From Bryum argenteum (lineage: Eukaryota; Streptophyta; Bryopsida; Bryales; Bryaceae): a stretch of DNA of 64,000 bases. Under the pieces are notes generated by a model. That model worked only from the letters and a program-made list of their open reading frames with translations, was not told the origin of the DNA and ran no database searches. Location of the stretch: contig CM073326.1 in the NCBI GenBank assembly GCA_037043015.1, forward strand, positions 5,553,845 to 5,617,844. The letters are read 5' to 3'. The translations under genes were made by a program, and so were the position numbers. This document shows, piece by piece, positions 1 through 64,000 of the stretch (within the stretch, counting starts at the first letter, position 1; each line of letters starts with the position of its first letter).

Positions 1-179
1 TTCTAAAACCGAATGTATAGTTGCGTCCAACCGCCTAAGCTCTCTCTCGATCGGTACTCATGCTGTGGAGTACCATGACCGTGTCGCAATCCACAAATAG
101 ACAAATACGAGAAAAGTGATGCGAAAAGCACAAGTACTGGATCGACTGAAACACACAAAAAAAGATCAAGGAATCTCAC

Positions 180-436
180 GCTGATGTGGGGCTTCGACAC
201 GGAGTCATCAGCAGCGACAGCGGCAGTCTGCATCCCAAACGAACACAAGATCAAAACCCAAGAAGAATTACAATCAAGAAAGCAAAATTTCGATTAACCC
301 AAAACGAATTGCGATCGATTAGGGCACTCACGGAGCCGAGGCGGAAGCTGGAGGCGGCGACGGGCTGCAATGTGCGGTGCAGGAGCTGCTGGCCCTGGGC
401 CTTGGCCAGGCGACGAAGCGCGGTAGCCATAGCCAT
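180..436 (-). CDS. 5' part of a gene for a probable mitochondrial protein (exons 1-2, runs off the window)
   Basis: Exon 1 is 436-332 and exon 2 is 227-180, both on the minus strand, with donors GTGAGT and GTGAGA and acceptor GCAG; both junctions are phase 0. The start is the ATG at 436, in a strong plant context (GCCATGGC); a second ATG follows two codons later. The first 35 residues (MAMATALRRLAKAQGQQ..., then LHRTLQPVAASSFRLGS) are rich in Arg, Ala, Leu and Ser with no acidic residue. That is what is expected of a cleaved mitochondrial presequence. Exon 2 adds TAAVAADDSVSKPHIS. I do not recognise the family from these 51 residues, and the rest of the gene lies left of position 1. A chloroplast destination is possible but less likely given the Arg/Leu helix at the start. 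Confidence 0.6.
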
Positions 437-814
437 GGCTCCTGAGATGGGAATGAGGACTAACAAGTGCAACGAGAGAGGAATGAGGAGGATTTGGTGG
501 GGAGTGAGTCCTCTACTACTTGTTCTTCACCGCATTGTGGACTAAATTCAGGGTGAGAGTGAATGGCGCGTGTTGGAATGGATGGAAACTGTGGTGGAGG
601 GAAAAGCAGGCTGGGCATGATGATGAGGGGATGATGTTGAAGCGGATGGGTGGTCTGTGCTTCCTCCACCACTACTGTTCTGAACAGAATCTCCTCCCTT
701 CGTTATACTTGTGCTTTACCCCCCTGCCCCTCGATCTCGCATTTCCACGTCTCCGACTTCGTCTTCGTCCCAGCCGGTCCACCCGCTCCACGGTCCTCGG
801 GCCCCAATAGCGAT
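437..814. other. Upstream region of the left-edge gene, no further gene seen
   Basis: This stretch is the likely 5' leader and promoter of the minus-strand gene starting at 436. Open frames here are short, overlap on both strands and begin at non-ATG codons or in low-complexity sequence. I see no convincing coding signal. Confidence 0.4.
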
Positions 815-955
815 CCAGTCGGTCTCCTTTCCTATTTCGATAAAGTAAAAGGCATCTGCGGCCAGTCGGTCTCCATTTCTTTTTCTTAAAAGTAAAAAAA
901 AATCTGAGGACAGGCAATCCAGTCGGTCTCCATTTCTTTTTCTTAAAAGTAAAAG
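815..955 (+). repeat. Three-copy minisatellite
   Basis: The phrase CCAGTCGGTCTCC recurs at about 815, 862 and 919. Copies 2 and 3 also share the following TTTCTTTTTCTTAAAAGTAAAA. Spacing is 47 and 57 bp. The first copy is diverged after the shared core. Confidence 0.8.
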
Positions 956-1043
956 ACGAATGCGAATGGGTGATAGACGTATGAGCTATTTTGTGTTCCT
1001 TTTGTTTGAGCTATTTTGTGGTTTATTGTTGGATGTTTAGTAT

Positions 1044-1406
1044 AGCAGGAGCCCCTGACGGGAGGGTATTCCGCCGGGGGAGATACCCGACGCGGAGGGC
1101 GGTAGCCCGACGCGGAGGGTATTTCCCCCGGCGGAATACCCGACCATTGGGGGCTCCTGCTGCGTAACACACTATCCGGTTTTTGGCCACTATTTGTCAA
1201 GTTCCTTTGTATTTGCGTTGCTTATGTAATATAATGTTCATCATACAATTTTTATAATTTTTTTTGTGTTGCCCGGGTTTTTTTCTGTAAGGTGAGAATT
1301 GGAGAGGGCGTTATGTCGTAATGCCCTCTTTGGAGAGGGCAGAGGGCATTACGGGAGGGGAGCTCCCTTCAAATGAAGGAGCCCGAAACCGGACAGTGTG
1401 TTACGT
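1044..1406. repeat. GC-rich nested inverted repeat block
   Basis: AGCAGGAGCCCC at 1044-1055 pairs with its complement at 1150-1161. Inside it, GGGTATTCCGCCGGGGGA at 1064-1081 pairs perfectly with 1124-1141. Within the loop CCCGACGCGGAGGG occurs twice (from 1087 and 1107). A second arm, about CGTAACACACTATCCGGTTT at 1163-1182, pairs with 1386-1405. The block is far more GC-rich than its surroundings. It could be a small non-autonomous DNA transposon or a nested pair; I do not recognise a family or a clear target-site duplication. Confidence 0.7.
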
Positions 1407-1426
1407 GGTATTACCCTCCCTTTCAA

Positions 1427-1459
<33 letters not shown>

Positions 1460-2397
1460 CGATAGTTTTTATTTATAAAAGTTTATTATTGACACACAAG
1501 AAGAGCCCTTTGGAAAATTTTGACCCAAAATGTACTTAGTGACATTTTCGATAATCTTTCTTAATTAAACATTAAAATTTCACAACCATATATTCTTAGG
1601 CAATTTTAATGTGAACATTCTGAAATTGATCTAAAGAACTTTATGTAGATAGATTTTCTAATTTTTGAAAGTGAACATTGGCATGACATGATTGATACAT
1701 ACATGAGCGGGTGGCAAATGAGACTTGTTATATGCTTGGAACTCAACACACTATATTTTGATTCATATGCAAGTAGCTTTCTCATCCCTAGTGATTCAAA
1801 CCATGAAGTGTGAAGCAACCCTAAGTGATCAATTGAAAAAATTGGTGTGTAGTGAATTATTCAAAAGTAAACAAATGTGGTTTTTGTTAAGGTCAATTGC
1901 TAAGTGCTTTTACATATTGAAGAGTAATATTCATGCATGCAAATTCTTATATTCATGACCCTTGCAATTTACAGAGATCATAATATGAGAAGTCATATGC
2001 GACCCCTTGTGTTCGAAAGTGAGTAAGGTGTACATATAGTTAAGGAATTAACTAGATTTTGATGTAAGGGATTGTTGAATCTCTAATTTTAATCTCTATC
2101 CCTCAAATCGAAAAGGCATATGCAAACGTTGTATAGAATTGTGAACACCAAGAACATGACATGACTTGATACCTTCTTTATGTATACAAATTACAAACCT
2201 TAGTATAATTCTGAAGTCTTCACAATCTAATTGATAATGAGCACGTTTTGAAAATTCATGACGATGTATCAACATATTGAGTAGGTTTCTTGGCTACAAA
2301 ATGGTTCGGAAAAACTTACTATATGGAAAGAGACAAATGTCAATTTTCCATACAAATTAAAATTGAGTGAGATGGGCTTGACCCAAGAAAAACCAAC
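1407..2397. other. AT-rich intergenic stretch, no gene seen
   Basis: Holds a run of about 30 T near 1430-1460 and otherwise AT-rich unique-looking sequence. No frame shows codon structure or a family motif. Confidence 0.5.
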
Positions 2398-2503
2398 TAC
2401 TCCCTTTGTCCCATTATAATTTTCCGGTAGGTTCTCTCAAATCTACCTCCAAAGGTAGATTTGAGAGAACCTACCGGAAAATCATAATGGGACAGAGGGA
2501 GTA
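2398..2503. mobile_element. Stowaway-type MITE (Tc1/mariner)
   Basis: A 106-bp near-perfect palindrome starts TACTCCCTTTGTCCCATTAT and ends with the complement, ATAATGGGACAGAGGGAGTA. TA at both edges fits the Tc1/mariner target duplication. The CTCCCT(Y)TGTCCC ends are the hallmark of plant Stowaway MITEs. The arms are about 50 bp and still pair almost without mismatch, so the insertion looks fairly young. It has no coding capacity. Confidence 0.9.
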
Positions 2504-2544
2504 ATATCTAGCTTCCAAGGTATAAATCCTCTTGATCCTTAAAC

Positions 2545-2872
2545 ACCCATGGGGTCTGAAACGGGCAGCCCAAAATTGGATCACAGCATCTTTTGGACTT
2601 GGGCATCATGAATAGACCAATCAATGATGACCTTGCAACCTCCTACAAGCTTATGTACAACCCCAACCTACCTACCACAATCCTTTCAAAGCACAAAATC
2701 ATTCATACAAATTGTGATTTGAAATGTGAAAGATCACTTTTTGAATGCATCAAAAGAAGGTGCCCAGTTTGACATCAAAATATAAGTGAAAAATTGAGTA
2801 CAGTGAGAGCTACAGGGAAGATTCTGTTGGAATCAAGCCCCTCGGGCTTGCTTGGGCGTTAAAGGGTTAAGG
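2545..2872 (+). repeat. Dispersed repeat, inverted copy at 61.7-62.0 kb
   Basis: About 320 bp here, running from a GGGGTCTG...GGGCAGCCCAAAATTGG stretch to CAAGCCCCTCGGGCTTG, reappears reverse-complemented at about 61,690-62,010. Landmarks are conserved in the same order. Both copies abut TTAACCC-like sequence, so this is probably the end of a large inverted-repeat transposon. The family is not named here. Confidence 0.75.
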
Positions 2873-3424
2873 AGAACCACGATATCATTTTACCCGGTAG
2901 AAGATTGAACCGATTCGGGCCTGGAAGATAGTATCGATATAGAAGATATTGATCCGTTGATTGACGTACCTTTTCCAGGCAGATTACTACAAAATGGTAA
3001 CTACAACAGAGTTTTGCGTGTCATCGTTTTGCCATCGAGACGATTGCACGGATGAGCTCATCACAGAGTTTTGTGAATCTCGTACATCCAAGCCGAGATC
3101 TGCATCATTGCGCTAAATCGGTCCCGATCAGAAGCTAATGATTCAGATATGTTGACTTGAGAGTTTCGCTTTTCAGCATTGAGAAACTGGGAGATAAGAT
3201 GAGAATGCCATGTCCTCTAAAAAGTCATACTATGATCTCAGTTATTCATGCTACAAATGCAATACACTTTACCACAACAAACTTCTGCACAGGCATACTT
3301 ACAGGACCACCTAAAGAAACTTCACGAGCTCATTGGTTATCAGGTTGAGTGGTCCTCCAACCAATCAAGACTACTACGGTGTCCAAGGTCTGGTCTTTTT
3401 GTACAAGCCAAGGCAGGAGCTAAT
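2873..3424. other. 3' flank of UBLCP1, no separate gene seen
   Basis: Sequence between the dispersed repeat and the UBLCP1 stop codon; it probably includes the UBLCP1 3' UTR. Open frames on the plus strand here are short and mostly antisense to the UBLCP1 last exon. Confidence 0.4.
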
Positions 3425-5571
3425 CTAGGCCCGCCTTCTTCTTTTGTGTTGATCAGAGTAATCTCTCCATCTCCGATGATCAAGCTCGCCCAAATCATCC
3501 AAATCAGATATAGCAACCAGGTAGTCAGCCAGTCCTAGAAGCTCCTGATCTGTACTACGGTTGATGTGTGCCTTCTTGAAAGGTTTGATTACCAGCCCGT
3601 TTTGAGGATTCATCACAAAGTTCCGCCGCAAATCATCGAACATAATTGTGTTCTTTGCGTTGTAAAACTGCAAAATATCATGTGCAGCTTCATCAGCAAC
3701 TGTGATCAGAAGAGTCAGCAATTAAGGGAGTGCACACTGGTAGAGACTTTGTTTACCTCTGGACACTTTCCCCAAATGACACCAAGCGGTTTGCAATCGA
3801 AAACCCCGTGAGACTCTGATTGCACTGTTATCATGGCCAGATGGTCAACCATAGCCGTCACTTTGTAGTCGGGGTGAGAAAGTACACCAAGCTCCTTCAT
3901 CTTCACCTCCACCCACTTCATGCTGATACCCCCACATCAAGTCAGGAACATCAAATGAATCTCTAAATATAAACTGAGGAGGTCAAGCATCCTGAGTAAA
4001 CGTTTCAAGTCCATACTACAACGAGAGTTTCAAAGCTAGCACTCTCTAGGTGCCCCCTTTCTAAATTTACATAAACAATACTGCTGACCATCGGCTCACC
4101 TGGTTGCTGACCAGATTATAATGTCATAAAACTGGTACGCGGTCGTCAAAAACTCGTGGAGATCTGTCATGAGGTAGCCAAACAACACTTAATTACAAGA
4201 GTTGAGCACGAAGCCTATTCCAAACAAAAGCTCCCCGCATAAGTATCAGGACAATGTTCTGCTACATTACTTACAAGGGCGCATCAATTCACGTGGATTC
4301 TCAGCAATCGAGCGGTGGTCGAATAAAGTGTAGTCGATGTCCAGCACCAAACACTTCTTGCCTGGTCGAGGAGGATTGATCAATGTCAGCTGCCACCAAG
4401 AATTAACAAAAATCCCCATACGTAAGACTCAGGTACTTCCAATTTCTTTGACCGAGACCATCATGACTGAATGAAAAGAGTCTCTCAACGTCAACTAAAG
4501 TCAAGCCTTGCCATAGAGATACAGCACTCTAATGAACAGTCTCTCATGTCAACTAGAGCCAAGCAGTGCCAAAGAAATACAGCACACTCCATCATTTATT
4601 ACGTAAAAACGCAAATTACCTTGAATTGCTCAATTCGACGCTTCAGTTTTTGCTTGTTGACATCCCGATCCATGATATCAACGGTATCTTCTTGACCAAG
4701 CTCAAAATCATCCAAAATCTCAGGCGCATCTACTGGCTCGACCAGAATCTCATCTTCCACAGTCCTGTAAAACTTTGCTATCAGAGACCTGAACGAATAC
4801 TGCAAAATCGAGAGTCCTGTAAAACTTTGCTATCAGAGACCTGAATGAATACTGCAAAATCGAGAGTCCTGTAAAACTTTGCTATCAGAGACCTGAACGA
4901 ATACTGCAAAATCGAATAGGACAACCTGAACGTTCGACGGGGTTAGCCAGTTCTGAACACAATTCATTCAAAATCAGCTGCATGATACAGAGAAGTTGGT
5001 CTTAGAAATTGACATGAGCTATTCTCTTAGCACCGATTGAATACTCAATCCGCACATGAATGCGACATTATACAAAAACTTTGATCCTGATCTCTTTAAT
5101 GATCATCTCATTGGCTGAGGCTTCTTTTAGGGTTATGTGATTCGGCTGGATGAAGATACAACTCATAGACCTGTTCTGAACTATGATGTGGAACAAACAA
5201 GCACTACCAACTGACAGCCTTCAGTTTAGTGCAAAATCGTTAAATAATTCGTGATTCGAAACCCTAATTCACAGCAAATATTTGAAAGAGTGAGCCACGA
5301 ACCCCATCATCATGATCTTGATGGTAGGCTTGAGGTTCAACTGCGAGAGGAGCATGGAATCGTCGGCGGGTTTGACGCCGGCCTTGACATTGAGCAATTT
5401 CTGCCGCTTCGGCAACACATTTGTGACTTCGCAGATCCGGCGTTTCAACTCGCCGACAGTGTCGTCGGCGCACACGCGCACCGTGTACTCCTTCCCGGCC
5501 CACTTGATCGCCATCGTCAACTCCTCCACGCCCGGCAAAGTGCTCGTCGTCGCCCCTTCCGCCGACGCCAT
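3425..5571 (-). CDS. UBLCP1: Ubiquitin-like domain-containing CTD phosphatase 1, complete, six exons
   Basis: Exons (minus): 5571-5303, 4764-4620, 4389-4275, 4163-4100, 3922-3757, 3667-3425, giving 333 residues, close to the plant family length. All junctions are GT-AG and frames join exactly. Residues about 17-90 are a ubiquitin-like domain ([11 protein letters not shown]...ELKRRI...LPKRQKLL). From about 139 follows the HAD/FCP1-type phosphatase domain with catalytic DxDxT as DIDYTLFD (Asp155 nucleophile, Asp157 acid/base), then [17 protein letters not shown] and [17 protein letters not shown]. Known role of the family: nuclear phosphatase that acts on the 26S proteasome and RNA polymerase II CTD Ser5. 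A basic tail (KRRRRA) could aid nuclear import. The start is the first in-frame ATG (5571) at MASAEG; upstream frame begins at a non-ATG codon. Intron 1 ends inside a tandem triplication. Confidence 0.95.
4480..4597 (-). repeat. 59-bp tandem duplication in UBLCP1 intron 2
   Basis: Two diverged copies (4480-4538, 4539-4597), each beginning GTCTCTCA and holding GTCAACTA and ATACAGCAC. They lie within the intron between exons 2 and 3 and end about 20 bp before the exon 2 donor. Confidence 0.7.
4761..4915 (-). repeat. 52-bp tandem triplication carrying the UBLCP1 intron 1 acceptor
   Basis: Three nearly identical copies start at 4761, 4813 and 4865 (plus-strand phrase AGTCCTGTAAAACTTTGCTA). Read on the minus strand, each copy ends GTTTTACAG followed by GACT, so the intron 1 acceptor exists in triplicate. 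Only the copy ending at 4765 keeps the reading frame. Use of either upstream copy adds 52 or 104 nt and shifts the frame. Confidence 0.9.
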
Positions 5572-5787
5572 GGATCCTGACCAATTGTTGGACACACAAA
5601 AATTTCTGTCAATGCAAGGATTTTGAAACGGGAAAATTTTGCGCTCAAGAATGGAGAACACAGCTTTGTCGTCGTCCCTCTGACCTATTTATTGCCTGAG
5701 CCGACGTTTGGTGCCGGTACCATTATGACGGGTATCAATGCGGGTATCAATGCGAGTATAGATACGGGTATCAGTACGGGTATTGTT
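5572..5787 (-). promoter_or_regulatory. UBLCP1 5' leader/promoter region with 12-bp tandem repeats
   Basis: Upstream of the UBLCP1 ATG. From 5728 to 5787 there are five degenerate copies of a 12-bp unit (ACGGGTATCAAT-like). No certain TATA box is seen. Assignment as promoter rests on position only. Confidence 0.4.
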
Positions 5788-6571
5788 CTTGCATGGGCAT
5801 CTGCCGATCTTCCCTGGAAGATGGAACCCAGTTGATACCTCCTCAAGACCCGGTGGTTTTGGAAAAAGCATATACCCTATAACAATGAGATAATGTTGAG
5901 TATATGTAGTACAAAATATTTTGATGGATAATGTATATTCAGCAACAAATCTTGGTATTAGGGGAAACATTGGCACTCTATTAACGTCCGCCTTTTTAGG
6001 TCTTTGTTCTTTTATTACTCTTGTTAGTGTAAATTGTTTGATTTTGTTATTTGGAATGCTTCTTTGTATAGGGTAATGCTTCTTGAAGTCGGTAGACTCA
6101 AAAATGTGAACTTGATGAGGAGAGTGGACGGTGTCCTTAATTTATATATTTTCCGTTTGAGGATGCTATGTTGGGCAAAAGAGCTAAATTTTTTGCTTTG
6201 AATATGGAGGCAGGATATTCTTCACAGAGGTGCATTATGCCAACGATGGTTAATCAATGTGTAGATAACCTAAATCAAGTCATTTATAAGGACTACAGAA
6301 GAGTTGTTCATTAGTTTTATGCGGAGATTAATGTAACGTTCGGGTATCTTTTGGTATATTACACTCTTTTTGAACTCTTAAGAGGTTAGTGTTCACTTTG
6401 GGCCGCCATTGCAATTAGTGTTCCTTCTCATTTCTTCACGCCAGTAGCTGTACCACATTCAATGAATTCCTCTACTTCCAATGACGTTTGTACACTCATA
6501 CATTTAGTGTAACAATTGCAATTAATGTTTGTAAAAATAATTAACAACTCTTGTGTTATGACTTATTAGTG

Positions 6572-6572
<1 letters not shown>
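5788..6572. other. Intergenic, nothing recognised
   Basis: AT-rich sequence without a supportable reading frame, RNA gene or terminal repeat. Confidence 0.4.
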
Positions 6573-6631
<59 letters not shown>

Positions 6632-6703
6632 CACATTAATATACACACTAGTATATACTTACGTCCTCCGGATACACTAAAAATATATATATATATATAT
6701 ATA
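6573..6703. repeat. AT microsatellites
   Basis: A (TA)n run of about 57 bp at 6573-6629, flanked by the inverted pair TTAGTGTAAT / ATTACAC(A)TTAA. A second (AT)n run of about 20 bp follows at about 6683-6703. Confidence 0.95.
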
Positions 6704-7815
6704 TGATTGATTTGTGAGTAAGCTCCCCCTTGTCTATATTTGATGCTCTTCAAAAACTACCCCCTATGTGCAGTTTCCTCGTTGATAGCCCCCTTGCTTT
6801 TTAAGATTTATATCATATCATCGGTTCCCTTGTTCCCAATTCCTCCTCTTCTGTTTTAGTTTTCTATTCTCTATTTTTTTGGTAATGGTTCCCTACTTCC
6901 AAACGTCCATTCCCCCTTCCCATATTCATTCCCGATTCCTCATCCCTCAACTATCCTTCTTGGTTTCCATCATATATACATATATTTCTACTATACATGC
7001 TATACTCTAAAAATCAATAAGAAGGAGCATGTTTGCTAAGGGTTTGTACTCATGTTATGCTCCTACTCGATATCAATGGACAAACTTTGATGGAAACGCT
7101 GCTCAATACAACTCAAGTTCACAAAGGATGCATCGAAGTCACATATATGAAGCCAATACAACAACTACTCTTTGTAAAAGTAATATTAGCTGCCTACCTC
7201 CTATAACAGTAGGAAGACCAAAAATATAAGAAACTCATGAATGAAGCATACATGTTAAGCTGCGCCCATACAACCTCCGTTTCTAGGGAAAAAAACAACT
7301 TCGTAATTGATACTCTATTTACTAAGGTGCATCTTGGATACACAACCTACTAACGATCAATATGCTAAGAGCCTTAGAGAGTCATCCGCTATAAGCAACC
7401 CCTCTTTGAGAAAGTCCTCTCCTGAAAAATCTAGAGCTCATCACTTCTTGAATGCAATGTGGGAAAGATAAGGTGGCTTCGTGAGGAATGTTAGCTCGAC
7501 CAAAAGATTTGGTGGTGTGTGATGTCCAATTTCATACTATGTGCAATATTATACGCATTGTTTTTGAGCCATCTGGTGGATGAAGGTGGATCTCTTATCT
7601 TTATCTTTGTCATTAGTACTTCATGTTGTCAAGCAATAATTCAATCCCAGCAATAATTTAATCTCCCCATGTTTGGAATATATTAAGGATCGTGCCCACC
7701 CATTTTTAGAAACTTGTGCTGAAATCTATGAGTAACTATGGGTCATATCGTACTACTGCAGGAAACGATACTCAAAGAACTGAGGGCCAGAGTTCGTAAA
7801 AAAACGGTAACCCAA
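6704..7815. other. Intergenic, nothing recognised
   Basis: No frame longer than about 70 codons and no family motif. The stretch may hold decayed transposon sequence, but I cannot support a call. Confidence 0.4.
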
Positions 7816-8762
7816 TGTACAGTCGGGTACAGAAATAATTCGAACTGCATTTGAAGGCAGTTTTTGAAAAAAGTTTGAAATGTGCCTGTATACTCAAAAA
7901 TAATCGGAATTGCAATCCGTAAAAGGTGTTGGAACCAAGTCAGAGTGTTTTATACTATCATTGCAAAAAAAGTTCTTTGTTTTTGTAAAAAATTTCAAAG
8001 AACTAAAACTTTACATGTTCCATCCACAATTGACCATTGTCGCTTTGTGCTTCAATTACAATGTTCATTTTCACTTGCAAAATTGATATGAGTGCCATAA
8101 GTTGTTTTTTAGATACTTGAGCTCATTGTTGAATGTTCAAAAATACTTGCTCCCTCTAAACTTTTGAGTTGGAGTAGTTTCGTGATAAGTTTCCAATCAA
8201 CACTTAAGGTGGGAAATTGAGCTTTGATTTAAACTCGGCGAGAATGCTAAAAGAATTTCAGTTTGGCAATGAGCTTATGAAAGTAATGACCCTAACTTTA
8301 TCAAACCATCCTTTAAGTCCTTGTAGGACATTCCTAGTGGTGTGAATGGCTTCACAAAGTTTGAGTAAAATTGAATAGTCACAAGCACATTCTAAGACAT
8401 TCCTCCTACCCAAGAAACAAACAAGGAACGTATCAGTGATTCAATAAGCATGGGCTCAAGTATTCAAAGAACAACTTATGGCACTCATATCAATTTTGCA
8501 AGTGAAAATGAACATTGTAATTGAAGCACAAAGCAACAATGGTCAATTGTGAATGGAACATGTAAAGTTTTAGTTCTTTGAACAAATTTACAAAAACAAA
8601 GCACTTTTTTTGCAATGATAGTATAAAACACTCTGACGTGGTTCCAACGCCTTTTACGGATTGCAATTCCGATCATTTTTGAGTATACAGGCACATTTCA
8701 AACTTTTTTCAAAAACTGCCTTCAAATGCAGTTCGAATTATTTCTGTACCCGACTGTACATA
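7816..8762. mobile_element. 947-bp foldback DNA element with about 315-bp inverted arms
   Basis: The left arm (7816 to about 8130) begins TGTACAGTCGGGTACAG. It is matched in reverse complement by about 8452-8762, which ends CTGTACCCGACTGTACA. Arms are roughly 93-95% alike by eye and even carry matching 69-codon open frames on opposite strands, which is a by-product of the inverted repeat. The central about 320 bp is not repeated and encodes nothing recognisable. Long arms suggest a non-autonomous Mutator-like or other TIR element. I could not find a clean target-site duplication. Confidence 0.8.
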
Positions 8763-9800
8763 CATGGTGAGATTAAAATGCTTTCACATGACAAATCTTG
8801 TTTGTTTAAAAGAAAGGAAATCATCCAAAGTGATTAAACTGGTTGTTAGGTCCTGTGGGCATATCATCAAGGGTAGGTCGAACGGACACTTTATTCACGC
8901 CAACCCTTACGGGTCTGGTGTTCTTCTCTCTTCTCTATGATTAAAATGGAAAATAGACATTCCTGATATATAATAACCAACATTCCAATCACCTCTTTGA
9001 TAAACCAATTTGTCATTATAACACGAAGTGCCAGTGTGGTGCCATGCTTGATCATGCTTCCAAAATTGGCACATATGATGCCATTGCATACCACTCATTG
9101 TTTCTTTCTTTGCCGCACAATGATATCATCCTTTTCATTCACTGAATTAAAACCCTTTGAAAATGCCACTTTTGCAGAACATTATCATTGTAACGAAATT
9201 AAGGTTAAGAAATATAAGAAATTTGGGAGACTTGTAGACAAAGAAACCAAAGAATCCAACAACATTTTCACGGGGTGAAAGCTACTGAGAGCGACCGTAA
9301 GAGAGTAGACATCCAACTTTAGGTGTTGTTCCCTTATCAACTCCAGGGCCGAGGAGCGGTTTGCGGTTTGCGAATCACATACCTCGAGCACACACCTCGA
9401 TCGAGCATATAGCTTTGAAGAGTTCGATATGTCTTAATATCAAACCCAAATTACGATATTGGCTCACCTTTTTTGTTTCTTACATGACTCAAAATTTCAG
9501 TTACTCCAAAAGTGGAAGGAGATCAATATAATGACTCCAACATGAAATCCACGAGAACAAATCACAAGTTGTTGCAACATGCAGCAAATCTTACTGTCAG
9601 AGTACTTAAAATCCAGTAACATGAAGATGGTCCCAAAGCAAGCGTTGTTCACTGACCATTTCAAGCAGACATGCCCCTTCTCTAGCCTCTCGATTAATGT
9701 AAGGGAGCTACAATCACGTGAAGATGTTTCATATTCATCCCTCCACCGCCTTTGATTTGTCGCAGAGACAACACAGTGCAACCTCCGATGCTCGAGCAGT
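8763..9800. other. Intergenic, mostly unrecognised
   Basis: Around 8850-8905 a short phrase related to GCGTGAATAAAGTGTCCGTT is shared in inverted orientation with about 20,220, suggesting a scrap of a dispersed repeat. Otherwise no supportable gene. Confidence 0.35.
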
Positions 9801-10830
9801 GAACCATTAGAACTTACTATGACACGTCTACGATGTAGCCAGTACCGCAATTTGGGTTTAATTCTGACGATCGTTGCTTCACACAATTTCCAGCATTTGT
9901 AGAAGGAAGAGGATCACGAGAAGCAGGGAAGCTATCACACCGCCGGCCATCACGCATCAGATACCCCAATTCTCATATGTGCTTTCAACGTAAGACAATA
10001 CGGTTTGCCTTAATTGCTGTCACAGAATGGTCTGATAGGTGGGCTGATTGCTGCACCTCCTTGCAAGTCTGACACATGTCGAAATCAGCACATGCGTTGT
10101 TATGGTAACCACGTTCAGAAATGACATCGCTGCAGATGCCACAACTTTTGGAGGACATTGTAGGCACCGTGACTGCAAAACAGTGAATCGTTAGAAAGCT
10201 CCGAGAAAAGAGAACGATGGTAAGCTGTTGAATGATTCTGGCAGTGGAACTTACAGCATCAGAGCGAGGGGATCGGCCATCGACTTACGTTAGGACAAAC
10301 CGCTAGAACAAAAACTGTGACACCCTAATCACCATCACTATTTTTGATAGTGAAGACGTGACGTTTGTCGGTGAATGCTTGGCAGACTCTTAGAAAAGGT
10401 TGTGCTTGGAAACTGTTCCTCATATTATCTCTGAGCAGCAAATTTTGAAATGGGTCTTCCGTTGTATCCTAGTTGTAAGCAAGATGAATTTGTCCTAGCA
10501 TAACTCTTATGCTACACACAAAGCTTCTCGCCCTGCTTCAACCTTTGAATTTGAATGAACCGGTGCAATCTGCGAAATGTGCTCATGTACACTTGATCCT
10601 TATGCGTAATGTGCACATGTACACTTGATCATTATGGGTCTGCGTGGCGTAAGCGTAAAGGCGGCTCGCGAACACCTCCGCATCCAATCCATCCTTCCTC
10701 TGATCGTACATGTCTTGCTTCGAGATCGCAACCAGCATGATATCATGTGCCGCCCATGTGAGGGAGTGAAGTCTGACCTACCTCGAACGTGTGCCACCAC
10801 AATTTGTGCGTTCCTATCCCATCGAATCTA
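9800..10830 (-). pseudogene. Decayed C-terminal fragment of a TIR-NB-ARC-LRR-ZZ receptor
   Basis: Minus-strand sequence matches exons 5 and 6 of the receptor locus at 11.4-17.9 kb. About 10,830-10,250 aligns with exon 5 (VVAHVRGRSDF... against VVARDSGWSDL...; later PFHNLVLRDN- and KVCQAFTENR-like stretches). 10,167-9,985 holds a ZZ-like exon reading SCGICSDVISERGYHN then ACADFDMCQTCKEVQQ. The second zinc-ligand pair is incomplete: the Cys expected in GYYC is Asn here. Further down, 9,970-9,800 is a degraded copy of the C-terminal Trp-rich exon. The TIR, NB-ARC and LRR exons are absent. Exon 5 has stops and indels in every frame. A tandem 30-bp duplication (CATGTACACTTGATC, near 10,583 and 10,615) lies in it. 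Confidence 0.75.
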
Positions 10831-11426
10831 GATCAGATACAACCTTAAATTACACAAAAATTACTTTGTTGAAAAGAACCAATTGCTATTTCACTGCACT
10901 ATAACCAACTGTAGTCTTTTGCAGTAAAACCAACTGCCGCCTAGAATATCGTACTCCTGGCGGCTTTCCTAAGCAAGTGATTAAGCGATAATAATGTGAT
11001 GAGCTTCCCCTTCCATACAACTTTTAATTTACCTTGTGCTTTGAACATCACACTGAAATTTTCTACAAAGTTTTTAGGAATTGCACTCCGTCATATTAAC
11101 TTCACTTCATCTTTGTGCAGCAGCAGGTTTGTATTCTTACGCTGGTGCTGGAAGGTTGTTGAGAGCGACGACGAGCACTGAGGGAGGTCGGAGGCAAGAG
11201 CAGCATGTGCGACCTTCGGAGCCCGGAGAGAGCGTCATCGGAAGCGGGAGAGTAAAAGAGCAGGGATGCTCCAACCCTCGTGAGCGGGCTGTAAGCGGGT
11301 CGTCTGGCCTGCCGAGCCCTTGCAAGTGCGGGCATGGATGGGTAAAACTTCGATTTCTGTTTCTAAACCAGTATTTTGGGAGCTCCGATATTGCGGAGAT
11401 GCAAATCACGTAATAATGTTTCACTA
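10831..11426. other. Intergenic between receptor copies, with a GC-rich patch
   Basis: From about 11,100 to 11,340 the base composition turns GC-rich, with overlapping open frames on both strands (77-110 codons). None shows a recognisable domain. It may be inserted foreign cargo, but no terminal repeats were found. Confidence 0.35.
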
Positions 11427-11509
11427 TCAGCTCCTTAGCGCCATTGTTTTCCTGTAGAAACAACACAGTGCAAGTTCCGATGCTCCGGCAGTGATTCGTT
11501 GAAACTTAC

Positions 11510-11865
11510 TCTCGCACGTAGCCGATCTTGTAATTTGGGTTTGATTCGAATGATTGATCAGCAGCATAAATTCTCCTCATACTAGCACAAGGAGGATCAC
11601 TAGAAGCAGGCAAGTTCTCACTCCACCACAAATCATCCACCACATACCCCCAATTCTTGATTGTGCTTTCATGAGGCCAAATACCAATATAGCCATTTGC
11701 CTCAGATTCGATTAAGAGATGAGCTGACGGATGGACTGCTTACTGCACCTCCTTGCAACTCTCACACATGTCAAAATCAACACATGTATTGCAATAGTAA
11801 CCGCGTTCAGATATGACTTTGTTGCAGATATCACAGGTTCTCCTGCGCGTACCAAAGCCGTTGAC
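11510..11865 (-). other. Exon 6 of the receptor locus: ZZ-type zinc finger plus Trp-rich C-terminal segment
   Basis: After the splice the frame reads TCDICNKVISERGYYCNTC then VDFDMCESCKEVQ. The CxxC-x10-CxxC-x5-CxxC spacing and the D(F/Y)DxC core match the ZZ zinc finger. The final zinc-binding HxxxH is present as AVHPSAH, but a TAA codon (11,742-11,740) separates it from the rest; the 38.7-kb copy has CAA at that place. The frame then continues ESTIKNWGYVVDDLWWSEN, RRIYAADQSFESNPNYKIGY and joins a 25-nt last exon ending at TGA 11,429-11,427. Four copies of this exon exist in the window. ZZ fingers elsewhere bind peptides or modified histone tails; the role here is unknown. Confidence 0.75.
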
Positions 11866-11946
11866 CTGCAACACCCACAATCGTTAGGAAGCTCGAGGAA
11901 AAGGAATGATAGTAAGCTCTTCAATAATTGAAAAAGTGGAACTTAC

Positions 11947-12636
11947 AGTAGAGAAAAGGGCTCTGCCATTGACTTCAACAGGAATAGGTTGATACACAGT
12001 TTGTCCAAAAACTTCAACAGGCATATCACCATCATTATTTTCAATGGTGAATCTGATGTGACGATTTTCAGTGAATGCTTGACAAACTTTTGGAAAAGGT
12101 TGTGCTCCGAAACTGCTGCTTAAATTATCTCTCAAGACTAGATTGTGAAATGGATCTTCCGATGTATTGTTGTCGTAAGCTACATGAATGTGTCCTTGCA
12201 TGACTATGATTTCAAATGTACCATAAATGGAGAGTGTGTCAACACAAAGCTTGTCACCCGAATTCAGACTTTGAATGAGCCGGTGTGATCTGCGTAATGT
12301 ACACAAGTACACCTCATCCCTATGGTCTGCCTTGCGCATTGGGAAAAGCTCACTTCTGAACACTTCTACATCTGATCCTTCTTCAGATCGTACAATTCGC
12401 GCTTTGAAGTTACACTTGTAAAAGCAACGCCCATGATAATCGGTTAAGTCAGACCAACCTGAGTCACGTGCCACCACCGTAATGACAATGGCTGCAATAC
12501 CGCTCCCTATGATTACAGTTTCCATGCACAACTCAGTTCTGTCTGGTGATGAAGATATCTTTTTGGTCATCAAATTCTTAACAAACCCCATGGCATGGTC
12601 ATAGTAGCTGACCACTTGTGGAAATGAAGCTCCAAC
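11947..12636 (-). other. Exon 5 of the receptor locus: conserved post-LRR region
   Basis: 230 codons from acceptor 12637 to donor GTAAGT at 11946, open throughout. It reads VGASFPQVVSYYDHAMG, then VITVVARDSGWSDLTDYHG, VYLCTLRRSHRLIQSL, NSGDKLCVDTLSIYG and VMQGHIHVAYD, ending NGRALFST. The SGWSD...HG segment with a later SLNSGDKL and mainly alternating hydrophobic residues suggests a beta-sandwich; it recalls the DQGWSD-type segments of some plant and fungal proteins. That resemblance is from memory and tentative. The exon is also present, decayed, at 9.8-10.8 kb and 49.3-50.0 kb, so it is part of the family architecture. Confidence 0.6.
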
Positions 12637-12781
12637 CTGAAAAACTCCTCATATACATTCAACTTATAAATGTTAGAACTTGAAATCTCAATTCAGCATT
12701 CAATATTGCAAACAATGCTTTCCGTGAGTTTCCACTGCATATGAGTGATATGACAAGAATCCAGAGGACTTTGATTTATAC

Positions 12782-14471
12782 CTGGTTCCAATCGCTGTTA
12801 TACTTTACGCACACTCCACTCCCACTTACATAGCACTGTGTCATTGTTGATTCGAAAAGATCAATTTGCAGTTCCGACAGACTACAGCACCCACTCACGT
12901 TCAATATCTCAAGGAACTTTGCATGTTCCACCCCTTCCAACTTAGTCAAGCTTGTGCAGTTGCACAAGGTGAGTTCTCTCAGCTCCGATAGGTCTTTGAC
13001 GGAAATTCTCACCACCTTGGGGCAATCCCCAAGGTCCAGCCATTCAAGGGACACGGGCAGAGATTCAACATTGACAAGATTCGGGCATCCTTGAATATCG
13101 AGGAACTGCAAGCTTGTCAAATCCTTGAGGCTACAAGGCAGCTTTGATAACTTATTCCTCTGCATGCCAAGGTACCATGATAAATTCTGCAAGCCTCCAA
13201 AGCTGCATGGTATATCTCCGTCTTCAATGGGACACCCATCTAGGTCTAGCTAGGAAAGATTCTGCAACTGTCCAAAGTTGTTTGGTAGCTTTCTAATCAT
13301 AAGGCTCTTGTTTAGGCTGAGATGATTGAGTCTTTGTAGGTCTCCAAAACTGTCCAAAAGGCTCTCTAATTGGTTGCAGTCCGATAGAATGAGGCTAGAT
13401 AGATTCTTAAGATACCCAATGTCACTAGACAACTCTCGGATAGCTGTGTGTTGTGCATAAAAGTTTTGCAACTGCGTTAGTTCCTTCACAGACCTCGGCA
13501 ACTGGGATAAAGATTTGCATTCACGCACGTCCAGCCAATTCAAACGAGTTAACATGGAGAAAGAATCAGGTAAGGCAGTTAAACTCGAAACTCCCCTAGC
13601 AGAGAATCTAACCAATGCCCTAAGATTCCCAAAATTTGCTGGCAGATTTTGTATCTTGACGCATCCGTTTATGGAGAATGTCTCGAGAACTGGCAGCTTC
13701 ACCACACCATCAGGCAAGGCCTTCAAGCACTTGCAGTTACTCAAGTTCAAACTTTTGAGTCCCTTCAGTTCGCAAAGAGAACTTGGTAGAGATATTAGCT
13801 TCTTGCAGTTCTCCAAATCGAGTCTCCTTAACCTCGTCAGTAACTTGATATTTTCTGGAATCTTTTGTAGTGAAGTGCAGTTCTTAAGGATCAGAGTCTT
13901 CAGTATCCTCGGAACCTGCATTTAGGTATAGTCAAACACAATCAAAACCACCTTAATAGTGCGAACTGTACGATGAAATAAACACCAATTATGGCAAAGT
14001 GACTCCGCAACAACAATGAAGTGTACAGAAGAAAACTCAATTAATCTGCAACCACCTTACTAACCATGCAGACTCACTCTAATTTTGTTTTTCAAAATTA
14101 TAAATTTTGTACTCAATCGCCAATTTACTAACTATTCTACGTGCATGTCTCTAAAGGTTTTAAGTGGGAATTGGACTCAAATTGTATACCTGAAATGCAT
14201 CATGTTCTGCCCATAACTGAGTGAGACTCTTACTCTCTGAAAGATCCAAAACTACCATGTTTGAGCAATACAGCTCCAAAGGTAGGCTCCAAAGAAATAA
14301 ATTCTTCCACTGCATCCAACGGATCTTTTTGGGCATTTGAGAAAAGTCTCCCTCTATACGAACTCCATCTAATAGCAGAAAGTGAATCTCGGTCATGTTC
14401 CGAAATGCTGAAGTCGTGAATGTCTTCCCATTCAACCCAACCAACGATAGGCCTCGAACTTCCTTTGCCCC
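12782..14471 (-). other. LRR exons 3 and 4 of the receptor locus
   Basis: Exon 3 (14471-14190, 94 codons) begins GAKEVRGLSL, followed by FSQMPKKIRWMQWKN and VVLDLSESKSL, the usual junction between NB-ARC and LRR. Exon 4 (13915-12782, 378 codons) carries about 14 leucine-rich repeats of the plant type (LxxLxxLxLxxCxxLxxLP), for example LRRLDLENCKKLISLP. One repeat contains the TAG at 13,252-13,250. The matching position in the 50.6-kb copy is a Ser codon in LCSLDL, so the stop looks like a single TCG-to-TAG change. Repeats resume in frame directly after it. Confidence 0.85.
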
Positions 14472-16046
14472 CTGAATGAGCACAAGGTACCAATATTGAG
14501 TAAATGAGAGAAGATTTATACCTACATCTCAAGAAGACGTGGTTACTTACAACACACTAACTGTAACCAAGAATCACGATATGAGTGGCGTTATTCATGA
14601 AAAGTTAGAAATACTTTTCTATTTCAGTTAAGAAATGCTGTTCTGTAATGCAACAAATGAACACACAAATTGATGGTTAAGGGAAAGTCAATAACTGTCA
14701 AATACTGTACCCTCAACATGTCTTGGAACTCGAGTTTCCAACCTCTCTCTAGACTCTCGCATTTTGAGCTTTCTAATAGTAATTTTGGCAAGTTGCTCGA
14801 GATTTTATGATGAATTTTTATTTTGTTTACGAGAGATATATTGCTCTCATTTTGACTCAATATAGAATCTTATATTTTTCTTCCATTTCTATGTTGCTTA
14901 CGTAATGACTAACAAGCTCAATTTCCATGCAATAAGGTTACTATTAAATATGAGATTTCATTCAGTCTAGAGTATGAGATTTGAAAAAAGTCTAGAGTAT
15001 GAGATTTGGAAAAAGTTTGAAGTCAGGAGTATCACTAATCCCGAGCACTTGCTTGCACATTATGTTAGTTGTAGACATATTCTATAAAATTGTGAGAAAT
15101 AAAATTTGATGTACATGTAACCTTCTCAATAATTCTTCAACTAAACTTTGTGAGATTCTAAAAATTGTAAATGTTGAAACTTATGTGCCAAATGGTGTAC
15201 AAAACACTATTCGATGGCTACCAAATTCTCCACACCACATTTCCATAGAGAACATGTGCAAGCACAATAAAACAAGGAGATAGACCACAAAATAAAATCT
15301 AAACATGCACATCAACCAATTTTGCAAAGAAGGATATACCTCATGAAAGGATTAGAAAATTGGTTTTATTTCAATGCCTAACCGAAACAAAGCAATTGGA
15401 GGTGCTAGAACTTGGTGGTAGTAGGTGCTTCACTTTATTATAGTATTGTTGCTAGTGAGAAAGACATGTTGTAAATTCCATATCATATTGGGCGTCTACA
15501 ATACCATAATCTTGTGACGATGCCTCATTTCGCTATGTTTGATCAAATTTAGATTCCTGAGTCTTGAATATGAATGAGTAAAATAGTATATATACTTAAG
15601 ACCCACAAAGAAGAGAATTTTTAACTAAATAGTGTTGCATCTTTATATTACCAAGGATGTGAACAACAATATACTCTATACATTGATTATACCAAATTTT
15701 GAAAAATCATCACATATAATTCTTAAATTATTTCTTGTGGAATTAAGAGAATATAATAAGATATTTCTCCAAACTAGACTTCTCATTTTTACACACTAAT
15801 ACTTTACATACACATGAGGGATCCGTAATCCAAAGGATATACTGAGATAAACTTGGTACAATTCTCTTACAATGGAATTCATTCAAAGAGTTTCAAAAAT
15901 TCCAAAGGCAACTCCTGCACATTTTGAAGTGTATTATACATCAAAACTTGTAATATACATACCTGCTCTTCATTTAGTACATCCTCAACATCAGTAGGAT
16001 CCCACAAGTGGCTATATTGTCCAAGCCCGAGTGCTTTTCCATCTCC

Positions 16047-17889
16047 TCACTCATCTTCAACCATCTTTCTACCCATCTCTTGGATGAGGCCATGCATGGT
16101 CAATCTTCCGCCATCGTTCACTTTGACAAGAGACTTATTTATTAAAGTTTGCAAGGAGCCCTTCACCTTTCTAGATGTCAAACAACGGTTAGGCCTGCAC
16201 AGAGGATTCGAGTCACGTGACGCACAAGACTCCCAAATGTCTAGAGCATCTTCCTTGAGAAGTCCAACCATGAGACATGCGATATCTAAGAACATCATCT
16301 TGTCCGACTTTGAACGAAGTCCCTTGTAGCTTATACTCAATGTGTTGAGGACGTCAAGATTGGGGCTCATTTCTCTAGCTTCCTCTTCCCACTCTGCTTC
16401 CGACCTATTACATAAGTGCTTTCCAATGATTTCCAACGCCAATGGTAATCCCTTACACACATCTACTACTTTTTTTGCGAGAGGGTACAATGGGTGCTCA
16501 TAGTTTGGAATTGATTTGTTTAGGAATGCGTGAACACAAAACAACTCCAATGACTCCTCAACGTTTAGCACCTGCATCTCCAATAAATAGTCGGCTTGAG
16601 GTGCTTCCTTGAAGACCAGATCCAAGACATCCTTGTCACGTGATGTTAAAATGATACGACTTCCACCTCCTAGTTTCTTTAAGTCTGGTACCAGCTCCAT
16701 GAAATGTTCCACATAGGAGATGTCATCTGTTACAACTAGCGCCCGCACACAGACTAGTTTTTTGAAATAACCACGGTACTTTTCAGCCACATTTTTCTCC
16801 TTCTTGCCAAGGAGCTCAAGTATTTGATTTTGCAACTGCGCCACATCTTTACCTTTGCCAAGCTCCAGGAAAGCTTGGTACCCAAATGATCGTTGCATTG
16901 AGAAATGATTGTATAATTCCTTGGCAAGAGTTGTTTTGCCAATGCCACCGGCACCCCAGATACCCAGTATGGCGACATTATCTCCCATCAATTCAAGGTT
17001 ACTCAAAGTAGATTCAAGTAGCTGCTGACGACCAACAATATATGTTGGAACGCATTGTGTCCTATCCACTCGCGTTGAATCAATTATCTCTTCAACTCGA
17101 TCAATAATAGCATTCTTGAGCTCACTTTCATTCCTGCACGCAATCAAGATCCATACAAAATCAACTCATACTTTAGCACTAAGAAAACAACATCTACAAA
17201 GAGATCATACTACTAGCCTCTGTATGTCAATATAGCATGCCCTCGTTCTACTATTAATTGACAACCCAGTATTTCCAAAAAAATATCATTCATGTATGAT
17301 GCTTCAGGACTTACTTGAATTTATCATCTTCAAAGCCCATTATGTCGGCAGCCTCATGAAGAGCTTCCTTCCAAACAGGAATGCACGAGCCTCGACCCCT
17401 CTGCTTGTGGTGCTCGAATGCTTCCTGAAAAGGCCCTCTCTCTACACACCGAATATGTGAAGGAGTCACATTCAAGAAGATAGGTATCAACTTCACGATG
17501 CTACAAGAATCCTTCTTTAAGCACTCCACCATGTCAACTAGCTCGTCCAAGGAATACTTGGACTCTGCGTATCGAGGGGTGAATATTGCCAAGTGAACGC
17601 ACGCATCTTGAATTGCAGCTTTGATCGCCTCGGGGACACACTCCCCCCGCACCAGTCCAGTCTGATCAAAGAAAGGAACGTATTCTCTTAATGTAAGCGC
17701 TTCCGCAAGATGAGAGGCGAAGGCTTTACCATCCGGACCTCGGTGGTTTATGAATATATCAAATTTAGTCCGACGACGTTTGTAACTCTCAGCAATTCCT
17801 AGCAGCCGATGTTCATCAGCACTGGCCTCTTCTGGGACATTTCCGGCTGTGCGTTTCCTCCCTCGACATGAGATCATGAATTTTTCCAT
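16047..17889 (-). CDS. TIR-NB-ARC coding part of the receptor (exons 1-2, to the first stop)
   Basis: This open part would give a 553-residue TIR-NB-ARC protein. Start at ATG 17889 (MEKFMISCRGRKR). Exon 1 encodes the TIR: FDIFINHRGPDGKAFASHL, then LAIFTPRYAESKYSLDEL with the usual conserved Ser-Leu-Asp-Glu-Leu helix that bears the catalytic Glu in TIR NADases. Exon 2 has the P-loop GAGGIGKTT (252-260, Lys258), kinase-2 LVVTDD, RNBS-B GSRIILTSRD, GLPLA in GLPLALEIIGKHL and the TNL-type RNBS-D MFLDIACL. The MHD motif reads MHG, a change at a position that often affects autoactivity in other NLRs. After the stop the frame still reads a typical HLWDPTDVEDVL linker to the LRR. Donor 17314 (GTAAGT) and acceptor 17134 join in phase 2. 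Confidence 0.85.
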
Positions 17890-18168
17890 CTTGATGACGC
17901 TTTACGATACCCTCAAGCGGGCTCAAAAACTGGCTTCTAAATCTCTTTGCTCTGCACCTATTTGAGGATTCAGCGAAAATTTCAAAAATCATTAGCTCCA
18001 AGCTAGGTTAACAGTCTCCTCCACTTGATGCAGACGTCAAGAACATATACCCCCTTTTGAAACAGTACGTTCATCGTCAGGCATCGATATCCTGCTGCCA
18101 GGCCATGCTATTTTCATGTTAGCACCTTTCTTATATAACACTATCAAGACTGCACCATGAATTATCAT

Positions 18169-18233
18169 CACTACTAGAAAAGAGGGGGTAAGCAATGTTT
18201 ATCACATTGATTACCCCCTGTTTTCTAGTAGTG
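18169..18233. mobile_element. 65-bp miniature CACTA element
   Basis: Ends CACTACTAGAAAA and TTTTCTAGTAGTG are perfect inverted repeats of the CACTA (En/Spm) type. The inner arms (GGGGGTAA.CAATG / CATTGATTACCCCC) extend the hairpin almost to the centre. The 3-bp flank CAT is duplicated on both sides, the expected CACTA target duplication. The homologous site in unit 5 (about 51,675) lacks the element. Confidence 0.92.
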
Positions 18234-20846
18234 CATAACTATGCAACCTGTTTGTACCAAATATGGAGGTTGTAAAGCAGATGTGGTAATCTTGACAAAT
18301 TCAATAGAAATTCCACACCGACTACATGAATATTGACTTCAGAGCAACATTTTCAGCTTATCTACTTCAGAATCAGCAAGTTGCAGCTTCAAATTAATAT
18401 CTTCAGCTTCAGTATCACCAAGCCTTGGTGGGCAATGCAAAAGAAGAATGCGATAATCTGTTGACTTCACCTACACAGTTAGGTAGAGGCCGCAGGTTGT
18501 TACAGCTGAAAACACACGCAAAGTGCATCTGGTTCAAGGCCATGATTGTTGCTTGTTGCAACCCCAAGTGAGCAGCTCCGGTACAAATTTGATACAATCA
18601 AAGAAAAAACCTGCACAAACGTGCAAGCTGTCCGTTACTCAGAAGAACTTCAGCCAACAGGGAAGCACTTGTGGCTAAATTTTCCTTGCTTCCGTTAACA
18701 TTTTCTGCTCAAAACCATGCATTCCATGTCTCGAGCCTCGCACACTCAGCAGGTGCTGATGGCTCAAGTGTTTGGGGACATTCTTAACATGTCAAGATTC
18801 GGCATTGAGATCAAATTCTAATCTCTCGATTTCAACTTTGTGGTGGATGAAGAGAAATCAAAGAGCTTGATTGAAACGATATTCTACAGAAATTAAGAGG
18901 ATTTGGGAACTACGTACAAACATATCGCCAAAGATCACTACCGAAGGTTCACTTTGACAGCTAAAGAGACGTACAAACACAGTGGTCATCATGCATCTCG
19001 CACAACCACAAGTGGTAAATCTACCGTCCATGGTTACATGTTGCCAGTAAATCTATCCACAGCGAATTCATCCTTGTATAACCGCAATAATCATATATCT
19101 AGAAGAATCTGAAAGTTTTGTGCCCTTGTTCTTGCCTGACCCTAAGAGAGAAGTTGCGGCTTCATAAGCTTAATCAGAATCGCAACGTAGAAAACAAGCG
19201 TGATCAGGAAGTCACTCACCTTGAGCACATCTCTCCCAGGAAAAATTTCTCTTCGTCTCTCTCGCCATCTCACCTGCTTAAACACGAGAGAAAATCTTGA
19301 ATTGCACAGACTCTTACCCCTTAGCTTCAGTTCTGCAATGGCAATGGTACGTTCCTCAAAAACAACAACCATGTAGCCACTATAACCTACCTCAAATCTG
19401 ATCTTCTGAACTGTCGGTACTGGGAGCTATCGTGCAGAATAACGTTACTTACAGTTGAAATGGCGCAAATCTCCGACTGTGAGTTGGAGCTCTTTTCTTC
19501 TATGAACATGGCGTGTCTTCCTACACACGGAGAAGCAGTCGGGTGGTGGGAAATATCTAACTCCGAACTACTTAGCCAAACTCCGCTCCACGTTGACGAA
19601 TTCTACACTTTCAGCGACCAATTCTTCATTATGAATAACCTGAGCGACTAACGGGCACCTGTCTCATGTGGACGAGTCAAACAAGGTGCTTCTCTAGCAT
19701 CCTCAAATGAAAGCTTCACAGACAAAGTATTTACAATTAGATGAAGACTGTTTATTCAGTAGCTGTACTGTTTCTGTGACGAAAGCCACACTAAAATCAA
19801 TGACTCTGTAGTCCATACTTGTTTACTCCTAGAAAAACTTTACCTCTTTGACTAATTCCAACCGTTGATGATTTGTGAAAAATGCCTAGTTATATTTGAA
19901 AGAAAGAGGACCAGTTCTCGAAGTACTCAATCTGAACATTGCACAAATACTTAATACCTTATACAATCATCAGTTTTAGTTTCGATTTTAACTACAGACC
20001 ACAAGAATTCTGAATTGATATGTCAAAAAATTGCATCACAAATCCTAAAAAGTATCAATCAGTATATAAGAAATCGTTCACGACTGTTACTTGAGACAAA
20101 TTGCCACAAGAGTAATTAGGAATCAAACTCTAGATATTCATCAATTCATGATATTTATTTTGCATGTATAATTCAAGTTGTTGCCTAGATAGATAGAAAC
20201 TCCGGTCCTTTCTAAGGGGCCCGCGTGAATGAAGTGTCCGTTCGTGATGCTAATATCCCGATGGCCACCGGACAAGGGGAAATTAGAACAATACTACTAT
20301 TTGTTGCCTAACTCTACATATGCAAGAGAATAAGTGACATATCTTGAATCTCATAATAACAATATTTGTGTACTACTGGTTCCTAGATTTTGCCTCCTAT
20401 TTGTTTGAATCATATTCCAAACTGTAAGGAGCAACAAGAACAACAATTAATGAAGTAAAATCATGTCTCTTATCCATGTAACTTTTCCAACATTGACTTT
20501 TGAGCTTGTCATGGGATGAAATTCTTCTCTAAGTGACTTTTACTCGTGGATATGTGTACTATAAAATGCCAATAAAAGCATCCTTGCATCTGATGTAACA
20601 ACAATGTGATACTTGATACAATCTGAAGAATTCTGCATACCATTTTATAGTATTTCATGACTCTGTTGTTGATAGTAGCATTATACCTTATTAGTCTTCT
20701 CCTCATTCTCTTCTCCTCATTCGTGAAGCTTACATGAGGTGTAGCAACGTTGAGGTTTTGTTTCTATCGTTACTGTGGCCATAATGGAAGACAAATTGTG
20801 CTTCGAACATCCATTGCACACCATAGCCAAACCCTGACCAGAAAAA
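18234..20846. other. Unit 1 spacer between receptor and metallothionein, no confirmed gene
   Basis: The sequence is shared with unit 5 (51.6-54.3 kb) and partly with units 2, 3 and 4. On the minus strand several splice-donor-like sites are conserved between units, for example CAAG|GTGAGT at 19,220 and TTCAACT|GTAAGT near 19,455. These could be untranslated leader exons of the receptor gene. A short ATG-led frame at 19,268-19,220 (MARETKRNF...) is also kept in units 2 and 5 but differs by 2 nt in unit 1, so coding is doubtful. Confidence 0.4.
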
Positions 20847-20849
20847 TTA

Positions 20850-21392
20850 AGGTACAGACACCCATACCAGTTAGCACCCCCATGACCGGTAAGTAGGTAT
20901 TCTCACTGCCGCGCATGGCTGAACCAAAAAGAGATAATTTTATCCGTCAAGAGTGCGGTGCATGATCTCATAGTGGAGGGGAGGTAGCCGAAACTGGTGC
21001 ACTCAAATACGGAAATTGCTAATTACCAAATACGGAAATATGGCTATGGCTAGAATTGGGGGCTTCTAAGTTAGCTTTGTGGTCCAGACTTGTCCGTTTA
21101 AGGTTTCTCCATGCTCCATTTGCATGATGTCTGTTATGGTTTCTCAGCAATGGATTTTCCTTCACTGCTTTTATTCCTATCCAAAATGGGTGAAGCTATA
21201 TGGCGGTTGTGTGTCTGGGCTACTTTTTGACTCAAAAATTTGTAGTAATTTCAGATTTCCTTGAAAAAAAAATTAAAAATTTCCATTCTTCATGAACCTT
21301 ATTTCCCTACAAAGGAAAAATAACTGCTCCTTCATAATCACAGCCACTCCATGCTCAAATGCTTAAGTTCTCCGTTATAGGTGCCTGTACCT
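20850..21392. mobile_element. About 543-bp DNA transposon insertion with TA/TTA target duplication
   Basis: The left end AGGTACAGACACCCATA mirrors the right end (TATAGGTGCCTGTACCT). The flanks are ATTA and TTACGTCG. Units 3, 4 and 5 have an uninterrupted AATTACGTC at this place, so the borders are well fixed. The duplication reads TA (Tc1/mariner) or TTA (PIF/Harbinger) depending on how one base is assigned. No transposase is encoded. The element arrived after the units separated. Confidence 0.75.
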
Positions 21393-21530
21393 TACGTCGC
21401 ATCCAGACAGTTGAGTGATACCAATGCCACTCGAGGATTATCTTTCTAATCAGCGCTTTCGTGATCGTCACTCAGTTTACGAATCTTTACGGTGTGGGCA
21501 CTTCGGCGATATTCGCGCATTTGCAGATTT

Positions 21531-21770
21531 TACGTAATTGACGATCGTGCTTAACAGTTGTAAGCCAAATTTAGAGAAAGAACCGAATCAGGTGATTCCC
21601 GCCATTAATGAGCTTGTGTCTGAGAGCTGACATCCAGATCCGCCCTTGAACAAGCAACACCAGCAATTGACGAGCAATCGAACAAAGCAACGCCAGCAAT
21701 CGAACAAGCGACATCAGCAATTTCTGGAGGTCAAAGTGCAATTCGTTGTGTGTAGCTAGCCATGATCTGT
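21531..21770 (+). repeat. Conserved block 3' of every metallothionein gene
   Basis: This block recurs at 34,840-35,060, 39,815-40,045, 45,100-45,300 and 54,475-54,680, always about 300 bp beyond the metallothionein stop codon. It starts near TTGACGATCGTGCTTAACAG and contains short repeats of the AACAAGCAACACCAGCAA type, whose number differs between units. A plus-strand frame is open in units 3 and 5 (Gln/Asn-rich, QQSNKRHQQFLE) but has a TGA in units 1, 2 and 4 and no ATG start. Coding is therefore unlikely; a 3'-flanking or transcribed non-coding role is possible. Confidence 0.6.
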
Positions 21771-22052
21771 TTGATAGTTGAGGAGATTAAGTAGAGTAGA
21801 AGGTGCAGTACAGAGCAATCTTTCAGAAAATAGTGACGGATAACAAAGGTGATGCGGTCACGATTTATTTATGAGAACAGCGTCCGATTGTTCTGTGATT
21901 GAAAGATATCACATTATGACAGACATCATCACAGCACATGTTGTAAGCTACAACGGCGATAACGTCGTTATATAGTAAACTGAAGATCCGCACAACGATG
22001 TAGAGCTGCAATTTTCTTCAGGGGAGCCGCCATGGCGATCGGCTGCCTGAAT

Positions 22053-22564
22053 CTACTTGTGGCAATCGCAGTCCCCGCAGCTGCAGTTAGGGCCGCAGTC
22101 GCACTCCTCGTTGTAGCTGTTCACCACAATTACATCCGATCAGCAAATTGAAGATCGCTTCCAACAAAGGGATGTTGTAACAAGAAACCAAATCAAGAAA
22201 GTGAAACTTACTTGCGGAGTCCGCCCAGGGACCTGCAGCATCTGGAACACCAGACAACGAAGATAAGGTGAGTGAAATCGCACTTGAATAATTCTTTGTA
22301 GCTTTCTCTAAGATTAATTGTAAAAGACTCAATGAAGTTGATCAATATTCGTGAACAAACAATTGTTTCCGATCACTTTAGAATCAAGAACTGGTATATT
22401 AGCAACGGTGCAAGTATAAGGACTGACGCAACGGCATGTATGTAATCGTACTGATTCGTTTCAAACCAAGAACAAGGAGATACTGATACTCACCCGCATC
22501 CGTCACCGCATTGGCAGTCAGCACCGCAGCCGCAGTTGGGCTTGCCGCATCCTGTCTTGGCCAT
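22053..22564 (-). CDS. Metallothionein MT1, three exons
   Basis: Exons 22564-22494, 22241-22212 (30-nt microexon) and 22116-22053 give 54 residues. The N-terminal cluster is MAKTGCGKPNCGCGADCQC then GDGCGCC, and the C-terminal cluster is ECDCGPNCSCGDCDCHK, separated by a short RSLGGLRNYNE linker. Fourteen Cys in two clusters with CxC and CxxxC spacing, plus a terminal His, are typical of plant metallothioneins that bind Zn(II), Cu(I) or Cd(II) in the cytosol. It does not fit angiosperm types 1-4 exactly. The start ATG sits in GCCATGGTG context on the complementary strand, 71 nt before the first donor. An alternative acceptor 9 nt into exon 2 (GCTGCAG) would drop Cys-Cys-Arg and give 51 residues with 12 Cys. 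Residues 37-38 are Glu-Glu, as in MT5. Confidence 0.92.
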
Positions 22565-22675
22565 GGTGATGAGCCTCGAAGAAAAGAGATCAAGAACGAT
22601 GGAGCGAAAAGAGAGCTGAAGTAGGAGAGCAAACAACAATGAGGAAGCACGAAATGCTCTTGCCCGTGGCTGGAG

Positions 22676-22682
22676 CTTTATA
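22676..22682 (-). promoter_or_regulatory. TATA box of MT1
   Basis: TATAAAG, 112-118 nt upstream of the MT1 ATG. It is conserved with flanking GCTCCAGCCACGG in the other four units. Expected transcription start is near 22,650. Confidence 0.75.
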
Positions 22683-22739
22683 TTACTACTTGCGTCTCCC
22701 CTCTCCACGCAATGGCTCTATCGGCTACTGAGTAGCCAG

Positions 22740-23452
22740 TCCGTGCAGGTCGCATCTTCTCTATTTTAAGGGATGGAGCTTCTCCCTTTTACTACCTACC
22801 GTCTACAGTATTGCGCTGTTACCGCGATGGCAAAATTCGAGGAGAGACGTCGACATGTTGCTGCTGCATGATCTGGATTGGAACAGAAATCTTTGAAGCT
22901 TGTGTTAAGATTCAATTAGAGTAGCGGCTACTGACATTATTCGGTTATGCTTGTGGATAAATGATATTCAGGGGAACATGCCAAAGGGTAGCAGGTGGTG
23001 GGACGACGTAGCTGGATAAAGAGGAATTCATTGCATTCAGGAATCTCAGCAATATTACACCAATTATAAACATGAAGGTATGAAGTACGGTACTATAGTT
23101 GATTTTGGTACCGATATTCAGCTTGGAACATTGGGGGAGTTAATTCAGGTCTTTCAGACCCAATTATCACGGCTAGTTCAAAACAAAGTATGTTGTCGTA
23201 CTATCAGTGAATTTTCCTACTTCGAGAACTTCGTCAAACTGGGATGCCGCTCACAAGTTTGAAGTGACTTGAAGTGGACAACTTGTTTGCTTACTCGGCT
23301 TTCTCAAACTCAAGGCAATCATTTCTCTACCCTTCCCTTCTGACTGATATTTTCTTGTGTATATTTAAGAAATTTGATTGGATAGATTTCAAGACTCTAA
23401 ACCAACAAATCTAATAGAATCTGGTATAAAGACTAATTTGTTAATCTTAAAC
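22740..23452. other. Upstream region of MT1, conserved between units, no gene seen
   Basis: Recurs upstream of MT3, MT4 and MT5 (for example CGAGGAGAGACGTCGACATG near 22,838). It contains TGACGTC-like and GACGTCGAC motifs that could bind bZIP factors; this is only a sequence resemblance. Confidence 0.45.
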
Positions 23453-24670
23453 CTTAACCCCTAAAATCTAAAGCCCCGGCCCACAAGTTCCAAAATTCCT
23501 CAAAACGACCCTTTTTCAATTCAAGATGTAAATTTTTAACTTCTAACGTTATCTCAAGTATGTAATTGTAGGATCTTATACTTAACTTGGCAATGTATGT
23601 GTGTACCAAAACGTCGTTTCAAATTACTTACAAATCGTGAGATTGTAACATTCAAATATAAGGAATTTTTAAGCATGAAATGACTTTTCGGAAAGGTATG
23701 GAAATATTCTACATCAAGAGGTTTTAATTTCACGAGCTAAATATAGAAATACGAGGCCAACAAGACTCCAAACGTCTCATTTGGGGCTCTTTTCAACATT
23801 TGGGGTTAGTGTCTTGAAGATCCCAAAATGAGATGTTTGGAGTCTCGTTGGCATCGTATTTACTATATTTAGCTCGTATGAAATTGAAACCTCTTGCATG
23901 TTGTAGATGTTTTTGATACCTTTCCGGAAAGTCATTTCATACTTCAAAATCTCCATACTTTAGGAGATATCTATGGTCAAAATTTGAAAACACTATTTCA
24001 AGTCTGCCCAAAAACTGCCCAAACTGTTGTATATGCTCATGTTCTTGAAAAACTGCCTAAAATCAATCAAATGGCAAGAATTACAAAAATTCACTAGAAA
24101 TTGAGTTTTTATTCTAATTTTTTCTAATTTATTCTTTTTTTCTTTTTTTCTTTTTTTTCTTTCCCGGTACATGTGCACAAGGTTTTAAGACATGATCTCA
24201 TCGTTTTGATCTTCAATTCAATTATTCTTTACATGCCATTTTTATTTTCAAATACTAGCCTTTGCATTTGAATTTTAACCCACCTCTATGTGAGAATTCA
24301 AGCATTTCTTTGAGTTTTATAGGTCACTTGAGGGTAAAAAATGCATACACATGTTACTAACTCACTTAGGAAAAAGAATGTGAAGAGCCTCTAATCAAAT
24401 TACTCTTAAAATTAGTTTTTGGGGTCACGAAAACTTCGAATCCATTTTGTAACAAGTGAAAAAAACTTACTCTTCAACTTGGAAATCAATGTTACCATCT
24501 CACAATTGGTGAGGAAATTGAAGCTAAATTTGATACGCACGTACATGGACAAGTTTGGTACAAGATCTTACTGTTACATACTTAAGATTACGTCAAAAGT
24601 TGAAAATTTTCATCTTGAGAGTAGTTTTGAAACTTTTTGACAGCTGTGAAGCCTTTCAACTTTAGGGGTT
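23453..24670. mobile_element. Large foldback element in the unit 1 tail
   Basis: The left end CTTAACCCCTAAAATC-like and right end CTTTAGGGGTT form an inverted pair. Inner arms (23,670-23,800 and 23,830-23,960) pair closely, and the motifs ATCTCAAGTATGTAA and CATACTTAAGATTACGT mark matching outer arms. Compared with the copy in unit 3, the left arm has lost about 430 bp. Flanks with CAACAA(G/T) suggest a 9-10-bp duplication and hence a Mutator-like origin (tentative). No transposase. Confidence 0.65.
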
Positions 24671-24779
24671 CAACAAGATCCTGCAGTTGAAATTCTCAAT
24701 CACGTCCTGCACATCGATTTGAGAAAAAAGGTCGATTTGGACCATTCAACTATAACTTAAGAGTTGAAGTTTTCACCGT

Positions 24780-25080
24780 TTGCATTAACATGTTACTATT
24801 GATGTACTATTTAGAAATATTCGTATAGACCTGAATATCCTTATATTAGATATTCAGTACTGAGGATATTCCAACGTAGCTGAATATCCTAACCTCTTTT
24901 GCATGAGAGGATCCTGTGAGAACAACTTGAGAATGGCACCCTACTCTGAATAGGAACTGGATGGGTAATAAGATACCAATAATTCAGGATGTTGTTGCTA
25001 CTCAAATGCTCATGATTTTTGGGGTGATTGCCACGGCCCAGCAGAAAGTTGCACGGAGGTCTGGTTGAGCTGAATAGAAG
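24780..25080 (+). repeat. Conserved tail block ending unit 1
   Basis: Nearly identical sequence (TGCATGAGAGGATCCTGTGA ... GCTGAATAGAAGTAAAT) closes units 1, 2 (about 37,260-37,577), 4 (47,790-48,100) and 5 (57,150-57,470). It is the most uniform non-genic part of the unit. Short minus-strand frames in it are not consistently open. Confidence 0.85.
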
Positions 25081-25196
25081 TAAATAACCACATATTCGTT
25101 TAATTGGGACTATTCCACATATTTGGGACTATTCTGGTTGCATGTAATTGAAGGTTTTTAGGTTTCCACAAGTAGAAATTCTTGGGTCTAAGGTCC

Positions 25197-27353
25197 GGGT
25201 GAGCTTAAACTCACCCAGCGAGCTGGTCACGGAGCTTTGTGGGCAGGGCGAGGTCGCTCGGGCAGGGGGACGCATTTGCGTCCCCTTTCATCCAACACTG
25301 TTCACAACCGTGACCTGAACCCTAGAGAGCCGTTGTATCCTCCTCTCTCCCGCCGCGCCGATCACAGACCGACCGATCCAGCTGGTATCCTCCTCTCCTA
25401 CCGCCGATTGTGCAACGGGACCGAGTGCGTCTTGAGATGCGAGAAGGCGGGCAAACGAGCTTCTTCATCATCGTCGATCCTGTTCCCGCTCCCGAACTCC
25501 GGCCGAGCATGCTCAACGCCGGCCGGCTGGCGATGGCTTAAGCCATGAAGAGGATCAACGCAGGCCGCAGCAATTCGGTGTGTTCGACGGGGTTTCATTG
25601 ACATACCGCCAAGACGCATACATGTTGAAGCCCATTCGCACGGAAGGCTCGAAATACCGGACTTGACAACCGTACTACGCCGTAGGTATCGTGAAGATAT
25701 CCGCATGCCCCGGGAGGTTGTCGACCTGAAAGGAAAGCGCTCATGCCGCGGTGGATACGGAAAGAGCGCAGGATGGACTCTTCCCATGTCGGCCATGTTT
25801 GATGCCAACCTCATCCCGGTGGTGTCAAGTAAGTCGCCACTATCAAAGCCCGCCCAGTGAATGAGCAACCAAGCATCGCTAGGTGTTAAAGGTTTTGAGT
25901 TTCATTGTGCAGACGACCCGGAGGAATGCCATTGAGTCGGTGACGGCCTACTTCTCCAAGACGTGCGCGGCTTCAAAGAACGCGAGCCACAAGCGTCCGC
26001 ACGTGGTGCAAGATGACCACGGTGAGCATAAGCTCGACGTGTAATCACCGGGGTTGCTCAATCACAAAAACGAACCCCGTTGTAATCTTAGGTATTCTTC
26101 TTCTTCCATTGAAGGTCATTCACGATTCCAATGTACATCATTTTCATCATTAATCGACTCACCGGGTCCTTCGATCTTTTCGACGCAAACGACAAAGCAG
26201 TGTGTCCTTTCCATTGGAGGTTTTCAGTGATTCCGATGTGCACCATTCCATCAATCGGCTTGGTTTTTCTTGCAAACTACAAAGCAGCGTGCCCTTTTTC
26301 CATTGTTAATCGTCCTTCCTTCATTATTGCAAGCGCTTCGATCAATCGACACGTTCATGAAGGCATGAAATGCAACACACGCGATGGTTTTTACTTTCAC
26401 ACCACCGATTTTTGAGACTTGATGTATCCAAAAGCGTAAGAGACTGATTCAAGCATGTGAGGTCTGTCTGATTGAATTAAAGTCCTGCTTCATAAAAGCA
26501 TGTATTGCAACACACGCCAAATGGTTTACTTTCACACCCCCGAAGCTACAACATTCGATCAATCCAAAAGCAAACGAACGACTAATCCGAATCACGCAAT
26601 AAGAAAACCTTCTGGGCTTGTTCAATCGGACGATTCGAGTTGTAGAGGCCGGTTTGAATCCTCTATACTTTGATCCACAACCTATTGGAAGCCATTAGCA
26701 GCGTCGACGTTAAGCATGTTGGGTTGCTGCCAAAACGGTTCCTAGTCGGCCGAGTTCGGGAGCGGGGACAGGATCGAGCAGCTCCACTTGGAGCTTGGAG
26801 CAGCTCGGATGATACGGTAGAAGTCGCGCTCGAGTTACCGAATGAACTCGAACGATGACGACGATTCCAATGCGAATGGGCTTCAACGCGTACGTCTTGG
26901 CGGTGTGTCAATGAAACCCCGTCGAACACACCAATTGCTGCGGTTTCTGCGTTGATCCTCTTCATGGCTTAAGCCATCAGCGGCGTCGACGTTGAGCATG
27001 CTCGGCCGAGTTCGGGAGCGGGAACAGGATCGACGATGATGAAGAAGCTCGTTTGCGAGCCTCTGTCCTCAAGACGCACTCGGTCCCGTTGCGCGATGCG
27101 GCGGGCCGGGAGAGGAGGATACCGGTGGCTTGATCGGTGTGATGCGGCGGCCGGGGAGAGGAGGATCTGGCTTGCTTGATCGGTCTGATGCGGCGGGCCG
27201 GGAGAGGAGGATCTGGCTGCTCTCTAGGGTCGTGTCACGGTTGTGAGCAGTGTTGGATGAAAGGGGACGCAAATGCGTCCCCCGCCCGAGCGACCTCGCC
27301 GCCCGCCCAAAGCTCTCTGTGACCCATTTCATTGGGTGAGTTTAAGCTCACCC
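25197..27353. mobile_element. 2,157-bp Mutator-like element with GC-rich cargo (possible Pack-MULE)
   Basis: Flanked by a perfect 9-bp duplication, CTAAGGTCC (25,188-25,196 and 27,354-27,362), the hallmark of Mutator-like elements. The terminal 20 bp, GGGTGAGCTTAAACTCACCC, is itself nearly palindromic and is repeated inverted at the other end. The inverted arms extend about 450 bp with small indels and include GGGGACGCATTTGCGTCCCC-like sequence. The inside is much more GC-rich than the surroundings. It holds a frame at about 25,600-25,930 (DLTTVLRRRYREDIRMPREV, then GWTLPMSAMFDANLIPVVS) with a possible intron (GTAAGT at 25,829, acceptor GTGCAG at 25,912). That looks like captured host coding sequence, but I do not recognise the source. 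No transposase is seen. Confidence 0.85.
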
Positions 27354-28148
27354 CTAAGGTCCATGCTTGTATCGATTTGTAGATAGACTTAGGGCGGTGT
27401 ACAGAAGTTAGGGAGGCAGGGAGGATTGACAATTCCTTACATTTAGTTTGTTACATCATTTTCTGATACTGGTAAGTATGGAAAGAACACTAATGTCGAA
27501 ACGCCTAATCATGCTCTTCACTTCTATTGCAAATTAAAACTCATGATGGTAAAAAGAAATCGAAGAAGAGTGCAGATCAACGGTCACGCTACAAATATGT
27601 TGAAGGTGTAATACTAGAATTGGTTACGGTTTACTATGTTACAAGGGATGGGAGCTGCGAAACTCATGTCTTTACATTGCTTGAAAACAACAAAGTGTTA
27701 CACAAATTCTTCTGTACTTCAGTAATCTATAATTGTGTGATATTCATATGACTTACTAGAAGTTATAGGGCTTGGATTTTTTTTTTATACACTCATGCTG
27801 CACTGGGAGCATTTGTACACTTGGATAGAACTGCAATGTATGGACCTATATTCACCTCAACTAGATAATACATATGTATACAATGCTTAGGTAAATATAA
27901 TGTAAAGCTATATATTTGTGAAGTTTAGGCTTATCTTAGAAAAAATGATTTTCATATGGTTGCCTTTCCTAATATGCATGCAATTCTTGGAATCTCAGAA
28001 TTTCTTTGTAGTAATTGGAGGTCTTCAATGAGAAGTATTAAAGTAGAACCTAGCAGCAATCATATATAAGTGGAACTTAGCTCTTGCTTTTTTAAAATTC
28101 TTCTTGCAACGGGGTACATGTTGTAACTGTTGTGATAAATTTGTACAC
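27354..28148. other. Intergenic, nothing firmly recognised
   Basis: A 74-codon plus-strand frame at 27,527-27,751 contains a basic stretch (HDGKKKSKKSADQRSRYKY) but lacks a supported start or neighbouring exon, so I do not call a gene. Confidence 0.35.
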
Positions 28149-28385
28149 AACCCCAATTCCGATAAAATGGCACTATGCCATGTGCCATTTTGTCACACTA
28201 GATCTTACATTTATGCTCATATAAAATGGTATATTCTGTATTATCACATTTTTTTTGTAATATCACTTCTTTATACACATTGTCACTCATTTTCCCTAAT
28301 ATTACCATAAAATTCTGTTATATCACATGGTTTTTAAACTACAGTTCAGAAAGTTGAGGTGTGCCATTTTAACGGAATTGGGGTT
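28149..28385. mobile_element. 237-bp MITE-like element
   Basis: The left end AACCCCAATTCCGATAAAAT and right end ATTTTAACGGAATTGGGGTT are inverted copies with two differences, continuing into GGCAC / GTGCC. The centre is AT-rich. No clear target duplication, so the superfamily is open. Confidence 0.75.
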
Positions 28386-29691
28386 ATACGTATTGCATAA
28401 TTGTGCTTTTCATGATATACTATGGCTCTCTTGTAAGTATCATTTGTCCCACCTACACTAACTATGACAAGATGAATACAAGATGTTAGAGCAATTATGG
28501 GTTACTCCATTGGTTTTTTTTGTGCCTCCCCTATTTTAATTCTGATAATCCACATAGATCACATTAAATTCCAACAATCATTAAACATTATATTAATGAT
28601 AATAACCAATGTCACATTAAAAAATGGATGTACTGTGCAATTTTCCTTACGTCTATCATTATACCAAGCATGGTATGATATCATTGCAATAATCACAATC
28701 AATCAGACAATCACATTGTACGGCCCAAAGAATAATTCGGCAACGTACCACTGTAATCATTGCTTACAATGCCTATTATAAGTTAAATTCATGTATCCTT
28801 AATGTCTCTACTACATTCTAAGTGTTAATCTCAGTTTTAGTTATTAGTCATATGGACATAGTTGTATCAATGAGGGTATATTCATAGTACATTGAATACG
28901 TAAATATGTGGATAAAAATTCAAAGCTTCATTGTAAATTCATAGCAAGTTGTTATAAAACAATTGCAACTTCGTTTACACGTACTAGAGTTTGCAAACTC
29001 GTAGAAGCCTATTCACTGTTCGATGAGCTAGCTACTTCGGGAGCATGTGCAGATGCTCAAATGCTATGAGCTATTCTAGCTATAGCCTGAAGAACATGAC
29101 GATTGCCACTCCTTAGTGAACTCTACATACGCTGAGGCCACCACCAATCTTGTGTTGTCAACAAGAGACACTTGTTTTTTACACCAATCGTCTCTACTCA
29201 TTCCTCTGCAAATGAAGATTGGCCTCTCTTCCTCTCCAATATTGTACGCGGCATCAGCATCATCTGAATCTCACTGAATTCCCTGCATATATTCATTTCA
29301 CGTATAATGTACAAGTCAACTGCTAAAACTTGTCGGCTTCCTATTATACAATCATCCAAATATCAACAGACTACATTTAGAATTATGGTCATAATAGCCA
29401 CCAAAGATTGCTGAGTATCACATGCGATTAGTATAAAGAATATAATATTACAACAATTGAATGTACATGTTCCATGGCTACAATCTTACAATGTCGCTTG
29501 TAGCTCCATTAGTCTCCATAGTTCCCGCCCTTTTTATTGTATATGGTCCACCTCGCGTAATCTCCAAATTCCTACACCACCATCAATTTCTGACTGATTT
29601 GTCCAAGATCTAAATTGTCGCTGTAATGTACGTTATAGAATTTAGAGCACAAAAACTATGTCTCCTTGCATTGCCATACACTAGTCTTGAT
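28386..29691. other. Intergenic, nothing recognised
   Basis: AT-rich, only short frames, no terminal repeats seen. Confidence 0.4.
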
Positions 29692-30450
29692 GCCAGTGGG
29701 CAATTGCCCACTGGCTCCCTCTAGGACTTGGGCCGAACGTTTACCATGGTACTAATAACCGTTGTGCTTTACGACACTGCCTAGCTCGATAACTAGTCAT
29801 CATTGTAAAGACCGCTACACTTGATGCTGCCATGTTTTCAATGCAAATAACTATCAGCCATGTCCAATTGAAGAATTCATTTGACTAATCGTTTAATACG
29901 TGGGCACTGCTTGAAAATGTAGAACGAGTTTGAGTCACTTGCGTCTAGTATTCAGTATTCTTGTCGTCAGTGTTCGTCGATTGACATCAATGGTCAGCTC
30001 TAACAACCCCTTACAAATCGAGACATACATTGAAATTGGTAGACGACCATGGGAGACGATTCCATGCAGCAATTGTCTATTGTACGCTAATATTCAACCG
30101 ATATTGTGCGTTAAGTTTAGTCACTTGGTCGACACAAACGAGACAATAGTCCTAACAAAAGTTTCCACAACTGTATGATCATTTCTAATTGGGTAACACT
30201 AGACAGTGCTTCTATTACTCGTTGGATACTCGTGGCAGATCCAATAGGAAATTGCCCACTAACAATAGCTTCCTACGTTGTTTCTAACCCATACTGTATG
30301 ATTACTTCTAATTCGGTACATCAATACATTTGCTTCTATTACTCGTCGGATACTCATGACAAATGCAGTGGGCAATTGCCCACTGGCAGTAGCTTCCTGC
30401 GCTCTTTTCTAACTCATACAATATGATCACTTCTAATTGGGTAACACCAG
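29692..30450 (+). repeat. Palindromes and about 122-bp tandem repeat
   Basis: A perfect 24-bp palindrome with centre GGGCAATTGCCC lies at 29,692-29,715. A 20-bp version recurs at 30,366-30,385 inside a tandem array: two full units of about 117-125 bp (30,168-30,284 and 30,285-30,409) and a partial third. Each unit begins near TATGAT.A.TTCTAATT.GG and contains TTGCTTCTATTACTCG and TAGCTTCCT. The first unit carries only half of the palindrome. The short open frames across it are a by-product. Confidence 0.75.
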
Positions 30451-30786
30451 TTTTTATCTTCTGAATTGCTGAAACTAACTTCTAAGCAGACCAGGCACAT
30501 GTGTAGTTGAGATGTTAGGATTCAGCACGCGTCGGACGTATACCCGATGTCCACTTCCTTGAACCCCGTCCTCCGTGATAATCGCAACCTGCCATGACAT
30601 AAATTTGCTTCTACTTGTTGAGGACTACAATACTGCCCATGTCCAAATGAAAATGTCTCTCCACCGCGCATACAAAAAGTTAGGAACCTGACGGATTAGC
30701 GCTGCCGTCCAAATTGCTCATGTCCTAACCAATTTGAAGTGTTTCTAAAATTTATCACTCATTGTCCTATACAGTAAAGCATGGAA

Positions 30787-30932
30787 CACCATATTCATTT
30801 AATTGGGAATTTCTGCGAGATTGGGACTCTCTAAAATCTATAACTACCATAGATTTTCTGAAAAATCTATATGAGTTGTAGATTCTAGAGAGTCCCAATC
30901 TTGCAAAAATTCCCAATTAAACGAATATGGTG
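30787..30932. mobile_element. 146-bp MITE-like palindrome
   Basis: CACCATATTCATTTAATTGG at the left pairs with its complement at the right. The arms reach almost to the centre, broken by a few mismatches. A related half-arm (CACATATTCGTTTAATTGGG) occurs at about 25,088. No firm target duplication. Confidence 0.8.
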
Positions 30933-31758
30933 ATATGGACTGATTATAATCCTCCCACTACAAGAATTCCACCAAACCACTATATGAGGCTAACTTTCTT
31001 AACACAATTACGCTGTAACTAGCAAAAGCACTTACATTTTTTCTTGTATGAGTTCTCCGACCTATCAATCAATTTTACAATGTAGGAGCTTTCCACGACT
31101 ATCACATTAGAATAAGTGACCCACACATTTCATAGTGCATCAGTCTGACTTAGTCAAGGATTGATTTTCAGAAATAAGAATCATGAAATCTGGAAGCTAG
31201 GTTTGCTTCACAAACTCTTGATGAACTGATAATAAGATCGGGCAGTTTCAAAAATAACTTCTTGACATGTCTGCTGCATCACATACCAGAGCTGCCCGGT
31301 CGCTCTACTTTTTCTAAACGCCCTTCCCAGTAGTCAATTGCCCGCTGGGAGTATATGAATTTTGCCCTTGCAGTATACGAATTCTATATATACGAGTATT
31401 GTTGTTCAATACATGCTATACTATACAACGTCCAATTTAAATACTGAAAAAAATTATACAATTAAAATACAACATTCGTGCTGTTTCGGTAGAAATATTC
31501 ATACACAGTAAACAAATACAATGTGTAAGGGAGCGTCCTAACTGCAAACGACATCGACAATGCGCACAACGAGGTAATGCATGGCATCTACATGGACATA
31601 CGGACGTTCCTTGCATACACAATCACGTTCAACTCGAACATTGAAGCTGTGCAAAACTTACAATGAATGTATAAGGATGCTAAACATACAATGAGAAAGT
31701 AAGAAAGGAACTTACAGTACACTGACTTTACAAATGTTGTGGTGGTCGCCGACTTCCA
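30933..31758. other. Intergenic, nothing recognised
   Basis: No supported gene. A weak copy of the CAATTGCCC motif occurs near 31,336. Confidence 0.35.
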
Positions 31759-32163
31759 ATGGCGACCGCGGCGATTGCAATGTCGAATTTGGCCCCTGCA
31801 CCCCTCCAGCCCGCCGCCAATGCGCTGAAGCCTCACGTCTCAGCTCTCAAATTCTCTGCCTATGCGCTCAAAACCTTGGCCTCTAGTCAAAGACCTTGGG
31901 CTTGTGCTCTCAAACGTCGCTCCTGTGCTCGGAATCCTCTCGCCTATGCGAGCAAAATTACCAAAATGTGCTATCAAACCACCCACTTGTGCTCTCAAAC
32001 CGACAGGCATGTGTCGCCTCTCCTCTCAAACCGTTGGTGCCATGAAAAACAAAGTGACTCAAGGTCATCATTGTTGCCGCCTCTGCTCTTAAACCCTTCG
32101 TCCCATGAATACAACAGTGACTCAAGTGCATTGATTGACCTAACATGGCCATTAAGAAGATGA
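31759..32163 (+). repeat. Degenerate short tandem repeat with an open frame
   Basis: A 134-codon plus-strand frame is built from degenerate repeats of about 20-27 bp with the core TGTGCTCTCAAA, giving a monotonous Ala/Leu/Ser/Lys peptide. Overlapping frames are open on the other strand too. I treat it as repeat-driven rather than a gene. A real small secreted-type product cannot be excluded. Confidence 0.45.
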
Positions 32164-33960
32164 AAGGAAGCCACCATCTTGGAGCTCTCTTTTAATGGGC
32201 TTGGGGCCACGTTAGTGACATTTATTTGCTCATAACAAACTAATTTGGTGAAAGAGGAAAATCTTTAAAAATTATTGGCCCACACTTCCAATGTAAACTC
32301 CATGAGGCTAGCCTTATTTCCTACACCAATGAGGGATCTCTATTTTAATGGCCCCAACACAAAAGCCACCCTCGAGTACTTGTGTAAACTGGCCCTAACC
32401 ATCTGTTTTCATCCACTTTCCGTTCATGGAACCCTCCAAAGTGCAAGAAAAACATCAAACCTTCCGTACTTTCAAACTTGAAACAATATGAGTATGTGAC
32501 CATATTATCTTGTATGCACTTGTATTTGTATACGTAATTCAAATCTTAAATTCATATTCCTTACGAATTGTGAGATCGCAATGTTTAAAGTTTGAGAAAA
32601 AGTTCTTTTCCCTTATTAGACACATGGTAGTGAATTTATTGACACCCAAATAAACCAAGTCTTTTGGAAAATGCCTAAAAATCTTATTTACTCGTACAAA
32701 AATAGTACAAAAATATATAACAAAATTTTAAGTTCCAGTAAATTGTAGATGCGTGAGCATTTTCTAGGATTTTTGGAAGATTTTGAAAACAATTGAGCAT
32801 ATACCACAATTTTTGGCTGTTTATGGCACATTTCTAATAGTGTTTTGAAACTTTTGCCGTAAATATCTCCTAAATAATGATGAATTTCGAGAGAAATGAA
32901 ATGACTTCTATTATGTGAAATTTCTATTATGTGAATAATCAATTTTATTTAACATAATATCTCACTACTATATGTATACAAGATCAAATATGTCTATATT
33001 AAAAACTTATAAAGTGAGGTATTTTCCTAAAATTATTTGTCTCCCATTATAGTTCTCATTACGTATAATCATGAAATAGAAAACAATAGAAACGTATTTC
33101 TACTCGCTTTGTAAGACTTACATAAATAATTATTCAAATCAATACGATAAGAAAGATGCTACAAATAACTATCAAAAAAAGATGTATGTAAAATATTAAC
33201 GAACATACACTACACGCAACCCAAATTTGAAATTTTTACCATTTGTAAAATCCTAATGTTTAATGATTGAATTATAGTTTTTTTCAATTATTGGAATAAA
33301 GGTATCTATTTTTCCTAAGACCACAAACCAATTTTCGTATAAATATTTTATATGAGGCTTGTCGCAGTCTTTTTCTTCCGTAAATTACGAACATGTCTGT
33401 GCAATTTTTACCTTCGTGCAACCTACAAAATGTAAAGAAATGCTTAATTTTTCTCATACAGGTATCCTGAAATTCAATTACAATGGCTACTCTTTGAACG
33501 TAAAAATTGTATGTGAAAAATTATTAAATTGAAGTTCTAAACAGTGAGATCCCACTTTAAAAAACTTATTTACAAGTACGAAAATCAAAATACGAAAAAC
33601 AGGAAAACGTTTGATGTTTATGCAATTTGATTAATTTGGGCAAATTTTGAGAGTAAATGAGCATATACCGCAATCAGTAAGTGAGAGCGTACCAAACCAA
33701 AATCAACCATAGACAAGTCAATTTCGACTATAGGGGTTAAATTTGTATTACTTAGAATTTTTGTATCAGAATCTCTAATATTGCCAATATTTCAGAACTA
33801 CGGCTGTAAAAAAAATATTAGCTTTAACCAGTATTGACATAAGATGTTTTTGGCGACTTTTTATTTATTCCTACCTTTTGTAAGTGTACCCTCCCATACT
33901 TATTTCCTTCAAATTATGAAGATCCAAAACATGTTTATTCCTTTTTAATAGCATTGTTGA
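32164..33960. other. AT-rich stretch with a diverged relative of the unit-tail foldback
   Basis: Phrases such as GAATTGTGAGATCGCAATGT (about 32,564) and the stretch near 32,760-32,890 resemble the metallothionein-unit tails in order and spacing, but are much more diverged. Probably an old copy of the same inverted-repeat family. No gene. Confidence 0.45.
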
Positions 33961-35355
33961 TAGAATTCGTCCTTGTACAACAGCAAGAATCAAATATCTA
34001 CAGGAATCTGCAAAATTTGTGCCCTTGTTCTTGCCTAACCCTAAGAGAAAAGTTGCGGCTTCATAAGCTTAATCAGAAACGCAACGTAGAAAACAAGCGT
34101 GATTAAGAGGTGACACACCTTGAGCACATCTCTCCCCGGAAATTTCTCTTCGTCTCTCTCGCCATCTCTGACCTGCTTAAACACCAGAGAAAATCTTGAA
34201 TGACAGAGACTCCTAACCCTTAGCAACACATGTAGCCACTATAATCTACCTCAAATCTGATCTTCTGAACTGTCGGTACTGGGAGCTATGATGCAGAGCA
34301 ACGTTACTTACAGTTGAAAAGGCTCAAATCTCCGACCGTGAGTCGGAGCTGTTTTCTTCTATGAAAATGGAGTGTATCTTCCTACACACCGAGAAGCTGT
34401 CGGGTTGTGGGAAATATCTAACTCCGAACTAGCCAAACTCGGCTCCACGTTGACGTATTCTACACTTTCAGCGACCAATTCTTCATTACGAATAACTTGA
34501 GCGATTATCTGGATCCTGTCTCATGTGGAAGAGTCAGACAAGGTGCTTCCCTGGCATCCTAAAATGAGAGCTTCACAGACAAAGTATTGACAATTAGATG
34601 AGGACTGTTTATTCAGTAGCTGCCTAAGCTGCACTGTTTCAATGACGAAAGCCACACAAAAATCAACAACTCCATAGTCCACACTTGTTTACTCTTCGAA
34701 AAGCTTTACCTCTTTAGCTATTTTGAACCACTGATGATTTGTGAAAAATGCCTTGTTATTTCTGGAAAGAAAGAGGACCAGTTCTTGAAGTACTCCATTT
34801 GAACGTTGCACAGATACCTTATACAATTATTTCACATTTAGTTGACAATCGTGCTTAACAGTTGTAAGCCAAATTTAGAGAAAGAACCGAATCAGGTGAT
34901 TCCCGCCATTAATTAAATTGTGTCTGAGAGCTGACATCCAGATCCGCCCTTGAACAAGCAACACCAGCAATTGACGAGCAACCGAACAAGCAACGCCAGC
35001 AATCGAACAAGCTACACCAGCAATTTCTGGAGGTCAATGTGCAATTTGTAATGTGTAGCTAGCCATGATCTGTTTGATAGCTAAGGAGATTACGAAGAGG
35101 AGAAGGTGCAGTACAGAGCAATCTTAAAGAAAATAGTGACGGATAACAAAGGCGATGAGGTCTTAATTTATTTATGAGAACAGCGTCCAATTGTTCTGTG
35201 ATTGAAAGATATCACATGATGACAGACATCATCACAGCACATGTTGTAAGCTACGACGGCGCTAACGTCGGTATACAGTAAACTGAAGATCCGCACAACG
35301 ATGTAGAGTTGCTATCTTCTTCAGGGGAGCCGCCATGGCGATCGGCTGCCTGAAT

Positions 35356-35853
35356 CTACTTGTGGCAATCGCAGTCCCCGCAGCTGCAGTTAGGGCCGCA
35401 GTCGCACTCCGCGTTGTAGCTGTTCACCACATTTACATCCGATCAGCAAATTGAAGATTGCTTCCAACAAATAGGTGCTGTCACAAGAACCAAATCAAGA
35501 AAGTGAAACTTACTTGCGGAGTCCGCCCAGTGACCTGCAGCATCTGGAACACCAGACAAAAAAGATAAGGTGAGTGTAATCGCACTTGAATAATTCTTTG
35601 TAGCTTTCTCTAAGACTCAATGAGGTTGATCAATATATGTAAACAAACAATTGTTTCCGATCATTTATAGAATCAAGAACTGGAATATTAGCTACGGTGC
35701 AAGTATTAGGACTGACGCAACTGCATGTATGTAATTGTACCGATTCGTTTCAAAGCAAGAACAAGAAGCTACTGATACTCACCCGCATCCGTCACCGCAT
35801 TGGCAGTCAGCACCGCAGCCGCAGTTGGGCTTGCCGCATCCTGTCTTGGCCAT
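35356..35853 (-). CDS. Metallothionein MT2, three exons
   Basis: Exons 35853-35783, 35543-35514 and 35419-35356 encode 54 residues. Exon 1 encodes the same 23-residue N-terminal cluster as MT1. Exon 3 reads YNAECDCGPNCSCGDC then DCHK, so residue 37 is Ala where MT1 has Glu. Intron lengths and sequences are nearly those of MT3, including a run of six A beside the microexon acceptor where MT1 has ACGA. All splice sites are intact and the leader and TATA box are conserved, so the gene looks functional. Confidence 0.92.
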
Positions 35854-35964
35854 GGTGATGAGCCTCGAAGAAAAGAGATCAAGAACGATGGATCGAAGAG
35901 AGAGCTGAAGTAGGAGAGCAAACAACAATGAGGAAGCACGAAATGCTACTTCCCGTGGCTGGAG

Positions 35965-35971
35965 CTTTATA
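35965..35971 (-). promoter_or_regulatory. TATA box of MT2
   Basis: TATAAAG 112-118 nt before the ATG, as in the other units. Upstream similarity to the other MT promoters stops about 45 bp further on (near 36,015), where tail sequence is joined. MT2 therefore lacks the roughly 700-bp upstream region of the other copies. Confidence 0.7.
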
Positions 35972-36084
35972 TTACTACTTGCGTCTCCCCTCTCCACGCA
36001 ATGGCTCTATTGGCTTGAAGTGAACAACTTGTTGCTTACTCGGCTTTCTCAAGGCAATTATTTCTCTGCCCTTCCCTTCTGATA

Positions 36085-36165
36085 TATATATATATATATA
36101 TATTTATTAATTATTATTTTTATTATTTTTATTATTTTATTATTTTATTATTATTTTAATTTTTT
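36085..36165 (+). repeat. AT-rich microsatellite
   Basis: A (TA)n run followed by ATTATTTTT-type repeats, in the unit 2 tail. A separate CT/T-rich run lies at about 36,555-36,660. Confidence 0.9.
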
Positions 36166-37810
36166 TGGTACCAAATAGAACTTTGATTGCATACATTTCA
36201 AGACTCTTCACGAACAAATCTAATAGAATTTGGTATAAGACTAATTGAAAAATTTTAACCATTAATATCTGAAAGAGCTCAAAACAAGACGTTTCGGATC
36301 TAGTTTCTCTCGAATTTATTATATTTAGCTCGCATGTAGTTGCAACCTTTTGCAGGTTGTAGAGTTTTTCCATACCTTTTTGGAAAGTCATTTCATGCTT
36401 CAAAATCTCCATAGTTCAGGGAGATATCAACGTTTAAAAGCACTATTTCAAATCTGCCCAAAAACCGCCCAAAGACCGCCCAAACTCCGATATATGCTCA
36501 TATTCTTGGAATCTTCAGATCTCAATAACTTCAAAAATTCACTAGAATTTGAGGTTCTACTCTCTGTTCTTTTCTTTTCTTTCTTTTTCTTTCTTTCTTC
36601 CTTCTTTTTTTTTTTTTTTTTTTTTCTTTTCCTTTGCTTTTTCTTCTTTTTTTTTCTTCTTGTCCAGGTACATGAGGTTTTAAGGCATGATCTCACTGTT
36701 TCGATCTTCAATCCTGTTATTCTTCACAAGCCTTTTTATTTTCAAAGACTGGCCTTTGCATTTGAATTTTAACATACCTCCATGTGAGAATTTAAGCATT
36801 TCTTTAATTTGTAGAGGTCGCGTGAGGGTAAACATTGCATACTTGCATTGTTCCTATCTCACTTGGTAACAAGAATGTGAAGAGCCTTAGTTCAAAATCT
36901 CTATTAGAATTGCCCTTTTGGGATCACGCAAAACTTCAAACCCATTTACAACAAGTGAGAGTAACTTCTTTTTCACCTTTAAATGTTACGATCTCACAAT
37001 CAGTGAGGAAATTAGAGATTAGATTTGGTATGCACATACAAAGACAAGTTTGGTACAAGATTTTACAATTACATATTTGAGATTACTTCAAAAGTTGAAA
37101 ATTGTCATCTTGAAGATAGTTTTGAAAACAATTGACAGTTTTGGGGCCTTTCCACTTTAGGGGTTCATCAAGATCCTGCAGTTGAAATTCTCAATCAAGT
37201 CCTGCACATTCATCTCATAAAAGAGGTCGATTTAGACCATTCAACTACAAGAGTTGACATTTTCAAAGTTTGCATAAACATGTTATTATTCATGTACTCT
37301 TTAGAAATATTCGTACAGAGCTGAATATCCTTATATTTGGATATTCAGTACTCAGCATATTCCAACGAAGCTGAATATCCTAATCTCTTTTGCATGAGAG
37401 GATCCTTTGAGAACAACTTGAGAATGGCACCCTACTCTGAATAGGAACTGGATGGGTAATAAGATACCAATAATTCAGGATGTTGTTGCTACTCAAATGC
37501 TCATGATTTTTTGGGGTGATTGCCACTGCCCAGCAGAAAGCTGCACGGAGGTCTAGTTGAGCTGAATAGAAGTAAATACTGCCCTCCATTATCCGATAAG
37601 ACTCGAAATTGAGAAAATGCCTAAATAAGCGGGAAAATGGAACCTTTTCCCAAAAAAATTTACACACCTTCTTCATAGAGTTACTCACCTCCTGTAAAAT
37701 ATGTGTAAATTCATGGTAACTGGAAACTCATCAAGACAATGCATGGTGTTGTGAGATGTCATATCAGGGCGTGGATAAAACTCTAATGATATTATGCACA
37801 TTCTCCAAGC

Positions 37811-38079
37811 TTTAACCCCTAACTCTCCTTAAAACCCGAAACGGGTTTTGGACGTTCCCGCATGAGAAAAACTCAGCCAACTTTGACCATTATAATCTCA
37901 CAAATGAGGAAGAATGAACGGTTCAAATTTGGTATGTGAGAAGAATGTCAAGTGAACTTTGAGATCTTACGGTTGAATCTTTTAAATAATGCTTGGATTG
38001 AGATTTTTGAGCTTAATTTAAAGGAAGGTCAAATTTTGTGACTTAGACCGTTTTGCAACAAGGAGAGTTAGGGGTTAAA
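37811..38079. mobile_element. 269-bp foldback MITE with TTTAACCCCTAACTCTCCTT ends
   Basis: The left end TTTAACCCCTAACTCTCCTT and right end AAGGAGAGTTAGGGGTTAAA are perfect inverted repeats. The homologous place in unit 5 (near 48,495) has no insertion. The ends resemble those of the larger foldback elements in the window, so this is probably a short member of that family. Confidence 0.8.
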
Positions 38080-38720
38080 CACACACAAGATGGTAGATCT
38101 AAGGTAACCTACTCTCATTGTCTAAAATTTATTCAACATCTATTAGTTGGTCTTCAAGCATGTGGTACATCTCGCTGTCCATCAAGTAGTAAGAATACAG
38201 AATGAATTTGTAATTAGTGCAGGGGGAGAGTGTAATACTATCAATTTTTATCAAAAATTCCACTCAGAGCTTGACCAAAAATGTCTATTTTCAACTAGCT
38301 TGTTGGAACTTACGGCAAAAACTCTTACTTGATTAAACTCCTCAAAACCCTTCATGTAAAATTGCCTTAATTACCAATACTCGTAATCTTCTTCTACTTA
38401 AGGCCTTACAAAACTCAACCTAAAAATTACTTAAAAGATTCAACTATGGGATCTTAACCCTTTTCTGTCAGGGGACTTCTCACATGCACGTACGGATGTT
38501 CATGCATTGGACATTTGTACACCGTATCAAAGCTTTTTTGGCGGTAACTTGCTTTTATATTCACATCTGAAATTTGAAGCAATGATTCTTCTTAGTCGAT
38601 TCTTCATCAAGATATTATGTGTAGGTGGATTCTTGGGAAATGGAAATGATTGACTCATTGGAAACATTTTATCTCCATGGAACTTGGAATATGGAACTGA
38701 GTTCACCGAGGATGTCGTTC
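38080..38720. other. Spacer before unit 3, no gene seen
   Basis: Matches 48.5-48.85 kb before unit 5, and its latter part matches 57.69-58.0 kb. Only short frames. Confidence 0.4.
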
Positions 38721-39050
38721 CTAGCTCCTCATTGATCTCCTGCGGAAACAACACAGTGCAAGTTCCGATGCTCCAGCATTGAATCGTTGAAACTTACTCT
38801 CGCACGTCCACGATATAGCCGATCTTAAATTTGGGTTTGATTCGGATGATTGATCCGCAACATAAATTCTCCTCGTACTAAGTGTAGCACAAGAAGGATC
38901 ACCGGAAGGAGGAAAGTTCTCACTCCACCACAAATCATCCACCGCATACCCCCAATTTTTAATTGTGCTTTCATAAGGCAACATGCCATTATGGCCATTC
39001 GCCTCAAGTGCGGTTAAGAGATGGGTTGACAGATGGACTGTTTGCTGCAC
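38721..39050 (-). pseudogene. Receptor remnant in unit 3: last two exons only
   Basis: Exon 6 (about 39,050-38,798) reads EVQQTVHLSTHLLTALEANG, then ESTIKNWGYAVDDLWWSEN and RRIYVADQSSESNPN. A GTAAGT donor and the short last exon 38,739-38,721 (ERSMRS, stop) follow. The ZZ cysteines and all upstream exons are missing. At about 39,050 the receptor sequence breaks off, and by about 39,100 the sequence matches the spacer near 20,310 of unit 1, a deletion of about 8.5 kb. The C-terminal exon shows no early stop before about codon 70. Confidence 0.8.
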
Positions 39051-40317
39051 CTCCAAACTCGAGTTTTCATTTTCAAACACTAATATTTTGCATCTAAAAC
39101 TAAAGTTGTTGCCTACCTCTACATGTGGAAGAGAATAAGTGACTTATCTTGGTTATCTTAAAAACAATAATAGTGTACTATTGGTCCTGGACAAGATTTA
39201 GCCTCTTTGTCATTCAAATCATATTCCAAACTCTAAGGAGCAACAAAGCACAAGAATCAATGAAGTAACGTGTCTCTTATCCATGTAATTTTTTCCGACT
39301 TTGAGTTTTTAAACTTGTCATGGGATGAAATTCGTCTCTAAAGACTTTTACTCGTGGCTATGTGTACTATAAAATGCCAAAAAAAGCATGCTTGCATCAG
39401 ATGTAACAACATTGTGATTTTTCCTACAATTCTGCATTGTATAGTATTATAGTATGTCAAGACTCTCTTGTTGATAGTAGCATTGTACCTTATTAGTCTT
39501 CTCCTTCAATGTTCAGTTTCTGTTTCTTAGTTTCTTCTTCATTTGCATGCGTGAAGCTTACATGAGGTGGTGCGGCAATGTTGATGCTTTCTTTCTATCA
39601 TAAGTATAAGTGTGGCTGTAATGGAAGAAAAATTGTGCTTTTAACATGCATTGAACACCATTGCCACACCCTGACCAGAAAAAATTACGTCACACCGAGA
39701 TAGTTGAGTGATACCAATGCCACTCGAGAACTATCTTCCTAATCAGCGGTTTCGTGATTGTCACTCTTTACGGTGTGCGCACCTCGTCGATATTCGTGCT
39801 TATGTAAATTTTACGTAATTGACGATCGTGCTTAACAGTTGTAAGCCAAATTTAGAGAAAGAAACGAATCAGGTGATTCCCGCCATTAATGAGCTTGTGT
39901 CTGAGAGCAGACATCTACATCCGCCCTTGAACAAGCAACACCAGCAAATTGACGAGCAATCGAACAAGCAACGCCAGCAATCGAACAAGCGACACCAGCA
40001 ATTTCTGGAGGTCAATGTGCAATTTGTGATGTGTAGCTAGCCATGATCTGTTTGATAGCTAAGGAGATTACGTGGAGTAGACAGTGCAGTACAGAGCAAT
40101 CTTAAAAGAAAGGTGATGCGGTCACGATTTATTCATGCGAACAGCGTCCAATTGTTCTGTGATTAGAAAGATATCACACCATGACAGACATCATCACAGA
40201 ACATGTTGTAAGCTACAACGGCGCTAGCGTCGGTATGTAGTAAACTGAAGATCCGCACAACAATGTAGAGCTGCTATTTTCATCAGGGGAGCCGTCATGG
40301 CGATCGGCTGCCTGAAT

Positions 40318-40815
40318 CTACTTGTGACAATCGCAGTCCCCGCAGCTGCAGTTAGGGCCGCAGTCGCACTCCGCGTTGTAGCTGTTCACCACATTTACAT
40401 CCGATCAGCAAATTGAAGATTGCTTCCAACAAATAGGTGCTGTCACAAGAACCAAATCAATAAAGTGAAACTTACTTGCGGAGTCCGCCCAGTGACCTGC
40501 AGCATCTGGAACACCAGACAAAAAAGATAAGGTGAGTGTAATCGCACTTGAATAATTCTTTGTAGCTTTCTCTAAGACTCAATGAGGTTGATCAATATAT
40601 GTAAACAAACAATTGTTTCCGATCATTTATAGAATCAAGAACTGGAATATTAGCTACGGTGCAAGTATAAGGACTGACGCAACGGCATGTGTGTAATTGT
40701 ACCGATTCGTTTCAAAGCAAGAACAAGGAGCGACTGATACTCACCCGCATCCGTCACCGCATTGGCAGTCAGCACCGCAGCCGCAGTTGGGCTTGCCGCA
40801 TCCTGTCTTGGCCAT
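40318..40815 (-). CDS. Metallothionein MT3, three exons
   Basis: Exons 40815-40745, 40505-40476 and 40381-40318 encode 54 residues, the same protein as MT2. There is one silent change in the last exon (GAT TGT CAC). Introns are almost identical to those of MT2, which points to a recent shared origin or gene conversion. Both Cys clusters and all GT-AG sites are intact. Confidence 0.92.
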
Positions 40816-40926
40816 GGTGATGAGCCTCGAAGAAAAGAGATCAAGAACGATGGATCGAAGAGAGAGCTGAAGCAGGAGAGCAAACAACAATGAGGAAGCA
40901 CGAAATGCTACTGCCAGTAGCAGGAG

Positions 40927-40933
40927 CTTTATA
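40927..40933 (-). promoter_or_regulatory. TATA box of MT3
   Basis: TATAAAG 112-118 nt before the ATG. The full upstream region is conserved with MT1, MT4 and MT5. Confidence 0.75.
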
Positions 40934-41576
40934 TTGCTACTTGCGTCTCCCCTCTCCACGCAATGGCTCTATTGGCTACTGAGTAGCCAGTAGCCAGTCC
41001 GTGCAGGTCGCATCTTTTCAATATTTTAAGGGATGGAGCTTCTCCCTTTTACTACGTACCTACCGTCTACAGTATTGCACTGTTACCGTGATGGCAAAAT
41101 TCGAGGAGAGACGTCGACATGTTGCTGCTGCATGATCCGGATTCGAACAGTAATCTTTGAAGCTTGTGTTAAGATTCAATTAGAGTAGTGGCTACTGACA
41201 TTATTCGGATATGCTTGTGGAGAAATGTTATTCAGGGGCACAGGCCGAAGGGTAGCAGGCGGTGGGACAATGTAGCTGGATATTGAGGTTCATTGCATTC
41301 AGGAATCTCAGCAATATTACACCAATTATAAACATGAAGGTATGAAGTACGGTACTATAGTTGATTTTGATACCAGAGAACAGGATATTCAGCTTGAAAC
41401 ATTGGGGGAGTTAATTCAGGTCTTTAAGACCCAATCATCACCGCTAGTTCGAAACTAACTCTTTTGTCGTACTATCAGTGAATTTTCCTACTTCGAGAAC
41501 TTCGTCAAACTGGGACCCGGCTCATAAGTTTCAAGTGACCTGAAGTGGACAACTATTTCTCTACCCTTCCCTTGTG

Positions 41577-41829
<253 letters not shown>

Positions 41830-41932
41830 GTTTTTTTTGTGGGGTAAAAATTAGAACTTTGATTGAATACATATCAAGATCTTTACAAAATAAGTCTTAT
41901 AAAATCTGGTATAAAGAGTAATTCAACAATCT

Positions 41933-44363
41933 TAATTCCTAGCCCCTAAAATCATAAGCCTCCACAACTGCCAAAATTCCTTAAAACCACCCTCTTTCAA
42001 TGCAAGACGAAAGTTATTCCACTTTTGACGTAATCTCAAGTATGTAACCGGAAGATCTTATCCTTAACTTGGCAATGTATGTGTGTACCAAAACTTAGTT
42101 TCAAATTCCTTAGGAATTGTGAGATTTTAACATTCAAAGTTGTACAAATTTTTTTCCCCCTTTGCTGCATAATAAGTTAAAAGTTTTTTGGAAGTCCACA
42201 AAACCAATTTGAAGAGTAAATTTGAAATGTGGCTCTTCAAATTTTTGTTCCTAGGTGGGTTAAGAACACGTCAATTCAATTTCTACCCTGATGCAACATA
42301 TAATACCTATAGAAATGCTTGATTATTCACATGGAGGTATGCTAGAATTCAACTACAAAGACGAATCTTTAACAATAAAAATGGAATGAGAGGAACAATT
42401 AAATGCAAAATGTGAACCGCGACATCATGCCTTAAAACCTTACTTACATGTACAAGAAAATGAAACTTGATAAAAGTAAACTCTCATTTTTTGGGAATTT
42501 TTAAAGTGTCTTTGATAACCTTCATATATTCATATATCGTTTTGGGCAAATTTCCAAAAGTGTTTTCAAAAGTTGACTGTCACTATTTCCTAAATTATAA
42601 GGAATTTTGAAGCATCAAATGGTATGGAAAAAATCTACAAACTTCGAAAGGTTGCAACTTCATGCAAGCTAAATATAGTAAATACAAGTCGGACCAAATT
42701 CCAAATGTCTCATATTGGGCTCTTTTCAACATGAGGAGTTATTGTCTTAAAGAGCCCAAAAGAAGACGTTTGGGGTGTGGTTAGCCTCGTACTACTATAT
42801 TTAGCTCCAATGAAGTACGAGGCTAACTGGACCCCAAACGTTGTAGAGTTTTTCCATACCTTTCCGGAAAGTCATTTCATGCTTCAAAATCTCCATACTT
42901 TAGGAAATATCCATCGTCAACGTTTGAAAACACTATTTCAAATCTCCACAAAACCGCCCAAATTGCGATATATGCTCATATTCTTCGAATCCGCATAAGA
43001 TCAATCAAATCTGAGGAACTTCATAAATTCACTAGAATTTGAGGTTTTACTTTATTTTGATTTTTTTTTAATTTAAAAAAAATAAAAAAAATTCTTATAC
43101 ATGTACATGTGGATTTAAGGCATGATCTCACCGTTTCAATCTTCAATCCACTTATTCTTCACTTGCCATTTTTATCTTCAAAGACTAACCTTTGTATTTG
43201 AATTTCAACATACCCCCATGTGAGAATGACGCATTTCTTTAAGTTTTATAGGTCGCATGAGGGTAAAAATTGTATACACATGTTCCTAACTTAGTGAGGA
43301 ACAAGAATGTGAAGAGCCTTAGTTCAAAAGTACTCTTTGAAACTGGCTTTTTGGGGTCATGAAAATCTCCAAACTCATTTTGCAAGAAGTGGAAAACACT
43401 TTTTTTTTCCTACTTTGAATGTTACAATCTCACAATTGGTAAGGAAACCCGGGGAGATCACTCCTTGTAATTTAAGGTGTATACGTAAGTTAAGAGGGTA
43501 TTTGATGTGGGGCTATTTACATTTGTTTTTGTGTTTTAGATGACCGTATATTTACATAAAAAGCTACTAGGGGCGTATTCTCGGTACCCTATGGTGTTTT
43601 ATAAATTCATACATGTGTTGAATTACTTGAGGCCATGTTACATATAAACAGTATGGGTGCATTTTTTCGAGCCTTGTACAAAAATTTGCTCTCAAGGCCA
43701 AAGATTTTGTCTTACTTTGATTGTTGCAACATACCAAAACTTAAACATAGCACAAAAGGTCATATTCGTTAAATCAACACAAAATAAGGTTCTTGCGACT
43801 TAAAAGGCTACTTAGTGCATATAACGCTTTGTTGTATTTTGCCTTCACTCCTTTCATGCTTACAACAACTCCAAACTAAAAACTCCAAACTTAAGTCACA
43901 TTGATAATTACTATCTTTTATGTTTTTCTCCGTGTGTCCAAAGGACACGGAGACATACTAGTCCTACTATAGAAAATAATCAAGGCTCCTATTTGTGAAG
44001 GCTAACTTATAAATAAAGTGTCATACTACAGATTGTTTTTATATAGCCTAATTTATATATAATAGAGTATGTAACATTTTATTGACCCTATAGTAGTCCT
44101 ACACATTATATAAAAATTCTCCCTTTTGAATTAAATAGACCCTAAATTTTAACTCACGTATATATCTAAAAAGCGATAGTGATTTCCCCGGGTAAGGAAA
44201 TTGAAGCTAACATCTGGTATGCACGTACATGAACAAGTTTGGTATAAGATTTTACAGTTACATACTTGAGATTACGTTACAAATTGAATATTTTCATCTA
44301 CCACTCAAAGAGGGTGGTTTTGAGGCCTTTTGACAGTTTTGGGGCATATGGACTTTAGGGGTT
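41933..44363. mobile_element. Full-length tail foldback element of unit 3, interrupted by another transposon
   Basis: The left end has AGCCCCTAAAATCATAAGCC; the right end is GGCATATGGACTTTAGGGGTT. The arms of about 800 bp each (about 41,940-42,760 and 42,780-44,363 minus the insertion) carry matching landmarks in inverted order. Without the 753-bp insertion it is about 1.68 kb. No coding capacity is evident. Confidence 0.7.
43448..44192. mobile_element. 745-bp DNA transposon with 8-bp target duplication (hAT-like)
   Basis: Flanked by TAAGGAAA on both sides (43,440-43,447 and 44,193-44,200). Sister units read GAGGAAATTGAAG without interruption, so the target duplication is certain. The ends CCCGGGGAGATCACT and AGTGATTTCCCCGGG are inverted with one mismatch. 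An 8-bp duplication is typical of hAT, although the terminal bases are not the classic CAGGG. No transposase frame, so non-autonomous. It inserted into unit 3 after the units diverged. Confidence 0.85.
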
Positions 44364-45578
44364 CATCAGTTGAAATTCTCAATCAAGTCCTGCACATTGA
44401 TCTCAGAAAATAGGTCGATTTGGACCATTCAACTATAAGAGTTGAAGTTTTCAAAATTTGCATAAACATGTTACTATTAGCCTCTTATTCATTCAAATCA
44501 TATTCCAAACTGTAAGGAGCAACAAGAACAACAATCAATGAAGTAACAACAAATATTTTATCCATGTAACTTTTTCGACTTTGACTTTTGAACTTGTCAT
44601 GGGATGAAATTCTTCTATAAATGACTTTTACTGATGGATATGTGTACTAGAAAATGCCAAAAAAATCATGCTTGCATCAGATGTAACAACATTAAGATTC
44701 TTCTTACAATTTGAGGAATTCTGCATACTGTTTTATAGTATTTCACGACTCTGTTGTTGATAGTAGCATTGTACCTTATTAGTCTTCTCCTCATTCTCTT
44801 CTCCTCATTCCCTACTCCCCATTCGTGAAACTTGCATGAGGTGGTGCGGCAATGTTGATGTTTTGTTTCTATGGTTAGTGTGGCCGTTAATGGAAGAAAA
44901 ATTGTGCTTCGAACATCCGCTGGATACCACAGCCAAACCCTGACCAGCAAGAATTACGTCGCACCGAGATAGTCGCGTGATACCGATGCCACTCTAGGAT
45001 TATGTTTATAATTCAGCGGTTTTGTGCTTGTCACTCTGCTTGAGAATCTTTACGGTGTGCGCACCTCGGCGATTTCGCGCTTACGTAAATTTTACGTAAT
45101 TGATGATCTTGCTAAACAGTTATAAGCCAAATTTAGAGAAAGAACCGAATCAGGTGATTCCCGCCATTAATGAGCTTGTGTCTGAGAGCTGACATCCAGA
45201 TCCGCCCTTGAACAAGCAACACCAGCAAATTGACGAGCAATAGAACAAGCGACAACAGCAGTTTCTGGAGGTCAATGTGCAATTTGTAATGTGTAGCTAG
45301 CCATGATCTGTTTGATAGTTAAGGAGATTACGTAGAGCAGAAGGTGCAGAACAGAGCAATCTTAAAGAGGATAGTGACAGATATCAAAGGTGATGCGGTC
45401 ACGATTTATTTATGAGAACAGCGTTCAATTGTTCTGTGATTAGAAAGATATCACATGATGACAGACATCATCACAGCACATGTTGTAAGCTACAACGGCG
45501 CTATCGTCGGTATATAGGAAACTGAAGATCCGCACAACGATGTAGAGCTGCTATTTTCTTCAGGGGAGCCGCCTGAAT

Positions 45579-46057
45579 CTACTTGTGGCAATGGCAGTCC
45601 GCGCAGCTGCAGTTAGGGCCGCAGTCGCACTCCGCGTTGTAGCTGTTCACCACAATTACATCCAATCAGCAAATTGAAGATCGCTTCCAACAAATGGATA
45701 CTGTAACAAGAACCAAATCAAGAAAGTGAAACTTACTTGCGGAGTCCGCCCAGGGACCTGCAGCATCTGGAACACCAGACATGTTCTTAGACTTCTCTTT
45801 GTAGCTTTCTCTTAGACTCAATCATGAAGTTGATCAATATATGTAAACAAACAATTGTTTTCGATCATTTATAGAATCAAGAACTGGAATATTAGCTACG
45901 GTGCAAGTATTACGACTGGCGCAACGGCATGTATGTAATTGTACCGATTCGTTTCAAAGCAAGAACAAGGAGCGACTGATACTCACCCGCATCCGTCACC
46001 GCATTGGCAGTCAGCACAGCAGCCGCAGTTGGGCTTGCCGCATCCTGTCCTGGCCAT
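45579..46057 (-). CDS. Metallothionein MT4, the most diverged copy, three exons
   Basis: Exons 46057-45987, 45766-45737 and 45642-45579 encode 54 residues. Differences from MT2/MT3: Lys3 to Arg, Gly14 to Cys (NCGCCADCQC, adding a fifteenth Cys), Gly48 to Ala and Asp51 to His (CSCADCHCHK). The splice sites are intact. Intron 1 (between exons 1 and 2) lost about 30 bp and changed sequence next to the microexon acceptor. The 3' UTR lacks about 16 bp that the other copies share after the stop codon. The extra Cys and His may alter metal preference, or selection may be relaxed. Confidence 0.9.
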
Positions 46058-46168
46058 GGTGATGAGCCTGGAAGAATAGAGATCAAGAACGATAGATCGA
46101 AGAGAGAGCTGAAGTAGGAGAGCAAACAACAATGAGGAAGCACGAAATGCTACTGCCCGTGGTTGGAG

Positions 46169-46175
46169 CTTTATA
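46169..46175 (-). promoter_or_regulatory. TATA box of MT4
   Basis: TATAAAG at the conserved spacing before the ATG. Confidence 0.75.
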
Positions 46176-48110
46176 TTACGACTTGCGTCTCCCCTCTCCA
46201 CGCAAAGGCTCTATGGGCTACTGAGTAGCCAGTCCGTGCAGGTCGCATCTTTCCATATTTTAAGGGATGGAGCTTCTCCCTTTTACTACCTACCGTCTAC
46301 AGTATTGCACTGTTACCGTGATGGCAAAATTCGAGGAGAGGCGTCGACATGTTGCTGCTGCATGATCTGGATTCGAACAGAAATCTTTGAAGCTTGTGTT
46401 AAGATACAATTAGAGTAGCGGCTACTGACATTAGTCGGTTATGCTTGTGGAGAAATTGATATTCAGGGGCACAAGCCAAAGTGTAGCAGGTGGTGGGACG
46501 ACGTAGCTGGATAAAGAGAAATTCATTGCATTCAGGAATCTCAGCAATATTACACCAATTATAAACATGAAGGTATGAAGTACTGTACTATAGTTGATTT
46601 TGGTAACAGAGAACAGGATATTCAGCTTGAAACATTGGAGGAGTTAATTCAGGTCTTTCAGACCCAATCATCACTGCTAGTTCAAAACTAACTCTTTTGA
46701 CGTACTATCAGTGAATTTTCCGACTTCAAGAACTTCGTCAAACTGGGACCCGGTTCATAACTGAAAGCTTGAAGTGACTTGAAGTGATCAACTTGTTTGC
46801 TTACTCGCTTTCTCAAACGCAAGGCCATTATTTCTCTGCCGTTCCCTTCTGACTGATTTTTTTTTGGTTTTAAATTAGAACTTTGATTGAATACATTTCA
46901 AGACTCTTCACAAAACAAAACTTATAGAATTTGGTTTAATGAGTAATTCAACAATCTTAACCCTTTATATCTTAAAGAGCTCAATACATGACGTTTGGAG
47001 TTTGGTTTGAGCACTTTGTATTTACTATGTTTAGTTGACATGAAGTTGCAACCTTTTGCAGGTTGTAGAGTTTTTCCTTACCTTTCCGGAAAGTCATGTA
47101 ATGCTTCAAAATCTCCATACTTTAGGAGATATCCATGGTCAATGTTTGAATACACTATTTCAAATGTGCCCAAGAACCGCCCAAAATGCGATATGTGCTC
47201 ATATTCTTGGAATTTGCCTAAGATCAATCAAATCTCAATAGCTTCACAAATTCACTAGAAATTGAGGTTCTACATTGTTTCGATGATTTTATTTCTTTTT
47301 AATTTTATTTTTTTTAATAAATTTCAACATACCTCCATCTGAGAATTCAAGCATTTCTTTAAGTTTACAAGTCCCATGAGGGTAAAAATTGCATACACAT
47401 GTTCCTAACTTGCTTAGGAACAAGAATGTGAAGATCCTATGTTCAAATTACTCTTAAAATTGGTTTTTTGGGGTCATGCAAGAAAAACTTCAAATCCATT
47501 TTGTAACAAGTGAAAAAAATTATTCGTCAACTTTGAATGTTACCATCTCACAATTGATGAGGAAATTGAAGCTAAAATTTGGTACGCACACAAAAAGACA
47601 AGTTTAATACCAGATCTTACTATTACAAACTGGAGAATACGTCAAATGTTGAAAATTTTCATCTTGAGGCTAGTCTTGAAACTTTTTGACAGTTTTGGGG
47701 CCTTTCCACTTCAGGGATACAACAAGATCCTGCAGTTGAAATTCTCAATCAAGTCCTCCACATTGATCTCAGGAAAGAGGTCGATTTTCAAAGTTTGCAT
47801 TAACATGTTCTTATTGATTTGATGTCCTATTTAAAAATATTCGTACAGAGCTAATTATCCTTATATTTGGATATTCAGTACTCAGCATATTCCAACGAAG
47901 CTGAATATTCTAACCTCTTTTGCATGAGAGGATCCTGTGAGAACAACTTGAGAATGGCACCCTACTCTGAATAGGAACTGGATGGGTAATAAGATACCAA
48001 TAATTCAGGATGTTGTTGCTACTCAAATGCTCATGGTTTTGGGGGTGATTGCCACGGCCCAGCAGAAAGTTGCACGGAGGTCTGGTCGAGCTGAATAATA
48101 CTAAGTGGCA

Positions 48111-48882
48111 ATTGTGGGCACTAAACCATGCTGCCCTCCATTCTCTTACAGCATTCGTAGTTGGCAGAGAGCATTGCCCGACCTGCCCCGTTAAGGCTCG
48201 AAATCAATAAAATGCCTAAATAAGAGTGGAAAAAGAGATTTATCCTGAATATTTACCGCACCTTCTTCATAGAGTTACTCACCTCGTGTGAAAGATGCGT
48301 CAAAAAATATTTATTTTTTCCCCATCGACGACCTAGACCAAAACCTCAAAAACTCAATTTGGGTTTTGAGAATATTTAGGGTTTAGGGTAAATCAATGGT
48401 AAAAGGGAATAGGTCAAGAACCATGCATGGTGTTGTGAGATGTCAAATCAGGGCTAATAAAACTCTAATGATATTATGCAAATTCTCGAAGCTATGAATG
48501 CACACGAGATAGTAGATGTAAGGTAAAAAAGAAATCAACCTACTCTCATTATCTACAATTTATTCAACATCTATTAGTTGGTCTTCAAGCATTTGGCACA
48601 TCTCGCTAGCCATCAAGTAGAAATAATACATAACGAAGTTGTTATTACTATGGGAGAGTGTATCAATTTTCATCAAAAACTCCATACTAAGAGTTCCACC
48701 AAAAATGTCTCTTTACAACAAGCTCTTTGGAACTTATGGTAGAACTCCCAATTGATTTAACCCTTAAGGACCTTTGATGCAAAATTGCCTCAATTACCAA
48801 CATTGATAAGTGTCTTCTACTTGAGGCCTTACAAAATCCAATCTGAAAATTACTTTACCATAAGTGATTCATTGAAACTTAC
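48111..48882. other. Spacer between units 4 and 5, no gene seen
   Basis: Partly matches 37.7-38.4 kb. It contains GATTTAGGG-like scraps but no gene. Confidence 0.4.
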
Positions 48883-51236
48883 TATCGCACGTCCACGATG
48901 TAGCCGATCTTGTAATTTGGGTTTGATTCAGAAAATCGATCCGCAACATAAAGTATCCTAATAAGAGCACAAGGAGGATCACCAGAAGCAGGGAAGTTCT
49001 CACTCCACACCATTATATCATTCACGACATACCCCCAATTCTTGATTTTGCTTTCATAAGCCAACAAGCGATTATTGCCATTCGCCTCAAATACAGTTAA
49101 GAGATGGGCCGACAGTTGGTCACTTTGCTTCACCTCCTTGCAACTCTAACACATGTTGAATTTAGCACATGTGTTGCGGTGATAACCACGTTCAGAATTG
49201 ATATCGTTGCAGATATCACAGAATCTCAAGAGCGTGCTAGGGTCCATAACCTGCAAAACCGAGAATTGTTAGCAAGCTTGAGGGAAATGTAACAATCATA
49301 AGCTCTTTAATAATTGAAGAAGTGGAACTTACAACTATTGAGAAGAGGGGTCGGCCATTAACTTGGCCAGGGAGAGGTTGATACACAATTCGTCCAAAAA
49401 CTTCGAAAGGCAAATCACCATCATTATTTTCAATAGTGAATGTGATCCGACGGTTTTCCTGAGCAAACTTTTTGTAAGGTTGTGCTCGGAAACTGATGAA
49501 TGTGTCTTTGCATGACTATCGTTTAGCTCTGTGGGTACATTTAGCTCGACTCGAGCTAAACGCCCATTTCTCAAAATCAGTGAATGTTACCATTATAACA
49601 AATTACGTATTCAAGCTTGTCACCCTACTTCACGCTTTGAATGAGCGGGTGTGATTTGCGTAATGTGCACAAGTACACCTGATCCCTATGATCTGCCTCA
49701 CGGAAGTTCAAAACCTCCATAACATCCGATCCTTCTTCTGATCGTAGAATTCGCGCTTTGAAGATACATGTATAAATGTATCGCCCATATATATTGGCAC
49801 AGTGAGACCAACCTTTGTCGTGTGCCACCATCGTAATGACAACGGCTGCAACACATCTCCCTATGATTCTTGTTTCCATGCACAACTTATGTGCGCAATG
49901 TAACATAGATATCTTTATGGTCATCAAGTTTTAACAAACCCCATGGCATGGTTTTTTGTAGAAATGGAGCTCTGGCCAGAAAAAGTCCTCATAGACATTC
50001 AACTTAGAAATGTTAGAATTTGGAATGTCAATTCAGCATTCAATATTGTAAACAATGTTTTCTGTGAGAGCTCTAGTGGATATGGCAAGAATCTCAAGGA
50101 CTTTGATTCATACCTCGTTCCAATCGTTGTTATACTTCATGCACACCCCACTCCCACTTCCATAGCAGTATGTGATTGTTGATTTGAAGAGGTCAATTTC
50201 TAATTCCGACAGGCTACAACATCCACTTACATTCAATTCTAGAAGGGACTCCGCATTCTCCACCCCTTCCAACTTAGTCAAGTTTGTGCAGTTGCACAAG
50301 GTGAGTTCTTTCAGCTTTCATAGCTCCTTCATAGAAACTCTCACCACCATGGAACAATCTCCCAGTTCCAGCATCACAAATGAGAGTAGCACGGATTCAA
50401 CAATGACAAGATTTGGGCTTCCTTCCATAATCAGGTTCTTAAGCGTGTCAAATCCTTGAAGCTACAAGGCAACTTTGTTAACCTATTCATCTCCATACGA
50501 AGGCGAGATAAATTTTGCATGGTATATCTCCGTCTTCAATAGGAAACTCCTCAAGGTCTAGCGAGCAAAGAGCATGCAATTGTCCAAAGTTGTTTAATAG
50601 CTTTCTCAACATAAGGCTCCGACTCAGGAAGGCATACGGGAGTCTTAGTAGGTCTCCGAAACTCTCCGGAAGGCTCTTTAATTGGTTGCAATATGTGAGC
50701 TTGAGATAATCCAGGCTTTTGAGATCCCATAGGTCACTAGGCAACTCTCAGATAGTTGTGTCACTTGCATCCAAATCACTTAAGTGCAGTAGTTCTTTCA
50801 CAGACCTCGGCAACAGGGATAAAGATTTGCAAGTAGACATGTCGACGCTCTCCAAACGAATTAACTTGGAGAAAGAATCATATAAGGCAGTTAGACTCGA
50901 AGCTCCCCTAGTAGAGAATGTAACCAATGCCCAAAATTTTCCAAAATTTGCTGGCAGATTTCGTATCTTGAGTTCTTGACGCATTCGTCCATGCAGAATG
51001 TTTAGAGAACTCGCAGCTTCACCACACCATCAAGGCAAGGCTTCCAAGCGCTTGCACCCTCTCAAGTTTAAACTCATGAGTACTTCGAGTTCGCCAATAG
51101 AACTTGGTAGAGATGTCAACTTCTTGCAACACCAAAGATTGGGTATCCCTAACCTCGTCAAAGAGTTGATATTTTTAGGAATCTTCTCTAGTGAAGTGCG
51201 CTTCTCAAGGATCAGAGTCTCCAGTAACCTCGGAAC
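48883..51236 (-). pseudogene. Receptor remnant in unit 5: LRR and C-terminal exons without TIR/NB-ARC
   Basis: Counterparts of exon 4 (about 51,236-50,114), exon 5 (about 49,978-49,333) and exon 6 (49,250-48,883) are recognisable. The LRR exon starts VPRLLETLILEKRTSLEKIP but is broken by several frameshifts (for example after LRGCKRLEALP). The exon 5 acceptor region is rearranged and there is an internal deletion. In the ZZ exon the sixth-Cys region reads NMC-stop-SC and the Cys of GYYC is Arg. The C-terminal segment (ESKIKNWGYVVNDIMVWSEN ... NPNYKIGYIVDVR) is well kept. A stub of exon 3 lies at about 51,515-51,537, fused to upstream spacer. Confidence 0.85.
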
Positions 51237-54200
51237 CTGCATTTAGGTACACTCAATCACATTCAAAACCACCTTAATAGTGCAAACTCTTTAATGAAGT
51301 AAACTCCACCGAGTATCGCAAAGTGACTGCACAACGACAATAGAGTGTACATAACACAAGTCAAGTAATCTGCAACCACCTTACTAAGCATGCACTCACT
51401 CTAATTTCGTTCTTCAAAGTTATCGATCTTGTACTCTATGGCCAATTCATTGTCTACTCTATGTGTATCTTTCTAAAGGTTTCAAGTGATAAATGGACAC
51501 AAATTTTATACCTGAAATGCATCATGTTCTGCTCTTGCACTTATGCAGACATCAAGAACACTTGCCCGCTTTTGATATCGTACGTCGTCAAGCGTTGATT
51601 TCTTGCTGCCAAGCCACGCTATTTTACGTAAAAGTACCTTTTCTTATATAACTCTATCAATACTACAACATGAATTATCGCAGCTGCGCAGCCTCTTGGT
51701 GAACAGGTACCAAATATGGAGGTTGTGAAGCAGATGTGGTAATCTTGGCAAATTCAACAGAAAGTCCACACCGTCTACATAATTACTGACTTCAGCTTAT
51801 CTACTTCAGCTTATCTACTTCAAACTCAGCAAGTTGCAGCTTCAGCTTATCTCCCGCTTCACTATCAGCAAGTCTTTGTGGGTAATGCAAATCAATAGAA
51901 ATGTTACCAAGAAACGAGATGTAATAACTAACCTGAATATACCACAAAAGAAGCATTCGTTAATATGTTGACTTCACGCTCCACACTTAGGTAGAGGCTG
52001 CAGACTGTTAGAGTTGAACACACAAGCAAAATGCATATGGTTCAAAGCCATGTGTTGCTTGTTGCAACCCCAAAGTGAGCAGTCTTAGTCCAATACAAAT
52101 TTGATACACTCAACAAACAAACAAACAAACAAACAAACAAACAAACAGACAAACAAAAAAAAAAAAAAAAAAAAAAAAAACAAAAATCAAAAAACAAACA
52201 AGAAACAAGAAACTGCACAAACTTGCACCTTGCAAGCTGTCCGTTACTCAGAAGAATTTCAGCCAACGGGGAAGCACTAGTGGCTCAATTTTCCTTGCTT
52301 CCGTTACCATTTTCTGCTGAAAACCATGCATTCTATGTCTCGAGCCTCGCACACTCAGCAGGTGCTGATAGCTCAAGTGTTTAGGGACATTCTTAACCTG
52401 TCAAGATTTGGCTTCGTTTCGCTTACAGATCAAGTTCTATTCTCTCGTTTTCAAATCAGTGGTGGATGAAGAGAAATCAAAGAGCTTCATTGAAAACGAT
52501 ATTCTACACAAATAAAGAGGATTTGGGAACTACAAACATATCGCCAATGATCGCTACCGAAGGTTCACTTTGACAGCGAAAGAGACGTACAAACACAGTG
52601 GTCATCACGCATCTCACACAACCACAAGTGGTAAATCTACCGTCCATGATTACATGTTGCCAGTAAATCTACCCACAGCGAATTCATCCTTGTATAACCG
52701 CAACCATCATATATCTACAGGAATCTGAAAACTTTGTGCCCTTGATCTTGCCTAACCCTAAGAGAAAAGTTGCGGCTTCATAAGCTTAATCAGAAACGCA
52801 ACGTACAGAAATCAAGCCTGATCAAGAAGTCACTCACCTTGAGCACATCTCTCCCCGGAAATTTCTCTTCGTCTCTATCGCCATCTCACCTGCTTACACA
52901 CGAGAGAAAATCTTGAATAGCAGAGACTCTAAACTTTTAGCGTCAGTTCTGCAACTGCAACGGTAAGTTCCTCAAAAAACAACAACCATGTAGCCACTAT
53001 AACCTACCATAAATCTGATCTTCTGACCTGTCGGTACTGGGAGCTATCCTGCAGAGTAACATTACTTACAGTTGAAATGGCTCACATCTCCGACCGTGAG
53101 TTGGAGCTGTTGTCTTGAGAAGCGGCCGGGTTGTGGGAAATGTCTAACTCCGAACTACTTAGCCAAACTCGGCTCCACGTTGACGTATTCTACACTTTCA
53201 GCGACCAATTCTTCATTATGAATAACTTAAGCGACTAACCTGCACCTGTTTCATGTGGATGAGACAAACAAGGTGCTTCTCTGGCATTCACAATTAGATG
53301 AGGACTGTTTAATTCAGTAGTAGCTGCCTTACGCTGCATTGATTCAATGACAAAAGCCACACTAAAATCAATAACTCTATAGTCCGTACTTGTTTACTCT
53401 TAGAAAAGCTTTACCTCTTTAACTATTTTCAACCGTTAATGATTTGTGAAGCGGAATGCCTAGATATTTTTGAAAGAAAGAGGACCAGTTCTCGAAGTAC
53501 TCGATTTGAACATTGCACAAATACTTAGTACTTTATACAATCATCTCAATTATAGTTTCAATTTCAACTGCAAACCACTAGAATTTTTAACTTATATGTC
53601 AAAAAAATGGCAACATGATTAAAATCAAAAAATAGTATCAATTTTATACAAGAAATCATTTACTACTGTTCCTTGAGATAAAGTAGAATCTAACAATATG
53701 CCACAGGGTCGTTAGGAATAAGAGTTTAGGTAGTTGTCAAATCATGAATTTTATTTTGCATATATACCTAAAGTTTATGCTTACCTCTATATATGAAAGA
53801 GAATACTTGACATTTCATAATAACAATATTTGTGTAGTATTGTTTCTAAGATTTAGCCTCTTCTTCATTCAAATCATATTCCAAAATGTAAAGAGCAACA
53901 TGAACAACATCCAATGAAGTAACAACATGTCTCTTATCCATGTTACTTTTCCGACTTTGACTTTTGAACTTGTCATGGGATGAAATTCTTCTCTAAATGA
54001 CTATTACTCGTGAATATGTGTACAATAAAATGCCAAAAAAATCATACTTGCATCAGGTGTAACAACAATGTGATTCTTCCTACACTTTGAAAAATTCTAC
54101 ATACCATTTTATAGTATCTCATGACTCTATTGTTCATAGTAGCATTGTACCTTATTAGTCCTCTCCTTCAATGTTCTGTTTCTTAGTTTCGTCTTTATTT

Positions 54201-54474
54201 GCATGCGTGAAGCTTACATGAGGTGGTCCGACCATGTTGATGTTTTGTTTCTATGGTTAGTGTGGCCGTTAATGGAACAAAGATTGTGCTTCGAACATCC
54301 ATTGGACACCATAGCCAAACCCTGACCAGACAGAATTACGTCGCACTCAGATAGTTGCGTGATACCGATGCCACTCGAGGTTTATCCTTCTAATCAGCCG
54401 TTTCGTGATTGTCACATTGCCTAAGAATCCTTAGGGTGTGCGCACCTCGTCGATATTCACGCTTATGTAAATTT
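51237..54474. repeat. Unit 5 spacer between receptor remnant and MT5
   Basis: Matches 18.03-21.5 kb of unit 1 in the same order but lacks the CACTA mini-element and the 543-bp insertion found there. At about 51,538 the exon 3 stub joins sequence matching 18,027, so about 3.8 kb holding exons 1, 2 and most of 3 is missing. It also contains an (ACAA)n plus A-run at about 52,111-52,180. No gene seen. Confidence 0.75.
52111..52180 (+). repeat. (ACAA)n and poly-A simple repeat
   Basis: About ten tetranucleotide copies followed by a run of roughly 24 A, then A-rich sequence. Absent from the matching part of unit 1. Confidence 0.95.
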
Positions 54475-54975
54475 TACGTAATTGACGATCGTGCTGAACA
54501 GTTGTAAGCCAAATTTAGAGAAAGAAACGAATCATATGATTCCCGCCATTAATAAGCTTGTGTCTGAGAGCAGACATCTAGATCCGCCCTTGAACAAGCA
54601 ACATCAGCAAAGTGACAAGCAATCGAACAAGCGACACCAGCAATTTCTGGAGATCAGTGTGCAATTTGTAATGTGTAGCTAGCCATGATCTGTTTGATAG
54701 TTGATGAAATGACGTACACTAGAAGGTGCAGCACAGAGCAATCTTTACGAAAATAGTGACGGATAACAAAGGTGATGCAGTCACGATTTATTTATAAGAA
54801 CAGCGTCCAATTCTTCTGTGATTGAAAGATATCACATTATGACAGACATCATCACAGCACATGTTGTAAGCTACAACGGCGATAACGTCGTTATATAGTA
54901 AACTGAAGATCCGCACAACGATGTAGAGCTGCAATTTTCTTCAGGGGAGCCGCCATGGCGATCGGCTGCCTGAAT

Positions 54976-55467
54976 CTACTTGTGGCAATCGCAGTCCCCG
55001 CAGCTGCAGTTAGGGCCGCAGTCGCACTCCTCGTTGTAGCTGTTCACCACAATTACATCCGATCAGCAAATTGAAGATCGCTTCCAACAAAGGGATGTTG
55101 TAACAAGAAACCAAATCAAGAAAGTGAAACTTACTTGCGGAGTCCGCCCAGGGACCTGCAGCATCTGGAACACCAGACAACGAAGATAAGGTGAGTGAAA
55201 TCGCACTTGAAGAATTCTTTGTAGCTTTCTCTAAGACTCAATGAGGTTGATCATTATATGTAAACAAACAATTGTTTCCGATTATTTCAAGAACTGGAAT
55301 ATTAGCAACGATGCAAGTATTAGGACTAACGCAACGGCATGTATGTAATTGTAATGATTCGTTTCAAACCAAGAACAAGGAGATACTGATACTCACCCGC
55401 ATCCGTCACCGCATTGGCAGTCAGCACCGCAGCCGCAGTTGGGCTTGCCGCATCCTGTCTTGGCCAT
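54976..55467 (-). CDS. Metallothionein MT5, three exons
   Basis: Exons 55467-55397, 55164-55135 and 55039-54976 encode 54 residues identical to MT1, including Glu37-Glu38. The second intron and 3' flank match MT1 almost base for base (for example ACAAAGGGATGTTGTAACAA), whereas MT2, MT3 and MT4 differ there. Intron 1 is more like MT2/MT3 in its middle part (GACTCAATGAGGTTGATCA). The copy is therefore a mosaic, as expected from gene conversion or unequal crossing-over. Splice sites and promoter are intact. Confidence 0.92.
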
Positions 55468-55578
55468 GGTGATGAGCCTCGAAGAAAAGAGATCAAGAAC
55501 GATGGATCGAAGAGAGAGCTGAAGCACGAGAGCAAACAACAATGAGGAAGCACGAAATGCTATTGCCCGTGGCTGGAG

Positions 55579-55585
55579 CTTTATA
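55579..55585 (-). promoter_or_regulatory. TATA box of MT5
   Basis: TATAAAG at the conserved spacing before the ATG. Confidence 0.75.
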
Positions 55586-55639
55586 TTGCTACTTGCGTCT
55601 CCCCTCTCCACGCAATGGCTCTATGGGCTACTGAGTAGC

Positions 55640-57470
55640 CAGTCCGTGCAGGTCGCATCTTTTCAATATTTTAAGGGATGGAGCTTCTCCCTTTTACTAC
55701 CTACCGTCTACAGTATTGCGCTGTTACCGTGATGGCAAAATTCGAGGAGAGACGTCGACATGTTGCTGCTGCATGATCTGGATTCGAACAGTAATCTTTG
55801 AAGCTTGTGTTAAGATTCAATTAGAGTAGTGGCTACTAACATTATTCGGATATGTTTGTAGAGAAATGATATTCCGGGGCACAGGCCAAAGGGTAGCAAG
55901 TGGTGGGACGACGTAGCTGGATAAAGAGGAATTCATTGCATTTGGGAATCTCAGCAATATTACACCAATTATAAACATGAAGGTATGAAGTACTGTACTA
56001 TTATAATGGTTGATTTTGGTATCAGAGAACAGGATATTCAGCTTGAACATTGGGCGAGTTAATTCAGGTCTTTCAGACCCAATCATCACCGCTAGTTCAA
56101 AACTAACTCTTTTGTCGTACTATGAGTGAATTTTCCTACTTCGAGAACTTCGTCAAACTGGGACCGGGCTCACAAGTTTGAAGTGACCAGAAGTGGACAA
56201 TTTGTTTCCTTACTCGGCTTTCCCAAACTCAAGGCAATTATTTCTCTAGTACCCTTCCCTTCCGATTCATTTTTCTTTTTTGTAAAAATTTGAAATTTGA
56301 TTTGATTGAATACATTTCAAGACTCTTCACGAACAAATCTGATAGAATTTGGTATAAAGACTAATTCAACAATCTCAACCCTTAATATTTTAAAGAGCTC
56401 AAAACAAGACGATTGGAGTCTTTTTTGCTTCGTATTTACTATATTTAGCTGACATGAAGTTGCAACCTTTTGCACGTTGTAGAGTTTTCCATACCTTTCC
56501 GGAAATTCATTTCATGCTTCAAAATCTCCATCCTTTAGGAGATATCCATCGTCAACGCTTGAAAACACTATTTCAAATCTGCCCAAATTGCTCATATTAT
56601 TAGAGTCTCCCTAAAATCAATCAAACCTCAAGAACTTCAAAAATTCACTAGAATTTGAAGTTTTACTTTTTTTTCTTTTCTTTTCTTTTTTTTCGTGTAC
56701 ATGTACAAGAGGTTTTAAGGCATGATCTCACCGTTTTGATCTTCAATCCAATTATTCTTCACATGCCATTTTTATATTCAAAGACTGGCCTTTGTATTTA
56801 AATTTCAACATACCTCCATGTGAGAATTCAAGCATTCTCTAAGTTTTATAGGTCGCACGAGGGTAGAAATTGGATACACATGTTCATAACTCATCGGAAC
56901 AAGGATACGGTACGCACGTACATGGACAAGATATTGGTACAAGATCTTACACTTACATACTTGAGATTACATCAAAAGTTGAAGATTTTCATCTTGAGGG
57001 TAGTTTTGAAACTTTTTGACAGTGTTGGGGCCTTAGGACTTTTGGGGTTCAACAAGATGCTGTAGTTGAAATTCTCAATCAAGTCCTGCACATTGATCTC
57101 ATAAAAGAGGTCGATTTGGACCATTCAACTACAAGAGTTGAAATTCTCAAAGTTTGCATTAACATGTTACTATTGATTTGATGTCCTGCTTAAAAATATT
57201 CGTACCGAGCTAATTATCCTTATATTTGGATATTCAGTACTCAGCATATTCCAACGAAGCTGAATATTCTAACCTCTTTTGCATGAGAGGATCCTGTGAG
57301 AACAACTTGAGAATGGCACCCTACTCTGAATAGGAACTGGATGGGTAATAAGATACCAATAATTCAGGATGTTGTTGCTACTCAAATGCTCATGATTTTT
57401 GGGGGTGATTGCCACTGCCCAGCAGAAAGCTGCACGGAGGTCTAGTTGAGCTGAATAGAAGTAAATGCTG
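55640..57470. repeat. Unit 5 upstream region and tail
   Basis: Promoter-distal sequence, remains of the foldback (right arm, about 56,380-57,050) and the conserved end block (to 57,470). A local deletion near 56,900 removes the segment around GAGGAAATTGAAG. Confidence 0.75.
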
Positions 57471-58790
57471 CCCTCCATTCTTTTATAATTGGCCACTTTT
57501 TACTTGGGGCCGGATTGAGTGCCGGCCCGAATTCTTCAAATTTCAACCAATAGGATGGCTTGATTCTTTCAAATCGGGCCCAAGGACTTTATAGGTACTA
57601 GGGCCCGACCAAAACTTCAACTTATCCTATGTGGCATCCTACGTGGCACTGTTTTGGCGCCAAAATATTTAGGCCCAAAATTGTCTAAATAACCTTCCTC
57701 TACTCGTGGCCTTACAAAACTCAATCTAAAAATTACTTAAAAGACTCAACTAAAGGATCTTAACCTTTTTCCGCCAGGGACCTCTCAAAGGCGGGTACAA
57801 ATGTTCGTGCATTGGACATTTATACACCGCATCAAGGTGAGAGATTTGAAACGATGATTCTTCGTAGTCGATTCGATTCTTCGTCTAGATATTATTATTT
57901 TTAAATGGATTATTGGGAAATGGACATGATTGACTCATTCGAAAACATTTTATCTCCATGGAACTTGGAATATGGAATTGAGTTTACCGAGGAAGTCGTT
58001 TGCGTGTGTGGTGAGAGTTGGTTGGTAGGTCCATGTTGACTTGTAATTCACGTTAAACATTCCTCTCAAGCCAAAAATATAAAAATATAAAATTAACAAA
58101 AACAACGAATGCGTGAGTGGGTCATCAATTTTCTGCTGTTTTGGACTAAACAGTCTGTCTCTTTCCTTCACGAAGAGCTAAGATAGGTTTTCCTTTGTGG
58201 CTCTTTGACTTGGAAGCAAGGCCCACGGAATACAAGTCAAAAGAAATGTCTCTCATAGAATTTTCATGGTAAGGATTGGCCCATCATTTTAATTGGAATT
58301 TTTCTAATTGTATTGAGTCGAGTGTAAATTCTTTTAAGTTAAAAAAGTTGGCCCTTACATGATATTGATGTGTAGAATTATATGTTGTTTTCATTTGTTT
58401 TGGGAATTTTGCCCAAGTTGACACACATATTTACTACTCCTAAAAAGAGATAGAACATACATACCACAATTTGTTGAATAATGACTATGTGCATTGAGTA
58501 AGGGGACCACTTGAAGTTTCAGGGTACCAAGGCCACATTTGTAATTTGTTTTTTAGATGAGCTATTGAATGAAGAGCCATTGTATACACAATTTTTTTTA
58601 GATAAAACATCGCTTTGGCAGAAGTACTTCGATATATTCAAATGGATAAAAATACTAAACTCCTTATGAGATTGGTGTGAATAAAGTGTTGATTCTACCT
58701 ACCCAAGTGATGAAACGCTTATATGACATAAGATTCAGTAGGGTAAGATTACTAACCCCTCTTGGGGTGGGCACCTCTAATATGCAATTT
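57471..58790. other. Right flank of the array, no gene seen
   Basis: 57,690-58,000 matches the spacer at 38,390-38,720, and similarity ends at about 58,000. The rest is AT-rich with short frames only. Confidence 0.45.
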
Positions 58791-61693
58791 AACCTTTGAC
58801 CCCTAAACACGCCGAATGTAGAAAAATTACATTTTGGATGGAAGGGAGAAGCTTTGAAGAGCCATAACTTCGTCATATGAGGTCTGTTTTTGTTAAGTCC
58901 CAAATCAAGCCTAGTTTGTGTGGTAAGAATTGGAGACTTATACAATAATGTATGAATTATAAGCATGCATTTTAGAGAAGACAGCTCTTGTTTTTGGGTT
59001 TCCAAGCATGGGGCATGTTTTACCATTGCAAGCCAATTATGTGATATCAAAAATAATTTTTCATGATTTTTTTCTTCATGATCATGATCTTAAGGTTGTT
59101 TTAACAATCTTCTAGTTGGTAGTTTTTTGAGACCAAACATGATGTTTTGTCGATGGAAAAAATGAAAAACTAAGCTTTGAGAGCCTAATAAACTAAAAGT
59201 GCATCTTTAACCACTTCCATTAGTACAAAACCTATCAAAAAAGTTATGAAGAATAGTGATAACAGACATAAATCTCTCGTGTCATTTCGGTGACGTTATT
59301 CTAGACAACTTTTTTAATAGTTTTTCTACTAGTGTACATACAAATGGAGGTATGGGTTGTATTTCACAAATCTTTAAAACTCTCAACTATATGAGCTTTG
59401 AGCAAAATACTAAGTACTTGACGCAGTAGACTAAATTAAAATTATTGAATCCACATCATTTATGAGATAGTAACATTCAAAGTTGATTTGATACTTTTTT
59501 TAGACGTTGTTTGAGAAACATAGTGAGATTGTGCCTCATAGTCACATGTAACGGGAGAGAAGCATCAATGAATTAATGACCCCTTGTGAAAAGTGCCACA
59601 TGGACTTCCTTGTGGAGGTGCCATGTGGCATTTTTGAAATTGAGGCAAAATCAATTTATGTAGGCTGGTGAATTGGCATGCTCAATCCAATCGACCCTTT
59701 TAATTTTCTCCACCCTCAACTCCCATTCTATCTATTTCTTCTCCTCCTCAACATCCTTGACCTTTAACCCTTTCATGACCACTCCTGTTTTGGAAGTCAA
59801 GGTTTTTTTGAGGTGTCTGGATGTATTTTGGAGTGCATCGAACAAATGAAGGGTCAAAATTAAGATCCGACCGTATAAATGTGTAGTGAACTTCATATAC
59901 ATGCTAGTGGCCAAACATGGGTCAGATCTACCGTATGAACTAGAGTATTATGATGTTCCGAGTCAAGTGTAGTACATAGCGTATACATGACCTCGAAGCT
60001 TTTTACTAGAATTAGAGACCAGAATATCCAGATTTGGGCAAAACACATGTGGTCAATATTGTAGAGAGTTTGAAGATCTATCCAACAACACCATGAGCGT
60101 TGCATTTTGAGCATTTATGAAACTGAAATTGTGAAAAGAGACCAAGAACCCAGTTCCTTGTATACGGTAGCGTACGAGATATACATGGGATATCGTAGCA
60201 AATATGGCCAGATTGAAAAATCAGACATGGTCACATTCATCAGACGCCGAGCCTTGACGTAGAATTAGTGTGCAAACAACATGTCATTGATTCTTTTTGG
60301 GGAGGATTTTAGGTTGTACAAATGCATACGCTTTGATAGACGGTGTTGGGTTGCCAAAAGAAATCAACTCTTCTTTTGTCAACAGAGCCAATTGAGTAGT
60401 ACCTCCCATGTTCCCATGTTCCTAAGGGACCCTTAGAATTGGTGTCATGTGTCCTCGACAGCCGTATTTCCTGAATCTTTCTCACTTCTTTCCAGACCAG
60501 CTACCGTATCTCATACTCATCACCATGTATAGACAGCTCTACCAGGCGGAGTACGAGTCCAAATGCATCGTTGTTTTGTGTAGTAGATCTAGCACACACT
60601 CCTCTTCCGACGTTGTTCTCTAACATTTTGTTCTTTCTACACAGATTCTACTCAATCATGGAATAACCACACTTCAGCGACCATATTTGGTTGATTGGTC
60701 ATGAAAGGCTTAACCCCTAAACGTCTTTGGGGTATTTTTAGCCAAAAACTCATTTTCAAAAAAAGTGATGTAGATGAAAATAAAGATAAGCTATTCAGAT
60801 CTCAACCACACAAACTTGTAATAGACTTGTAGTAGATCATGTGGACCAAAACTTCACTCATGGGACCTCATAGATTGCGAGATCATAACATATTAGTGCG
60901 CAAAACAGGCTACAAAATACCATCATTTCCACTTTGAAGTGAAAATACTACCAACATGAAATTTGCAATCAAAAAATCAGCAACTAGAAAGTTGTTCATC
61001 TTCATCTCAAAGACACTATTGTACCAAAAAAAATCATCAAAAAAAATTCTTGGCTCAAATAGTAGCCTTGTAGTCGTGAAAACTGCCAAAAATTTTACAA
61101 AGGAAAAATAGTCCAAAACTAGACCCCTAGCACTCAAAGCCATGCCTTTTCTTCAATATATCCTCGATTGGGTCAAAGTTTCTACCACTAAAAATAGACT
61201 GTAATTGGAATCCATCCCAAAAAATGAAGTCAAAATCTAACGGTGGATGAAGGAGATCTAGCTCTTCAAAAATCATCCATTTTTTCACTTTGATCATCGT
61301 AGAAACATCATTGCAAAGCCAATACCAAAGTTATTTAGATCAAAAAACTTCCAACTACAAAGTTTTTGGGATGCATCTAAATATCAAACCTATGAAGAAA
61401 ATTCATGAAAAGCTATTTTAGATTCCACATAATTGGCTCGCAATGGTAAAACATGCCAAATGTTTGAAAACCCAAAAACAAAAGCTGCCTTCACTAAAAT
61501 CCATGCCATTTATTCATACTTTATTTTATGAGTCTGCAATTTTTACCACATAAACTAGACTTGATTTGTGACCTAATTCAAGTGATTTTGTCAAAAACAG
61601 AGTTTGAATGAAGAAGTTATGGCTCTTCAAAGTTTTTGCCCTTCATTCAAAATGTCGTTTTTCGACACTAGGGACGTATGAGGGTTAAAGGTT
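58791..61693. mobile_element. About 2.9-kb element with long inverted arms (TTAACCC-type ends)
   Basis: The left end AACCTTTGACCCCTAAACAC pairs with the right end (about 61,670-61,693). The first about 270 bp of each side match in inverted order (GAAGAGCCATAACTTC and CAAATCAAG.CTAGTTT landmarks). A nested TTAACCCCTAAA end lies at about 60,711. The interior encodes nothing recognisable. Probably a non-autonomous, old, partly rearranged member of the foldback family. Confidence 0.65.
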
Positions 61694-62030
61694 CTTGTAA
61701 GCCCGAGGGGCTTTTTCCCAACAACATATGCCTTATAGCTCTCACTGTACTTAATTTTTCACGTATATTTTGATGACAAACTGGTCACCTTCTTATGATG
61801 CATTCAAGAAGTGAAATTTTACAATTCAAATCACAATTTGTATGAGTGATGTTGTGCTTTGAATGGATTGTGGTAAATAGGTAGGATTGTACATAAACTT
61901 GAAGGAGGTTGCAATCTCATCATTGGTTGATCCATTCATGATGCCCAAGTCCAAAAGATGTTGTGATCCAATTTTGGGCTGCCTTAAACAGACCCCAAGG
62001 ACCTTTAAGGGTTAACCCTTAAAAGTCCCT
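61694..62030 (-). repeat. Dispersed repeat, inverted copy of 2,545-2,872
   Basis: Shares CCCGAGGGGCTT, TAGCTCTCACTGTACT and CAATTTTGGGCTGCC with the left-hand copy in opposite orientation. It directly abuts the end of the preceding element, suggesting nesting. Confidence 0.75.
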
Positions 62031-62158
62031 TAGGGATAGTATGTACGCTATCGTATGATAAGGATTTGCTACCAACAAGAAACTCTAAACTGGAATCATA
62101 ATAGCTCACTAGAACCGCATTAATTCAAATGTCAACTTCTTCTTTGAACTCAAACCCA

Positions 62159-63102
62159 TTAACCCCTAAAAATCCAGGCGTTTCCTCGGCCTCCAGAACC
62201 AAAACGTACGATTTTTCACCTTCGTTGGGAAATGGGGAAATGGAGAAACTTTTTTTTTCTGGCTTTAGACTTTGAACCGTAAGATCTTGCACCTAACTTG
62301 TATACAAAGGACTGGTCAAAATTTCAACCGTTGGATGTTTTTCATTTGTGAGATCACAACAATCAAAGTTTGACCAACACTTTTTTTTGACGCTGTGTGA
62401 GAGGCATTGTCTAAATGGTGCCAAGGGCAACTTGATGATTGTTACTCCAAATATTTTTCCCTCATTTTTTTTCATGTAGGTAACCAAGTTGGTTACGCGC
62501 ATGCAAAATTTTAGAAACCAATTCCACTTTTTGACCTTACTGTAAAATATTTTGTGAAAGAAGGTCTAAAAACAACCATATAGTAAAACAAGCACCACAT
62601 ATGATATATTTAGTTTGAGAAAAATCTGGACGGTTAGTAGGTGCATTCATGATAATGTGCATTTTGAAAAAAAAAATCTTGGAAAAAATCCAAAATCTCG
62701 AATTTCGGCAATTTTTGAAAGAAAAAATTGTAAAATTACTAGAAATTGATTGTGAAGATTGTTTTTGAAAGTTTTGGAGGCTGCCCTTGTAAAATTGGTA
62801 AACTTTTTGACTTTGGACAATTCGGAATTTGAATAGTAATTTGGTAGTGAACATATTTCCAAAAAATAAAATAAAAAATAAACAAAATTATTTTAAACCG
62901 CCCGTTTTGGACTTGAAACCTAAAATTTCTAGATGAAGGATATAAAATTAAAATTTGGCTTTACAAATTTTACCACATACACATTACAATATGGGGAGCA
63001 TCCATAAAAATCATAGGCAATAATATCAATTTAATTTCTTAAAATGAGCTGCGCGAAATCTCAGAAAACCGAATCGGTTTTCCTGGATTTTTAGGGGTTA
63101 AA
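62159..63102. mobile_element. 944-bp foldback element with TTAACCCCTAAAAATCCAGG ends
   Basis: The first 20 bases (TTAACCCCTAAAAATCCAGG) are repeated inverted at 63,082-63,101. Inner arms are diverged. No target duplication could be fixed and no protein is encoded. Confidence 0.7.
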
Positions 63103-64000
63103 GGTGTGCATTCACTCCAAATACAACCAAAATACATTGTATTCTACTGGTCGCCACGGCACGCTCAGACCTTTAGGGGTTAAACTATAAGGGCAAATCC
63201 CCATTTCCCCAACCACCATACCATCACCACACCATATCCCCTCACCTCATCAGACCCATGAATTAATGCTCATATTCACTACTAAATTTTGAATTTTGGT
63301 GTATAGTGATTATGAAGAGTACGGGGAACATGTAAAGGTGAAAGATATCTTGTTCCTCCTACGACACTCATCATGATCATAATGAAGATTGTAGAAGTAC
63401 ATACAATCTTCATTAAGGCAAAGCGAAGTGAAGGTAGTTGAACCGAATGTTGTTGCACGTTGTATAAAAATGACGCTTTGTATCTATGTAAACTAACAAA
63501 ATTTCAAGCTTGCAATCACAAAAACACATTAGTGCCGATGTCAGGATTTGCGATTGAATAAATTGTAGATAAGAAATGGATCAAATGTTGATATAGAAAA
63601 CTAGTACAAACTATAGCTAAGTAATCATAGTAGTACACGAGATTGTAAGGGGTTTACAGAGTCCATAGTGATCATCCCCTCTTGTAGTAGTTCCGCCCCC
63701 TCCATCCACTCAACATGTGAAGGCCACTATGACTAATCTACTAATTACATGTGACATGTGAAAGTCATTGTTACTGATCTGGTACTTAGACCCCCGACCG
63801 CCACATATAGAGATGTGAAGGAGCATACTTAGGCGGGTTAGGTGGTACTTACCGAGGAAAGTCTCGACTCTATGCATCGCTCATCAAAAGAGACGTGAAT
63901 TTGTACCATTTTAAGTTTTCTAATAAACTCCCTTAGTTCCTCGTGTCTATGTGGAGATATAAGCTTTATTTTCTCATAACTTGACATGGGTACAAGACAT
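63103..64000. other. Right edge, no gene seen
   Basis: Contains one more TTTAGGGGTTAAA end (about 63,171) whose partner was not found, and the inverted pair ACAATCTTCATTA near 63,380/63,405. No supportable gene. Confidence 0.4.

Follow-up and report, generated by a model that had tools for sequence, protein, structure and literature searches.

A decayed TNL receptor gene of Bryum argenteum from a small clade with a ZZ finger as probable integrated domain

A decayed gene from a small clade of TNL receptors, in which a ZZ finger probably acts as a sensing integrated domain (NLR-ID), lies in the 64-kb stretch of Bryum argenteum DNA analysed here (the window). The underlying architecture is well supported: TIR and NB-ARC exons, a post-LRR exon (Ex5) and a ZZ exon (Ex6) were found in this order at 11/11 loci of the clade, one of them open throughout. 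A preliminary description of the window had proposed such a TIR-NB-ARC-LRR-ZZ family; its architecture was borne out, but the decay of the window copies had been overlooked.

The most complete window copy, c1, is a six-exon TNL-type locus on the minus strand (Table 1). Its TIR, NB-ARC and LRR domains were all detected above the Pfam cut-off, in that order, whereas Pfam searches with exon 3 and with Ex5 returned nothing above cut-off. The join between the TIR and NB-ARC exons is in phase 2 and the remaining joins are in phase 0. The path from LRR through a 230-residue region to a ZZ finger and tail, as originally described, was recovered: Ex5 and Ex6 lie 3′ of the LRR exon, and the introns LRR2/Ex5 and Ex5/Ex6 are in phase 0 with GT..AG borders. 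The Ex5-Ex6 intron, recognised as GT plus GCAG, was detected in c1, in two further window copies (c2 and c4) and in three copies elsewhere in the genome (A, C and D); copy B was not reported by this pattern. Read on into the intron, c1 Ex5 ends after 20 residues, so that a form lacking the ZZ may also exist. The sequences GAGGIGKTT and GLPLAL, which we take to be the P-loop and GLPLAL motifs, were found in c1, A and B. The position presumed to be that of the MHD motif reads MHG in 3/3 NB-ARC copies examined (c1, A and B).

Table 1. Coordinates of the receptor copies in the window and of two related loci elsewhere in the genome.
Feature	Coordinates	Strand	Remarks
c1 exon 1, TIR	17315..17889	-	Pfam TIR E 9.7e-24; open from ATG to donor
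c1 exon 2, NB-ARC and winged helix	15963..17133	-	Pfam NB-ARC E 3.8e-32, WHD_ROQ1 E 3.8e-10; in-frame TGA 16047-16049
c1 exon 3, first (short) LRR exon	14190..14471	-	85% identity to counterpart in copy B
c1 exon 4, long LRR exon (LRR2)	12782..13915	-	Pfam LRR families; in-frame TAG 13250-13252
c1 exon 5 (Ex5), post-LRR region	11947..12636	-	230 codons, open; homologues at 11/11 loci
c1 exon 6 (Ex6)	11506..11865	-	ZZ finger ~11841-11710, Trp-rich tail ~11709-11509; in-frame TAA 11740-11742
c2, LRR2-Ex5-Ex6 remnant	48897..51236	-	stops and frameshifts; no TIR or NB-ARC match
c3, tail-only remnant	38823..39098	-	sequence match within window
c4, degenerate second Ex5-Ex6 cassette	9832..10800	-	~1 kb downstream of c1; no LRR exons
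TNL locus, Ex5 then two consecutive Methyltransf_FA domains	C6:7529662-7532036
TNL locus, Ex5 then two consecutive Methyltransf_FA domains	C7:4432058-4434043

The HMM search of the exon 6 peptide, put forward in the preliminary description as a check, yielded a ZZ match above cut-off with the 41 residues of c1 located 5′ of the stop in that exon (E 8.3e-5, 22.8 bits; cut-off 21.4). The same pre-stop part also passed for Pfam C1_2 (E 6.7e-6, 26.8 bits; cut-off 26). With stops read as residues, C1_2 dropped off the list for c1, and 3/4 window copies matched ZZ (best E 9.1e-6). Outside the window, Pfam ZZ (PF00569, cut-off 21.4 bits) matched Ex6 of A (30.0 bits, E 4.5e-7), B (28.3 bits, E 1.5e-6) and D (31.7 bits, E 1.4e-7), with C1_2 unlisted at E up to 0.5 in all three. 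Since Ex6 of A, B and D matched ZZ alone, C1_2 was ruled out as the identity of the domain. A genome-wide search with the ZZ profile placed 4/4 copies on contig C4 (A, B, C and D) above cut-off. The pattern CxxC..CxxC..CxxC..HxxxH retained 8/8 zinc ligands in A, B, C, D and c1, the c1 stop preceding the His pair. Among these five copies, 0/8 ligand positions were variable versus 21/35 of the other ZZ positions (Fisher p 0.0036).

c1 is a pseudogene with three in-frame stops. The first, a TGA, lies at the end of its NB-ARC exon; the second, a TAG, interrupts the long LRR exon; and the third, a TAA, separates the sixth Cys of Ex6 from the HxxxH pair. No stop occupies the codon of this TAA in the aligned copies c2, c3 and c4, so that it is probably recent in c1. 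No intact family member was found within the 64-kb window, only elsewhere in the genome. An equal exon order had been claimed for copies at 10 kb and 49 kb; the order Ex5-Ex6 was found in both, but both are fragments, the 10-kb copy (c4) consisting of Ex5-Ex6 only and the 49-kb copy (c2) of a broken LRR2-Ex5-Ex6. The lone tail placed at 38.7 kb was indeed found as a tail-only copy (c3) at 38.8-39.1 kb. A zinc Cys was lost in c2 and in c4. Among the window copies, dN/dS was 0.64 (0.46-0.90) for LRR2 of c1/c2, and for Ex5 0.82 (0.56-1.22) with c1/c2 and 0.44 (0.27-0.70) with c1/c4. Ex6 was indistinguishable from neutral within the window (0.86 for c1/c2, 1.21 for c1/c4), and the tail of c1/c3 was not separable from neutral (0.53, interval up to 1.18).

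A second, degenerate Ex5-Ex6 cassette with wording of its own, e.g. CGICSDVISEPGYNNNACADFRMCKS, lies downstream of c1 and of several copies on C4 and C6, and looked decayed in the copies read. c4 is an instance of this trailing cassette, and the ancestor may have had two Ex5-Ex6 cassettes in a row. The stretch upstream of c1 recurs in the window (18016-25086, 33963-37590, 39084-43447, 44216-48097 and 51532-57479), with long matches of ~80-94% identity, and two of the recurrences directly adjoin remnants c2 and c3. This recurrence could stem from a mobile element, or from segmental duplications in tandem during which the receptor body was lost. Elsewhere in the window, a minus-strand ORF at 5269-5688 contains a ubiquitin-like stretch and presumably resembles an exon of the UBLCP1 phosphatase; a long low-complexity GAAA/TTTC tract at 41488-41921 translates in several frames into runs of Lys/Glu/Arg or of Phe/Leu/Ser.

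The extent of the clade was determined in the same genome (258.8 Mb), in which the window lies on contig C6. With the best copy's NB-ARC as query, 11 loci of 76-100% identity were identified (one split in two pieces), the next nearest match being at 39%. All 11 possess a TIR exon, one of them in two pieces. On the same strand at every one of these loci, an Ex5 match and a ZZ-type exon match followed downstream at distances of 2.4-3.6 kb and 3.3-4.3 kb, respectively; this distance test took as input 13/30 Ex5 matches, 20/25 Ex6 matches and, for the split locus, a single NB-ARC piece. Genome matches numbered at least 25 for the c1 Ex6 query, two being host ZZ genes (on C3 and C1), and at least 30 for Ex5, both counts being lower bounds because only the best candidates get scored. 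Apart from c2, c3 and the two host ZZ genes, the 25 Ex6 matches lay at the 11 loci or in adjoining cassettes. The locus at C6:5973243, which belongs to the 11, yielded a ZZ exon of the degenerate second-cassette type.

One member of the clade, gene A (C4:14667902-14673932), has all six exons open, separated by five GT..AG introns with the same phases as c1, and contains TIR, NB-ARC and LRR in order within open exons. The extra domain thus lies in the same open gene as the receptor in this predicted model, which has phase-compatible introns and encodes 1,344 residues (sum of modelled exons). Each of the other 10 loci, c1 of the window included, had one or more exons disrupted by a frameshift or a stop, as judged from six-frame matches. 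Breaks were located in TIR for B and in TIR and Ex5 for C, and D carries a frameshift in Ex5; besides c1 with its three stops, the remaining six loci had lesions in TIR, NB-ARC, Ex5 or Ex6, LRR exons being left out of the comparison for those six. With 10/11 loci broken, the family may be nearly dead. Comparison of gene A with c1 gave dN/dS of 0.40 for TIR and 0.31 for NB-ARC, and pairwise values for these two exons were 0.25-0.40 among the copies compared. Codon models on five copies, in which a grid of omega values was compared with omega 1, gave (p values uncorrected) omega 0.6 for Ex6 (p 0.04), 0.8 for Ex5 (p 0.04) and 0.8 for LRR2 (p 0.007), estimates pulled towards 1 because 4/5 copies are broken. 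In the same five copies, neither the ZZ alone (0.6, p 0.07) nor the tail (0.7, p 0.19) reached significance.

Ex5 provided a link to other receptors. Homologues of 34-37% identity were found at C7:4433480-4434043 and C6:7529662-7530231, with TIR and NB-ARC upstream (the C6 NB-ARC match being partial). The ZZ pattern was absent 3′ of Ex5 in the stretches read at both loci, and Methyltransf_FA (PF12248) occupied this place (E 2.2e-16 on C7 and 8.8e-13 on C6). Ex5 looks like a post-LRR domain common to a TNL lineage, behind which the downstream domain would have been exchanged. Since two related TNLs have Methyltransf_FA there, the position after Ex5 accepts different domains, and such exchange resembles a variable sensor slot. 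No TNL with Methyltransf_FA or farnesoic acid terms appeared among the literature matches listed. On contig C6, a TIR match precedes four Methyltransf_FA matches, of which one lies on the opposite strand (C6:15831009-15835061), with no intervening NB-ARC among the 106 NB-ARC matches listed; this is possibly a TIR-Methyltransf_FA gene. C-JID (PF20160) is a post-LRR domain common in TNLs though not universal; neither c1 nor A matched it in Ex5, and a genome-wide search with its profile, blank on control loci also, was uninformative. A PDB sequence search with Ex5 (7-row profile) was unconvincing, the best match being a potassium channel (E 0.0031, 58 columns). Close-relative scans detected no relatives of Ex5 in prokaryote contigs and none of Ex6 in viral contigs. 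AlphaFold2 models from four-row alignments had a mean pLDDT of 34.8 (Ex5) and 35.5 (Ex6), too low for use.

In order to place the ZZ among known ZZ proteins, the copies were aligned with five ZZs of the host genome, a sixth, on C5, lying outside the alignment. The nearest of the five was that of BIG (15-16/27 core residues), followed by a HAC-like ZZ (12-14/27). The host BIG gene was confirmed against BIG structure 9qt9 (E 4e-197), while the labels HAC, ADA2 and PRT1 are our assumption from familiar motifs. The best PDB sequence matches of the ZZ were fission-yeast ZZ protein P35G2.11c, which we take to be Nbr1, BIG and p62. This resemblance is one of class kinship and does not identify a donor.

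The ZZ of p62 holds N-termini by Asp129, Asn132, Asp147 and Asp149, single changes of which lower binding nearly 30-fold, and the zebrafish protein has Asp at 132 (PMC6098011). The equivalent positions, assigned by eye on the alignment of ZZ copies and five host ZZs, read D,N,D,D in c1, D,D,D,D in A and B, N,D,D,D in C and D,K,D,N in D. By the same assignment, the host ZZs read D,S,D,D (BIG), N,H,D,D (HAC-like), N,N,D,D (ADA2-like) and D,G,E,D (PRT1-like). Both amine-holding residues (p62 Asp129 and Asp149) are kept in A, B and c1; the broken copies C and D each lack one. A shares both with the BIG and PRT1-like ZZs, and neither the HAC-like nor the ADA2-like ZZ has the pair. Their retention in intact A is suggestive of N-terminus binding but no proof of it.

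We favour the following scheme. Behind the post-LRR Ex5, fusion added a separate exon in phase 0 that encodes a ZZ finger and a Trp-rich tail; this exon, Ex6, would be spliced in and translated, and the ZZ-tail would act as an effector-sensing integrated domain, either as a bait that looks like one of the host's ZZ proteins, for which BIG and PRT1 are candidates, or as a direct ligand binder. Binding, or its loss, would then release the NB-ARC, and TIR domains would assemble and signal as in other TNLs. An integrated decoy would fit the known integrated domains of NLRs.

Four other explanations were weighed against this integrated-sensor scheme. That nothing but pseudogene debris exists, an architecture with no working member and no present function, is somewhat unlikely: c1, c2, c3 and c4 are all broken or partial, as are most loci of the clade, but gene A is open throughout and its dN/dS against c1 is 0.40 in TIR and 0.31 in NB-ARC. 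Still less probable, and in our view very unlikely, is that Ex5-Ex6 belongs to a separate, unrelated gene or is a passenger copied along with the TNL. The degenerate second cassette does occur without LRR exons, yet Ex5 is homologous to the post-LRR part of two other TNLs, the joins are in phase 0 with splice sites kept, and the order is preserved at 11/11 loci. ZZ domains elsewhere contribute to protein stability, dimerisation, and E3 or autophagy contact, and the ZZ-tail could have a structural or regulatory role of this kind rather than that of a sensor; we consider this unlikely, the exchange of ZZ for Methyltransf_FA after Ex5 looking instead like a variable sensor slot.

The ZZ could, finally, be a sensor of neo-N-termini, binding free N-termini (N-degrons) as that of p62 does and either reporting protease fragments or guarding the N-degron pathway. 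The residues of c1, A and B at the four p62 positions, the presence of Asp129 in the BIG and PRT1-like but not the HAC- and ADA2-like ZZs of the genome, and the kinship with P35G2.11c, p62 and above all BIG, nearest of the five host ZZs, are in favour of it. Against it stand Asn at 129 in C, and Lys at 132 and Asn at 149 in D, and no pocket could be seen at the pLDDT obtained for Ex6. Furthermore, the four p62 residues are not conserved in other ZZ proteins and the NBR1 ZZ may not be an N-recognin, according to PMC6098011, and N-degron binding by the ZZ of BIG was still an open question in 2024 (PMC11668491). On balance this explanation appears improbable. Its strongest form, in which the receptor would carry an N-recognin whose ZZ reads free N-termini, would detect ends cut by effector or host proteases and would couple the N-degron code directly to TIR signalling, seems rather improbable.

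Several known systems resemble the sensor architecture in part. RRS1-R has the layout TIR-NB-LRR-WRKY, and is alike in having TIR, NB-ARC and LRR followed by an extra domain towards the C-terminus; that domain is a WRKY in RRS1-R, and a ZZ finger plus Trp-rich tail in the present clade. The ZZs of p62/SQSTM1, PRT1 and BIG, proteins of the N-degron pathway, are alike in ZZ sequence, zinc ligands and the equivalents of Asp129 and, mostly, of Asp147 and Asp149. p62/SQSTM1 is an autophagy adapter and PRT1 and BIG are ubiquitin-pathway proteins, whereas here the ZZ is predicted on an immune receptor. C1_2, likewise a small Cys/His zinc domain, is recorded as an NLR integrated domain in B. rapa, O. 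sativa and T. cacao in PMC4759884. The fragment of c1 passes the C1_2 cut-off, but these NLRs differ from the present clade in that Ex6 of A, B and D matches ZZ.

It had been stated initially that a ZZ finger was not known from any standard TNL class, and no such TNL was present among the literature matches listed; a precedent nevertheless exists, since a passage of PMC7145615 lists ZZ (PF00569) as one of the domains that occur in NLR-like genes of the moss Physcomitrella patens. That passage, a single phrase, gives neither the architecture nor the position of the ZZ, whereas the ZZ is C-terminal on a TNL here. Among the NLR integrated-domain survey passages found by the terms zinc finger or PF00569, all in main texts, none had a ZZ on a TNL; a survey printing a bare "ZZ" could be missed, because the two-letter term is unsearchable. 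From the predicted domains, we take the c1/A family to be NLR-IDs with a domain type that we did not find reported for TNLs.

Integrated domains hint at the host processes attacked by pathogens, and the closeness of this ZZ to its counterparts in BIG, PRT1 and p62 directs attention to the N-degron pathway. Links between this pathway and plant immunity have been described: pathogen resistance is altered in prt1 plants (PMC11668491), and the RIN4 fragments made by AvrRpt2 start with Asn and Asp, their N-degron turnover being described as weak or unresolved (PMC8777003). With one intact gene and a compact domain, the idea lends itself to direct testing. The interchange of ZZ and Methyltransf_FA behind Ex5 marks a site of domain exchange in this TNL lineage.
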